Of a DNA stretch of 64,000 nt, positions 1 to 64,000 are shown piece by piece; the stretch's first letter is position 1; every line of letters begins with the position of its first letter. The stretch is taken from positions 105,417,970-105,481,969 of the forward strand of contig NC_084798.1 in the NCBI RefSeq assembly GCF_963169125.1, in the 5' to 3' direction. The translations under genes and the position numbers were made by a program. This DNA comes from Humulus lupulus (lineage: Eukaryota > Streptophyta > Magnoliopsida > Rosales > Cannabaceae). The notes under the pieces were generated by a model. The model was not told the DNA's origin, did no database searches, and was given only the letters and a program-made list of their open reading frames with translations.

Positions 1-2170
1 TGGACTCGGCGTCCAATAACCTCTTGCTTACGTAATACACAGGGAGCTGGATACGGCCATCTTCCCGGACGAGAGCGGCACTTACTGCGTGCTCAGTCAC
101 AGCTAAGTATAAGAACAATGCCTCTCCTTCGACAGGTTTGGACAGAATGGGAGCTCGGGTTAAATGTTCTTTGAGGTGTTGGAAGGCTGGTTCGCATTTG
201 GGGGTCCACTCGAACTTCTTGTTCCCTCGCAACACATTGAAGAAGGGGATACACTTGTCAGTGGCCTTGGATACGAAGCGGCTGAGAGCAGCTATCCTTC
301 CGGTAACGCTCTGGACATCCTTATGCTTCCGGGGGGAAGGCATATCTATGAACGCCTTTATTTTCTCAGGGTTGGCTTCCACTCCACGGGAGCTGACAAT
401 AAAACCGAGGAACTTCCCAGACGAGACCCCGAAAGTACATTTCTTTGGATTTAGTTTCATCCCGTACTTTCGGATCACGGCGAAAGCTTCCTCAAGGTCG
501 TTACTGTGGTCCCCGGAGGTCTTGCACTTTACCTACATGTCGTCCACGTACACCTCCATGTTCCTCCCCAGTTGGTCCTTGAACATTCTGTTTACCAGAC
601 GCTGGTACGTCGCCCCAGCATTCTTCAAACCGAAAGGCATGACCACGTAACAGTAGACACCCTTATCCGTGAGGAAGCTGGTGTGTTCCTGGTCCGCGAC
701 ATGCATCTTGATCTGGTTGTATCCGGAGTACGCATCCATGAAGGATAAGAGTTCGTACCCGGAAGTAGCGTCTACCATCTGATCGATTCGCGGGAGAGGG
801 AAACAATCTTTCGGGCAGGCCTTGTTTAGGTCCGTGAAGTCAATGCACATTCTCCAGGACCCATCGGGTTTCGGGACCAGAACTAGGTTGGCCAACCACA
901 CGGGATAGTGCGACTCCTGGAGAAAGCCTATGGACATCAATTTGTCCACTTCAGCTTTGACGGCTTCGGCTCTCACTGGGTCCAGCGGCCTCCTCTTTTG
1001 GCGAATTGGAGTTGCAGATGGGTCTATGTTGAGTGCGTGGCACGCAACATTGGGATTAATCCCCGTCATATCAGCGTGGCACCATGCCAGGATATCCTGA
1101 TTATCCTTCACAGTGGCCACGATCTTATCTCGAACGGTCGACGGCAGGTTTTTCCCCACCTGAATGACCTTGGTGGGTTCTCCCGGGTTGAGGATCACCT
1201 CTTCGACTTCCTCCATCGTCTCTATTGCTTTCTCGATTCCCACTCTTGGGTCGAGTTCGTCAAAGTATGCCTCCTGAGCACCCCCAGTTTCTGGCAATAC
1301 TTCCGCCAAAGGAATGGCAGCAAACGTCTCTCGGACCGTGTAGACGGCTCGGACGGAGACGTTATAACAGCTCCGTGCACTTCTTTGGTCTCCTCGGAGG
1401 GTGCCAATACGCCCATCGTCACATGGAAACTTCAAACATAAGTGGCGTATCGAGGTTATGGCCCCACAATCGATCAGGACCGGTCGGCCTAAGATGGCAT
1501 TATACGCCGTGGGGCAGTCGACCACCACGAATGTGCTATGCTTGAAGGCACAAGCGTCGCTTTCTCCTCTGAGGGTGACTGGAAGTTGAATTTTGCCTAA
1601 TGGCATGAGTGCGTCCCCATTGAAACCTTGAAGCTGGATGGGGCATGGGGCCAGGTCCGTCTCGATCAATCCGATCGCGTGGAAGGCCGCTTTGAAGAGG
1701 ATGTTCACGGAGCTTCCGTTATCGATCAAGATCCGTGAGACCTTCTTATTGGCAATCTGGGCTTCCACCACGAGGGGATCGTTGTGGGGGAAGTGCACAT
1801 GTCGAGCATCGTCCTCCGTGAAGGTGATGGGAAGATCCATCATTTGGGGACGTTGAGCAGGTGATTGGACCAAGGTGCACATCTCCTTGGCGTGCTCTAA
1901 CTCCCTCAAGTACCTCTTCTGGGAGTTGCGGGTGCTTCCGGCAAGGTGTGGTCCTCCGGAAATGGTGGCGACGTGTCCGTCAACGGGTGGCGGAGCAAGG
2001 CCGGGCGGATATGGGTTACCTGGTCCTGGAGCCAAAAAGGCAATGGGCGCCGGAGCGGGTGGAGCAGGAAGTGCGGGGAACTGAGACCCGGGAGTTTGGG
2101 GGTGACCGGCTCCAGGAGCGCTAGCGGCCCCCCTCTGTCCCGGGGAATATGCAGCTCTGTGAACTATCCC
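1..2170 (-). pseudogene. pol: Tat1 protease-reverse transcriptase-RNase H part of gag-pol
   Basis: The frame is the same as gag upstream and runs to the window edge. The aspartic protease core DNGSSVNIL is encoded near 1710-1740, followed by the RT with the palm motif YVDDM and downstream motifs such as GFIVSSRGVEANP. Reading continues to YYVSKRLLDAES at position 1, entering the RNase H region. A single TAG at 533-535 falls directly after YVDDM where the family usually has leucine, so one base change explains it. The frame is open on both sides of this stop. Integrase is not in the window. Confidence 0.85.
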
Positions 2171-4216
2171 CTATCCGGGATAGATAATGGGTATCCTCAC
2201 CCACTGACCGAGGTGTCCCGCTCTTGCCAGGGACTCGATCTCATCCTTCAGCTGAAGGCACTCGTTTGTGGTGTGCCCCACGTCTCCGTGGAACTCACAC
2301 CTTTTATTGGAGTCTCGCGGACGCCTTCCTCCGTGAGACACTTTCTGGGGTTTCCTGTAGTTGACCATATTACAGGTCGCCCGATAGACATTCTCTCGCG
2401 AGTCTATCAAACTGGTATATTCCGTGAACTTGGGCTCATAGTCCTTCCGGGGTTTCTTTGAATGGTCTCCCCGGTTGGAGTTTCTTCCGCTTCGTTTGCT
2501 CCGCGATGGGCTCAAATTTCGTTCTGGGGCTTCCGCTTGTGGCTGCGGCATGCCAGGAGCGATACTACATCCGGTTTGTACTGCTCCGTACCCAGAGAAA
2601 TGGGTTTGACTCGGCGTCTGAGCAGACGCGGAAGGCCCATACACACTTGGAGTGAATCGGGCTCCTGGAAGCGTGAGGGCTGGTGCGGGAGCTTGCGAAG
2701 CAAAGCTCGGCGCTGTCACGGAAGGCGTTGGAGCCGGGGGAACTCCGAAGGCCTGCTGGTAGGCATCCTCAAGGTTGATGATTCCCTGAGCTTTTGACAT
2801 GAATTCGGACAGCGTTTCTGCCCGTCTCCTTTGCATTTCCCCCCATAGCAGGGAGCCGACAGTAAGGCCCGATTGAAGGGCGATCAGCTTCATGTCATCG
2901 CTGACCTTGGTTTTTGCAGCAGCTTCCATCATTCTCTGAATGAAAGCTTTGAGGTTCTCAGTGGGTTGCTGCTTGATGTTGGTTAAGGAGCCAACCTCCA
3001 TGTCGTGGTCGCGGGCAGCAATAAACTGCCTCCTAAACGCCGACTGTAGCTCCTTCCAACTGTGGATTGATCCGGGAGCTAATCTTTTCCACCAGTCCTC
3101 CGCGGACTTGGTAAGGGTGAGTGAGAAGCACATGCATTTGGCGTCCTCACTGACACGCGCCACTTGCATCATTTTATTGTATTTAGCTAGGTGGGTATGC
3201 GGGTCTGTCCTCCCATCATATAATTCTATGTGAGGCATTTTGAAGTTATCCGGGAGGGACGTTTCCGCGATCCTCCTAATACATGGTTCCGGATCTTCCT
3301 CCTCAGAGTCTGACAGGGCCCCACTTTGCTTCCGGACCAGCTTGGTCAAGGCAGCAATCTGTTCTTCGAGCCTCTTCGTATCACTTTCCGGGAGGTCACG
3401 TCCCCGGAGCTTGTCATTAATATGATTTCGGAGGTCATCTCCGCGAGGCCGGGCCTTTTCTCCTTTGGCCTTTTCATACTTGGCCTCCAACCTTCTTCTT
3501 AGGTCCACCGTGGACCAGCTATCTTCGGAGTGCGAGTTCGCAGCCCGACCGTCCTGATTGACGGAATCACTGGGGCGGTTGTTCCTTCCCCTAGGCCTGG
3601 GTGCCTTAGCACCGGGCCCTTTAGGCACAGAGTGCCCCCTTGGGGCTGAAGGACGTCTGGGCTTAGGAGCGCCAGAGACCTTCTGCGCGCGGGGGGGGGG
3701 GCAGTCGGCCTGGTGATTCACGCCTTTAGGAGGTGCAGGGGCGTCAGCGCGCACAGGCTCTCCAACTTTTTCTTTACCCTTGTTAGGGGCGGCTTTGGAT
3801 GGTCCAGCAGCGGCTGGATCCGGCATGGGGGCATCAGCACCACCTAGAACAGAGGCATCCTCGTCCGAGTCGCCTAGATCTCCAAACTTACTTTGGAGGC
3901 GTTCCATCATGCGTTGCATTCTTTCGGAGACGCGCTCCTGCTCAGCAAGCTTGGCCTTAGTGGCCACCAGTTCTTCGACTACTTGGACCAGTTCTGGGTC
4001 CTTCTCATAGTAGCAGTCGTCCTTGTAATAACCGTCTTGGACATACTCTTCTTCGTCTTCTAAGTATGTTGTATCTTCGGTACTGACCCGATCCTGGCGG
4101 GATGTCGGGTCTTCACCTTGGTAGTCTAAGGGTTCGCTTTGCACCACATCTTCCATCACGGTATCGGGGTTGACCGTAGCATTTTTGTCAACAGCGGATT
4201 TTCTCGTAGTCACCAT
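2171..4216 (-). CDS. gag: Tat1 Gag polyprotein (681 aa)
   Basis: Capsid-type Gag that would package element RNA in cytoplasmic particles. I chose ATG 4216 ([11 protein letters not shown]); the open frame extends eight codons further up without an ATG. An acidic N-terminus and a likely coiled coil (about residues 75-115) precede a Pro/Lys/Arg-rich linker. The retrotransposon Gag domain follows (about 330-450, with [16 protein letters not shown]), then the zinc-knuckle-like [14 protein letters not shown] near the C-terminus. It ends in TAG at 2171-2173, and pol continues in the same frame. The stop may be an amber readthrough site or a mutation. Confidence 0.85.
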
Positions 4217-4281
4217 CTCTTTAGCACGAAGTGAATACAAAAAACGTACACAGAAAAAGAGCTGACTAACAACTTCCTACA

Positions 4282-4300
4282 GCTCTCAATGAAAGCACCA
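4282..4300 (-). other. Tat1 primer-binding site
   Basis: On the minus strand this reads TGGTGCTTTCATTGAGAGC, three bases inside the LTR end. The same motif follows the LTRs of Tat2 (19134) and, with one change, Tat3 (60556). It has the TGG expected to pair with a tRNA 3' CCA. I do not assign the tRNA. Confidence 0.75.
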
Positions 4301-4303
4301 AAA

Positions 4304-5191
4304 TGTTTACCGAGTTTTTCGGAAACGAATAACTAACAGAATAATAAAAAGATAAGAACTGTAGAAATGCTGAAATGTAACTAAACAAACAGTGTTTTTA
4401 CGTGGTTCAGGCGTTAACAAGCCCTAGTCCACGAGTCGATGTTATTATACTTGGAAAAGGTTACAGTAAGATGGCTGGTGCACAAGAACTTCACACACTC
4501 ACAGTGTTTCTCTCGGGTTCTCTTGAAGAAGATGAAGCTAGAGGGATTTTAGTAGAGTTTTTGCTATATATCCTTTTTTCGTCCCTCTTCTTGTAAAATG
4601 AAGGGGTCTTTATAGCTAGGGTTTTGGATTAGGGTTTTTCTCTACGTACATGAGTCTTAATTACACCAGCCATAAATAGGGATACAATTACTGTAGTAGC
4701 ATGGCTACAAGACTCTATGTGGGTATATTTACGTGAAAGTATGGGGAACACACAAAGTCAGCCGTCTTTTCCAAGTTGTCAGCGGAACAGTAGGCGAAAA
4801 GGTACCCTTAGGCGTGCTGGGATGTGTGCGGCTTTGACCTGACGGGCGTGTCAGGCGGGATCCTGTGTCAGGTGGATATCATTCCAAATATGCCTCCTCC
4901 AGGACTCGACCGTTTGGCTTTGTTCCGTGCGAGGCATGGAACTGCTTCCGCGGAGACCACTCGAAGAGCTTCTCCTGGAAGGAGCTTCCCCGAAGGATAC
5001 CCCTTCGGGAGTCCGGGAGAGTTGACGAGTTTCCGTATTGTGTTTGCTTGGAAGAGTAATCCGGACACTAAACGGGAGAGGCGAAGCCTTTCTGTTCATC
5101 CGCGAGCTCTGGTCACCTACCGTGAAAGACATCGATAATTCTGCTTCCCCGAGGTCATCAATCTAAACGCTATCCGGAAATCTGGATAACA
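4304..5191 (-). repeat. Tat1 5' LTR (888 bp)
   Basis: In minus orientation it starts TGTTATCCA, as do the Tat2 LTRs, and ends GGTAAACA, giving TG...CA ends. A TATA-like TATAAAG lies on the minus strand near 4609-4616. The boundary at 5191 is inferred from the shared TGTTATCCA start and from the change to pyrimidine-rich sequence just beyond it. Confidence 0.75.
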
Positions 5192-8100
5192 CAAGGTCCA
5201 CCCCCTTTACTTTAGTTCCCAACAACACTCTTTCAGGCGCAACAAATCTTGCCCCACAAGATCTTGTCTAACAGCCATACTCTCGATAGCCTCTCGTTTA
5301 CACCGCAACCCTGCTGAAGCCTCAGGGTCTGCCTAGATTACAATGACCAATTCATCGTCTTATTCCTGATTCCAGAGATACTCAAAAGTCATCACCTCTA
5401 CTAGGTGGGATCAGCTTGTAGGCTCCGCCGGCCTAACCCTTAGTACAACTTCAGAATTTTATGCTGAATCAAGAGTCAGAATTCTCCCTTCTATCTCTGA
5501 ACACCATACAAATCCTTGTCTGATATTACGTAGAGTTACAAAGCTTTCCCTCCGGAACTTTATTTCCTCATGATTTAACAATTCACAAGCTCTTTACCCT
5601 TTCAAATAGGCAGACACTCCTGCCTTAAGAATTCCAACAACCTGTCTGGCTTTCACTCTGAACCAATGCCAAAACGTAGTATTCACTAACCTTTACCTCC
5701 TTCTATGTCCTATGTCGTGTTACATTAACAAGACACCAGCAGCTGCTACCACGACTAACTCGTCAGGGATTACACTTCCCTTAATACCTCAAGTATTCGC
5801 CTACTCAGCGCTCAATTCTTTAAAATATCCGATAAACTTTCAGACTACAATTTCACTTGCAATCAACTGATAATCCCAAATTCCCACTCTGTTCTTTTCG
5901 TTCACTAAATCCATTCCAAAACTTAAAATACAAAAGGGTCTCAATTCGATATCATCGACGCTCCATCCTGAAACTAGTTCACTCGACCCAACTACATTAA
6001 CTCCATCAACTGAGTTAAAACTTTTCATGTCCAAACACCTTACTCAAGGTCTAAAGTGGTCTATTCCTATGATACAATACCACATCACTTAACCCCTCAG
6101 GGTCCAAAGGAAAACATCAGATTCTGCCACCTGATCGACCCTCCCGGTACGACGTACCCAAGGAGGTGGAATGATATCCATTCAGAATTCTCATTGAAAA
6201 ACCAAATTCTAACTGGATCCTTCACTCGATCCTGGTATCCTGACTTGTACCACCTCAGCAGGGTTCCTCCCTGCTTCAACCACAGTCTACTCTATTGATT
6301 CTATAGCTCAGTGTCACTCACCAACTAACCATTACCCACTAACGTCATGCCGAACTCAGTCGTTGCCTTGACCACTCCATTACAATCTATGGCGTTATTC
6401 CCAGACTGACACACGCCTCACAGTTAGGAGTTCCGCCGCCAATTAAATTTCCCTTCGCTCAATCGAGGATTCCCAAACACTGATCATTCGCCTGTTACTT
6501 TTCACCACATCTGTGTCCCAACGTTATCTTTCTTGCTAATACCCAACACTCAAGTACCTTATGCCCTGCACAACAGTCGACTTAACGTTCCAAGTGTATC
6601 AACCAGGTTCATTCTTTCGTCTCCCGCAAGGTTCGATCCATCCTCGCTCCAGATGCGCCTGGGCGTGCACAATCCATGATGCACTCCCACAAATCCATGT
6701 CATCATCATAGATCAAGTCCTTTATGCCATCACTCTTTACTTAACCATAACACACACATTCCAGCATTACCAGATACTAAACAATTTTTTACCTTGCCTT
6801 CTGAATTCTTTCTGATGTGACACCACTCAGTCCGTCTAATCTCAAGTTTTACTATTCTCCTCATCTCTGATGTAGTTGTCTCCGGAGGTGCTTATGCAAT
6901 AGATGACGCGCTTACCAGTCTTGTTATGCTTTCTATTCTTCAGATATTCATCATAAGCTTCTTTGCGGCTTCAGATCAAATCTCCTCATGCATGTCCTTT
7001 CTCCTTGTAGCTCTATTCTGAGTACTCCTGAGGACACCCAAACTAACACTCCGTAGAACCTTACCTGTGACTTCGCCTTCTGGGTACAACGTCTTCAGCA
7101 TAATCATTTTCTCACCATTTTCGTCTGGGAGTAATCCACATGCACTGCTCTTGAGTTTGAAGGGACTTACCCATACCGTTCACGCATTCTCAGCCTAAAG
7201 AACTTACCTGTGCTGCTGTAGCTTGAACCATTCTAGAATCTTTGTTACCAACTCCTCACACCCAACCCGGTGCAGACTAGAAAATTTCCCGAAATGTCTC
7301 TATCCTTGGTTTCCAACTGGCAATAACCAGGTCGTAGATCAACTCTTGGAGACATCGTCCCCACTGGTACCCAACATTGTACTTTTCGTTCAAACCCGAC
7401 GATGCCAACAATCCCCGCAGTATAACACACTGGCTACACCAGGCTCAGATTCCTTCAATTGCTTCGATAGACTTTCTGTCGGCCAAAACCGTCTTTTACA
7501 ACATTCCTTATACCAATCCTATCTATAGCCTGACCTTGAAGTATCCCCTAAATCTTTCTTTACATACCCACATAGCTTTCCCACTGGTCAGCTCTGTTCC
7601 ACTCAGTCTCATTCACATACTCCAGATGATATCCTCAACAATCCATGATTATTTCTTAACTAATCAGCTCGCTCACTGCGACTCATGCTAAGGCTTCCTT
7701 AAGACAACCCCTGTCGTTATTACTATGAACTTCTTGATCACTTGCATCCCAATTCACCTGCCATAGGTTTCAAATTCCTTCTCAATAAGTATTACTATCA
7801 TCAACCTCTCGAATAGCACCTTTGAGGCAACCTCTCAATGTCCATCTCCCCTCTCGGAACATTCTCAACACCGAGTTCTTCGAGTTCGCTACATGCCCAA
7901 AGCATAAACCAGTCAGTTAAAGACTCATCCTTGATGACTCAACCTCGAACTTCGAATGTATTGCTGCATTCTAGTTCTCCGTTCCCTCACCATGGGAAGT
8001 CCATCCTAACATCTCGAGTCATTCTATGTAGAATTCCTCACCTGACCTCCTCTCAGGTGGCATCCTCTCCCTCATGCGCATACCAAATAGCCTCCCTAGT

Positions 8101-9684
8101 TCCTGTCACCATCTTGATAACTGCCTTTTCCAATCAGGCTTCTTTCCAATCTCAAATTAGGTGCCCATGCACTGTCTGGGGTCCTTCTACCTCAACAATT
8201 GAGAATCCAACCTTGCTGCGTTCTATCAATAAAAGTACCATCTTATCAATCAGACTTTTCCCCCTTTCTGGCAAACCAGAAGCCATAGAACTATCTGGGG
8301 TTCCTTTAACTCGATTATCACAAATCTATCTTTACTAATTTCCATCAAAGGAAGCACCGCCATATGCGGCTCCAACACTCATGCTCTAAACATCAACCAT
8401 TAGTTCCTCGAACAACATGACCCTCTCCGCCATCCACATACAGACGATAAGTCCTTACATCAGAGCGCCCCAAATGCCCTGGACTATCCCAGAGTTCCAT
8501 CCTTAAATGGGTCGCCACCATTTCCGGATACATCCGTCAGTATAAATTCCCAAAATGAATTATCCAATTCACCAAACCCATTGTTCTACATTGTTGTTAC
8601 TCTATCAGTCCAAACCAAACTTATAAGTTCACCAGTCTCCACAGTTCAAATCATGTCTTTATAACCTCTTCTATCACTCACCATCTGAGTTCTTTCCAAC
8701 CCATTAAGCCAGTACCTCAGCCCGAGTACCAAATCCGGGCATCTCTCTGCCTCAACATTTGACACAACCCTCTAATCAGGATATCTCATCCTCTTAACCA
8801 AGGGTGGAATTAACTCTGCTCATCTATTGATAACTTCCTTGTCAACTCATACCTTCCTCAACACTAGAGGATAACACCCCTTACGCCTTTCATATAATAC
8901 CCTTATCTGTCCTTACCTCACAGTAAACCAACACTGGTAACCTTACTGTTAAAACATCGAAATCAGCTATTTCCCCAGAGAAATCCGCTGTTCACTTATC
9001 CCATCTCAACTAACAAACTCCACAACTTACTCACACACTAGTGACCCTCTGCTGCTGCTTTCAGGGATAACTGGAGATCTCAACTCCAACTTATATCTAA
9101 AAACCCCTCTTTAACACAATATCAGGTCCCCAAACCCTTCTAGGAACCAACAACTCGAGTTCATTCGTCAAAACCGACCAAACTCCTGAACTCAGAGGTT
9201 CATACCCTGAACCAACTCAAAACTAAATCCAAATATCCACAGGTATAATGCACACACAAGCATATACTAGGTCAAGTCCACAATGATATACATTTAGTTA
9301 CCAAATTTTAACATCACTAAGTATACCCAGGTCTCAACATGCTTCATACAAGCAAATAAACGGATATAACATACAGATTCAACTTAAACAATCAACCACA
9401 TAACTCAATATGTAAACCATTATGCCAATATTCATCCACATACATAATAATGTTATTCAGCATGCATTAATCTCAACATGAAATTGTCAAGGGCCCAGCC
9501 CAGCAGTATCTCCTGCATATGTCAACTCATTACTCATGCTCCATATAGATAAGCAGGTAAACAGGGCATTCAAACATATATTCAGGCATGTTAATCAATC
9601 ATACCAACCAACCCTAAGTCGAGCTTGTTACTGACAGCGAGAGTACATGTTCGGTCGATCTCCAGAACCAATAAACCTTGGCTC
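5192..9684 (-). mobile_element. Non-coding interior of large chromovirus-type element (LARD-like)
   Basis: About 4.5 kb between Tat1 and a tRNA-Met-type primer site. The plus strand is strongly pyrimidine-rich and no frame shows Gag, RT, RNase H or integrase motifs. Scattered ORFs of up to 166 codons look like chance. With the adjoining 2.27-kb LTR this fits a large retrotransposon derivative lacking coding capacity. A coding element too decayed to read by eye is the alternative. Its 3' LTR would lie left of the window, beyond Tat1. Confidence 0.6.
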
Positions 9685-9696
9685 GCTCTGATACCA
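9685..9696 (-). other. tRNA-Met-type primer-binding site
   Basis: The minus strand reads TGGTATCAGAGC, the standard initiator-Met primer site of plant retrotransposons, three bases from the LTR end at 9700. It fixes the element's orientation as minus and makes 9700-11965 its 5' LTR. Confidence 0.92.
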
Positions 9697-9699
9697 AGT

Positions 9700-11965
9700 T
9701 GTAACGCCCTACTTCCTTAGAGCCGTTACTAAGTGAGTTTTAAGACAAAACAGTGCAATGAACTCGCTTACCGAGGTTTTGAAACAAAAGTGTGACTAAT
9801 AAAAGTTAAGGCTGTAATCATTGAAAATGCGTTGACTTAATAAAAACTTCTAGTATTAAATAATTGGGATCCCAAAATAAGGTTTGAAAACTATTTACAT
9901 CTTGAAATGAGTTTACAGTTGATCAATTCTAAAAATCATAGATTATTACAGCCATTTTCAAATAAACCCCCAACCAAAGTAGTCGGGCAGGCCAAACATG
10001 TACGCGTCGCTTCACGCTCTCCGTACTCATGGTTGGTTGACTCAGCCTTTGCCTTTACCTGCAACACAGAGCACCCGTGAACCGAAGCCCAGCAAGAAAA
10101 CTCATGCATTTCATAACATATGCAAAATATACAGTTAATCATATAAGATAATCCACAAATAAGTAAGTCAACCATTAGACTAAGCAAACACGGCCATGCC
10201 GCCCCAGAAGCCTTACCAAAGCCTGGGGTATCGGTCCTCACCGTAAGGATATCACATGTATCCACCGGGCCCTGCCCTGACTATAAGCATCCCATGTGCT
10301 AAGTGTTACTTCCGGCCCCGCTGCCATTCTCGGCCTTGCCGCCCTCGGCCATGCCGTACATTTCATTATAATCATATATAGCACAAACCAAGCAACATTC
10401 AAACAAATACCAATTTATTTAAATCTGCACCCTAACATGTAATGCAATATAGGGCCGTGCCCTGCAATCATTTCATCATGCAATATAGGGCCGTGCCCCG
10501 CAATCACACTATGGGCCCATGCCCTATCCTACGGGTGTTATAGTTTTCTTACCTGTACTCCGAGCTTCCTGATGCACTAAAGCCACGAGCACGGTCCTCT
10601 AGCACGAGCCTCTCTAATAGCCTAGTCACAACACACATAAAACATCCTTCAATACTAACCAACCCAAAAACACTTCCCGGGACCAATCCCGCACTCTCGG
10701 GACCTCTAATTCCCTAAAACAATACATTGGAACCATCCCCCGAGTCCACGGGCAAAAGCCCTAAAAACCAGAATTTTTGCCTGCCAAAATGGCCTAGGGC
10801 CGCGGCGCTCCCCTCAAGGGCCGCGGCGCCCAGCGACTTGCCCCTCTCCTGATGCAACATCGCGCCGCGACGCCCAAGAACAGGGCCGCGACGCTCATAC
10901 GCGAACCCAGATTTTCTGGGTTTTCTCTTGCGTTTTTCCCGAACTTAAACCCCTCCAAATCATCCCAAACAATTACCTAAACCCCAAAACCAATTTCAAA
11001 CTTCAAATAGACCATACATCAACCCATAAACATCATAACCCAACTCAATAACATAATCATACTCAAAATCCACCCATTTGATCTCAGCTTAAGAAATCTA
11101 AACCCATAAACCAAAAACATAAACCAAAGCTTGAAAAGCTTAAACCATGCTTCAAATTCCTAAACCACAACAGAAACAAATCTTAAAATTGCATAGAACC
11201 TTACCTTGAATGAAGAATCCAACCTTAAGCTTCCTTGGTTCATCCCCGAAGTCTTCAAGTTTCAGCTCCCTTCTTCTTCTTCATGCCCTAGCTTTTTCCC
11301 TCTCCTTTTTATTCTCTTCAATTTATCAAAGCATCAAATGACCAAGCCCCCAAACCGTGTACCCCTTAATACCCAGCTGCAATATATCAATTTCCTAGCC
11401 AAATGACCATTTTACCCCTTCATCAAAACCCTTTGCTAACTACACCTCAAGGGCACTCTAGTCCTTTCTCCTATATTGCAATTCTACCATTTCTTTCACC
11501 TAACTTGTTACTCTCAGCAGTAACTAATGGTTACCCAGGTTACTAAATCTCCAATAACCATTACCCGCTAAATCTCAACTTAGTCATAAAATTCCCGAGG
11601 TACCCCTGGGCTCCTCCCGAGCCGGGTATAGAAATCCCGTTGTGACTCTTAAGTTAACTAGCTCTCTAGGACCGTCTCGGCACGTGCATCGCAATAATAA
11701 CACCACACTCACGTGGTACAATTCACATATCAATACAGTTATGCCCAACATGGCCAAAATTACAATTACGCCCTTCTAACACGATCCGGGCCTACATGCA
11801 TACTAATATACATAGTCATGCATCTCAGATAAACAAATAGCCAAATAACATGCTTTAAATCATAACCATGCATTTAACTCATAAAATCACACATAAATCC
11901 CATCGTGCCCTCCTGGCACGATAATCAAGGCCCTTAAGCCTTATTAGCGAATTTGGGTCGTTACA
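9700..11965 (-). repeat. 5' LTR of chromovirus-type family A (copy A1, 2266 bp)
   Basis: Plus-strand ends are TGTAACGCCC and GGGTCGTTACA. It closely matches the solo LTR at 45090-47337. It contains short direct repeats (GGGCCGTGCCC at about 10440-10500, CTCGGCC around 10310-10355) and GC-rich GGGCCGCGGCGC tracts near 10800. Conserved splice-like TTACCT motifs lie at about 10059, 10551 and 11203. The base after the LTR begins CTTTT, its probable target copy. Confidence 0.9.
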
Positions 11966-11970
11966 CTTTT

Positions 11971-12200
11971 CTCAAGCGTCTACTTTGGAGACCCTTTTTT
12001 CAAGCGTCTATTTTTTAGACCCTTTTCTCAAGCGTCTACTTTGGAGACCCTTTTTTCAAGCGTCTACTTTGGAGACCCTTTTTTCAAGCGTCTACTTTGG
12101 AGACCCGTTTCTCAAGCGTCTACTTTGGAGACCCTTTTTGCAAGCATCTACTTTTGAGACCCTTTTCTCAAGCGTCTACTTTTGAGACCCTTTTCTCAAT
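11971..12200. repeat. Minisatellite, about 8 copies of a 28-29 bp unit
   Basis: The core AAGCGTCTACTTTGGAGACC is repeated head to tail, with small T-run length changes and substitutions (ACTTTTGAGACCC in the last copies). It lies between the A1 LTR and the Tat4 gag. There are no unique spacers between units, so this is a simple tandem array. Confidence 0.9.
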
Positions 12201-12299
12201 TTTTGAGGTGATCTCCCCTCGGGTCGGGACTTTCATGGCTAGATGGTCTTCGTTCAATCTCAAACTTGGTCAGCGACCCCTCTAGCATGACGCCCCCTT

Positions 12300-13768
12300 C
12301 TATATGGAATCTTCAGACGTATTGGTAGTAGGGTAACTGGAGGAAGGTTCGCTTTCTTCAACATAGAAGTTCTTATGGCCCTCTTCCACACGTATGTACT
12401 TCTGTGCTCTCTCGAAGAAGTCATCCAAATTCAAAACTTCTCTTTTGAGCATGTTACCCCACAACTTGCTTCCTGGACGAACTCTGGCTGTAATAGCCAT
12501 CTTGTGCTCCGCTTTGGTTAAACCTCCCACCTTTGTTGCTTCTATATTGAACCTATGGATGTAGTCCTTCAGACTTTCATTCTCGCCTTGTTTTATGTTA
12601 GCGAGGCTGGTAGTTGTCATGACGTAATCACAGGCTGCATGGTGTTGCTGAAGAAATTCATCAGAGAATTATTTCCATGACTCGATTGTTCCTGGCCTTA
12701 ACCTCTTGAACCACTTGTACGCCACTCCTTTAAGCGTAACGACAAAGCAATGACACTTTGCCCTGTAGTTGACCCCTCTTAATCTCATCAAGTTATTGAA
12801 GGAGTCTAAGTGATATTTTGGGTCTGTAGTACCCTCATACGGAGTCATGCGAGGCTCTTTGAAGCCAGTGGGAATTTTCTCAGCCTGAATCTCCCTTGTG
12901 AAGGGTGAATCGCGGTCGAATTCTTCGTCATCCATGTGCCCCCCAAGTGCAGTGGTGATCTTGCCTCGAGGGCTTCGCATTTTGGTGTCTAGTCCCCTCC
13001 TCTTTTTGCATAAGGAGTTTTGCAGGTTCTCAGGCTGATCCCTTGCCTTGGTTGTGTTCCTCAGGGGAATCGCGGGGGGTGTGTTTCTTACTTCTAACCT
13101 CTTCCCATGGAGCTCTTTTCTTAGGCAAAGGGGTGCCTCTTTTGAGGGGACTTCGGCCTCGTTCTTACGACCATCATCTTCCCTCCGCCTTTGCTCCTAG
13201 GGACATTTCGTCGGCCTAGGTCCCCCATGGTACTTTGCCTGGGGGGTTTTACTGGTGGTAAGTTGTGCTCTCCCATCGTCTATGGGGACAGTGTTTTCCC
13301 CTTTTTCATGATCCTTCCCTTTATGCTTAGGGAGGGGCATGCTTGACTTCCCTTGCAGTAGGTCGTTTAAAACCTCCTGCATGTTCTCTATCAGGATTCC
13401 AACCTTCGAGTCTTTTTATGCAACTCGTGAATCTCATCCTTGTAGAAGCGAGTCCTTGAGCTGGAACTTACCGAGCGTACCCCGGGACCCTTGCCTGGCC
13501 AGTGCGTTGAGGGACCTGGGTCCTGGTGGCCTGAGCGTGGTGTCAACGGGGGACGGTTAAGTGGATACACTAGCGGCTCTGAATGACCTCCGTCGGGCTG
13601 GGTAGCTGGGGACGATGGTTCCCTCTCCTCCCCCGGGGGAAGAGGTTCCTCCAGTCTACCTTCATGCCTAGATGGAGGTGGGTCTTTCTTGGACGCCCTC
13701 CACTCTACTCCATCCCCGCAATCTTCATCATCTTGCATTTGCCGTAGGCGTTCTGAACGTCTTAGCAT
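12300..13768 (-). pseudogene. gag: Tat4 gag, frameshifted
   Basis: Three minus-strand pieces (13768-13391, 12980-12669, 12620-12300) read in order as one Gag. They show an arginine-rich start (MLRRSERLRQM), a proline-rich segment, then the Gag domain with YKWFKRLRPGTIESWK followed by SLANIKQGENESLKDYIHRF. ATG 13768 is preferred because the longer open frame overlaps the primer site without an ATG. Breaks lie near 13390-13000 and 12620-12670. Downstream pol is missing, replaced by the minisatellite and the A1 insertion. Confidence 0.8.
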
Positions 13769-13816
13769 TTTTCTTTGTTGGTAGTGATGAAAGAACGTTG
13801 GCCTGTTGCTTATTCT

Positions 13817-13833
13817 TCCCACAGACGGTGCCA
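13817..13833 (-). other. Tat4 primer-binding site
   Basis: The minus strand reads TGGCACCGTCTGTGGGA, three bases from the LTR end (CCGTCAACA). It differs from the Tat1/2/3 primer site, so Tat4 is a separate subfamily. Confidence 0.7.
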
Positions 13834-13836
13834 AAC

Positions 13837-14762
13837 TGTTGACGGTGAAATCTCGTCAACGAAATTAGGTTGGAAAACTCAAAGGTGAATGTGGCGATAT
13901 TTAGATAAAAACATAGAATGAACTTATGGAAGGATAAACATAGATGAACAATGGAGTGAAAAATGTATATTGCTTAATAGCCTCTGCATACCATGAATTT
14001 TCCAACCCCTTTTCTGTAGGGGTGATCATCTATTTATATTGGAGCTCTAATGGCTCCTTTGTACATAGTGGTCCCTCAGGACAAAATAGTACATGAGTAC
14101 ACTGTCAGGATAGCAGTACAGGTGGTAGTGGTGTTGGAAGAGTGGTGGTCTTCTCTAGTACATGTCAGGGGCCTGCAAAAGTGCTCTTGTCTTGGTACCA
14201 TATTATGCCACCACTACTTGCTAGGTACTGACCTCATAAGCGTGATGAGGGAGTCCTGGCCATGTACCATTCTTGTACTGCCACTACCAGTCTGGCGTGG
14301 ACACCGTACCATCTGTATTCTAACTCTTCGTGCTCCATGATCACCACGTGGACACCCCTAAGGACGAGGCTGGTGTGTGAGAGGAGGCCACCATGAGGAC
14401 CATGGCGTGACTGTTGCGTGTGGTATCTTGGGGGCCGTAAGACGCTTGTCTTCTAGTGGTGTCGCGAGGCGCTGGGCACGCTGGGGCGCGAGGCGCGGGG
14501 GCGCGTGGGGAACGGTGGCGCGCAGGGCGCGCGGTGGCGCGCAGGGCGCGTGGTGGCGCTTGGGCTCTTTACTAGTGCCCAAGGTGGATTGGTCAATTTG
14601 AGCAGGGTCCTTTGGAGCAGGGTCATTTTGAGCACTAATTTGAGGGTTCAAATGGACTTCAAACATGGTTGCTTTGGACCTTCCAGGGACCTTAGGCATG
14701 AGGTGTGGGTTCTTTACCGGTGTTGAATTTTGAGCATCCACAGTAAGGATACACCACATACA
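13837..14762 (-). repeat. Tat4 5' LTR (about 926 bp, outer boundary approximate)
   Basis: It begins on the plus strand TGTTGACGGTG next to the primer site. The outer end is placed at ...CACATACA, where chromovirus protease sequence resumes. The GC-rich block 14450-14560 (repeats of GGCGCGCAGGGCGCG) falls in its U3 part. ORFs inside it (such as 14358-14759) are compositional artefacts. Confidence 0.6.
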
Positions 14763-16186
14763 TTTGCCATAGGCTCAGGCTTCCTATCTATCTTATCACA
14801 TAAGATGCACCAATAAAATATTGGGATGCACTAGTGTCCATCAATAGATATGCTGAGTTATTAGCCACAGGAAGCTAACCTGACACCATGTTGGAAGTCC
14901 CAACTCTTTCATCACCCTTGGTGAGTGCATAAACATGTGGTGCAGTTCCTATTGGCTTTGGTTGGTCGCTTCCTTCCTTCTGACCATGAGTCAGACAGTG
15001 CCTAGAGAAATGACCTAGAATTACATAGGTGAAGCAATTGTTGTTGTGGCACTCGCCTGGGTGGCGTTGATTGCACTCTTTGCATTGCGACCAATAATTG
15101 TTTTCTCTCTTTGGATGCTTGTTGAAGTTCGAACTTCGGCTTGGTGGCTCCAACCTTCGTTTATTATTTCCACCATAGGGAAACCAAGATTTTCCTGAAG
15201 TATTGGTCTTCCCCACACTTCTATTGCCTTTATATGCAAACCTTCTAGAAGGGCCTCTCTGGTTACTAGAGTTCCTTCCCCAGTCATTAGAGACGTGTGC
15301 TCGTTCTTCATCCCTATAGGGCTCTTTCTTCTCTTGTACCAGCCATGAATCTTGGCGAATTGCTCACTCCAAAACTTCATCATAAGTATTAGGGCTGGTC
15401 TTCCCTATATCCATAAATTGAGCTATCTCCCTTTCCAATCCTTTCATATATTTGCGTACCCATTTGGCTTCATTGTTTACCAGATTCGGAGCAAACCTTG
15501 ATAGTTTGTCAAACTTTCGCATGTACTCCTGTATGCTAGATGACCCTTGGACCAGGTTGGAGAACTCAACCACCTTCCAATCTATCACCGTCTGGTTGTA
15601 GTACTTAGCATTGAACAGGGTCAGGAATTCTTCCCATTCCATTCGTGCAACATAACGTCATTTCTTAGCACTATCCCACCAGATGCGGGTGTCCTCCCTC
15701 AACATATACACCGCACATATTACCTTTTCCCATTTGTTAGCCGCCACAAGGTCAAAGATCCTCTCTAGCATGCTGACCCATTATTTTGCCACCAAGGGGT
15801 CCGAAGTCCCATCAAACACGAGTGGGTTTTGTTTGATAAACCATTCCGAGATTTGTTTTGGCAACTCAACTCTATGGGCATCCGCTGATAGATTTGCTCC
15901 CACTGGTGGGTATTCTTGTGACAGGAATTCTTGTTGTTCGGGAACGTCTTCTCGGGGTGCTGGGGGTGTGGGGTTATGTTGCGCTTCCAGGAATCTCTAC
16001 ATCAATGCCTCGTCCTTCTCAAATCCTCTATCTAAGTTTCCAGAATTTTTTCTAGCTATATCCTTTGTGCTTGGCCTACCCCTCGGCCTCAACCACGACC
16101 TACCTCTTAGTCAACAGCTGCTCTCTTGGCTGGGTCTAGTGGGTTAACAACTCAACCTCTATTGGCTGGGGTGTTAGGAACCATTG
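14763..16186 (-). pseudogene. gag: Degenerate chromovirus gag-protease
   Basis: From ATG 16186 (MVPNTPANRG) the minus strand reads, with several stops, a chromovirus Gag. The best piece is 15642-15364 (MEWEEFLTLFNAKYY), followed in other frames by the zinc knuckle CKECNQRHPGEC...CFTYVILGHFSRHC (about 15090-15000). A degraded protease start follows, with DTSAS in place of the usual D-S/T-G-A-S. It is cut by Tat4 at about 14763, and RT and integrase are absent. Confidence 0.75.
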
Positions 16187-16514
16187 TGAATTTCTGTACA
16201 ACAATGTTTAAAACATTTGGGCATAATAGTTTCCTATACACAAGGAAAAGATAACGGAAAAGAAAATAATTCACAACGATTTAAGTCAAAAACAGGTAAT
16301 CAATCACTCATGGATATAACCTAGCAATACAAAATTTTCATAAAAGTTCATGATATACGGTTTTATTTAGCAGAACGATAAATACAAAAAGAAGAGAACC
16401 CTAGCTACACGTCGGGTTTCTACATCTGCTTGCTACAGCTACACAAAAGCCCTACAACCCAGTAGGTTTACCAAGTCTTTACAAAAAGTAACAACAAGAC
16501 CCTCATAGCATAAC
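16187..16514. other. Non-coding stretch between split ORF and chromovirus gag
   Basis: AT-rich, without recognisable coding sequence or LTR ends. On the minus strand it lies downstream of the split ORF and directly upstream of the chromovirus gag ATG, so it may be that element's leader. Confidence 0.4.
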
Positions 16515-16678
16515 CTAATCTAGGCTATCCATCAGCATATCCAGCTTTATGTCAGTATCCTCGTCTGGATGCTTGAGATCCTCCTCTAGCTCGCTCTCGT
16601 CGTCTCCTGCTAGGTTCACTACTGGCTCGTCCATCTCCTCCACCACCACACCATCTGTTGGAGCTGCCTTCGCATGCT
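16515..16678 (-). pseudogene. C-terminal half of ORF split by LTR insertion
   Basis: The minus frame is acidic, with DDESELEEDLKHPDEDTD, and stops with TAG at 16515-16517. It continues in frame with 30703-30444 if the insertion 16684-30438 and one GGGGT copy are removed. The function is unknown. The joined region sits between a possible primer site at about 31001 and the chromovirus gag, so it could be an extra ORF or leader of that element. Confidence 0.55.
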
Positions 16679-18540
16679 GGGGTTGTAAAGACCCAAATTC
16701 ACTAATTAGGCTTAAGGGCCTTGATTAGTGTGCTTGGAGGGCATAATGGGAATTATGTGTGATTTTAATGATTAAGATGCATGACTATGATTTAAAGCAT
16801 GTTATATGACTATGTGTATTACGTTATGTGATAATTATGCTATGTGATTGGTACCGCGTGGGTGTGGTGATATCAATGTGATGCACGTGCCGAGACGGTC
16901 CTAGAGAACTAGATAATGGTAACTGGTGATTTGGTAACTTGTGTAACTGTTAGTGACTATAGAGAGTAACAGGTTTTGTTGGAAAAGTGGTAGAATTGTA
17001 AAGTAAGTAAAAATACAAGTGTGCCCTTGAGGTTTAGTTAGGAAGGGATATTAGTGGAGGGATAAGGTAGTCTTTTGGCAGTGGTATAGATGTCTTTGGC
17101 TGAGGACAAAGGATATACACGATTCTTTTATGCTAAGTATAACTGGAATTAAGACTTGGAAGGCTAGAAAGATCAAGAAGGAAAGGGAGAATCAAGAACC
17201 TAGAAGGCAAAGTGGAAGGGGAGTTAAGTTGTGTTTTTTGAGGCTAGTAAAGGGTTTAAGGGTGTGGAATCAAGCACATATCAAGGTTCATACTGAGCTG
17301 GTTTGTCAAGGAGAAATTCAGTTCAAAGCTTGGATTGGAGGAAGCTCAAGTTGAATATCTGATTGAGGTAAGGGTATTAAATATGTTTGTAATCTCGTAG
17401 CGGTTATGATTTAGGGATTTAGAGGTTTGGTTTGTACTTTTCTCAAGTTTTGGTTTAAGTGTTTGAGTTTGAAATTTAAGTGTGAATTATGAGAATGGTT
17501 GTGTAATTGAGTTAGATTATGATGTTTATAGGTTGTGGTATGGTCTATTTGGGGTTTTGAGTTGGTTTTGGGGCTTAGGTATAAGTTTGGGGTGATTTGG
17601 AGTGATTTGGGTTCGGGAAAAATGCAAGGGAAAAACCCAGATTTCTGGGCTCGCGAAGGAGCGCCGCGGCGCAAGGCTGATTCTAGGCAGAGCAAGTTCT
17701 CTGACTTGCTGGGCGCCGCTACCCTATAGGGCTACGCCGCGACGCTAGGACAATTTCAGAACATAGGATTTTGCAATTTTGAGCCTTTGCTCCAGGGGTT
17801 CGGGGGATATCTTTGGTGCATTGTTTTAGGGATTTGGGGGTCCCGAGAGTGTGGGATTGGTTCTGGGAAATAGTTTTGGATTGATTAGTGACAAGGATGT
17901 TTCATTTGTGTTGTGACTAGGTCTTTGGAGAGGCTCGGGGTAGAGGACCGTGCTCGCGGCTTCGTGGCATCAGAAACTGGTAAATTGAAAGGTAAGAAAA
18001 CTGCACCCGGTTGTATAATTGAGATGGGACTAAGTGCTCCCAGGAATTGTATCGTGTCAATGTTGGTATTATGCCATGGGACATGTAAAAGCGGTCTAAA
18101 AGTACCGTACATGATATTAGCACACAGGGCGCGGTTTGGCCACTGGTAGCCAAGGACAATGGGATAACAGAGGGAGCAGCCTGAGGGCGTTAGCCCTAGT
18201 TATCATTTGTGAACTGTAAATGATATGAATTGACATGCCTAGTATGTGGAATACTTGATTATATTGATTGATGATATGGTTGAGATTATGTAATGCAATG
18301 TGGGATTTTGACTTGTTTGCTAATTGCTTATGCTTTGTTGCTGTTGTGTTTTCTTGCTGGGCCTTGGCTCACGGGTGCTACGTGGTGCAGGTAAGGGCAA
18401 GGGCAAGCTGGACCAAGCTTGAGGTGGAGAGCTCCGAGGTGGAATGTACATAGCCAGCGGTTCGCCCGCCACGGTCGAGGAGTGGACCAGGACAGGGATC
18501 ACCTAACTGCTTGTTTTGCCGTAGTATGGCCGGTTGTTGT

Positions 18541-19130
18541 TGTTATCCATAAAATTAGCATTGGTGACGTGGCAAGTAATCCCTGGACACGTGGCTGACA
18601 CCTGGAGACGTTCTGTTAGAGTATCGACTAGAGGACACATTAGAAGCAGTGTAAGCCTGTCTTACCCGCGACCAGTTTGGTCGATAGTTCCATGTACAAA
18701 GCGACATTTATTGGAAGATCTTTATGAATCCCGAATTTATCTCACACAATCTCCTAAGTATCCAATTATTCAGGAAATAATATCTGTAACAATCTTTTGT
18801 AATCCCCCTTGAGCCTATAAATAGCAAGAGATAGCTCAAGGGAGGGGACTTTTGGCTTTTGATACGTGAGAGATTATAGTAATTATCCTAGGAGTACTGT
18901 ATTGTTCTTGAGAAAGTGGTGAAACTCATTGAACCCTAGTTCTTTGATCACTCTTCTGGTTATTATATCAATATCATTCTAAGTGGATGTAGGTCATTAC
19001 CAGATCCTGGGGCCGAACCACTATAAAATATTGTGTTTTATTTACTTTTGTCATTACGTTCTTCTCTTCTCTTTCATTCATATCAAGCATATTTTGACTC
19101 TGTGTCAGTTGGCCAAATCTTGGGTCAACA
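18541..19130 (+). repeat. Tat2 5' LTR (590 bp)
   Basis: TGTTATCCAT...GGTCAACA. It is the same length as the 3' copy with about 13 substitutions and no indels. The related LTR at 39235-39839 is a solo copy in the opposite orientation. Confidence 0.97.
18816..18823 (+). promoter_or_regulatory. TATA box of Tat2 5' LTR
   Basis: TATAAATA followed by GCAAGAGATAGCTCAAGGGAG, placed where plant LTR promoters usually lie. The same motif is at 29892-29899 in the 3' LTR. Confidence 0.8.
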
Positions 19131-19133
19131 TTC

Positions 19134-19152
19134 TGGTGCTTTCATTGAGAGC
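19134..19152 (+). other. Tat2 primer-binding site
   Basis: TGGTGCTTTCATTGAGAGC, three bases after the LTR end and identical to the Tat1 site. Confidence 0.8.
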
Positions 19153-19178
19153 TTGATTTATCGTTGTTGAGAAAACTA

Positions 19179-21290
19179 ATGGCGAAAGCTGGAAAGAAAA
19201 CTGGACAGGCGGCCGCCGCTGCACCGTCCAACCCGCCACCTCCTCCTCCTGCAAGCATGGCGGAGGATGAGCCACAACTGGACTTTGAGGAGGAGGAAAT
19301 GGGTGATGCAACGCTGAAGAGTACCCTGGGCACGTTGCAGGAAGAGCTGGCTAGTCTGAGAGCCAGTCAGGAGACTGCCGCTGAAGTTATGGCGCAGCAA
19401 CAGAAGGAGATTGAACGACAGCGTGCGGAATTGAGCGAAAGGCAGGCAGAGGTGGACCGCCGCCAGAACGAAGCCATGGCAGCCCTTGAGGCAGCCTTGC
19501 TATTGGCCAGAAATCAGACTGCACCTGCCTCGCAGCCTGACCAACCAGTGAATGGGCCACCCCAGAGGGGTCCTAATCCGAGCCCACCGATCCAGCCTTC
19601 GAGTCCGCAAAGGCCCGAGCAGCCCAGATGCCCCATGACGATGTCCCACAGGATCCTGAGGCACAGCCACCATCCCAAGCTGCTCGGGGTAATCCCCCGC
19701 AACAGAGGCAGAATAGGGCTGAGCATCAGCCTCGCAGCCCTAGACGTCGTAGGGATGATGGGCCGAACCTACCGAATAGAGGTCAGTACCCTCCTGGCAA
19801 CAGGAGAGACTCAGAGTTAGGCTCTGCGGTCCGAGGCCCCCCACGACACGATAATGCACGGGGACACCACGACCAGCGCAGGCCACCCTCTAACGCTCGG
19901 GATGGTTCAGCCAGGAACGGACATCGAGGGAACAATCGATCTCACCATAGCCGGTCGAGGTTCAGAGATGGCCACGGATACAATGAGGCCGACTCAGGCA
20001 AAGGAAATGCCGGTGGGAGAAGTGGAGAAAGAGGTAAAGGCAGGAGCCAGGTACCTCAAGATGACCAACCAAATAGACAGGATGCTGGGGGGCAGCCCAG
20101 ACAGAATAATGTCTTCAACCGGCTCGGGGGTAGCGAGCAGCGGAGAAGAGGAGAGGACCTGAGAGATGTACTCAATGATCGCTGTGAGAGACACGGCGAG
20201 AACGTCCTCCCGGCAACAGAGGCCACAACGATTCCTACCGCAGTGCAGGCCCAGATAGACGCCCTCAACCAGGCAGTGCAGCATCTGGTCGGGGGAAGGA
20301 CTTCATACATCGACCACGATAGGAGGAAAGGAACTCCTTTCGTACAAAGGATAGCTAACGCCGAAACTCCCAGCAAATTCAAGATGCCCACGCTTCCAAA
20401 CTTTGACGGGTATGGAGACCTAGTCTCGCACGTTAAAAAGTTTGAAATTCAGATGGACATTCAGAAAGTGTCCAAAGACGCTCGGTGCAGGATCTTCCCT
20501 GCAACACTTTCTGAAGCTGCGCAGGAGTGGTTCTTCAAGTTCCCTCCTGCGAGCATTGTTTCTTGGGAAATGTTCGTACGGGAGTTCTACGGACAATTCT
20601 ATGCTGGTCACGTGCACCCAACCAAAGCAAACCAGCTAGTCGAAATTCGCCAGCAGGACGGGGAGTCAGTGAAGGATTACGTCCAGCGCTTTATGCGAGC
20701 GGCGGCTGGAGCAAAAATAGTAGGAGATGAAGGCAAGATGATGGCCATTACCGCAGGGGTTAAACGTTGCTCTCCCCTCTGGAAAAGTCTCCGAAAATTT
20801 CTTAGACCGAGCTGACCGCTACATCAAGCTCGAAGAAGCCATTTCTGATGATGGAAAACCCTCGAACAAGGGTAAGAAGGTTGCCGAACCCGCCAAAGCC
20901 GCCAACGGTTCCAAACCTAATGGCAACGGCAAAGGCAACGGGAACGGCAACGGTAATGGCAAGAATGGTGGAAAACGGCCGTATAACGAGCCTTCCACCT
21001 CCGACAACAAATGAGCAAAGGGTAATCGTTATGAACCTCGGTTCACTAACTACACTGCCCTCGTTGAGTCTCGGGGAGAGGTTTACCAGGCCACAAGCTC
21101 CAGTGTGCCTTACAAGAAACCTGGACCCATTCGAAAGGACATTTCGAAAAGAGACACTACCAAGTTCTGTCGTTACCATAACGACTACGGACATGACACT
21201 AATGAATGCAACCAGTTAAAAGACGAAATCGAGTTCCTTATTAGACAAGGACACTTGAGAAGATACGTACGGACCTCGGGAAATTCCTAA
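19179..21290 (+). pseudogene. gag: Tat2 gag, two frameshifts and one stop
   Basis: ATG 19179 (MAKAGKKTGQ) begins an N-terminus with a Pro run and a heptad-like coiled coil (QQQKEIERQRAELSERQAE). The frame shifts near 19610 into an Arg/Asp/Gly-rich linker and the Gag domain (AAQEWFFKFPPASIVSWEMF, about 20510-20580). It shifts again near 20800, where FLDRADRYIKLEEA continues in a new frame. There is a TGA at 21012-21014, then the knuckle CRYHNDYGHDTNEC and a stop at 21288. All pieces are recognisable and none is functional as it stands. Confidence 0.88.
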
Positions 21291-21359
21291 CGAGAAGCTC
21301 CAGGTGGCAACTAGCAGGCGTCCACACGCCCACGCTCGCCACCATTACAGCTTGCCCTC

Positions 21360-22091
21360 GTGGCTGGAACACTCTTAACCATCTGCGGAGGTCCGCACCT
21401 CGCGGGGTATAGCGGAAAGACCAGAGAACGATATGCTCAGACTCTACGCCACGACCAGGACATCGAAATGATGACTGTGGAGGACCGTGCACCAAAAAAG
21501 GCTCGGTCAGAGGAAGGTGAGATAACCTTCTCTGATGGCGATGCTCAACACGTCCGGTTCCCACATTCCGATCCACTGGTCGTGGATATCCAGATGGCCA
21601 ATATGATGGTGAAGAGAGTATTGGTCGATACAGGAAGTTCAGTCAACATCCTGTATAAGTCAACACTGGAACGCATGAAATTTTCCGTAAAAGACTTGGA
21701 GCCCTGCAATCAAACGATATACAGCTTCTCTGGAGAAGGACTCGCCCTAGCCGGAATGATCAAACTCCCAGTAACGACGGGTACAGCGCCTGCAACAAGG
21801 ACATTACTCGCCACTTTTGTAGTGGTCGATTGTCCTTCGGCGTACAACACCGTTGTTGGAAGGCCCATACTGGTTGATCTACGGGTCGTCATCTCTATGT
21901 GGCACCTAGCCATGAAGTTCCCAACAGACGCGGGGGTAGGACGTGTTTTGGGAAACCAAAGAGAAGCCAGGGAGTGCTACAACGCCTCGATCACAAAGGT
22001 GAAAAGTGGAACGTCAAGGGGCACTGCCCCAGATAGATTGCAGATGGCAGTTGATATGCAAGCCCAATCAGGTGATGAAGTCACCAAATAA
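21360..22091 (+). pseudogene. pol: Tat2 aspartic protease region of pol
   Basis: It encodes VLVDTGSSVNIL, the retropepsin core (DTG at about 21625-21635), preceded by TICGGPHLAGYSGKTRERYA, a Tat-type signature. The frame is open from 21360 but ends in TAA at 22089-22091. The following RT lies in the same frame, so this stop is one lesion in a continuous pol. The annotated start is only where the frame opens; pol would normally be made as part of a Gag-Pol precursor. Confidence 0.85.
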
Positions 22092-23371
22092 GGTGTTGCC
22101 CAAAGTGAGGATGGAGATTTGGATCCTCGCTTTGGGGATTTTGAAGAAAATGTTGGACCCATCGAGGACCTGGAGGAGGTCCAACTCGACAAAGAAGACC
22201 CAACCAGAGTCATAAAAGTTGGGAAAAACTTAGAGCGTACCACGAAGCACGCACTGGTGGAATTCTTGCAAGAGAACCAGGAAGTTTTCGCCTGGTCGCA
22301 TAAAGACATGGTTGGGATAGATCCTACAGTAATCAGCCATGTCCTGAATATAGACAAGACCTTTCCACTTGTGCAACAAAAAAGAAGGCTGCTCGATAAA
22401 GACAGATCAAGAACCTTAAAAGAAGAAGTCGAAAGGCTAAAGGAGAATGGATTCATAAGGGTGGCTTTTTATCTGTCATGGGTCTCCAATCTGGTGCTGG
22501 TCCCCAAGCCTAACGGCAAGTGGCAGACCTGTGTGGATTTTACAGACCTCAATAAAGCCTGCCCAAAAGACTGCTTCCCACTCCCAAGGATCGACCAGCT
22601 GGTCGATGCTACTGCAGGGCACGAGGTCCTCTCATTCATGGATGCATATTTGGGCTATAACCAGATTAACATGCATCCCCCTGATGAGGATCACACCAAC
22701 TTTCGGACCGATACGGGCTTGTATTGCTACAGAGTAATGCCCTTCGGACTGAAAAACGCAGGTGCGACTTACCAACGGCTAGTCAACCACATGTTCAAGG
22801 AACAAATCGTTGTAAACATGGAGGTATATGTGGATGACATGCTTGTAAAATCTAAGAAGGCAGAAGGGCATGTGAGGGATTTACAAGAGTGCTTTAATGT
22901 GTTAAACAAGTACCAAATGAAATTAAATCCCCTCAAGTGTTCCTTTGGAGTCGGATCAAGGAAGTTTTTGGGGTTTATCGTAAATTCAAGAGGAATCGAG
23001 GCCAACCCCGACAAGATAAAGGCCCTGATCGACATGAAGTCGCCAGAAAGGATCAAAGATGTACAAAGTTTAACCGGAAGAATCGCAGCCCTAAGCAGAT
23101 TCATTTTAAAATAAACAGACAAGTGCGCCCCATTCTTCAATCTACTTAGGGGAATAAAAAGTTTGAGTGGACAGAACACTGCGAGCAAGAATTTCAGGCG
23201 CTGAAAGCTCATATGGCACAGCCTCCCATCCTATCAAAGCCGATCGAAGGAGAAACTTTGTTTATTTATCTGGCGATTACTGAAGTTGCTGCCAGCGCGG
23301 TGCTAGTGTGAGAGGAAGAAGGTGCACAAAAAGCAGTCTAATATGTCAGCAAGAGACTGATCGGGGCAGAA
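22092..23371 (+). pseudogene. pol: Tat2 reverse transcriptase and start of RNase H
   Basis: RT fingers and palm motifs are intact: VDFTDLNKACPKDCFPLPRI, SFMDAYLGYNQI, MPFGLKNAGATYQRL and the catalytic YVDDMLVKS. The frame ends in TAA at 23112. A single-base shift near 23150 restores FEWTEHCEQEF, leading into the first RNase H, which carries TGA at 23309 and TAA at 23339. It follows protease in frame, as in other Ty3/Gypsy pol genes. Confidence 0.92.
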
Positions 23372-24532
23372 TTGAGATATCCGCCAATCGAGAGGTTAGC
23401 ATATTGCTTGATCCTTGCCTCTAGAAAGCTGCGCCCCTACTTCCAAGCCCATCCTATCACAGTTCTAACTGATCAGCCCCTTCGGCAAGTCCTCCAAAAA
23501 CCCGAGGCGGCTGGGCGATTGTTAAAATGGGCAGTCGAGTTAGGGCAGTTCGACATAACCTATTCACCACGAGCAGCAGTAAAAAGACAAGTCTTAGCCG
23601 ATCTTATTGCAGAGTTCACCGAACTCCCAGACAGTGAGCAGTGCGAACAGCCTGAAGCGCCCGAACCTCAAGACAAAACTCCTTCGTGGAAGTAATTCAC
23701 AGATGGTTCATCCAACGAATCCCACGCTGGAGCGGGAGTGATATTGATAACGCCGGAAGGGCATCGATTTCACTGCGCCATCAGGTTCAACTTCACTGCA
23801 TCAAACAATGAAGCAGAATACGAAGCACTCCTCGCTGGATTGAGAATAGCAAAAGATATGAGCATAAAGACGCTTGATATCTACAGTGATTCACAGCTGG
23901 TGGTGAATCAGGTCCTAGGAGAATATCAAGCACGAGGTTTGAAAATGGTAGCCTACTTAAATAAAACAAAGGACCTGCTAGCCCAGTTCACGAAGTACAC
24001 CCTCCAACAGATCCCGCGAGATCAGAATTCAAACGCGGATGCCTTAGCCAAACTCGCGAGCGTAAAGGATGCTGACACTTTGAACATTGTGCCAGTAGAA
24101 AGACTGAGTAAGCCGAGCATACAAGCAGCTGAGTCCAGTATGGAGATTCGAATGGAGAATACATGGATGGCGCCTTACTTGGTGTATCTGACAAATGGTG
24201 CGCTACCAACAGATAGGAACAAATCCAGAACTCTACAAAGACGAGCTGCTAGGTACATACTGGTCGATGGTGTTATGTATCGAAGAGGATTCTCAATTCC
24301 ACTACTCAGGTGCGTTACACCAGAAAAGGCTAAGGAACTCATGAAGGAGGTGCATGAAGGCTTCTGCGGGGATCACGCTGGGGGGCAGAGTTTGGCAAAA
24401 AAGATTCTAAGGCAAGGCTACTTCTGGCCAACGATGAACGAGGATTCGATGGAGTATGTACGAAGATGTGATAAGTGTCAAAGGTTCTCCAAGATCCCAC
24501 GAGCAGCTCTAAACGAACTGAAGCAGATGTAG
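23372..24532 (+). pseudogene. pol: Tat2 first RNase H end, second (archaeal-type) RNase H and integrase zinc domain
   Basis: The first RNase H ends with ITVLTDQPLRQVLQK. After an acidic linker and TAA at 23693, a second RNase H fold reads FTDGSSN...GAGVILITPEG, NNEAEYEALLAGLRIA, LDIYSDSQLVVNQV and DQNSNADALAKLA. A duplicated RNase H of this type is a hallmark of the Tat lineage. The integrase HHCC finger follows (HEGFCGDH ... CDKCQ), with TAG at 24530. Confidence 0.9.
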
Positions 24533-24538
24533 AGCCCG

Positions 24539-25398
24539 TTGCCTTTTACAGTGTGGGGGATAGATTTAATTGGATCCCTACCTATAGGGAAAGGCGGAGT
24601 AAAATACGCAGTTGTGGCAGTTGATTACTTCACCAAATGGGCCGAAGCTGAACCACTCGCAACCATCACGACCAAGAAAGTTCTTGACTTCGTCATCAAG
24701 AACATTGTATGCAGATATGGTTTGCCCAGGAAGATAGTTTCAGACAACGGGACCCAATTTGATAGCGACTTATTCACCGATTTCTGCGAGAGGCATGGAG
24801 TTATTAAAAGCTTTTCTTCAGTTGCACACCCCCAAGCAAACGGGCAGGTCGAAGCCGTAAACAAGACTCTTAAAGACACCCTGAAGAAAAGACTTGAAGA
24901 AGCTAAAGGAGTGTGGCCAGAGCAGTTGCCTGAAGTCCTGTGGTCGTATAGAACGTCTCACCGAACAGCAACAGGACATACTCCATTTTCCCTAGCCTAT
25001 GGGTATGAGGCCATGTTGCCTGTTGAGTTAGATCCCCCCTCACATCAGCGTTTGACTTACGACCAAGATCAGAATAGCCATCTAATGATGGAGTCCCTAG
25101 ACTCAATCGATGAGATACGAGAGAAATCTCAACTCCGAGTTGCTGCATACAAGCAAAAATTCGCCCGGTACTTTAACTCCAAAGTTAAAGAAAGAAAATT
25201 CAACGTCGGTGACTTGGTGTTGCGACGAGTTTTCTTAAATACCCGCGACCCTACTGCTGGAGTGCTCGGACCCAATTGGGAAGGACCTTACCAAATTGAA
25301 GAAGTCTTCATCCAGGCACATACAAACTTGCACGCTTAAATGGAGATCTCGTTCCCCGCTATTGGAATGGAGAACACCTGCGTAAGTATTATCAGTAA
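24539..25398 (+). pseudogene. pol: Tat2 integrase core and C-terminus
   Basis: It inserts element cDNA into the genome. The catalytic Asp-Asp-Glu residues are visible in WGIDLIGSLP...VDYFTKWAEAE, IVSDNGTQF and HPQANGQVEAVNKTL. The C-terminal part has FNVGDLVLRRV and GPNWEGPYQIEEV. A shift near 25310 misreads the last 30 codons; the other frame ends ...KYYQ with stop at 25396-25398. It continues the 23738-24532 frame across one TAG. Confidence 0.9.
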
Positions 25399-26142
25399 AC
25401 AACCCTTTTTAAAGGACTGGCTTGTATTAATTTTTTTTTAATTTTTACAAGTTTTGCAAAGAGGGTTAGCCACGTTGTATGGATAACTGCTCGTATATGT
25501 AAGGTTCTATTATAGAATCACTCGTAAAGACATGTTTAGTCCATTTTTAATACGAGATTATAAGGGACTGTGCGCAGCCAGTCATTCTTGCCAACCTTTG
25601 TGAATTTACATTTACAAGTATTTGTTCATTACGTGTGTTGTTTTGCTATATTACAAGTATCATTTTTCCGCACGAACAGGAATGTTCGAACAGGCCATGG
25701 TCAGGGCAAGTGACCAAGGACCTAAAGCTCCTCGATCACTTGGGGGGCATATAAGGCACATCGATAGCAAAGCATACTCTCAAGGTATGTAAACACATGA
25801 ACAAAATGAAGTGAAAGCATGCTACAGTACTTAGAGTATTTTTCAAAATTTATGTTTTGTTAAATCATGCCAAAGTACTATGCTAAGTTCGGTCATACGG
25901 GCAAATGTTATAATAAATAAAAATATTATAGCATCAAGATTTAAGCTTTTACACCGCAAGCATCACTGCTTGGATGTAACTGTTCGAGTAAAGGAAGAAA
26001 GGGTTTACTGCCCATGCAGCAAAGTTTAAAAAGAAATTATTGTCTTTACATCATGACCCGTGGGTCGTATAGCCAAAAAGAAAGAAAAAATTAATGAGAA
26101 AGTTTAAGAGGCATTTGGGGCCGGAGGGTCCTGGGCAGCATC
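25399..26142. other. Spacer between Tat2 pol and the end of the antisense gene
   Basis: AT-rich, no coding signal on either strand. The two convergent genes must terminate here, but I cannot place a polyadenylation site. Confidence 0.5.
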
Positions 26143-26718
26143 CTAGTTGGTCGCGTCCTCGACAACTTCTTCTTCTTCCACACCAACGATGCTTGGAGAG
26201 GTAGGGATCCTCAATCTTGCCTCCTCCTCGGCCAGTTGGGCGGTGCAGTGAGCCAACTCAGTTGCCCTGACTTCCTCCGAAAGATAGCTGAAGTCGGCAC
26301 CCTGATTATGTTTCCAGAAGTTGTAGAAACATCGGAGCGTCGTCCTCTTGTAATTTTCAAGATTTTTGGAGTTGTCAAGCACCAGCTGCTTCACCTTGCC
26401 TTCAAGAGTGACAATAGCCTCGTCCTTGGACTTGAGTGTCTCTCCCAGATGCTTGATCTCGCGAAGATGGGTTTGGTTGGAATCTCGATACTCCTGCCTC
26501 AACTTTACTGCGGCATCTTTTGCAGCTTCAGCCTCTGACAATTTGGTCACCGCGGCATCCCTTTCTCGAGCCCTTGCCTCCAACTCCTTGGCATGCCTAG
26601 CCTCTGCAGCGGAAAGCTCCTCAGCCGCCTTCACTTGATGCCTCTCAGTGGCCTTTGCCTTGGCCTGCTCGATGGAAGCCTGGATACGGGTACGAGCAGT
26701 GATAGCAGATAGCAAGGC
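26143..26718 (-). CDS. Antisense gene of Tat2, coding exon 4 (coiled coil)
   Basis: It opens after acceptor TTGTTCACAG in phase 0 (ALLSAITARTR) and ends with TAA-class stop at 26143. It encodes a strongly charged, Ala/Glu/Lys/Arg-rich helix (KAAEELSAAEARHAKELEA) typical of a long coiled coil, then a patch with FYNFWKHNQGADFSYL and an acidic tail. It would be the C-terminal 191 residues. Similar helical tails occur in plant gypsy-type transposon proteins; a specific role is unknown. Confidence 0.8.
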   Translation of the reverse strand, partial: ALLSAITARTRIQASIEQAKAKATERHQVKAAEELSAAEARHAKELEARARERDAAVTKLSEAEAAKDAAVKLRQEYRDSNQTHLREIKHLGETLKSKDEAIVTLEGKVKQLVLDNSKNLENYKRTTLRCFYNFWKHNQGADFSYLSEEVRATELAHCTAQLAEEEARLRIPTSPSIVGVEEEEVVEDATN

Positions 26719-26795
26719 CTGTGAACAAAGGAAAGAGTTAGAGCCTGCTATGAAGAATAAAAGACTAAGGCTTAAAAAAGTGAAGAAGTACTCAC

Positions 26796-27250
26796 ACTGG
26801 AGATTTCATTCAGGGCCCTGTTCAGAACCTGGTCGGCCCCCATGTTTTCAGCCTCGACCATTGCATCTCTGACACCGTCACCTTTGCCAATGCGGTCAAG
26901 GCGATCCCTGGCTGATCGAAGGGTGCGGCTCATGAGTTTGGCCCCGAGAGCTTCTTCACGGGTAATTTCCTCTCTAGTGGGCGCAGCCGGAGGATTTGGT
27001 GGGGTAGGAGGAGTCTGCTTCTCAGTAGGAGCTGGTGGATGAGTTTGCCCCGTTGGCCCAGGAGTTTGCCTCGTTGGCCCAGGAGTTTGCCCAGATGGCG
27101 CGTCCTTGGGAAGGTCTTCTGTTTGACCCTTCTTGGCTGGAGGGCCTCGGCTGGATTCGCCAGTTCTCCTCTTGGATCTCCGCTGGAGTTGGGGAACCTC
27201 CTCTTCCTCCTCGGCCTGGTACATGTCAAAGATATTGGGAGTGGCCATAT
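26796..27250 (-). CDS. Antisense gene of Tat2, coding exon 3 (low complexity)
   Basis: It is bounded by acceptor TTGCATGCAG and donor AGT|GTGAGT. It begins ..DMATPNIFDMYQAEEEEE and continues with basic and proline/threonine/glutamine-rich repeats (three near-copies of RQTPGPT), then a charged segment EEALGAKLMSRTLRSARDRL. The upstream phase (1 nt) and downstream phase (0) match the neighbouring exons. The linker repeats may vary between copies. Confidence 0.75.
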
Positions 27251-27341
27251 CTGCATGCAAGAAAACACAGGAAACTAATAAGAATAAGAGGCAGATAAAA
27301 ATATATTATATGCAACAGAAGAAAGGCAACAAAGTGAATAC

Positions 27342-27863
27342 CCGAGCTACAACTACTGGTCGCTACACTATTGACTCTATTAGTCATATACTCATTATCT
27401 GGCATGAAGAAGTCTGGCCCTAATTTTGGAGTATACGTAAAATTGCCTTCCCCGTCGAACAAATGACAGGGAATTGGCAAACCATTTAAAAGTAAAATAG
27501 TGTTACCATTATCATCAGAGGACTCTGCCAAGTCCACAGCTGGCTCTTTAGCCATTTGTTTCCCCTTGCCTTAGGGAGCAGAAGGCCTTTCTGCGGAAGG
27601 ATTGGCCGTGGGCTCCCTAATAGTAATCCCCGTTGGCCTCCTCCTCCGAGGAGACACGGGAGGTTGCTGCTCGGGAACCCCCTCGGCAGTGGCTTCGTCC
27701 ACCACGGACCCTCTAGTTTCATGGCGAGGAGCCAGGAGGCCAGACTGCCTCAAGTTTTCTTCAGTCACCAGGATCTTGACGCTTTTTGCTGCGTCGGACA
27801 TCCTGGCCAGAGTATTAGACCTCAACACCATGGCTGGTGTTGGGGTCGGACGTAACCAAGGGT
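27342..27863 (-). pseudogene. Antisense gene of Tat2, coding exon 2 with premature TAA
   Basis: Acceptor CTTTTCAG at 27864 and donor CTCGG|GTATTC at 27341 keep frame with both neighbours. It reads DPWLRPTPTPAMVLRSNTLA, a basic proline-rich stretch, then TAA at 27571-27573, and continues in the same frame (GKGKQMAKEPAVDLAESSDD) to the donor. The TAA is the only break I find in the whole antisense frame. The first residues after it (GKGKQ) favour a simple point mutation over an exon end. Confidence 0.75.
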
Positions 27864-27944
27864 CTGAAAAGCAGATTACAGTTTGAGAAAAACGAAAGGA
27901 GACACCTTGAGTAAAAGTATCGACCAGTCAGAAACGGTGCTTAC

Positions 27945-28770
27945 CTCCTCGTGCGAAGGGCAGGTTGTTGCTGGATATGTCCGAGGTAAGGAAGTACTCC
28001 TTATTATACTGCCCCACATTCGAGATGTGCGCTGTGTCACTCAGAAATGTTCGATTGGTTTCCTGGTGACAAAAATGGAAGAAACCCGTTCCGTGTTGTT
28101 GCGGGTTGGACTTGAGGTCGAAGAGATAGTTGACCTCGTGGGGTGAAGGTTCTGGCCATTTCATAAGTTTATACAGGATATAGAGTGCGGCCAGCATTCC
28201 ATATCCGTTTGGAGTTATTTGGAAGGGGGCGACACCAAAATAGTTGGCCACTCCCACAAAAAAGGGATGAAGAGGGAGACAAGCTCCCGCCTCAATATGA
28301 TACCGAGACCAGGCGCCGTTGACACCTCCGGGGAGGTTAGCCCTCTGGTCTGCGGCAGGTTGTATAATGGAAACCCCTGTGAGGGGGAATCTCCTGAAGC
28401 AGTTAGCAATCATTCGAAGAGTTACTGAACTAGATGGGGAAGTATACCACTCGATATCAGGCAAGTTATGATGGCGAGGGCTGGCCCTAATTTGGATATT
28501 AGGGTCAGGAACAAGATTTTCTCGACCACTGGTCAAGGGAGCCCTTGCCGGTGAATCAGGCCGGGTAGGAGAATTTGGGATGTTTTCAGATTCGGGTCTT
28601 TTCTTGCCTGAAGATTTGGAACGGGCCATTGAAGGAGAAGGATGGGGTCTGGAAGAAGATCGCGAAAAAGGGATCTCGTGGACACGGTCAGCTGGTTGAG
28701 CTTCTCCCTCGAGCAGTTGGGCGAGAAGGTCGTCGTCAATAGGCCTTTCACCTCCCCACAAATCTGGCAT
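27945..28770 (-). CDS. Antisense gene of Tat2, coding exon 1 (gypsy-type transposon domain)
   Basis: I chose ATG 28770 (MPDLWGGERPID); the next codons upstream overlap a good acceptor (TTCTGTATGCAG, exon starting 28776), so an earlier start would be intronic. A Ser/Pro/Arg-rich segment is followed by a globular domain at about residues 115-235 (SRYHIEAGACLPLHPFFVGV, FQITPNGYGMLAALYILYKL). From memory this matches Pfam PF04195, putative gypsy type transposon. The exon ends at donor GAG|GTAAGC (27945), leaving one base of phase. Such antisense ORFs lie between pol and the 3' LTR in some Tat-lineage elements. Confidence 0.82.
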
Positions 28771-29203
28771 TAAAGTCTGCATACAGAAGAATGGGGAGGT
28801 GAGGATAGAAAACTTTTAAAACCTTTTTAGAATAACGCTGGTCGAGTATAAAAATTAAGTTTTTATACAACAACATTCTAACAAAAAGCTAAATCTTTCT
28901 ACAACGAATAGTTTGAAAAACGGATCAAAGGGTGAAAGTAAAATAGTTTTTCTGAGGAAGCTTTTTCAACTCCCCTTAGGGTGGGAAAAATTTATTTTTC
29001 AACTAGCCTAAAGATCGAATTTTTACTTCGATTTTACGTCCTAAAAAGCATGATCTCTGATTTTAAACTAACTCGTAACCCTATTTCGCCTACAAAATAT
29101 TCTGTCTACAAGCGTCTCGAACCAGAAGCAGATAAACTCAAATAGTACACAGTCAGAAGCATGCATCGCAAAAAATTAGAAGCGTGGGAACTCGAAAACT
29201 TAC

Positions 29204-29376
29204 CAAGAAAAGTGATCGTGGAGATGGAAGAAAGATCTTCAGAGATCAAGAAGCTCTCGAATGGGGTCCTGAAAGTGCAGACGGAGCGGTCTTCAGGAAT
29301 GTTAAGGGCTCTGGATTTTAGGTTTTCTTGTGAAGACGATGGCGTGCGTAAAAAGAAAATAAAGGCTTCGAAGGTC
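29204..29376 (-). other. Leader exon of the Tat2 antisense gene
   Basis: It lies just downstream, on the minus strand, of the TATA box at 29377-29385 and ends at the strong donor CTTG|GTAAGT (29204/29203). It contains no ATG on the minus strand, consistent with a 5' UTR. The intron to 28777 would be about 427 nt, AT/T-rich, with acceptor TGTATGCAG. Confidence 0.6.
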
Positions 29377-29385
29377 TTATATAAG
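29377..29385 (-). promoter_or_regulatory. TATA box of the antisense gene
   Basis: Minus strand CTTATATAAG, nearly palindromic. It sits about 240 bp inside the 3' LTR and about 600 bp upstream of the first coding exon. Confidence 0.55.
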
Positions 29386-29601
29386 TTTGTTTCTGATAAT
29401 AAAAAGTATAATCATTAGTTTCCCTTTTTCAAAGTATGGGGAAGCGGGATGGCCGTCGAAATCTTTTCTGGGGAACCGAAAGGACGTGATTAGACAGAGG
29501 TAGGTTGCTTTTTTCGAGAACACACGAAGGGTTCTGACACGTCAGGTGGGGTTACCGAAGAGTCGTTCGTCCAAAAGTTTATTTACTGCTCGTGATAAAT
29601 A

Positions 29602-29616
29602 AACTTGGGGGGAAAA
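29602..29616 (+). other. Tat2 polypurine tract
   Basis: AACTTGGGGGGAAAA directly before the 3' LTR start, in the position needed for plus-strand priming. Confidence 0.85.
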
Positions 29617-30206
29617 TGCTATCCATAAAATTAGCATTGGTGACGTGGCAAGTAATCCCTGGACACGTGGCTGACACCTGGAGACGTTCTGTTAGAGTAT
29701 CGACCAGAGGACACATTAGAAGCAGTGTAAGCCTGTCTTGCCCGCGACCAGTCTGGTCGATAGTTCCGTGTACAAAGCGACATTTATGGGAAGATCTTTA
29801 TGAATCCCGAATTTATCTCACACAATCTCCTGAGTATCCGATTATTCAGGAAAGAATATCTGTAACAATCTTTTGTAATCCCCCTTGAGCCTATAAATAG
29901 CAAGAGATAGCTCAAGGGAGGAGACTTTTGGCTTTTGATACGTGAGAGATTATAGTAATTATCCTAGGAGTACTGTATTGTTCTTGAGAAAGTGGTGAAA
30001 CTCATTGAACCCTAGTTCTTTGATCACTCTTCTGGTTATTATATCAATATCATTCTAAGTGGACGTAGGTCATTACCAGATCCTGGGGCCGAACCACTAT
30101 AAAATATTGTGTTTTATTTACTTTTGTCATTACGTTCTTCTCATCTCTTTCATTCATATCAAGCATATTTTGACTCCGTGTCAGTTGGCCAAATCTTGGG
30201 TCAACA
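29617..30206 (+). repeat. Tat2 3' LTR (590 bp)
   Basis: TGCTATCCAT...GGTCAACA, followed by target copy GTTGT. The second base pair differs from the 5' LTR (TGC against TGT). TATAAATA is at 29892. Confidence 0.97.
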
Positions 30207-30443
30207 GTTGTATATAAACCTTGAGACTTTTGTAAACAGTGTTTGAACTTAATATTTTTGGGATCCCATGTAATAGATAATACTTTTTAATGAAAATGTG
30301 GCTTTTGAGACCAAAACACTTTTAACCCTAGTTCCTTTATAGTTTAAATGACACGAATTTTATTTAAATGACTTGATTAGCAAGTCTGGCACTTTATAAA
30401 CACACAGTGTAGCGGTTTTGGCTATCCAGGGCGTTACAGGGGT

Positions 30444-30703
30444 GGCTCCTGAGGTGCAACATTGGGTGCGGGAGCCTCTGATGCCATCTGCTCTTCTTGG
30501 TATCTCTCTGGCCACTGGGACATGTGAAAGTCCGGTCCAAATGCGAGCTCAATAGATTCTCGGAGTGCTGGCCAAAAGATGGTGGTGGGGTCCTTGTAGC
30601 GATACTGGAACTAGTGAAACACCTCGTCTCTTAGGTATAGGCTAGCCAACCCCACCTGGTAAGCAGGTGGAACCTCCATATCCCGAAGGATTATATCGAT
30701 CAT
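30444..30703 (-). pseudogene. N-terminal half of ORF split by LTR insertion
   Basis: ATG 30703 (MIDIILRDMEVPPAYQVG) reads through one internal TAG (after LRDEVFH) to APQEPP at the insertion site, where 16678-16515 continues. The segment VGLASLYLRDEVFH...FQYRYKD resembles the helical core of retrotransposon Gag, but this is weak. An upstream frame (30861-30705) runs into it one base out of phase, after a possible GTAAGT...TTGTAG intron at about 30940-30870. Confidence 0.5.
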
Positions 30704-31014
30704 ATACGTCCTCTCCCATACTTCAGACGAAGAGTATCCCCAGCGAACAGGCGTGGGCATGCTCTACGGAAGACCTCGTGAAAGCAAAGTCTCTGTGCTA
30801 GAGGATACATAAAGAGTGGGTACTCTAGGACCAGATTAATTACCTCTAGCAAACCTACCATCGCACCTACAATTTATAAAATTAAGGTAATTAAAAGAAA
30901 GCAAAGTAAACAGATATGAAAGGACAATACTTACAATGAGTGACGGTCTATCTTGCAGAATGTACATGAGGGTTAGTCTATAGAACCGGTTTAGCCCGGT
31001 GCTGTAATACCACA

Positions 31015-32307
31015 AACGATCCAATGAATACAAGACCAAAAACTTGTGGAATTTAAACTTTTACTTTAAATCATTGTACCGAAAAGATATATAAAAATAC
31101 TTTTAAGAAAAGACTGTGTGCACACACTTTTAGTTTAGCGAACATAATTACAACTACTCTTCCACAGAGTTATAGCAAACAAATGTCATAAAAGAAATAA
31201 CAAGCTCCCAGCTTTTTCTTTTCAAAATGGTGTTCCATCAAAACCCTCCCTAGGTCGGGCCACATGTACATATCCACAAGCAGACTCCAGCGCTCATTGC
31301 TCCACTTTTCTTTTGCACTTACCTACAACATGGATAACTAGGTAAGCGACAACACTTAGTAAGAATAGCCTTACCCACACAATTATACTACAACCCAATA
31401 ATGGGTCGATCTAAGGTAGATATAACTACCGATCACTAAGGTATGGGATAAGTCCCAACCCTACCATACAATTTTGCAAGTAATAAACATAACAAGTATC
31501 AACACTTTGGTTGCACTCAACAACCAATTTGTTACATAACATAAATAACATGTACTCAGAAAATTCCATGAACATTCAATATAGATAACTGTATCTGATT
31601 AATAACTTTGGTTGTTTCTAACAACCAAGTTCACACATAACACAATAACCTGCACTCAAAATATTCTCATAATATTCAAGATATATATACACACATCAGG
31701 ACTAAGCAATTAAATTATCAGCAAGGGATCTGAGCCTCAACATGGTTCCACCGTTAATGTCCTGGCTCCAACCCAGACTTTATTAACATTGTCCTGCCTC
31801 CAATCCAGGCTATATATTCACCATGTCCTTGCTCCAACCGGGACTATATATTCACTATGTCCTGACTTCTACCCGGACTATATATTCACCATGTCCTGGC
31901 TCCTACCCAATCTGTATTCTTATCGTGTCCTGGTTCTAACCCGGACAATATATCCAACATGTCCTGGTTCTAACCCGGACAATATATCCAACATGTCCTG
32001 GCTCATACCCGGACTATATTCTTACTGTTTCCTGTCTCCAACACATACAATATTATGTTAAGGTTCTGGCTTCTACTCGAACCTACTAACCATTTAGTCG
32101 CATAATGCAAAAGCATTGCAAGAGTGGGCATTAAGCATACCCTGATCTTAATGACCCAAACAAAACTAGTGTAATCTACCACTAGAAGCACACACTAGTA
32201 TATTAATGTTATAGCCAAGAAGGGAAAGGCTAACTTACTTGGAGTCCTTAGTTCCCAGCTGGATCTTTAACACCGCTATACGTTTTTCCTTTTGTGATTA
32301 CTATAAT
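31015..32307 (-). repeat. Degenerate chromovirus-type LTR-like region
   Basis: On the minus strand it resembles parts of the family A/B LTRs: a CATGTACAT...CAGCGCTCATTGCTCC block with a TTACCT motif at about 31320, then a tandem-repeat zone. A TGGTATTACAGC sequence (two mismatches to the tRNA-Met primer site) lies next to it at about 31001-31012. Ends are not clear. It may be the 5' LTR of the chromovirus whose gag lies at 14763-16186. Confidence 0.4.
31755..32062. repeat. Imperfect tandem repeats, about 8 units of 36-42 bp
   Basis: Units follow the pattern CATGTCCTGGCTCCAACCCGGAC followed by TATATATTCAC or AATATATCCAA. CCTGG and CCGGA halves are partly complementary, so each unit could form a small hairpin. 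Confidence 0.85.
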
Positions 32308-33501
32308 TGTTATATTACTTTATAATATAATGTAATATTATATTATTTTATAATATAATGTTTTATATTAAATAAATGTGAAAAAGAGTGTCACATATTG
32401 TAACATATAATAGAGAGTTACAAGATTTAGATATATGAGAAATATCCAAATATGTAACATATTTGATGTTACAAATTCAGCTACAAATTTGTAACTTCCA
32501 AATATTACCCTTTATTGTGTAAACTTGTTGTTACACAATATTGAGATGAATTTCTTAAAGCCATATGTGAAATGGCTATTAGAGATATGATTTTAACCCA
32601 ATAATGTGTTTTGGGGGTTACAAAATCAATTGGAAGGGTTTGGAACTGTTTGGAAAAACAGCACAATTTCAAGTGCTGAAAATGGTCAGTGGCCGAAACC
32701 ACAGAATGTTGGTGGTTGCGGCCTGTAGGACAGAGAGCAGTGGCCATGGCCACTAATGTCCCTGGCTGCGACCACAAGTGCAAAATAGAATAAATTTTCA
32801 ATTTTTTCCAACTTTGTTGAACGGCTCCAAAAACCCAAATAACTCTCAAATCACACTCTTAATTCCATAAACATCCAATTTATCATTGGTAATAGCCATG
32901 GGGGTTGGTGGAATTTGAAATTCAAAGGGTGTCTCTAAACTCTATCAATAGGAGCCTATTGCTCACTTGAAGGACACAAATTTTCTATCCATTAGAGCAA
33001 TTGGCTAGAAAACACCTTGAGGCTTGATTATTCCAGAAAGCATTTCCAAAATCTGTGAGAGATCCCTTAGTGCTTGAGTTAGGGGGAAATAAACTTTTGG
33101 ACAAAGGTTTCAAACCTTGTTCAAGTTGGTGATCCCCAACACTCTTCACTTTGGTAGTGTGAGAGAGAGTTGTTTATCTTTTGTTACTTGTTCTTTTCTT
33201 TTATTCTATTACTTTTCATCTTCTTTTTCTTCTTCTCCATTTACTTGTATTTCTTGTTTAGAGTTGCAATATTTTATTTTCTTTTGTTACAAACACTTTT
33301 ACTTTATTTGTATCTTTTGCTTAGAGTTGTATTTCATCACTCTCTTCTTCTAATCCTTCTCTTGTTTATTTGTATTTTCAGTTATAGAGTTGTAACACTT
33401 TATAACACTTTATTTAATCAATCCTTGTCTATTGTATTTTTTGCATAGAGTTGTAAATTTCTTACTATTTCCATTGAGGAAAATATATATTTTCCTAACA
33501 G
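32308..33501 (+). repeat. Solo LTR, family C (1194 bp), probably Copia
   Basis: TGTTATATTA...TTTCCTAACA. The flanks ATAAT and GTAAT differ at one base, consistent with an old duplication. The reverse-oriented relative is at 62120-62561. Neither side shows a primer site, so it is taken as a solo LTR. Hydrophobic T-rich ORFs at 33117-33448 belong to its 3' part and are not genes. Confidence 0.65.
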
Positions 33502-35380
33502 TAATTGATATAGTGTACTCGGATTAAACTATGGCATATTCTTATAGCTAATATTCTAGAATAGCTAAATGAAAAAAATTCTTAGAGATTCTATACTATA
33601 GCCTCTTATACACTTCACAATGTATAAGGCCAGATTTCGTTTCAGTCTTTATGATATCATAAGAAAATCAGCCTCACTGGAACACGCTCTCCGTGCTATG
33701 CATTTTAATATTCTTTAAGTAAAGAGCTCTCTTATCGGATAATTCGTCTTTTGGTTTTTGAAAAAGGAGTTCTACACAACTCATATCTTTTAGAAAAATA
33801 CCAACTTTTTACTCTCTTACGAGGTTTATCGTTTTCTATCATTTATCAAAATACCAATCTCCGACCCTTTAACTTATAATGTCCGACCACGTTACCCCAT
33901 TCTCAAAAAGGTTCTACAAAACCTAAACTCCAGTTTTTACAATTTTTATCCATAACCTAGGATCTCATTTTATGTTATTTTTTAAAAGACGGGCAATTGG
34001 ACCCTTAACTTCTAAAATGCTAAAAATCTACTTTAATTAACTTAAGATGATTTTGGGATTGGTTAAATCTTCAAATCCTTGGTTATCTTTGCAGGGAACT
34101 ATTTATTTTCATTTCCCAAACTTTACTTCCACTATTTAAATTTAAAGTATTAAAGTCTCATTTTTAAACTTTTGCCCTAAGTTGAGTTTTTGGCGAAAAT
34201 CCTTAAACTATTGTTCATCTATTCTATGTCATAAGTATGGGAACTAGGAAAAAGACTCGCATCAAAATTTGTTTTAGGTTATGAGAACAAACTTCCCAAA
34301 AATCACTTTTCGTTAAGGTTCGAAATCACTACTTTTCAGGTTTTAGGGAAAAATTAGAAAAATTATTTCTCTTAAACCGTGACACAGTTTTCTTTACAAT
34401 GTTACAGGCATTCTTATACGCCTCATAAATAATTCCCTTAAAAATTTCATAATATTAGGAATCGCAAAACCCATTAAAATATTAGAAGTAATCTGGGCAG
34501 TGCTTGCTGCCCAGAATTTTTGTTTCCAGATTTTAGGGCAAACTTTAAAAACAAATTTCTCTTAAACCATAATACATTTTCCCCTAATTTTATAGTAGCC
34601 CTTATACATGACTATAATAACATCCTACCAAATTTCATAGCTTTTAGATTAATAAAACCCTTTCAAAAGTCAAAACAATCTGGAAAGTGCATGCTACTTA
34701 GAAATTTTAAGATTTACATCACAATGGCAAAAAGTTCATAACTTGGGTTTAAAAATACATTTTTATGATGTTCCAAAGCATAAACTCAAGTAATCACAAT
34801 GAACTATGAAACTACACAAGTTATTGTCACAAACAGAGGCAGTAGAGTCCGATCTAATCCATTGGTAGTTAGACCACGAATTTCGGTAGCATGGATTTTT
34901 ACACAAACATAACAACAGGAATTTCTAGCATAACCCTAGCCACATGCATGACTGCAAATCATCAAATCACACAATGTCAATCTTAAGCATAAAATAAGCT
35001 CCAAAAACCATTAAAATAACCTATAAAACCAGATCTACCAATATTAACACAAAACTTGATGAATAACCATAGATTTCTACCTTTCAATAGTTCTAACTTG
35101 GAGATGTGTTTCCTTAGCTTCTCAAAACTCACCCTTGTGCTATACACTCTTAAACCGAGCCCCAAAGTCCCACATGCAGATTTTTAAGAAAGAATTAGAG
35201 TAGAAAGACTTAGATGAGGGACAAGAACATGCAAACTACAAAGATCTCTTAGCTTGCTTTTACTTGATCACCAAAGTGCTCAACCTTTGAGATCCAACTA
35301 GTAAAAGCTTCCCTTGAATGCTAGAACACATGATCAATTCCATGCATGGCTATTAGATCACATGCATTCATAATAAACCC
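33502..35380. other. Intergenic or old LTR sequence
   Basis: AT-rich, no coding signal. Together with 38252-39175 it may be one long minus-strand LTR ending GGGATGTCACA at 39175, interrupted by the Tourist-like MITE. The other end was not found. Confidence 0.35.
34331..34700. repeat. Diverged tandem duplication, two copies of about 185 bp
   Basis: Both copies carry TTTTAGGG..AAA, TTTCTCTTAAACC, a CTTATAC block, AATTTCATA and a closing CTGG..AGTGC.TGCT block in the same order (34337-34515 and 34528-34700). Confidence 0.7.
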
Positions 35381-35383
35381 TTA

Positions 35384-38248
35384 GGGGTTGTTTGGTATGA
35401 GGTTTGGGTTTGTGGGAGTAGAGTTAGAGGGGGTTTAGATTAAGGGAATATGAAACTCAAGTGTTTAAAAGGGTTAGGATTTGTAACGCCCTGGATAACC
35501 AAGACCGTTACACTGTGTGTTTATAAAGGTGCAAGACTTGCTAATCAAGTCATTTAAATAAAAATGTGAGTCTAAAGTCATAAACAGTTTAGGTTTAAAA
35601 GATTTTGGTCATAAACACATAATTTTTATTAAAATAAATGTTGAGTACATGGGAACCCAAAACACAGTTTAGAGGACATATTTACAAAATTTCCAAATGT
35701 TATAAATAATCAAAGCCAGTCTAATGGCAAAATACACATTTTAGGTTTCCGTTCCTGTACAATCCCTCAACCGTGGTGACTGAGCAACTGAAAATGTACA
35801 CCTCGCCCCCAGAGCTCTCCAATCCATGGTTGAACCATCTTACCCTTGCCTTTACCTGCACCACGTAGCACCCGTGAGCCGAGGCACAGTAAGAAAACCA
35901 TAACATCATAGCATGATCAATATCAATAACCAAATAATTCATAAAGCATAACAAGATATTCAGCAGTCTATAACATTCACATAACCAGTGATAAAAGTTG
36001 ACAAATCAACAATCTATTATCCAGGTATTCAACATATCATATTCATAATATTAACAACAATAGACATATCATACAATAGCTAAGGTTGACGGCCGTAGGC
36101 CGCACCCTCTGTTTAACCCACTATCTTTGGCTCACTTAGGTCGAGCCCAGTGTTCAACCCACTAACGCTGGCTCGCTTAGGCCAAGCTCAGTGATTATTT
36201 AATTAAGCTCAGCTACCAGTGGCTGAGCTGCGTCCTTGTGCGACAATATTAATTCTGGCACTCTTAGGCCGTTTATCTCATGTCCACATGGCATAATACC
36301 ATCATATGACATTGCATAAAAGTATAGGGAACTCTTAGTCCCAACATAACCACATAACCAGGTGCAGTTTTCTTACCTTTGATTCCAAGCGGAGAAGGAG
36401 AATCAGTTCTGAGCACGGTCCCTAGCCTCGAGCCTTGGCGACAAACCTAGTCACAAGAGTTATTGATATCTATCAACTTCCAATTAAGATAAAAATACCT
36501 AGGGAACAAATCTAGCCTCCGGGACCTCAATTTCTACTAAACCGGGTGGTAGAAATTGTCCCGATCCTCTAGGTTTGAACCCCTGAGCCCTAACAATACT
36601 TAGAACTCCTCTAAGCTTAAAACTCCCAAGCAGGTCGCGACTTGGCTCAACAAGTTACGACTTGCCCCAAGTCAAAGAGCAGACTCCCACGCGAAAGGGG
36701 AGGCGGGTTGTGACTTGGCTAGGCAAGTCGCGTGGCGCCCCAAGTTAGAGAGCATCCCAAGCCAGAAGGGCCACACACGCCGCGGCGCCCCCATCCTAGG
36801 TCGCAACACGCCCCCTTCGACCAAGAAAATTCTGGGTTTTCTCCTCCTTCTCCTAGCCATGAACACACAAACTTAACCAGAATTTTACCCAACATCTTTC
36901 CCCAATTCAAAACCAATCAACAACTAACTCAGAACTAATTTACACATTTTAACCATTCAAAAACCTCAACAACATCCCTCAATTCAATCATTCAAGAAAC
37001 CAAAATCAATTCTATCCTTAACCCCCAAGCTACTCAACTTAACTCTACATAGCTAACCATAATCATCAACTAATCATAACCAGAAATCCAGCAACAATTC
37101 AGAGATAAAACTAAAGCTCTTACCTCAAATTAGCTGATGATTTCCTTAGAATTTCTAGCTCGAACACATAGCTTGAATCTCCTTAACTTTCTATCTAAAT
37201 TCCTCAAGCTTCAAGCCTCTTCAACAACCAAGAGAATAAACACCAAGAGTGAGAGGGAGAAGAGAAATCGTGAGGGTGAGGGAGAGGAAAAGTGAACTTT
37301 ATGTTGTTCCTTGTTTCTTTCATTAGATGACTCTACAAGCTTTTGTTTTGATTCTAACAAAAAGGCTGAGTAAATCATTAACTAACAAAAAGACCATTCT
37401 ACCCCATCCAACAAAACTAACCTTTAACTTAATCTAGGGGTATAATAGTCATTTGTTCCCAATTCCCACTAATTTCTCAAGTGTTCCTAATATTTATCAC
37501 TTAAATCCTATCATCCAACTAATCACAAATTATTTACCCATTGTCCAATAATTCCTAACATATTCTCTAAATTCCCATAAATACCTCCAGGCTCCCCCGA
37601 GCCGGGTATAAATCCCTGCCGTGACTTTTTTGCTCAGCCGGGAGCCAGGATCGTCTCGAGCCATATGCTGCAAATATATCCACATAATAATGTGGTCTCA
37701 ACAATTTATCACACATAATTACATTTATACCCTCAACAGGCCAAAATTACAAATATGCCCTTACAAGCTAAACAGGGCTCGCATGCATATTTAATACCCA
37801 TAAACATGCATTTAATCATATCCATATAATCATATAATCATGCATGCCACACAATCATGCATTTATTCATTTAATCACATAAATACCAATTATGCCCTCC
37901 CGACACACTAATCAAGGCCCTTAAGCCTTATTAGTAATTTTTGGCCCTTAAGCCTTATTAAACATTTATTTTAATAAAAATTATCTGTTTATGACCAAAA
38001 TCTTTTAAACCTAAACTGTTTATGACTTTAAATTCACATTTTTATTTAAATGACTTGATTAGCATGTCTTGCACCTTTATAAACACACAGTGTAACGGTC
38101 TTAGTTATCCATGGCGTCACAAGATTACCCTCAAATCAAGCTAAAAAATAGGGCCCACTTGAAAACACAATCCCCGAAACCATCAACTACAAATTTATCA
38201 AACATGGGTTAGATTTGGCATTACCACTCCCAACAAAGCAAACACCCC
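35384..38248. mobile_element. Tourist-like (PIF/Harbinger) MITE, about 220 bp net, carrying an LTR insertion
   Basis: The ends GGGGTTGTTTGG (35384) and GCAAACACCCC (38248) are near-inverted copies, flanked on both sides by TTA (35381-35383 and 38249-38251). This is the target and terminus style of Tourist MITEs. The LTR unit 35482-38121 lies inside. Confidence 0.65.
35482..38121 (-). mobile_element. Chromovirus-type LTR B1 with inverted duplicate end (2640 bp)
   Basis: From 35482 (TGTAACGCCCTGG) to about 37940 it reads as a minus-strand family B LTR, with TTACCT sites at 35853, 36374 and 37121. Instead of ending in the usual GGGTCGTTACA, it runs into a second CCCTTAAGCCTTATTA copy and then about 160-180 bp that are the inverted complement of 35482-35660 (about 95% identical). 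It ends GGCGTCACA. The flanks GGATT and AGATT match in four of five bases. Confidence 0.75.
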
Positions 38249-38251
38249 TTA

Positions 38252-39175
38252 GGGTTTCAAGTTTGAAGAGGAAAACGGAAGAGAAGATGAATGAGGTTTT
38301 GAAACTTACACTAGACAATGTTTCTCTTGAGTTTCTCCCTTTTTCAATGGAGGGATGAGTGTAGTTGGCCTATGGAGAAAAATTTACTGCAATGGAGGAT
38401 TGTAGAGCTTAAGTTGTTGGGTTTGGGAGAGGAAAATGGAAGAGGGAGTATTTTTTTTAGAGAAAAGAAATGTTGTGAGAGAAAATGATTAGGTCTTTAC
38501 GTGTGAGTGGGGTAAGACTCTTACTCTTCCCCTAGGGTATGTGTCCTAGGCTCTTGAGAGCCCTAGGACCTAGCCTTTCCACCTACCACTCTCTCTCTCC
38601 TCCGTTCGAAAAGACCTGTATGTCCTTCCTCATTTTTACTTCTCTCCTAAGACACTCATGGGCCCTTTAGAAAAATTTCTTATCTAAAATTCCATAACTT
38701 TTTACCCTATACTTTTAAAATCTCCAAGATTAATCAATTAAATTAAATGTGACCCAAAAATAAAAATTTTCACATATCACATAATTTTGGTAATTTATCA
38801 AATTGACCAAAATGCCATTAGAGGCCCGAGCAAGAAGTTTTTATTCTTCGGCCCGGTTGATTGGAATTCAAACCTTAATCATTTTTCTTAAATTTATTGG
38901 CTTGACTATAAATTCCCAGTTGCCAAAATATTTTTATGCCATAATATTCCCTATTTTACCAAACCCGAGATTTTCCACTATTAGGGTTGGCCCCTCGGTC
39001 CGAGATCAATTTTTCTTTCCAAATGCCTAAACCCTTTACCAAATTATCACAACTGCTTTAAGATTCAAAAAATAACACAATTCCATATAATATTATTTAT
39101 CAAAATAATATTCCATACAATGCTTCATCGACTTGAACCAGCTACTAACGAGTGTTCAAAATTCGGGATGTCACA
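38252..39175 (-). repeat. Terminal part of an unassigned LTR ending GATGTCACA
   Basis: On the minus strand it begins TGTGACATCCCGAATTTT, a start common in plant Ty3/Gypsy LTRs, with a donor-like GTAAGTTTC near 38310. There is no coding sequence. It may continue into 33502-35380 across the MITE. Confidence 0.45.
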
Positions 39176-39234
39176 CTACATTTGCTCTTTTGACTTGGTT
39201 ATTAACTGAGAATAGGCTGATCAGTGGTGGTTAC

Positions 39235-39839
39235 TGTTGACCCTGATTTTGGTCAACTGACACGGAGTCAAAAATGCTTGATGTGGACATATATGTTAGA
39301 ATGAATGTAATGACCAAAACAATAAAGCACACAAGAATTTATAGTGGTTCGGTCCTAGAAACTGGTAACAACCTATGTCCACTTGATCTATTATTGATAT
39401 GGGATTCAAAGGAGTGATCAAAGAACTAGGGTTCTATGAGTTTCACCAACCTCTGAATAATAAACAATATATTGTAATGTATTAGCTCTAATTCTCTCGT
39501 AAATCTATACTCTCAAGTAATTCAAAAGCAAAAGTCCCCTCCCTTGAGCTACCCTTTTCTTATTTATAGGCTCCAGGAGGGTTACAGGAATCTATTACAG
39601 ATATTATTTCCCAAATAATCAGATTCTCAGGAAATCATGGGAGACAATCTCGGATATGATCATAACTGCACAAGATTTTCTCCAAATATAGTGAGTATAC
39701 GATCAAGCTGGTCGTGCATAACGTTTGAGCGTTGTGCCAGGAAATCTTTCTGGTTGATGGTCAAACAAGACTTCCGCCAGGTGTCAACCACGTGTACTAA
39801 ACGCCTGCCACGTCACCCATACCTATTTTTTGGATAACA
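39235..39839 (-). mobile_element. Solo LTR of the Tat2 family (605 bp)
   Basis: The plus strand runs TGTTGACCCT...TTGGATAACA, flanked by perfect GTTAC copies (39230-39234 and 39840-39844). The minus strand shares the TGTTATCCA start, GTGACGTGGCAGG and the GGGTCAACA-type end with the Tat2 LTRs. The ORF at 39637-39837 is fortuitous. Confidence 0.9.
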
Positions 39840-39844
39840 GTTAC

Positions 39845-40699
39845 AACTTTCATTTTTCCCCAGCCAGTTTTGAAAAATAAAGAGAAAAATTAGATGAAAG
39901 GAGAGGAGGAACGAGGAGAAAAAGAAATAGAAACTTGTTCTCCATGAGGTTCGGCCAAGGCATATTGCAACTAAGGGTAAGCTTTGACCCCATTTATCTT
40001 GATATTTTTTAACATAGAAAGACTCTTAAAGATCTTGGTTTATGTATCTTGAATTTGGGGACCGCAAGGGGAAGAACATAAGTAAGGTTCAACTAGGCTA
40101 GATCATAATCCAAGGTTAACTGTTGCGTCTTTCTTTGGAGATTTTCAGCCATGAATGGGTGCTTAGAATTCATTGTGCTGTTTGTAGAGTTTAGAAGCCA
40201 CAGGAGGAAGACGAACACTTTGGTTTTCGACCATGGAAGAAGAGATATAGTGCTTAGCTCTTCTCTTCAACTTTGTTGATAGTTTTCAACCAATAAATGT
40301 TTGAACTTGGTTTCCAAATGTATTGATAGTAGAAAGCACTAAGGATGATGGATCTATGATTTTTGATGTTAGATCTAGGGTTCTTAGGGTGGTTAATATT
40401 TTTGAAAAGGTGGTAACCATTTTTGAAAGCATCATCGCCGGCTTTGATGGTGGGTTGCCGATGATGAGATAGTGCAAGAGGATGGTTCGGGGTGCAAGAA
40501 CCCTGACCGTGGCATGCGTGTGTGTATGATTGGTCTAAGAGGGAGCACCAGCCCTTTGGGGATTTGGAGCATGGGAATTGGCGGTTACCAAAACCACCAT
40601 GGGGTGGTTGCCAAGAACCATGGATAAGATTGTGGTTATCGTGGTAAAAAGTGATGATGATGGTGATGTCGTGGTGGTGATGATGGTTATGAGAAGATG
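39845..40699. other. Unassigned sequence, no gene seen
   Basis: Mixed composition with GGTAAGC and AGTAAGG motifs near 39975 and 40080 and ATG/TGG-rich repeats (GATGATGGTGATG, about 40650-40700). No open frame or domain is supported. It may be leader or LTR sequence of an old element continuing at 42963. Confidence 0.35.
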
Positions 40700-40704
40700 A
40701 TTAT

Positions 40705-42957
40705 TGTAACGACCCAAAATTACTAATAAGGCTTAAGGGCCTTGATTAGTGTGACAGGAGGGCATAATTGGAAATTATGTGAATTAATGGTGAAAATGCA
40801 TGAGTATGTGATATGCATGATCCTATGATTATATGGATATGTGAAATGCATGTTTATGAGTATTAGATAAGCATGCGGGCCCTGTTTAGCTTGTAAGGGC
40901 ATAACTATAATTTTGGCCCGTTAGGGCATAAATGTGATAAACTATTGAGACCACATTATTATGTGTTTATATTTATATTTGCAGCATTTGGCACGAGGCG
41001 ATCCTAGGGAGCAAGTAGCAGGAAAGTCACAATGGGGCCCGATACTTGACTCGCGGCGAGGCAAGGGGTATTTTGGGTATTAGACAGTTACTTGGGTTAT
41101 CGGGTGATGGAAATAAATAATTGGAGATATATTTGAGGTTAGGAAGCTTAGGAAGGAATATTGGGGAAGTTTACTATTTTGCCCTCGGGGACGTTTTTGG
41201 TACCCCCGAGCCTAGGGATTAACTTAAGTAACTAAGGGTGGATAAAACAAAGTGAGGAAAACAATAGAAACACCTAACCAACCCTTCCCTCTTCTCTCAA
41301 CTCTCTCTCTCTCAAGGAAATCAGTGAAATCAAGGGAGTTTTGGCTGGAAACTCAGAGATTGGAGTTGGAACTTTGGGGATTAGCTCAGTGTTAGCTAAT
41401 GGATTTAATCAGGAACTGAGGTAAGTCTTGAATCACTTTCTTAGTCATTGAATTATGTAGATTTGGGCTGAGTTCTAAGTGTTTTGGGTTCTTGATTTTG
41501 AAGATTAAATTGGGGCTAAGGCTTGGGAATTAACTCAGCAACTAGTTGGTGGACTTGCTCTTCAGAAAAGGTAAGTCTTTAATAATGGTTTAGCATCTGA
41601 ATTCTGGGAATTACTGCCTGTTCTAAGGAGATTTTGAGCTTATGGGTTTCAAGATTAAAGTGATATATTGGTGAGTTTCTAAGTTAGGTTTTTGCTGGAT
41701 TATGTTGCTGAATACATGTTAAAATGTTTGTGATAGTTGGATTGTATTAGTAGGAGGATTTTGGATGGGTTGGAGTGAGGTTTGAGTGTTAAAAATGGTG
41801 GATTTTTTGGGCTCGAAGGGGTCGGGCCGCGGCTCAGTTCTTGGTGTGTCGTGGCCCTTCGAAGCATATAGGAGTTGAGGAAGAACGACGAAGCGCGACA
41901 TGGGGAGTGTTGGGCCGCGGCCCGTGTCTGGCTTTTGGTGAGGCTGAGCCTTTGGTCAGGGGCAAGTCGCGGTATAGGAAGCTTGGGCCGCGACTCTTAA
42001 GGGCATTCTTGGTCTTTCGGAGGTTTAAGGTGCAGGGACGTGACCTATGATGCTCGGGATCGATTCCACTACCGTGCTTGGTGGAATTGGATGTCCTGAA
42101 GGCTAGAACTTGATCTGGAAACCCTTATTCATTTATTATTGATGGAATCCTTTATCATGGTTGTGACTAGGTGTACGCTTGGGCTCGGGGCAGGATCGTG
42201 CTCGGGGTCGTATTTCTTAATCAAAGTACTTGGAATTAAAGGTAGGAAAACTGCACCCATCTATGTGGATAGGTTGGGACTAAGTGTTCCCTATATGCGT
42301 ATGCACTGTTATATGATTGTGATAAACCATGTGAATATGTTGGGATTAAGAGCTGCCTATAACTGTATGAATGTCATGAGGTGGTATTATGCCATAGGGA
42401 CACGTGATAAACAACCTAAGAGTGTCGGAATCAATACTTGCGCACAGGGCGCTGCTCATCCATTGGTAGCTGAGGAAAGCTTATTAATCACTGAGCTTGG
42501 TTGAGCTGGCCGAGTTAGTGGATATAACACTAGGAGCGGCCTAAGTAAGCCGAAGACAGTGGGTTAAATAGAGGGTGCGGCCTAAGAGTGCTGACCCTAG
42601 ATATTTTTTAATGGGTTGGAGAGCTCTGGGGGCGAGGTGTACATTGTCAGCAACTCGGCCGCCACGGTCGAGGGATTGCACAGGGATGGAAACCTAAAAT
42701 GTGTATTTTTCCATTAGAGTGGCTTTGAATATTTATAACATTTGGAAATTCTATAATTATGTCATTTGAACCTTGATTTGGGATTCGATGTATCAAACAT
42801 TTATTTTAATGAAAATTATTCGTTTATGACCAAAATCCTTTTAAACCTAACCTGATTATGTTGTTAGGTTCACATTTTTATTTAAATGACTTGATTAGCA
42901 AGTCTCGCACTACTTCAAACACACAGTGTAACGGTCTTGGTTATCAAGGGTGTTACA
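40705..42957 (+). mobile_element. Solo chromovirus-type LTR B2 (2253 bp)
   Basis: TGTAACGACCC...AGGGTGTTACA, flanked by perfect ATTAT copies (40700-40704 and 42958-42962). It carries the family's splice-like sites: donor at 41421 (GAGGTAAGTC), acceptor GTGACTAG at 42170, donor AAGGTAGG at 42242. GC-rich GGGCCGCGGC tracts lie at 41820-41990. Confidence 0.92.
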
Positions 42958-42962
42958 ATTAT

Positions 42963-43585
42963 GGTGATGGCTAAGAGGCAAAGGCTTGAGTAGTAGAGAT
43001 TTAGGCCTAGCGGCAGAAGCTTGCATGTGCCATGCATAAGGCCAACATGAGCCATAACTTGAATTCTTTGTGCTAAGGCTTGGGAAAATGATGCAATGCT
43101 AAGGTTTTATAGGTCAAGGGTTAAGAATAATATTTTCAATAGATAGAAAATATTTAAGGCTATCGGTTACATCCAAGTAGATATTAGGGCTTGGGATTAA
43201 AGGCGAAGCTCAAGATTTTGGCTCGGGGCTCTAGTAATGACATTTGAGGTTTAATATTAGATTTGAGGATCTAGAAAGTACTTTGAAGGAATAGAAAGTA
43301 CGTTATTGAATAAGATAAGATAAGATAAAATTCTTGTTTGGGGCTCGGGGCTCTAGAATTCATAACTTGAGATATAATTGGAGTTTTGACTTAAAATTTC
43401 AGAGATAGATTATGAATAAATTATTATTTGGAATAATAATTTTCTAAGTCTCGTTTAGGTTTTCAAGAGGGGTATTTTGTAAGTTTATCCCTGGGGGTCG
43501 GGTTTGGGCTAAGAGTCGACAACGTTAATTTGGGATGAGTTTCATAAATTCTAAATCTAGAAACCTAGTAAGGTTATGAACGAAG
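42963..43585. other. Unassigned sequence right of LTR B2
   Basis: No ORF of note. GGGGCTCGGGGCTCTAG occurs twice (about 43222 and 43342), and there is a short AAGATAAGATAAG run near 43312. Confidence 0.4.
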
Positions 43586-43987
43586 TGTTAGGGTTGGTGC
43601 CCTAAAAGCATATGTAAAGACAATTTTATTGAATTAAATAAAAGTACAATTTCATTATATTTGATTATCGTAATTATTGTTTTAATAATTTATACATAAA
43701 TATCAGAAAATTTCATATTCATTTATGATAATAAGATCTTGTATGCGTACGGGAGAATTAAGATACAATGAATAAAATAGTCAGCAACATATAAAATTAT
43801 GGAGTTTAATCAATGGTTGCTAGTACGGTTTACTAAGCATATTGATGGATGCAAGTAATCTAGATTCAGATTACAGATGTGGATAGACATCTTAGTAAGA
43901 GTACTTTATATAATTAAGATAATATATGACAGGACCGATGTCAATTCATTTCTTTATATAAAGTTGTCGTTTGCCATGAAGATTAAA

Positions 43988-45010
43988 GAATAAATAGCAT
44001 TTTTCCCCCTGAACTATGACCACTATATGATTGTGCCCCCTAAATGATTCGCGATATTAAAAATTCCCCCCAAACTATGCACGTTGCTGAAATATGAGAC
44101 TTCTGTTAGATTTTGTTCTAGGTGGCTAACAAATTGATGATGTGTCATTTTGACTGTCGATGTGGCACTACCATGTGTAGAATAATTAGCAATTTCTCCC
44201 CCCAAACTTTGACCACTACCAAATTGTGCCTTTTTTATTAAAACTATTTTTTTTTAAGAAAACCTCTTTTTTTCTTAAAAATAATAACTATATCCTTAAA
44301 TATTAAAAAAATCATTTTAAAAGATTAAGAAAATAAACAATACTAAAAGTTTCAAACTAATTAAATAAATTTTTAAATACTCAAAAATTAAAAATCTAAT
44401 TAATAACAAATAACTTTTTTTTTTACTTTTTCTTTTCTTTTACAATATAAAATAAACATATCTTAAAATAAAAATTAAAAATAATTCTTAAAACAAAGTT
44501 TGTTCCCCTTCGTCCTCCTCCTCTTAAATTAAAAGCTTTTTTTATTTTTATTTTAGCCCTTCGTCGTCCTCTTTAATTAAAGGTTTTTTTTTTCTTTGTT
44601 CTAGTATTTATTTTAAATATTCATTTTAAAATATATTTATTTTATATTGTAAAAGAACAGAAAAAGTAAAAGAGTTATTTATTATTAATTAAAATTTTAA
44701 TTTTTTAAGGATTTAATTATTATTTTTAGAAAAAGATATATTTTTTTCAATAAAGGGGTATTATTTGGTAGCGGTCAACATTCGGGGGGGGGGGGGGGGA
44801 GGGGGAATTGCTAATTATTCTACACATTGCAGTGCCACATCAATAGAAAAAATGCCACATCATCAATTTGTTAGCCACCTAGGACGAAATCTAACAAAAG
44901 TCTCATATTTAAGTAACGTGCATAGTTCAAGGGGAATTTTTAACATCGCGAATCATTCAAGGGGCACGATCATATAGTGATCATAGTTTGGGGGAAAATG
45001 AAATTTATTC
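43988..45010. mobile_element. Foldback Mutator-like element, 1023 bp
   Basis: The ends GAATAAATAGCATTTT and its inverted copy AAATGAAATTTATTC open long inverted repeats. They match well for about 240 bp and, with gaps, for most of each half (TTTTACAATATAAAATAAA is inverted at about 44640). Flanking 9-mers AAGATTAAA and AAGATGAAA match at eight positions, the Mutator-type target size. No transposase is encoded, so it is non-autonomous. A run of 16 G begins near 44785. Confidence 0.8.
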
Positions 45011-45089
45011 AAGATGAAATTCATATCTAAAATAAGGATCATTTGTAGATCAGTTAAAATCCAATGTGGTCATGAACTCCTGTTCATGT

Positions 45090-47337
45090 TGTAACGCCCT
45101 ACTTCCTTAGAGCCGTTACCAAGTGAGTTTTAAGACAAAACAGTGTGCAAAGAACTCGCTAACCGAGGTTTTTAAAATGAAAGTGTGACTAATCAAAAGT
45201 TAAGGATGTAATATTTGAAAATACGTTGTTTCGATAAAAGCTTCTAGTATTAGACATTTGGGATCCCAAAATAAAGTTTGAAAACTATTTACATCTTGAA
45301 ATAAGTTTACAGGTGATTAGTTATAAAAATCATAGATTATTACAGCCATTTCTCGAATAAACCCCCAACCAAAGCAGTCGGGCAGGCCAAACATGTACGC
45401 GTCGCTTCACGCTCTCCATACTCATGGCTGGTTGACTCAATCTATGCCCTTACCTGCAACACAGAGCACCCGTGAGCCGAAGCCCAGAAAGAAAACTCAT
45501 GCAGTTCATAACATATGCAAATTATACAGTTAATCATATCAGATAGTCCACAGATAAACAGGTCAACCATTAGACTAAGCAAACACGGCCATGCTGCCCC
45601 AGAAGCCTTACCAAAGCCTGGGGTCTCGGTCCTCACCGTAAGGATATCACATGTATCCACTGGGTCCTACCCTGACTATAAGCATCCCATGTGCTAAGTG
45701 TTACTTCCGGCCTCGCTGCCGTTCTCGGCCTTTCGCCGTTCTCGGCTCCATTGCCGTTCTCGGCCTTGCCGCTCTCGACCTTAGCCGTTCATTGCACTAT
45801 AATCACACATATAATACATTTCGAAATAATCATTCAAACATATAATAATTCATTTAAGGTTATACATTAGCACATAATACAATCTAGGGCCATGCCCTGC
45901 AATAACACTATGGGCCCATGCCCTATTCTCGGGTGCTACAGTTTTCTTACCTGTATCCCGAGCTTCACAGTGCACCAAAGTCACGAGCACGGTCCTCTAT
46001 CTCGAGCCTCTCCAAAAACCTAGTCACAACACATATAAAACACTCTTTAATATTAACCAATCTAAAACCATTTCCCGGGACCAATCCCACACTCTCGGGA
46101 CTCCCAAATTCCTAAAACAATTCATCGGAAACATCCCCCAAACCCCCGGAGCAAAGGCTCAAAATTGTAAATTTTCATGTCCTGAAAAAGGCGTAGCCGC
46201 GGCGCTACCCGCAAGGGCCACGACGCCCAGAGAAGTCAGAGAGTTCCCCTGACTGCAAATAGCCTCGCGCCGCGGTGCCCAAGAACAGGGCCGCAGCGCT
46301 CCTTCGCGAACCCAGAAATTTGGGTTTTTCCTTTGCATTCCCTCTAGCCAAAACACTCCCAAATCATCCCAAACTCACACCTAAGCCCCAAAACCAACTC
46401 AAAACTCCAAATAGACCATACAACAACCCATAAACATCATAACCCAGCTCAATAACACAATCATACTCAAAATCCACCCATTTGATTTCTAATTTCAACA
46501 ACTCAACCCAAAAATTCAAAAACTTAACTCAAGCTTTAAATTCCTCAAACCAAAACAGAAACAAGCCTTAAGTGCACATAGAATCCTTACCTTGAATGAA
46601 GAATCCAACCCTAAGCTCCCTTGCTTCTTCTCCTAAGCCTCAAAATTTCAACTCCTTCTACACCTCTTCTTCTTCTTCTTGCCCTAGCTTTTCTTCTAGC
46701 TTTTCTTCTCTTCCATTTATATCAAAGCCAACATATATCCCAATGCCTAAACCGTGTACCCTATAATCCCAGCTGAAAATTGTCTCAACCCTCTGCCAAA
46801 TGACCATGTTACCCCTCCAAATAATCCTTTCCTAAGTAAGCCATCAAGGGCACTCTAGTCCTTTCATTTATATTTCAATTCTACCATTTTCCAACTAAAC
46901 TTGTTACCCACAGCAGTAACTAATGGTTACCCAGGTTACTTAATCACCAATAACCATTACCCGCTAAGTCTTAATTTAACCATAACAATTCCCAAGGTAC
47001 CCCTAGGCTCCTCCCGAGCCGGGTATAAATCCCGTTGTGACTTTTGAGTAAACTAGCTCTCTAGGACCGTCTCGGCACGTGCATCACAATAATAACACCA
47101 CACTCACGTGGTACAAATCACATAATACAATTATCACATATATGCCCTCAGCGGGCTAAAATTACCAATTTACCCCTATCATACAAACGGGGTCCACATG
47201 CATATTTATTTCACCTAAACATGCATACTAACCACATATTCATTAAATTCACATAAATTAATGCAATAAAGCAATTATTGCCCTCTTGGCACACTAATCA
47301 AGGCTCCAAGCCTTATTAGCAAATTTAGGTCGTTACA
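45090..47337 (-). mobile_element. Solo chromovirus-type LTR A2 (2248 bp)
   Basis: TGTAACGCCC...AGGTCGTTACA with perfect CATGT copies (45085-45089 and 47338-47342). It is closely related to A1 at 9700-11965. The block 45712-45782 has four copies of a GCCGTTCTCGGC-like unit, whereas A1 has fewer. It inserted into Copia LTR E. Confidence 0.95.
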
Positions 47338-48057
47338 CATGTCGATTGGATCTTTTGGTTCATTCATTAAGGTCTCTTAATATAATGAGGCTAGCGACTT
47401 TTGTTTTGAGATTCAATAACTTGAATGGCTGGGAACATGATTTTACAATACTAGAATCCAAGCTTTCCGAACAGATCGAATATTGATTTTCTTAAGGGTT
47501 AATTCTGGAACTTAATAGTTATTGAGCTTAAATCTATAATATGATTATAGATTAATTATTCACTAGTGAGTTAATGTTACTTAATGAACAAGAGGTCATT
47601 AGAACGATAAAACAATATACTTTGACCAGCTCTAATTAACGAACCAATAATTAGGGATAGAACTACATGTATTGATCAACTCTAAATATAATTCTATAAT
47701 TACTAAGAGTGTAACTCCATATTTATAGTGGTGCAATAATGGAATTAACAAATAAGATTATTTAACAAAAGAGTTTAATTAATAATTTGGTTTATTGAAG
47801 CTTAGTATTATAGGTCCATGGTCCCCAAGCCACCTCTATACCACAATGTCAAGGGTAAAGGTGTCATAGGCAAGATTAATGGTGAAAATGACTAAATGGC
47901 AAAGGAACCAATTTTCTAGGGCTAAATGATAATTATGAGTTAATTATATGTAATTAGTTAATCAATTTTTGGACTAATTATTTTTTATTTGAAAAACTTT
48001 ATATTGGTTGAAATTAATATTAATCATATTTGTATTAATAATGTGAGAGATGTTAAT

Positions 48058-48815
48058 TGTACGCCCTTATTTTCCCACGGGCTGATTAGCGAGCTGAGTT
48101 GCGGCCTAATCATGATTACCTCGTGGATATCCCCAAAACCGGAGCTGCCGTTATAAGATCATACCTCCTTAGCTCGAGGTAACCCAAGGGTTCGCCAAGA
48201 TTGCCTAAGACTTGAGTCCGGACTCTGAAGGCCGAAGGTCGAGTTAGGTATCAAGCTCGTGGTACGAGCTTGATATGGAGGCTATGACTCTTTGTAAAGT
48301 CAACACACGCAAGGTAAACGTGCATATATCAGACATCACGTGTCTGATATGCCCCTGACTTCTCGGACACGCAGCAGGAACGTGCGTATTCAGACACCCA
48401 GGACTGGGTTGGGCCGTGCAGCCCATTATCTCCTTACCTATTGATTTGACCACACTTATGTGTCAGGTTTAGGAATTAATCATGAATGTCACAGAGTTGA
48501 TACGATAGGTAAGAAGGTCACGGGATGACCTTCTTACCAACTCCCAGGTGCCTTCTCCTATAAATATGGAGACCCTGGGAGTTGAGAAGGGTTGGATTAT
48601 CTCTTGTAAGAAATACCCTGTAATCAAATATCCAGTATATAGCAATAATACTGACTAGTGGAGTAGAAGGATTTTAACCTTCGAACCACTTAAAAAACGT
48701 GCCTTAAGTCACCATTTCATTTTTCCAAAATCATATATCTGTTTCGGTTCAACCTAAGCACTAATCCCTTTCACTTCTTTTCTTAATTACCTGTTGGCGA
48801 AGAACCGCGTCAACA
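48058..48815 (+). mobile_element. Solo LTR F (758 bp), Tat-like
   Basis: TGTACGCCCT...CGCGTCAACA flanked by perfect TTAAT copies (48053-48057 and 48816-48820). TATAAATA lies at 48559-48566, followed by a GAGTTGAGAAGG leader. The CAACA end resembles Tat LTRs. A palindromic pair (AGGTAAGAAGGTC / GACCTTCTTACC) at about 48507-48539 could form a stem before the TATA box. Confidence 0.88.
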
Positions 48816-49313
48816 TTAATATTATCTTTATATAAGATAATTATTTAAATATAATAATATAAGATATGGTTAATTATGGAATTACTGATATTTATTTTTG
48901 AAATAATATCTATAATATTTTAAGTTAATAAATATATTTTCTTATTTTAATTAAATAAACAAATGAGAAAATTACGGAGAACCATAGGTTGCCACACTCC
49001 TCTCACTATGCTTACGCAATGACTGGCGCCCTACATGGTAGTTACCATGTGTCTGGGATTTGAATTTGAATTGCTTCAATTCAATATGTTAAAATATGGT
49101 TAATTTGTTTAATTGATTATTTATTTAATTGTTATTTTGATTTGATTAAAATAACAATTAAATAAAATGTCCTATCTAATCAGATTTTGAAAGAGAGATA
49201 TAAATAATTTATTATCTCTAGTTTTTCATAAGACGTATATTCGATAAATTTCTAAGCCTGAAATTTGTAACAAACTCTCTAACCTTTCTCTCTTCTCAAA
49301 ACTCTTTACACAC

Positions 49314-49917
49314 CACTAGAAAATGGGGCATTAACTTCGGTTTTTACACATAATAATCCTTTGTAATAACAGAAAACTGAATTTAAAACCTTTACATGAC
49401 TTTTTACTTCGGTTTTGGGTATCCTGCTTCAAGGAAAATAAGCTACGACTTTGGTTTCAATAGAAAAATGAAGTCATAAGTTCAAGTCCTGTTTGGTTAA
49501 GGGGAATTTCCCCCAAATGCGTTTGGTTTTAAAATGCAATGGCCCCAATTCCACTTAACCAAATGTGACCCTTGACTACTTTTAACTTTGATTATTAGCT
49601 AATAACTGAAGTTAATAGTCTTTAACGTTACCCTAACCCTTCACGCTTCAGATCACTTTTCCGCAATCACAGGGGCAAAAATACAAAACCAAACCTTGAC
49701 TACTTTTCATTGCAATTTCCACCATTTTTCTTCTCTTTCATCATTTTCACCCATTTTGTCTTATTGAAAAACTAAAATATGTCATAGGAACTAGTTTATT
49801 TTTATTTTTCAGAGAAAAAAGTGGAGTTTGGCCATGTGTTTAAAAGAGGGTTAGCCATGGGTGATTTTTCTAGATTTTGAGCATTCAAATGTGTTCTTGA
49901 ACTTCGTTATAGGTATG
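49314..49917 (+). mobile_element. CACTA-type transposon end fragment
   Basis: It starts CACTAGAAAATGGGGC with repeated subterminal ACTTCGGTTTT-like motifs (about 49336, 49404, 49446), typical of En/Spm ends. No matching right end (TTTTCTAGTG) was found before the Athila-like LTR. Confidence 0.55.
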
Positions 49918-51425
49918 CGATAAGTATCGAATTTGAATATTTTTAATTCATTATTCTTCAATGATTATGCACGTAATTATTTATTTATATATGTTTAATA
50001 AGTTTATTTTGTGTTTTTAGGATGTTCAAGACATTTGGATGAAAAATAATGAATTTGGGATGTTTTGCAAGCAATGGTTATGTTCAGAATTAAAAGTCTT
50101 AAAGTTCACACTTCATTTTGACAATTTTCCAATACTATTTTGGAAATCTATCTAAAAATACAAGTTTAAGATCTTTTTCATATCTCTCCATAGATTTTTC
50201 AATTGTCCATTTCTGAGCTATATCAAGGAAGTTATGATTAAAATACCATTAGTGGCTGCAGTTGAAGAAACATGAAAAAATGAAGAAAAATGCACCCACG
50301 TTGAAAATGGTCAATGGTCGTGGCCAGCCTGATTCCAGGCCGCAGCCAGAGCCCAATAAATGCACCATATCGACTCATGTGACATTGGCTGGCAAGAAAC
50401 ACTAGCCACGATAGATGATTGAAATTTTCTTTAATTTTCTTCAATGGGCTATAGAAGGGATTAGGGTTAACTTTTAGAATAACTTTGGATTGTGAATTTT
50501 AGAGTCTAGAGTGGCAAAGGAGAAGAGAAGACACCATCATCTACATTCTTCAATATAGTTTTTCTTTCTTCTCTAAATATACTTTATTTTCATTGAATAT
50601 TTATGTTTGTGATCATGAATTTGACTATGAAGTAGTTTCTTTCTAGGTTAAGGGTTATTTCAAAACCTTATACATGAGATCTTGAATGCATTGATAAATC
50701 TTATTCCTTCTATTCCCTTATATTAAATTTCTTCTATTTTTCTATTTGAATACTATGACTCATGTAAAATATTGTTTAGATGGCCACTAATTAGGGTGTT
50801 GCATTGTTATATTATCATCTTAAGATTGCTATTCACCTAATAGTTTAGGAATCTGAGTACAGTCAAAAACTGCAATTAGGTATTGTGACAGGTATTTAAT
50901 TATGATGAAGAATAAAACCTTGGTTAAATGAATTGCATGCTTAATGACTTTGTTGTCTAGATTAACTTATTTCCATTGAATGTAAGGCTTCTCCTGTGTT
51001 AAAAAGATCGCACGCTTAATGAGTTTATTACTTGGTAAAAAGGATTAATTAAGAGTGCTTATCTTTAATTAATTATAATAGGGAAACTTGAATAATTGAC
51101 TGCTTAAGTATTATCTGCAGAGTTAATAGTTTAATTGAGAATAGGAAATATTATTCATCATTGTTGGTAGATTGTTTGTCGAAGGTGGATTGTAATTCTT
51201 AACTTTCTTTTAAAATCATATTATCCATTGTTCTTTGTTTAATACTTTATTTTATGTTATTAAATCTTAAAACATAATCCCTTATTTAATTCTTGATTTT
51301 ATTTTTGAATGATAAATTGAATAATAGTCCTCATGGATTCGACCCTTACTACCACTTTACTAATAATTTAGTGAGTAATAAAGAATAAAAATAATTAAAT
51401 TTGGTAAGACATACGAAACGCATCA
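49918..51425 (+). repeat. Athila-like 5' LTR (1508 bp)
   Basis: Aligned to the 3' copy at 54245 it starts (T/C)GATAAGTATCG and ends ACGCATCA before the primer site. The first base appears mutated (C for T). Confidence 0.75.
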
Positions 51426-51427
51426 AA

Positions 51428-51449
51428 TTTTTAGCGCCATTACCGGGAC
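51428..51449 (+). other. Athila-like primer-binding site, degenerate
   Basis: TTTTTAGCGCCATTACCGGG corresponds to the TGGCGCC(A/G)TTGCCGGGG site of plant Athila/Tat elements, with the first TGG lost. Confidence 0.65.
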
Positions 51450-51596
51450 TATTTTATTTAATTTATTATTCATTTTTTTTTCTTTTTACTAACTTGGTCT
51501 ATTAGTTATGGTTGATGTTTCCAGGGCTTGCATAGAATGTGGTTGGAGATATGAAAATGTACTATCAACACTGTTATGATCCATAAATGAATAGAT

Positions 51597-52846
51597 ATGA
51601 CCCCAATTCAAACAATTATAATTCACAATGGTAGGAATATTTTAATACTTTCTATTTGTGGAAATCAATATGTTGAGCTGAATTACTACTCTCAATCAGA
51701 CTATAATGAGTTTGTGCCACAATATTCAGATCCATTAATTGGAGATCTTATCAATGCATTTAATGCCAACAATCTCAAACATCAACAGATGTCACAGCAA
51801 GCTTATTGGCCTTTTCCTCAATAACCTCCTACAGGAATGTCACAAGATATGCAACCATCAATTTCATATATGCTAAAAACCTTCGTGGCTTCAAATAAAT
51901 AGACCCAAGTTATTCTTCAGAGTACTCAAGCATCCCTCAAGAATTTGGAGAGTCATATGAAACAAATTGCTACATCGTTGAGTAATCTTGAGGTTGAGAA
52001 TTTTTTAGAATTACCCACAGAATTAGAGAGTAATCCAATAGAGAATGATGGTACCCTAACTCTTCAAAGTGGTACAGAACTTGCTACACCACCTCACTCA
52101 GACACAACATTTGGTCCAATTCCAACTTAAGAGGCCAAAAATTCAACCCAGAAGTATCTTCTCCACTAGAGATTGAAACTTTTATGTCAGTTGGTCCATC
52201 ATCATAGAACATGCTACACAAACCAACTATCAGATCGTGTGTCCCTATTCCCTCTTTTCCAAGAAAATTGACAAAATCTAAGAATAAGGAGAAAAATGAG
52301 GTGATCCTTAAAATCAATATTCCGCTCCTTAACACCATTAAGCAAGTACCACAATATATTAAAATTCTTAAGGTGTTGTGCACAAATAAAAACAAACTTA
52401 ATGGTGATAAAAATATAAGTGTAGGGGAGAATGTATATGTTGCTCTTCAAAGGAAGTTTCCACCCAAGTGTCAGGCTCCTAAGACGTTTACAATTCCACG
52501 TATCATCAGTAAAACAAGGTTTCATCATTGTATGCTAGATTTAGGAGCACATATTAATGCTATGTCTTATTCTATTTTTGCTTCTTTAAAACTATGGTTA
52601 TTAAAATAAACTAGTGTTATTATTCGGTTGGCTAATCGCACTAATGTTTATCTCCTATGGGTAGTTGAAGATGTTTTGGTGCAAGTTCAATGTGGGAGGC
52701 CATTCCTGCTGGTTACAAGTACAAAGCTCGATGTCAAAGTGTGGGTACTTACAATAGAATTTGATGGTGAAGTTATAAAATTCAATGTGCTAGATTCAAT
52801 AGATAAGTATAAGAGAAAGAAGGTTCTGTTAAATGACCCACTATAA
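51597..52846 (+). pseudogene. gag: Athila-like gag C-terminus and protease, internally deleted
   Basis: The pieces read in order: a Gag region with MKQIATSLSNLE and LTLQSGTEL, then VNIPLL-type motifs (KINIPLLNTIKQVPQYIKIL), VGENVYVALQRKFPPKC and the protease LDLGAHINAMSYSIFASL. The following segment VVEDVLVQVQCGRPFL joins two parts that are separated by about 30 residues in intact Athila proteins, so the core is deleted. FDGEVIKFN closes the domain. Stops occur at 51822, 52128 and 52607. Confidence 0.75.
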
Positions 52847-52849
52847 AAG

Positions 52850-54244
52850 TTATAACCACATCATTCAGTCGAGTTAACAACGTTAAAAAAATAAGTTGCA
52901 AGATTTTTTATTACCCTTTACTTTTTATTTTGAATTGATTTGTATTTATTTAAGCCTTGAGAACAATGCTTAAACTAAGTGTGGGGGGAGGGAAAATTCT
53001 GTGTGTGTATTTTCTTTTGGTTTTCTGTTTTATTTTTCATTTCTTTAGTTGTTATTTGTGTTTGTTTTCTTTATTTATTTTTAGTGCCTTTTTTATAGTT
53101 TTTTTTTAAGTTTTCATAAGCATGGTTGTGTTGAAAGTTGTCTGTCAATAATAATACTTTTGATTGAGATAAGAATATGTCTAGGAACTTGATGAATTCT
53201 ACATGAATTGTGTGCTTAACTCTCGTGTGGTTGTTAATCAAGATTGATCTTTGATTTTTAAACATAATGTGTACAATTAGATTTACATTTCACTAGTATT
53301 CTGAGAAATTTATGCATTCTATTATCTATATATATAGTCCCAACCACTCTAAAAAACATTGATTAATTGTTTGAGGCAAAATCATAAGTACACATGATTA
53401 GGAAGTTGATTAAGGCATGTTCTTTGGATCGTTTGAGCCTTTCAAGCTCACCTATGATATCAAATACCCTTGTTTCTCATTTTTGAGCAATAATGACTAA
53501 TCTTTTATTCTATGAATCCAATTTCTAAACTTTTGCATGTTAAAATTTTTATCCATTCTTATGACTTATTAGACCATAGTTTTATATGAATGCTTGATTT
53601 TGTAGGTTGGGTTAGGTATTGTAAGAATGGGAAATTTGATCTACTATTTCTCCCAATGAAGTTGATTTAAAAAAAAAAAAAAGAGAAAAAAATTATGTAT
53701 TGAAAAAAAAAAGTTTTGCAAAAGTATAAGTATGGGGGAAATAGTAAGAACGATGCGGAAAGAAGAAAAGGGAAATATTATGTATTTTTGAATTGTATGA
53801 GAAATTTGTTGGAAGATCTAGAGAATAGAATGAATATAGGCTATGGTGTGATTTAAGCTTAAATATTCTTTTTCATCTACCCTTAACTTTAGCCTTACAT
53901 TACAAGGTTTTAAAGACCTTTTAATTATTGATTATGTGTGTGTATATTAGTGGATAATAATTGGTTCATGTCTATAGAGTGGATGTTTTTCATGATAAAT
54001 ATTTCTATATAAGAGACTTCGGAACATATTTTGGCATGTATAAATTGATTCAAGTGCATGTGATTTGGTAAATTTGATTGTGCATTATCAAAATTTTGAG
54101 GAATGTGGAATTCATAATTTTCTTATGATGTATTTGTTTGATAAATTTTTGAAACAACTAACACTGTCAACAAACAATTGCTTATATTTTTAGTTTTTTA
54201 TTTTGTTTGCTCAGCGACGAGCAAATATCAAGTGTGGGAGAATT
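52850..54244. other. Non-coding 3' region of the Athila-like element
   Basis: AT-rich without domains, including an A-run at 53668-53712. It ends with GCGACGAGCAAATATC and the purine tract AAGTGTGGGAGAATT before the 3' LTR, the usual 3' context of this lineage. Confidence 0.65.
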
Positions 54245-54702
54245 TGATAAGTATCGAATTTGACTATTTTTAATTCATTATTATTCTATGATTATGTACT
54301 TGATTATTTATTTATATATGTATAATTAATTTATTTTTTGATTTTAGGATTTTCAAGACATTTGGATGAATAAGAAAGAATTTGGGATGTATTACAAGCA
54401 ATGGTTCAGCTCGGAATTACAAGTCTGAAACTTCACACTTGATTTTGACAATTTTTCGATACTCTTTTTTAAATCTATCTAGAAATACAAATTTTAGATA
54501 TTTTTCTTAGCTCTCGATATATTTTTAAATCGTCCAATTCTGAGGTATACCGTCAGTGGGTGCAGCTGACGAAACACAAAAAAAATGAAGAAAAATGCAC
54601 CTGTGTTGAAAATGGTCACTGGCCACGACCAACCTTATTCTATTCCGCGACCTAGGGGACTGAACATAGTGGTCGCAACCGTTATAAACTTCTAGCTGCG
54701 GT
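54245..54702 (+). repeat. Athila-like 3' LTR, truncated (458 of about 1508 bp)
   Basis: TGATAAGTATCG onward parallels 49918-50400, including AAGAAAAATGCACC and TTGAAAATGGTCA. Similarity stops near 54702, where Tat3 RT sequence begins. Confidence 0.75.
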
Positions 54703-55253
54703 CAAGTCATTCACATGATCTGAGGTTATCTTGGACTTGATGAACATGTCACCCACATACACGTCCATGTTCCGACCAAGCTAGTTCTTGAACATTTTAT
54801 TCACTAGTCTCCGATAAGTGGACCCTGCATTCTTTAGGCTAAAGGGCATGTTCTTTATCAATTTAGAAGCTGGTATGTTCTTTGTCTGCGACATTCATGG
54901 AGATCATGTTGTACCCTAAATAGGCGTCCATGAATGTGAGGAGCTCATATTCGGATGTAGCATCCACCATCTGGTCAATCTTCGGCATGGGGAAGCAATT
55001 TATTGGGTAGGCCTTATTAAGGTCAGATAAATCAATGCAAGTACTCCAAGTCCCATTAGGCTTTGGGAACAACACCAAATTTTCCAACCACTTGGAGTTT
55101 TGGGCCTCCCGAATGAATCAATTCCAGCTTGTCAACTTCTGCCTTCAGAGCTTCTGCCCTTGTCGGGTCCATTGTCCTTTTCTGTTGCACCGAGGCAACG
55201 CTGAGTTCTACTTTCAAGGAGTGGAAAATAATGATCAGGTCGATCTTCGTCAT
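54703..55253 (-). pseudogene. pol: Tat3 reverse transcriptase fragment
   Basis: Minus frames read PTRAEALKAEVDKLE, PKPNGTWSTCIDLSDLNKAY, MVDATSEYELLTFMDAYLGY and then NMDVYVGDMFIKSK. The catalytic YVDD is changed to YVGD, which alone would abolish polymerase activity. There are frame breaks near 55090 and 54860. The 3' limit is the fusion to the Athila LTR. Confidence 0.82.
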
Positions 55254-55265
55254 GTCAGCGTAAGT

Positions 55266-55951
55266 CTAGGAAAAGAAGTCCTGGTTCTCGCGGAGAAAGC
55301 TCACCATAGCTTCTCGGACCTCCGCCTTGAGGTTCTTCCCAACCATTGTTTTCTTCATTGGGTTGGCTTTATCAAGGACAAATTCTTCAATTTCCTCCTT
55401 GGGCTCGATTTCCCTATCATCTCCATCCCTAGGGTACAACTCATTGGACTCCCGCTCCTCAAGAATAGGCTGGACCCCCATCTAGGCTGGTCGGGAGCTG
55501 CTCCCTCAATCATCATCAACGAGTGCTTAATTGACACATTGTAGCACTCCATGGGGAACTTTGTGAACAAGTGGTGAATGGAGGTGGTTTCTCCAAACTC
55601 CACCAGGGCCATACAACCCAAGATGGCGTTATATGCGGAGGAGCAATCCACCACTACAAAGGTGCAATACTTGAAGGCCTGTCGAGGTACCTCTCAAAGT
55701 GTCATTGGTAGCTTGATCTGTCCCATAGGAATCAATCCTTCACTCAAGGAACCGTATAGTGTTGAGGTTCACGAGGATAGATCACTTATTGTCACCCTAT
55801 TCTTCTCGAAGGTTTCCTTGAATAGGATGTTCACTGAACTCCCGTTGTCAACCAGGATCCATGCTACCATTTTGTGGGAAATTTGACTCTCAATTATAAA
55901 TGGATCAAGGGAAGGGAAGAACTCTCCAAGCATCATCTTCGGAGAAAGCAA
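55266..55951 (-). pseudogene. pol: Tat3 protease and linker
   Basis: Fragments encode WILVDNGSSVNILFKETF (aspartic protease core, with DNG as in Tat1), MVDCSSAYNAILG, and then an acidic linker. It has several stops and shifts, and lies between gag and RT as expected. Confidence 0.78.
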
Positions 55952-56099
55952 TAATTTAGTCCATCATCTGGGGCATCTGTGTTAGGATTTGGACCAATGT
56001 GCACAGTTCATCATCATGATTTAGGGGCCGCTAGGTGGGGTCCTCTAGATATGGTCCCTAGTCGTTCATTAACTGGAGAGCTGCAGGGCAGCCAACACT

Positions 56100-57868
56100 T
56101 GGTCTTGAACTTGTGGAGGCGCTACATGTTGGTTTGGGGGTTGAGATCCCGTAGGAGCTTGCGCTGGGCATATTACGACCCTGGCATATCGATGAAAATG
56201 CCCCATTTTGATGAGATTCTCTATCTCATCATGAAGCTGTCTTCAATCCTTGGTATGAAGAACAACATCACTGTGGAACTTGCAAAACTTTCTTATATCT
56301 CTCATTTCCCTTTCTCTCCAGATGGGTTGTGGTTTTTAGTAGTGAACTTGCTACTCCATGGCTATGAAAATATTATTTCCGGTATCAATCAGATTGGTAT
56401 ACTGAGTATTGAGGATTGCACTTCTCCTCATGAGCACCTGTTCTCTTCTTCTTTTTGCTCCCTTTGACTTTACTCGTGCGTTTTCTCCCACTCAGGACCT
56501 TGCTAATCGCAGGTAATTTGGCAGGAGCAACTGTTACAGCACTAAAAGTAAGCTGATATGCAGTAACTCTAGTGGGAGTTGCTCCATACCCAGCGGGCAT
56601 GGCGCTATAGTCAACTTGATGGATTGTAGGATTATATTGCAGGGCACTAATCACACTCGTCTGCACAGGAGTGTTGGGTGAGAATTATGGACTAGGAGCT
56701 GCAACCGTGGGGACAGATGGAGCTGGGATGGAGATTGGTCCTCCAAACTTTCCAATATGGCTATCTCTCCAATGGATGTATTCTTGGGCCCCACGAATGA
56801 AATCATCGAGCTTGTGGAATCTGCATCTTTTCCAATCATCTTATAGTGGTGAACCTGGTTGGATACCAGCTTGTAAGGCTATCAACTGTTGATCATCACC
56901 GACAACTTTGGTCCTCGCAACTTCTTCCTTATAGTGTTTAATATACGCTTTAAGGGTTTCAAACAATCCTTTCTTGATGTTAGCCAAGGCGTTGACTTTA
57001 AAGCATATCTTCCAAGCTACTATAAAATATCTTTGAAAGGCGGAGGACAATTGGGACAAAGAATGAATGGAACCCGGTTTATGCTTCTTGAACCACACAT
57101 CAGCTGGTCTCGTAAAGGTTTACTAGAAGCAGTGGGATCTGGCTCCCTCGAAGAAGCAGTGCACAGATATCATGCAGTTGATTTAGACAAATGGTAAAAA
57201 GTGTCTATAGCTCCATATGTCTGGCATCTTGAAGCCTCGAGGTAATTGGGCTTCAACAATGTGTGGTGAACATGGCACCCTATCCTCGTTCTCTGAATCC
57301 GAGTCTCAACCCTGTCTCCTGGCCATCTTTCAAACTCTTAAAATTTGCGCAGAGAGGATCATTAATGGCACTGTGTGCTGGGTATGCCCTGAGGGATGTC
57401 CTGAGGATCGATCCTATTGTTGTGTGCATTAAGATTGTCTCGAAAATTACGCTGTGTGCTCCCTGTGGCAGCCATCCTCGGGGAATTCTACTTTTACCGG
57501 GACAATGATTCATTGTCCTTGGTTCATGGAGACTTCTCTTCAGTTGGCACTCTGCCTAGGGTTTCCTCGGGGCTGCTAGGGAAAAAATGCTCTCTCTCTC
57601 CAAGCCTAATACGACCAGTCACAGCGCGCCTAGGTGGAACTCCCTGGGCTCCGTGGACACTGTCGGCCTAGTGGTTTCCTTGGACCTTGTGAACTTCTTT
57701 GAGGTCATATGCCCTTCTTCAGACATCAAGGGTCTCGGAAGCTTGATGAGTTCTCTTTCGTTGATTGGGAACCTTAGCCTTTTCTCCCTGATGGGCTAGA
57801 GGCAGGGGTGGTACTCTAGTTGGGTGCACAGATGGCACGCCACCTCGCTATTCCTGCACCACATCAGT
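56100..57868 (-). pseudogene. gag: Tat3 gag, central and C-terminal part
   Basis: The Gag domain is read at 57098-56841 (MWFKKHKPGSIHSLSQLSSA, LKAYIKHYKEEVARTKVVGD). A Pro/Ala-rich spacer, a Lys-rich patch (GRKRTSKVKGSKKKKR, about 56480) and a knuckle-like CKFHSDV...LHDEIENLIK.GHF (about 56290-56180) follow. There are many breaks. It is separated from its start by the Copia solo LTR. Confidence 0.72.
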
Positions 57869-60103
57869 TGTTAGGAACGAGTTTCCTAATACGCAGTGGA
57901 ATGGTGGTATGGTTGGCCCAGTGTACAACAAAAAATTTGTAACATATTTAAACTACCTTTAAATATGCGGATCCATTAATATACATACATTAATCATAAA
58001 CAAGATAAGGATAGAATTCATACCTCTTGAAGCCTATCAAATATCCTTGCTATCTTTTCGTATTTAGAACGATCTTCCTATCAAAGCCGCTCCCACGTAC
58101 TCACACCAAGATCTTCCAAAGCGTTCTCTACACCTCAAGAAATGTGTGGGCACTTAGAGAATGAAGGATAGTTTATTTGTGATTCTACTTGATGTACTCA
58201 ACACATGAGATCAAGAGAATAGGCCTGAGAATTGGTTCTTTATTTTCAGGGAGAGAAAACTATCGTTCTATTTTTCACAGAGCGAATGTACAGAGTTGTC
58301 TCACATCACTTATTTGAATATTTTTCTGATTAGTCATACTTAAAAGAAAATATTCAAATTTTAAAAAATAAATCTGTAACCATTTTACAATTTACTTTTT
58401 AATTAATTAATTATTCTATTAATGAAAAAAATCCAAAAACCAATTTTTGAATTATCCATTAATTAATTAATTAAATAAATAAAAATGAAAATCTCATCCC
58501 TACAAATGCTGGCCCTACACGCCACACACAGTCCATGGACTGTGTGTGAACGTGTAGCTTCCTAATTTCTAGGGATATTGGTTTTTCAAATTTTATTTAA
58601 TTATTTATTCAAACTACTTTGTCAGATAAGATCTAACAACCTGATAACTAATTCAAATTTGAATTCAAATTAATTATCTTTTTAATTAATTATCAAATAT
58701 AATTAATTATTTGAATAAATATTAATATTTTAAATTCAAATCCAATTTGAACTTATCAGATTATTATCTCCCACTCAAATAAAGATATTTAATTAATTCT
58801 ACCAATTAATTAAATCCAAAATTTTCGAAAATAAACATTTAATTTATTATAATTTCGAAAATTATAATTAATTAATTATTTAATTAAATTTCGAAATTAA
58901 TTTAATTATTTAATATAATTTCAAAAATTATACAATAATTAAATATTAATTAATTTTATTAACTACAACTAATTTGTAATCAATTAATTAATCACTATTA
59001 TCATATAATTGCATATTTGGCCTGAAGAACAAATTTCTTCTTAAATATGTCTTTAAACTATTTTCCCTTCATATCAACTCTTATCTTGAACAGTGTTGAT
59101 AGAGCCGCTATGGGGACCTATGGACCTATAATTCCAAGCTCCAATAAATTTGAGATTATTAATTAAATAATCTTAATTTATTAATCTCATCATTATTCCA
59201 CTATAAATATGAGACTGCACTCTTGTAATTATAGACATTTCATTTACTGAGTACTTTATAATCATAAAGCGTCCATTGATATAATCATTGCATACAACTT
59301 GACCCTCTAATAATGGTTCATAATTAATAGGGAATTAAATTGCCGTCTTACCCTTTTAATTATCTCTTGTTTCCTTAAGTAACATTGACTCTACTAGTGA
59401 AGGTTAATTCATAACTAAATTATGAATTTGAGCACAATAACCTTTCAGTCCCAAAAGTCAACCCTTAAGAGAACCATCATTCAATCTCTTGCGAGAAGGC
59501 ATAGATTCCATATATGTATACTATGTCCCCAGCCATCTATATTAATGAGTTCCCAAAACAAAAGTTTCTAGCCTTATCATTCTGACAGACCCTAACAAGT
59601 GAATCAAAGAACTCATATAACATAAACAGGAGTTCATAGTAACTTCAGGATTAAGATCTATTTGTATATGATCATCAGTTGATATATTTGATTAATACTT
59701 CGAAACGGTATTTAACTAAGTGTTAATAAACATATCTGGTCCAGTTCTATATATTCTCTAATATATAAAGCACCTCCACTAAAGTTTCCTACCACACTAG
59801 TGATCCGGATCTAGATCACATGTATTCATAATACTAGTGGACCGTACTTGCAGTAATTAATCTAAAGATTCCATAACTTTATTTTACTGCGAACTATTCA
59901 AGTTCATTTATCTCAAACACAATCCTCTCATACCAATACGTGTTTGAGATCACATATTTGAACTTAGGAATTTTCCTGATATTTACATAATATTATCATA
60001 GAATAATATAGTCCATAAAATATATGCATAACAAATTCAATTCATTTATTTATTTCATAAAAACAATGTCTACTACATATGCTTTCAGGGCACATTTCCA
60101 ACA
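57869..60103 (-). mobile_element. Solo Ty1/Copia LTR J (2235 bp) inside Tat3 gag
   Basis: The minus strand starts TGTTGGAAATGTGCCCTGAAAG, a typical Copia LTR start, and ends CGTTCCTAACA. Perfect TCAGT copies flank it (57864-57868 and 60104-60108). It has AT-rich ATTAATTAATT runs at 58390-58960. The ORF at 60024-60269 crosses its border and is not real. Confidence 0.95.
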
Positions 60104-60108
60104 TCAGT

Positions 60109-60527
60109 GGGGTGCATGGGTGGCATGCACATTGTCTGCAAAGGTGGCACTTCAGCTGGGTGCACATGTGGCATGCCAGGTGGCTGCCCAAGTGGTATTT
60201 TCCCCGATAGTCTACTTGCAGTCCTTGAGCTACCAAAGTGGCCCTCATGGCGTTTACCACATCATGTAGTGCGGCGATATTACCCTTTTAAGCCTCCATC
60301 TCTCGTTGCTAGGAGGAAAATTGGCCTTTCAGTGCCACCACTTATGGTGGCACCTCCATTTGGTACGACTGTGAGTACTCACTGTTGTAATCATCTCCAT
60401 CTTCACCATCATAACCATTGTTATTAGCCACTTCCAGAGCAGCTGGTGGAGGTGGTTGACTTGGTTCTCCTCCCACAGTGGCAATGGAGGGAGAATCTTT
60501 AGGGAGATTTCTTCTAGTGTTCACCAT
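60109..60527 (-). pseudogene. gag: Tat3 gag, N-terminal part
   Basis: ATG 60527 (MVNTRRNLPKDSPSIATVGG) opens 60 codons with a Pro-rich and then Asp/Tyr/Asn-rich segment before a stop at 60342. The remainder to 60109 is in other frames. The start matches Tat1 gag ([11 protein letters not shown]) in position and sequence. Confidence 0.75.
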
Positions 60528-60555
60528 TTTTGCAACTCAAGCTTTCTTCAAGCTC

Positions 60556-60573
60556 TAAATGAAAGCACCAAAA
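60556..60573 (-). other. Tat3 primer-binding site
   Basis: Minus strand TGGTGCTTTCATTTAGAGC-like, one change from Tat1 and Tat2, adjoining the LTR at 60574. Confidence 0.7.
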
Positions 60574-61260
60574 TGTTGAATATCTTTTTCGTTAAAAACT
60601 AAAAACGTAAAGATTAAAAAATTTAGAGATTGGGACACATAGTTTTACGTGGTTCATGTTGTGAATCAACCCTAGTCCACAAATCATTTGTATTTAGGAT
60701 GCTAACACCTTGCAAATGTCAAGTGTATAGTCGTGCTCTAAGAGTAAGAAATGGAGTTTCTAGGGATCCTTTACAAAGTGTGCCCTAGCCCAATTTATAG
60801 ATGGTTGGGAAAATTAATTCCCTAATGAGGGCCAATTACAATTGTTCTCCCCTACTGGGGGCTTAAATACACAACAAATGGTAATTCTTCCAATAAATGA
60901 GCAGGTGGGCCCATGTGTATCTCGGTGGGCCCAATGCAAGGTATTCCAGCCCACTGCACATTTTCCCATGTCAAGCAGCATCGTGTGACATCATGCGTAT
61001 CGTTTGTACAGGATCGATGACACAATCCGTGCAACAGTAATTGCCAGATGGATACTTATGGTCCAGGGTCACCGTGCTTGACACCTGGCAACCCTTCTCC
61101 ATATATAGAAGAGGCTTCTCATAGACCTAGAGGAAAAGGAAGGAGGAGATGGCCTTATAATAAGACTTGGAGCATTATCCTAGAACATTGTCCTTGGGAA
61201 GTAGCGTTTCCACGAGGACAAACTCCTGTGGTGGTGGTGGTGAACTACGATTGAAGGTTG
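60574..61260 (-). repeat. Tat3 5' LTR (outer end uncertain)
   Basis: It shares with the Tat1 LTR the block TTTACGTGGTTCA...CCCTAGTCCAC near the primer site. The outer boundary is not defined. The piece 61060-61260 has a plus-strand CATATATAGAAG and might be a different insertion. Confidence 0.55.
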
Positions 61261-61261
61261 G

Positions 61262-62119
61262 ACTTACCTCCCGTGGAGCCTAAAGCAAGCTCTAGGGGAC
61301 TTAATTATCTTGCATGGAATCCTAATTCCTCTCAATTTGAGCTATATGTCACTTGATTAAAACACGGGCAACATTAACGTTTTAGCCCTCAATTGGTATT
61401 TTATCCTTATCTCCCACAAAGTTCCTTATAAATGATAATTCTATAAAGTTAATTATAGAAATGAGTACTCAATCATTTAATCATTTGAACTAAGATTTTA
61501 AGGAAATTATCTTTTCACATCTATTAGGGAATCTATAGATATCATATCTATGATAAATACTCTCATTCAATTACACCATTCAATCTCCAAGATGTAAGTA
61601 TAGGCTATGCCATAGGGTAAACTTTAATGAACAAGTTTAAAGATTCAAATAATATAATTAATAGAAATATTATCACTTAGAATTGAGACCGACTTGACCT
61701 ATGGTCAACGTTGTGACACTGATTAGATTTGATAATAACAAAACTTACTTATCTATCATTAATCAATGTCGGTCCTAATCCGATGTAACTAGATACATCT
61801 GATCTTATCTACTTGGTCAACATCTTGGATAAGACACCGCACCATTTTGTAAGCAGATCAAATCACATATTACTAAATTAGTGAAAATCCTATGCACGGA
61901 TTTAATCATAGCACTAATCTTTTGAACATATAATTACAATTATAATCCACTTTGACATAGTCACTATATTTGTAACTAGTTATACATGTCAAGGATTTTA
62001 TAGATGTTTGTATGTACAAATAAACATGTAATAAAATACGTAAGCAGTGCTTTGATAAACAAGATAATTTCTATTATTTATTGATAATAAAATGTGTTAC
62101 AAGGGTATAAAACCCAACA
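61262..62119 (-). repeat. Copia-type LTR K, left end uncertain
   Basis: The minus strand starts TGTTGGGTTTTATACCC at 62119, a Copia-style LTR start, and runs AT-rich to the left. The following CTGCA may be its target copy within LTR C2. No matching left copy was found, so a deletion between K and Tat3 is likely. Confidence 0.45.
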
Positions 62120-62561
62120 CTGCACATGTTCAAACAGTTGAAAATGCAAACTGGTTTTGTCTATCAGCATCCAAAGTCGCGGCCTGACTCTCTAGGCCAC
62201 AACCATGAGGTTTTTCCTCCCACGCCGCGGTGTAGGATATTCTAGGTCGCAGCTTGAGGTGCTTTGTAACCTCCCAATTTTGCATTTTGCCACAAAAACG
62301 TCCTAACTCAATCCCTTTTTATTTTGAAACTTCCATACACCTAACGATATATTCAACATAATAGCTCATGAAATTCAATTTTAAAATGTGTAACTCTTAT
62401 TTTACACATTAATAGGTAATATTTGGAGGTTATAAATGGTTACTGATTTGTAAGATTTGTAACTCCCAAAAATATGTTACAAAATATGACAAACTCAGTT
62501 TGTCACACTTATATATTTTTAATTTAATCTAAAATTATATTGTTTTATAAATAATATAACA
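62120..62561 (-). repeat. Truncated LTR of family C (C2)
   Basis: The right end AATAATATAACA is the inverted counterpart of the start of LTR C1 (TGTTATATTA). The shared TGTAACTCCCAAA..ATGTTAC and GCGGCC-rich blocks correspond to 32440-32770. The rest is missing at the junction with LTR K. Confidence 0.6.
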
Positions 62562-63258
62562 CCATGTAAATCATTGGTTGACTTTCAACCTAACTAATCA
62601 CAGAATCACTCCTAATCATATTATTGTCTGTGTATTGACCATCTGGCACATGGAAATTGAGAGTAATTAGCGACAAGCCATGGAGTCTTCAAGATTCGAG
62701 TTCATTGATATATTTCCATGAACAGCCGAGTGGAGTGTGCCTCCCGGTGAGGTTATGTCCCGAGGCCTTCTCCCAAGCGAGGGTGTCTCCCATTAAGATT
62801 ACATTCCAAGCCGACAACCAAGATGTAAATAACTGCGTGAGGTCATGACCCAAGATCTTTCCTTGGGGAGAGGAGGTCTCTAAGTGATGTCACACCCCGA
62901 GGGGCCCTTTTAACTTGGCCTTTCTCCTAGTTAGGATTCTAGTCCTCGGGTCCAAGAATAATGCTAGGTATTGATCTACTGCAGGTGTGGGTCTTGAGAT
63001 GATCGTCTTACAACTTTTGGTGATCCTCGATTAGGTGTATCGAGTTCGTACACTCAACAATCGACATTTCCCACAACGGCACCCGATGTGGCGTGCTACC
63101 CCTTTGGCACACCCACATGGGGCCATTTTGTAAGTGAGCATGCCTTGGTGCTTGATCACTAGTCAAGTCTTGCACCAAGCAACCTCATGGGGTAGGGTAG
63201 TGGCAATTTTTTAATTATGCATATGTCTCCAAGAAAAAAATCATATGTTACTGGGAAG
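62562..63258. other. Unassigned sequence before LTR B3
   Basis: Moderately GC-rich with repeated CCCGAGG and CCTTGGG/CCTTCTCCC motifs (62755-62960). No supported ORF. The minus strand from 63070 (TGTGGGAAATGTCG) could be an LTR start, but no partner end was found. Confidence 0.35.
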
Positions 63259-63263
63259 ACCTT

Positions 63264-64000
63264 TGTAACGACCCAAATTTGCTAATAAGGCTTAAGGGCC
63301 TTGATTAGTGTGCCGGGAGGGCATAATTGGGATTAGAATGAATGTTATTGATTTAAATACGTAAATATATGATTAATAGTTTGCGTATGATAATTGATGA
63401 TGTGATATATATGTATGAGATATATGCGAGAACCACATTATTATGTGGATAATTCTGCAGCCGGCGACTCAAGGCGATCCTAGGGCTAGATAGCGGGAAA
63501 AGTCACAATGGGGCATTATAATTGACTTTGGATAAGTCAAGGAGTATTTTAGGTATCGGGTAGTGATTTAGACTATCGGGTGATGAAAATAAATAATTGG
63601 AGATATATTTGAGGTTAGGATGTCTAGGCGGGATTATTGGGGGATTTTACCGTTTTGCCCTCAGGGATGTTTCTGGTACCTCGAGCTTTGGGATTAGTCT
63701 AATAACCTAAGGATATCCTTGGAGGACTTAGAAAACACTAGACAGAAATTAGACCGACTCTTCCTCAGTCTTCTCTCTCACCTCTCTCCTAAGGAAGGAA
63801 AACACTGAACTTGAGGGGGAACTGCTGGAATTAAGCTGTATCTTTGAGAATTGAAGGGAATAATCTGGACGATTAGCTCAGGAACTGATCAAGGTCTGAG
63901 ATAGAGCCAAGGTAAGCTTTGAATTTTTGTTTCTGAGGTTAGGAATTTAGAGAAATGGCTGAGTTTTAAATATCTGTGGTTTTGCCATTTAAGGTGGAAA
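63264..64000 (+). repeat. Chromovirus-type LTR B3, cut by right window edge
   Basis: It starts TGTAACGACCC after ACCTT and parallels LTR B2 throughout (TTGGAGATATATTTGAGGTTAGG, TTTTGCCCTC). The conserved donor AAGGTAAGC lies at 63912. The 3' part is outside the window. Confidence 0.88.

What the first reader, a model, noticed from the sequence alone, without database searches (positions are those of the whole stretch)
26143..29385. Spliced antisense gene inside a Tat/Retand-like retrotransposon
Seen: between pol and the 3' LTR of Tat2, the minus strand holds four coding exons (28770-27945, 27863-27342, 27250-26796, 26718-26143). All three coding introns begin GT and end AG, and the phases (1, 1, 0) match at each junction. 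The spliced length is 2379 nt, exactly 793 codons, with one internal stop. The N-terminal domain resembles the putative gypsy type transposon family (PF04195, recognised from memory) and the C-terminus is a coiled coil. Known: antisense ORFs have been reported in this lineage. Inference: here it is a full multi-exon gene with its own promoter, converging on pol.
Basis: partly seen in the sequence, partly recalled or inferred. Interest (0 to 1): 0.88.

Follow-up and report, generated by a model that had tools for sequence, protein, structure and literature searches.

The report
Spliced antisense gene in plant retrotransposon
A jumping gene in what is probably the hop genome carries, on its reverse strand, a multi-exon gene for a protein of unknown role that selection has preserved across its copies; such reverse-strand genes are known in this lineage, but here the pieces look like exons of one gene.

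Summary
In detail: four minus-strand exons with GT-AG introns and matching phases lie between pol and the 3' LTR of a complete Tat/Retand insertion. Corrections: a probable 5'-UTR intron (29203-28777) precedes the start codon; exon 2 has two in-frame donors 165 nt apart, and which is used is open; the window copy is decayed.

The family gene is real. Hop proteins P0002 and P0003 are reproduced exactly by splicing related loci of this genome. Selection acts on the antisense frame (dN/dS 0.18; shared variants enriched in synonymous changes, p = 9e-6, shifted frames not enriched). Intron 1 is present in two subfamilies and precisely absent in two.

Antisense Transposase_28 ORFs are described as typical of Retand (PMC11963269), and maize Grande has an antisense gene with its own promoter (PMC7264820). 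Added here: TRP28 and coiled-coil ORFs are exons of one gene, with a conserved stem-loop around the leader's acceptor and AUG. Expression and function are not shown; a nuclear regulatory role is inferred.

The parts
18541..19130 (+). 5' LTR (590 bp), preceded by target-site duplication GTTGT at 18536-18540
   Evidence: 13 of 590 positions differ from the 3' LTR; blastn
29617..30206 (+). 3' LTR (590 bp), followed by GTTGT at 30207-30211; polypurine tract just before it (about 29597-29616)
19577..20815 (+). gag ORF (stop to stop)
   Evidence: PF03732
22092..25339 (+). pol in broken pieces: RT 22092-23114, RNase H 23342-23695, second RNase H (RVT_3) and integrase zinc domain 23696-24532, integrase core 24533-25339; a change of frame and in-frame stops separate the pieces
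   Evidence: ORFs; Pfam
29377..29383 (-). candidate TATA box TATATAA of the antisense gene, inside the element and outside the LTR
   Evidence: identical in 36 of 39 copies
29204..29350 (-). probable non-coding leader exon (5' end inferred from the TATA position)
   Evidence: inference
28777..29203 (-). probable 5'-UTR intron, 427 nt
   Evidence: donor GT in 37 of 39 copies, acceptor AG in 39 of 39; every ATG between the donor and the start codon lies inside it
28749..28801 (-). stem-loop with arms CACCTCCCC and GGGGAGGTG enclosing the leader-intron acceptor and the start codon
   Evidence: fold -30.8 kcal/mol, z -4.26; exact pattern in 60 of 70 held loci, some overlapping each other and two not covering this place; longer stem in two other subfamilies
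27945..28770 (-). coding exon 1, start codon 28770-28768; Transposase_28 (PF04195) match at 28299-28186
   Evidence: Pfam
27864..27944 (-). intron 1, 81 nt, phase 1; present in the P0001 locus (76 nt), absent in the P0002 and P0003 loci
27507..27863 (-). coding exon 2 up to the early donor; in-frame stop of this copy at 27573-27571
27342..27506 (-).
   Evidence: equivalent introns in P0002/P0003 loci
26796..27250 (-). coding exon 3, with a 21-nt in-frame tandem repeat at 27041-27099 and a basic patch RRSKRR
   Evidence: 39 of 40 length differences among copies here are multiples of 3
26719..26795 (-). intron 3, 77 nt, phase 0; equivalent in place and phase in the P0002 and P0003 loci
26143..26718 (-). 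coding exon 4, charged and probably coiled coil; TAG at 26145-26143, where 36 of 37 other copies with data have a sense codon

Best explanation
The region is the accessory gene of a Tat/Retand Ty3/gypsy element, written on the strand opposite to gag-pol. It is one spliced gene: a probable leader exon, a leader intron ending just before the start codon, then coding exons for an N-terminal Transposase_28 region, a low-complexity linker with basic patches, and a C-terminal probable coiled coil. Mechanism proposed: RNA polymerase II starts at an internal promoter near 29380, between the gene and the 3' LTR, runs toward pol, and the pre-mRNA is spliced (inferred). Because the genomic RNA of the element is the other strand, these introns are not removed from it and are copied into every new insertion (inferred from established retrotransposon biology). 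The protein probably enters the nucleus and acts on the element's own DNA or RNA as a trans-acting regulator (inferred). Shown here: structure, conservation of splice sites, purifying selection on the protein. This copy is decayed; related copies with all exons open exist.
For: Exon chain verified. PF04195. Hop RefSeq proteins P0002 and P0003 equal, at 732 of 732 and 752 of 752 residues, the spliced product of loci in this genome, with introns of phases 1 and 0 matching window introns 2 and 3. Pol lies downstream of P0002 on the opposite strand, 72-83% identical to the window's in three pieces. dN/dS 0.179 over 732 codons between P0002 and P0003; shifted frames show no excess of synonymous change. 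Variants in at least 3 of 40 sequences: 81 of 172 synonymous, private ones 180 of 627, p = 9e-6; shifted frames p = 0.35 and 0.50; without C-to-T and G-to-A changes 31 of 49 against 89 of 346. P0002 subfamily, 20 copies: 72 of 117 against 106 of 242, p = 0.002. Splice sites of introns 1-3 kept in 36 to 39 of 39 copies; none has lost one of these introns except one copy truncated before introns 2 and 3. 5 of 37 complete copies are open throughout. Precedents: PMC11963269, PMC7264820.
Against: No RNA evidence was available. The per-exon test is not significant for exon 2 core (p = 0.19) or exon 3 (p = 1.0). In exons 1, 2 core and 4 together, 12 of 16 length differences from the window copy are not multiples of 3, and 12 of 37 complete copies are shifted, which I take for decay after insertion. 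PF04195 in P0002 and P0003 falls below the Pfam cut-off (24.7 and 23.5 against 26.2). Between the window and P0002 synonymous sites are saturated, so no ratio could be had. Both structure predictions were poor (mean pLDDT 39.9 and 43.0), so no fold supports a function. Three protein searches found four relatives. DNA binding and a nuclear role are not tested. The UTR intron and TATA box rest on sequence only.
Confidence: 0.8

Rival explanations
1. Separate antisense ORFs: the TRP28 ORF and the coiled-coil ORF are independent genes or ORFs, as an ORF finder would list them, and are not spliced together.
For: The survey of Retand elements predicted ORFs with ORF Finder and counts TRP28 and Smc-like antisense ORFs as ORFs, without mention of introns (PMC11963269).
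Against: P0002 and P0003 each run from the TRP28 part into the coiled coil and equal the spliced loci exactly; the window's junction 1 falls where P0002 has one uninterrupted exon; exon 4 holds no methionine at all in frame, yet shows constraint in that frame.
Confidence: 0.08
2. Regulation by antisense RNA: the minus-strand transcript matters chiefly as RNA (double-stranded RNA with the sense transcript, silencing or its evasion), and the protein is secondary.
For: Proposed for this class of ORF in PMC7264820. The 165-nt segment is conserved beyond what its weak coding signal explains and a stem-loop is kept at the acceptor and AUG.
Against: Synonymous sites change far faster than non-synonymous ones between P0002 and P0003, so the protein is what is kept over most of the length.
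Confidence: 0.07
3. A captured host gene carried in reverse orientation.
For: The gene has spliceosomal introns and a TATA of its own, as a captured genomic gene would.
Against: Each of the four families searched in this genome has many copies, the P0002 copy lies in the same place in its element, and no similarity of TRP28 outside transposable elements is reported (PMC11963269). I made no search of named plant genomes.
Confidence: 0.03
4. Chance: fortuitous ORFs and GT-AG pairs in a decaying element.
For: This copy has an internal stop and a broken pol.
Confidence: 0.02

Closest known systems
Antisense TRP28 (PF04195) ORFs of Retand elements (Vicient 2025, PMC11963269; parts 1-3 of 5 and passages read)
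   Same: Same lineage, place (between pol and 3' LTR), orientation and domain. The pol-to-3' LTR stretch here, about 4.28 kb, lies within the reported 2.9-6.6 kb.
   Different: The paper describes ORFs; words beginning with intron do not occur in its main text, and splic- and exon- only in its reference list. Here the TRP28 part and the coiled coil are exons of one gene, with a probable leader intron. Humulus does not occur in its main text (supplements not seen).
[quoted passage not shown] 2013, seen only as described in PMC7264820)
   Same: Antisense accessory gene in the long 3' internal region with its own upstream promoter; nuclear product.
   Different: Its exon structure could not be read here (paper not seen); sequence relation to the window gene not tested.
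ORF2 of pvRetro families of common bean (Gao et al. 2014, PMC4093653, passages read)
   Same: ORF opposite to the retrotransposase, between it and the 3' LTR; some with an SMC-like domain.
   Different: Reported as ORFs; the word intron does not occur in the main text. Sequence relation not tested.
HBZ of HTLV-1 (nuclear antisense gene per PMC11963269; the rest recalled)
   Same: Works alike at most by analogy: antisense gene of a retroelement with a nuclear product (that it is spliced and has a coiled coil is recalled).
   Different: No sequence relation tested or expected; HBZ is a bZIP protein (recalled).
Spliced sense-strand intron of Ogre elements (PMC6317226, passages read)
   Same: A Tat-clade element that uses splicing.
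   Different: There the intron is in the sense transcript between gag-prot and RT; here the introns are on the opposite strand.

Membership tests
Retand lineage (Tat clade, Ty3/gypsy) | RT, RNase H, second RNase H, integrase in this order | tested here: met
   PF00078, PF17917, PF13456 with PF17921, PF00665 in order; the order is given for Ogre and Retand in PMC6317226
Retand lineage (Tat clade, Ty3/gypsy) | Long pol-to-3' LTR region (2.9-6.6 kb) | tested here: met
   25340-29616, about 4.28 kb (range from PMC11963269)
Retand lineage (Tat clade, Ty3/gypsy) | Antisense ORF with PF04195 in that region (97% of clusters in PMC11963269; Transposase_28 in 23% of Retand elements in PMC6317226) | tested here: met
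   29.1 bits, cut-off 26.2
Retand lineage (Tat clade, Ty3/gypsy) | Reverse transcriptase groups with Retand in a tree | not tested
   No reference RT set was fetched
Retand lineage (Tat clade, Ty3/gypsy) | LTRs with a target-site duplication, usually 5 bp in plants | tested here: met
   GTTGT on both sides
Transposase_28 (PF04195) proteins | Profile match above the curated cut-off | tested here: met
   Window exon 1 above it; relatives P0002 and P0003 just below it
Antisense accessory genes with own promoter (Grande gene23 type) | Transcription from a promoter upstream of the antisense gene | not testable with these tools
   Only a conserved TATATAA
Antisense accessory genes with own promoter (Grande gene23 type) | Nuclear protein | not testable with these tools
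   Basic patches RRRR and RRSKRR; localisation not predicted

The most novel reading that the evidence does not exclude
The antisense gene of Retand elements is a regulated, alternatively spliced gene. Its stem-loop, enclosing the leader intron's acceptor and the AUG, gates splicing or translation, and two conserved in-frame donors of exon 2 make a short and a long nuclear protein. Antisense placement is what lets a retrotransposon keep spliceosomal introns through every round of reverse transcription; gain or loss of intron 1 between subfamilies then records rare exchange with a spliced antisense RNA.
Probability: 0.2. Interest if true: 0.75.

Novelty: new variant of a known kind. Interest (0 to 1): 0.5.

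Why it matters
Antisense TRP28 ORFs mark an abundant plant retrotransposon lineage and have no known role. If the separately listed ORFs are exons of one conserved gene, that gives the right protein to test, tells annotators to look for spliced antisense models, and offers a natural case of spliceosomal introns preserved inside an RNA-copied element because they lie on the opposite strand.

Tried and rejected
Relatives were sought in viral contigs and plasmids: none. Three protein searches gave four relatives; in two of them only the roughly 8,000 candidates sharing most words were scored, so scarcity of relatives is not shown. Structure prediction failed twice (mean pLDDT 39.9 and 43.0), so no fold search was made. 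Rfam: no match in 25000-30300. Literature: one search returned no paper; one search returned one (PMC12786077), of which 12 of 17 places were shown and do not describe this gene.

Better scores for the early donor (297, 288, 240 against 262, 261, 172 bits) reflect that the three hop proteins lack the 55 residues. The P0001 locus keeps both donors exactly 165 nt apart with the segment open in frame, and within the window family the segment is the least variable of 13 at A/T sites (16 of 3,900 against 850 of 70,521, p = 5e-7). Its coding signal is weak (pS 0.465, pN 0.257; p = 0.048 on rounded counts; 10, 18 and 20 changes at codon positions 1, 2, 3; 7 shared variants, p = 0.66), so it could be a regulatory stretch.

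The stem-loop, by eye, shows one-sided changes in the 20 of 21 P0002- and P0003-type sequences that the script listed; in one (L056) most of the left arm is altered. No covariation was found. Whether intron 1 was gained or lost is unresolved for want of an outgroup.
Full report
What is there. The window holds a complete Tat/Retand-type insertion. LTRs of 590 bp at 18541-19130 and 29617-30206 differ at 13 of 590 positions and are flanked by the same 5 bp, GTTGT. Between them lie gag (PF03732), RT, RNase H, a second RNase H and integrase on the plus strand, with pol broken into pieces by a change of frame and in-frame stops. About 4.28 kb separate pol from the 3' LTR, and the antisense gene fills most of it.

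The exon chain. That stop lies at 27573-27571; 1 of 39 other copies has a stop codon there and 1 is gapped, so it is a defect of this copy. Exon 1 matches PF04195 Transposase_28 at 29.1 bits against a cut-off of 26.2. The C-terminal exon is rich in charged residues (30 basic, 34 acidic of 192) and without a methionine; in the low-confidence model of P0002 the matching part is a long helix.

The leader. Upstream of the start codon there is a TATATAA at 29383-29377, a donor at 29203 and an acceptor at 28777, six bases before the ATG. Every ATG between that donor and the start codon lies inside this interval, so the proposed spliced leader would have none before the gene's own. Among 39 copies the TATA box is intact in 36, the donor in 37, the acceptor in 39 and the ATG in 39. 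In the P0002 relative an acceptor touches the ATG (20 of 20 copies) and a similar donor lies 1.38 kb upstream in the one copy read. This leader intron is an inference from sequence.

The host. Protein P0002 of Humulus lupulus is reproduced exactly, 732 of 732 residues, by splicing locus L048 of this genome. Contig C4 has the same length, 251,527,947, as the contig recorded for hop protein P0003; contig C1 is 6 kb shorter than the one recorded for P0001 and P0002.

Independent gene models. P0002 and P0003 are RefSeq entries found by sequence search; what evidence RefSeq used for them I could not see. Each equals the spliced product of a locus in this genome with two introns, of phases 1 and 0. 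These match window introns 2 and 3 in phase and position, intron 2 within about eleven residues by eye. P0002's element has pol on the opposite strand just downstream, 72 to 83% identical to the window's in three pieces, so the arrangement is the same. Of the 61 best-scored P0002-type copies (of 78,109 first-look candidates) 47 have no stop in the first 444-445 codons matched. Outside hop one relative was found, P0004 of Heracleum sosnowskyi, 41% identical over 79 residues of exon 1.

Intron 1. In the P0002 and P0003 loci the region across window intron 1 is one exon. In the P0001 locus, which is 65% identical in DNA to the window (674 of 1,035), intron 1 is present at the same place, 76 nt long; exon 1 of that copy has an in-frame stop. 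So a precise gain or loss separates two pairs of subfamilies. Of the 39 near copies, 39 hold the leader intron and intron 1 and 38 hold introns 2 and 3; the one exception is truncated.

Exon 2 donors. The three hop proteins lack the extra 55 residues, but the P0001 locus has both donors at the same distance and the segment open. The segment is the least variable at A/T sites; at other sites it is not exceptional. I leave the choice open and think both forms may be made.

Selection. Between P0002 and P0003, 732 codons give dS 1.05, dN 0.19, ratio 0.18, and 0.13 to 0.30 in four parts; shifted frames show no excess of synonymous change. Between the window and P0002 synonymous sites are saturated. 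Among 40 sequences of the window family, variants present in at least three are synonymous in 81 of 172 cases, private variants in 180 of 627, p = 9e-6; the two shifted frames give p = 0.35 and 0.50; without C-to-T and G-to-A changes the counts are 31 of 49 and 89 of 346. Variants found in exactly two sequences were dropped, and the copies are the closest ones, not a random sample. By exon the test is significant for exons 1 (p = 0.004) and 4 (p = 0.0002), not for the exon 2 core (0.19) or exon 3 (1.0). In 20 copies of the P0002 subfamily the result is 72 of 117 against 106 of 242, p = 0.002; one shifted frame gives p = 0.04 in the opposite direction, the other 0.78. In exon 3, 39 of 40 length differences from the window copy are multiples of three, 34 of them one 21-nt step; in exons 1, 2 core and 4 together 12 of 16 are not. 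Of 39 copies 37 are complete; under the early-donor model without the terminal codon 5 are open throughout, 20 keep the overall frame but have stops, 12 are shifted. I read this as protein kept while the family was active and copies decaying after insertion.

Stem-loop. CACCTCCCC and GGGGAGGTG enclose the leader acceptor and the AUG. The window stretch folds at -30.8 kcal/mol, z -4.26; the opposite strand folds nearly as well (-29.5, z -4.36), so the strand that uses it, if any, is not decided. The exact pattern is found in 60 of 70 loci then held, some of which overlap in sequence and two of which (L068, L069) do not cover this place. In the two other subfamilies the stem is longer. Changes seen are one-sided, so covariation does not prove it.

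How it most likely works. Shown: structure, conservation, selection on the protein. Inferred: transcription from an internal promoter toward pol, splicing, nuclear entry, and action on the element. The published closest cases are the TRP28 ORFs in 97% of recently active Retand clusters (PMC11963269; parts 1-3 of 5 read, and passages) and Grande gene23, with its own promoter and a nuclear product (PMC7264820; parts 1-2 of 3 read; the original paper was not seen). That review calls for a look at spliced antisense transcripts. In my searches (listings only, apart from the papers named) I met no description of a multi-exon Retand antisense gene, but the library lacks most subscription papers.

Noticed in passing
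28749-28801 (minus) and L048, L070: Inverted repeat CACCTCCCC...GGGGAGGTG enclosing a splice acceptor and start codon, extended to about 20 pairs in two other subfamilies.
   Followed up: partly
27342-27506: 165-nt segment less variable at A/T sites than the rest of the region among 40 copies, with a 25-nt stretch identical to the P0001 locus next to the late donor.
   Followed up: partly
533-4276 (minus): Remains of another retrotransposon: gag (PF03732) and part of a reverse transcriptase (PF00078) in one frame, separated by a stop.
   Followed up: no
15364-15657 (minus): Gag fragment (PF03732) of a further element beside the Retand insertion.
   Followed up: no
9801-11729 and 45195-47124: Pieces repeated in the same orientation about 35.4 kb apart, 78-94% alike: probably two copies of one repeat family.
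   Followed up: no
11935-12242: Tandem array of a 28-nt unit.
   Followed up: no
39315-39653: Stretches 75-77% complementary to the Retand LTR: an older relative or solo LTR in the other orientation.
   Followed up: no
L048 and L068, upstream of the P0002 start codon: Many copies of a GGTCCGATCGGACC-like motif, as a repeat array, in and beyond the putative leader intron of the P0002 relative (seen by eye).
   Followed up: no
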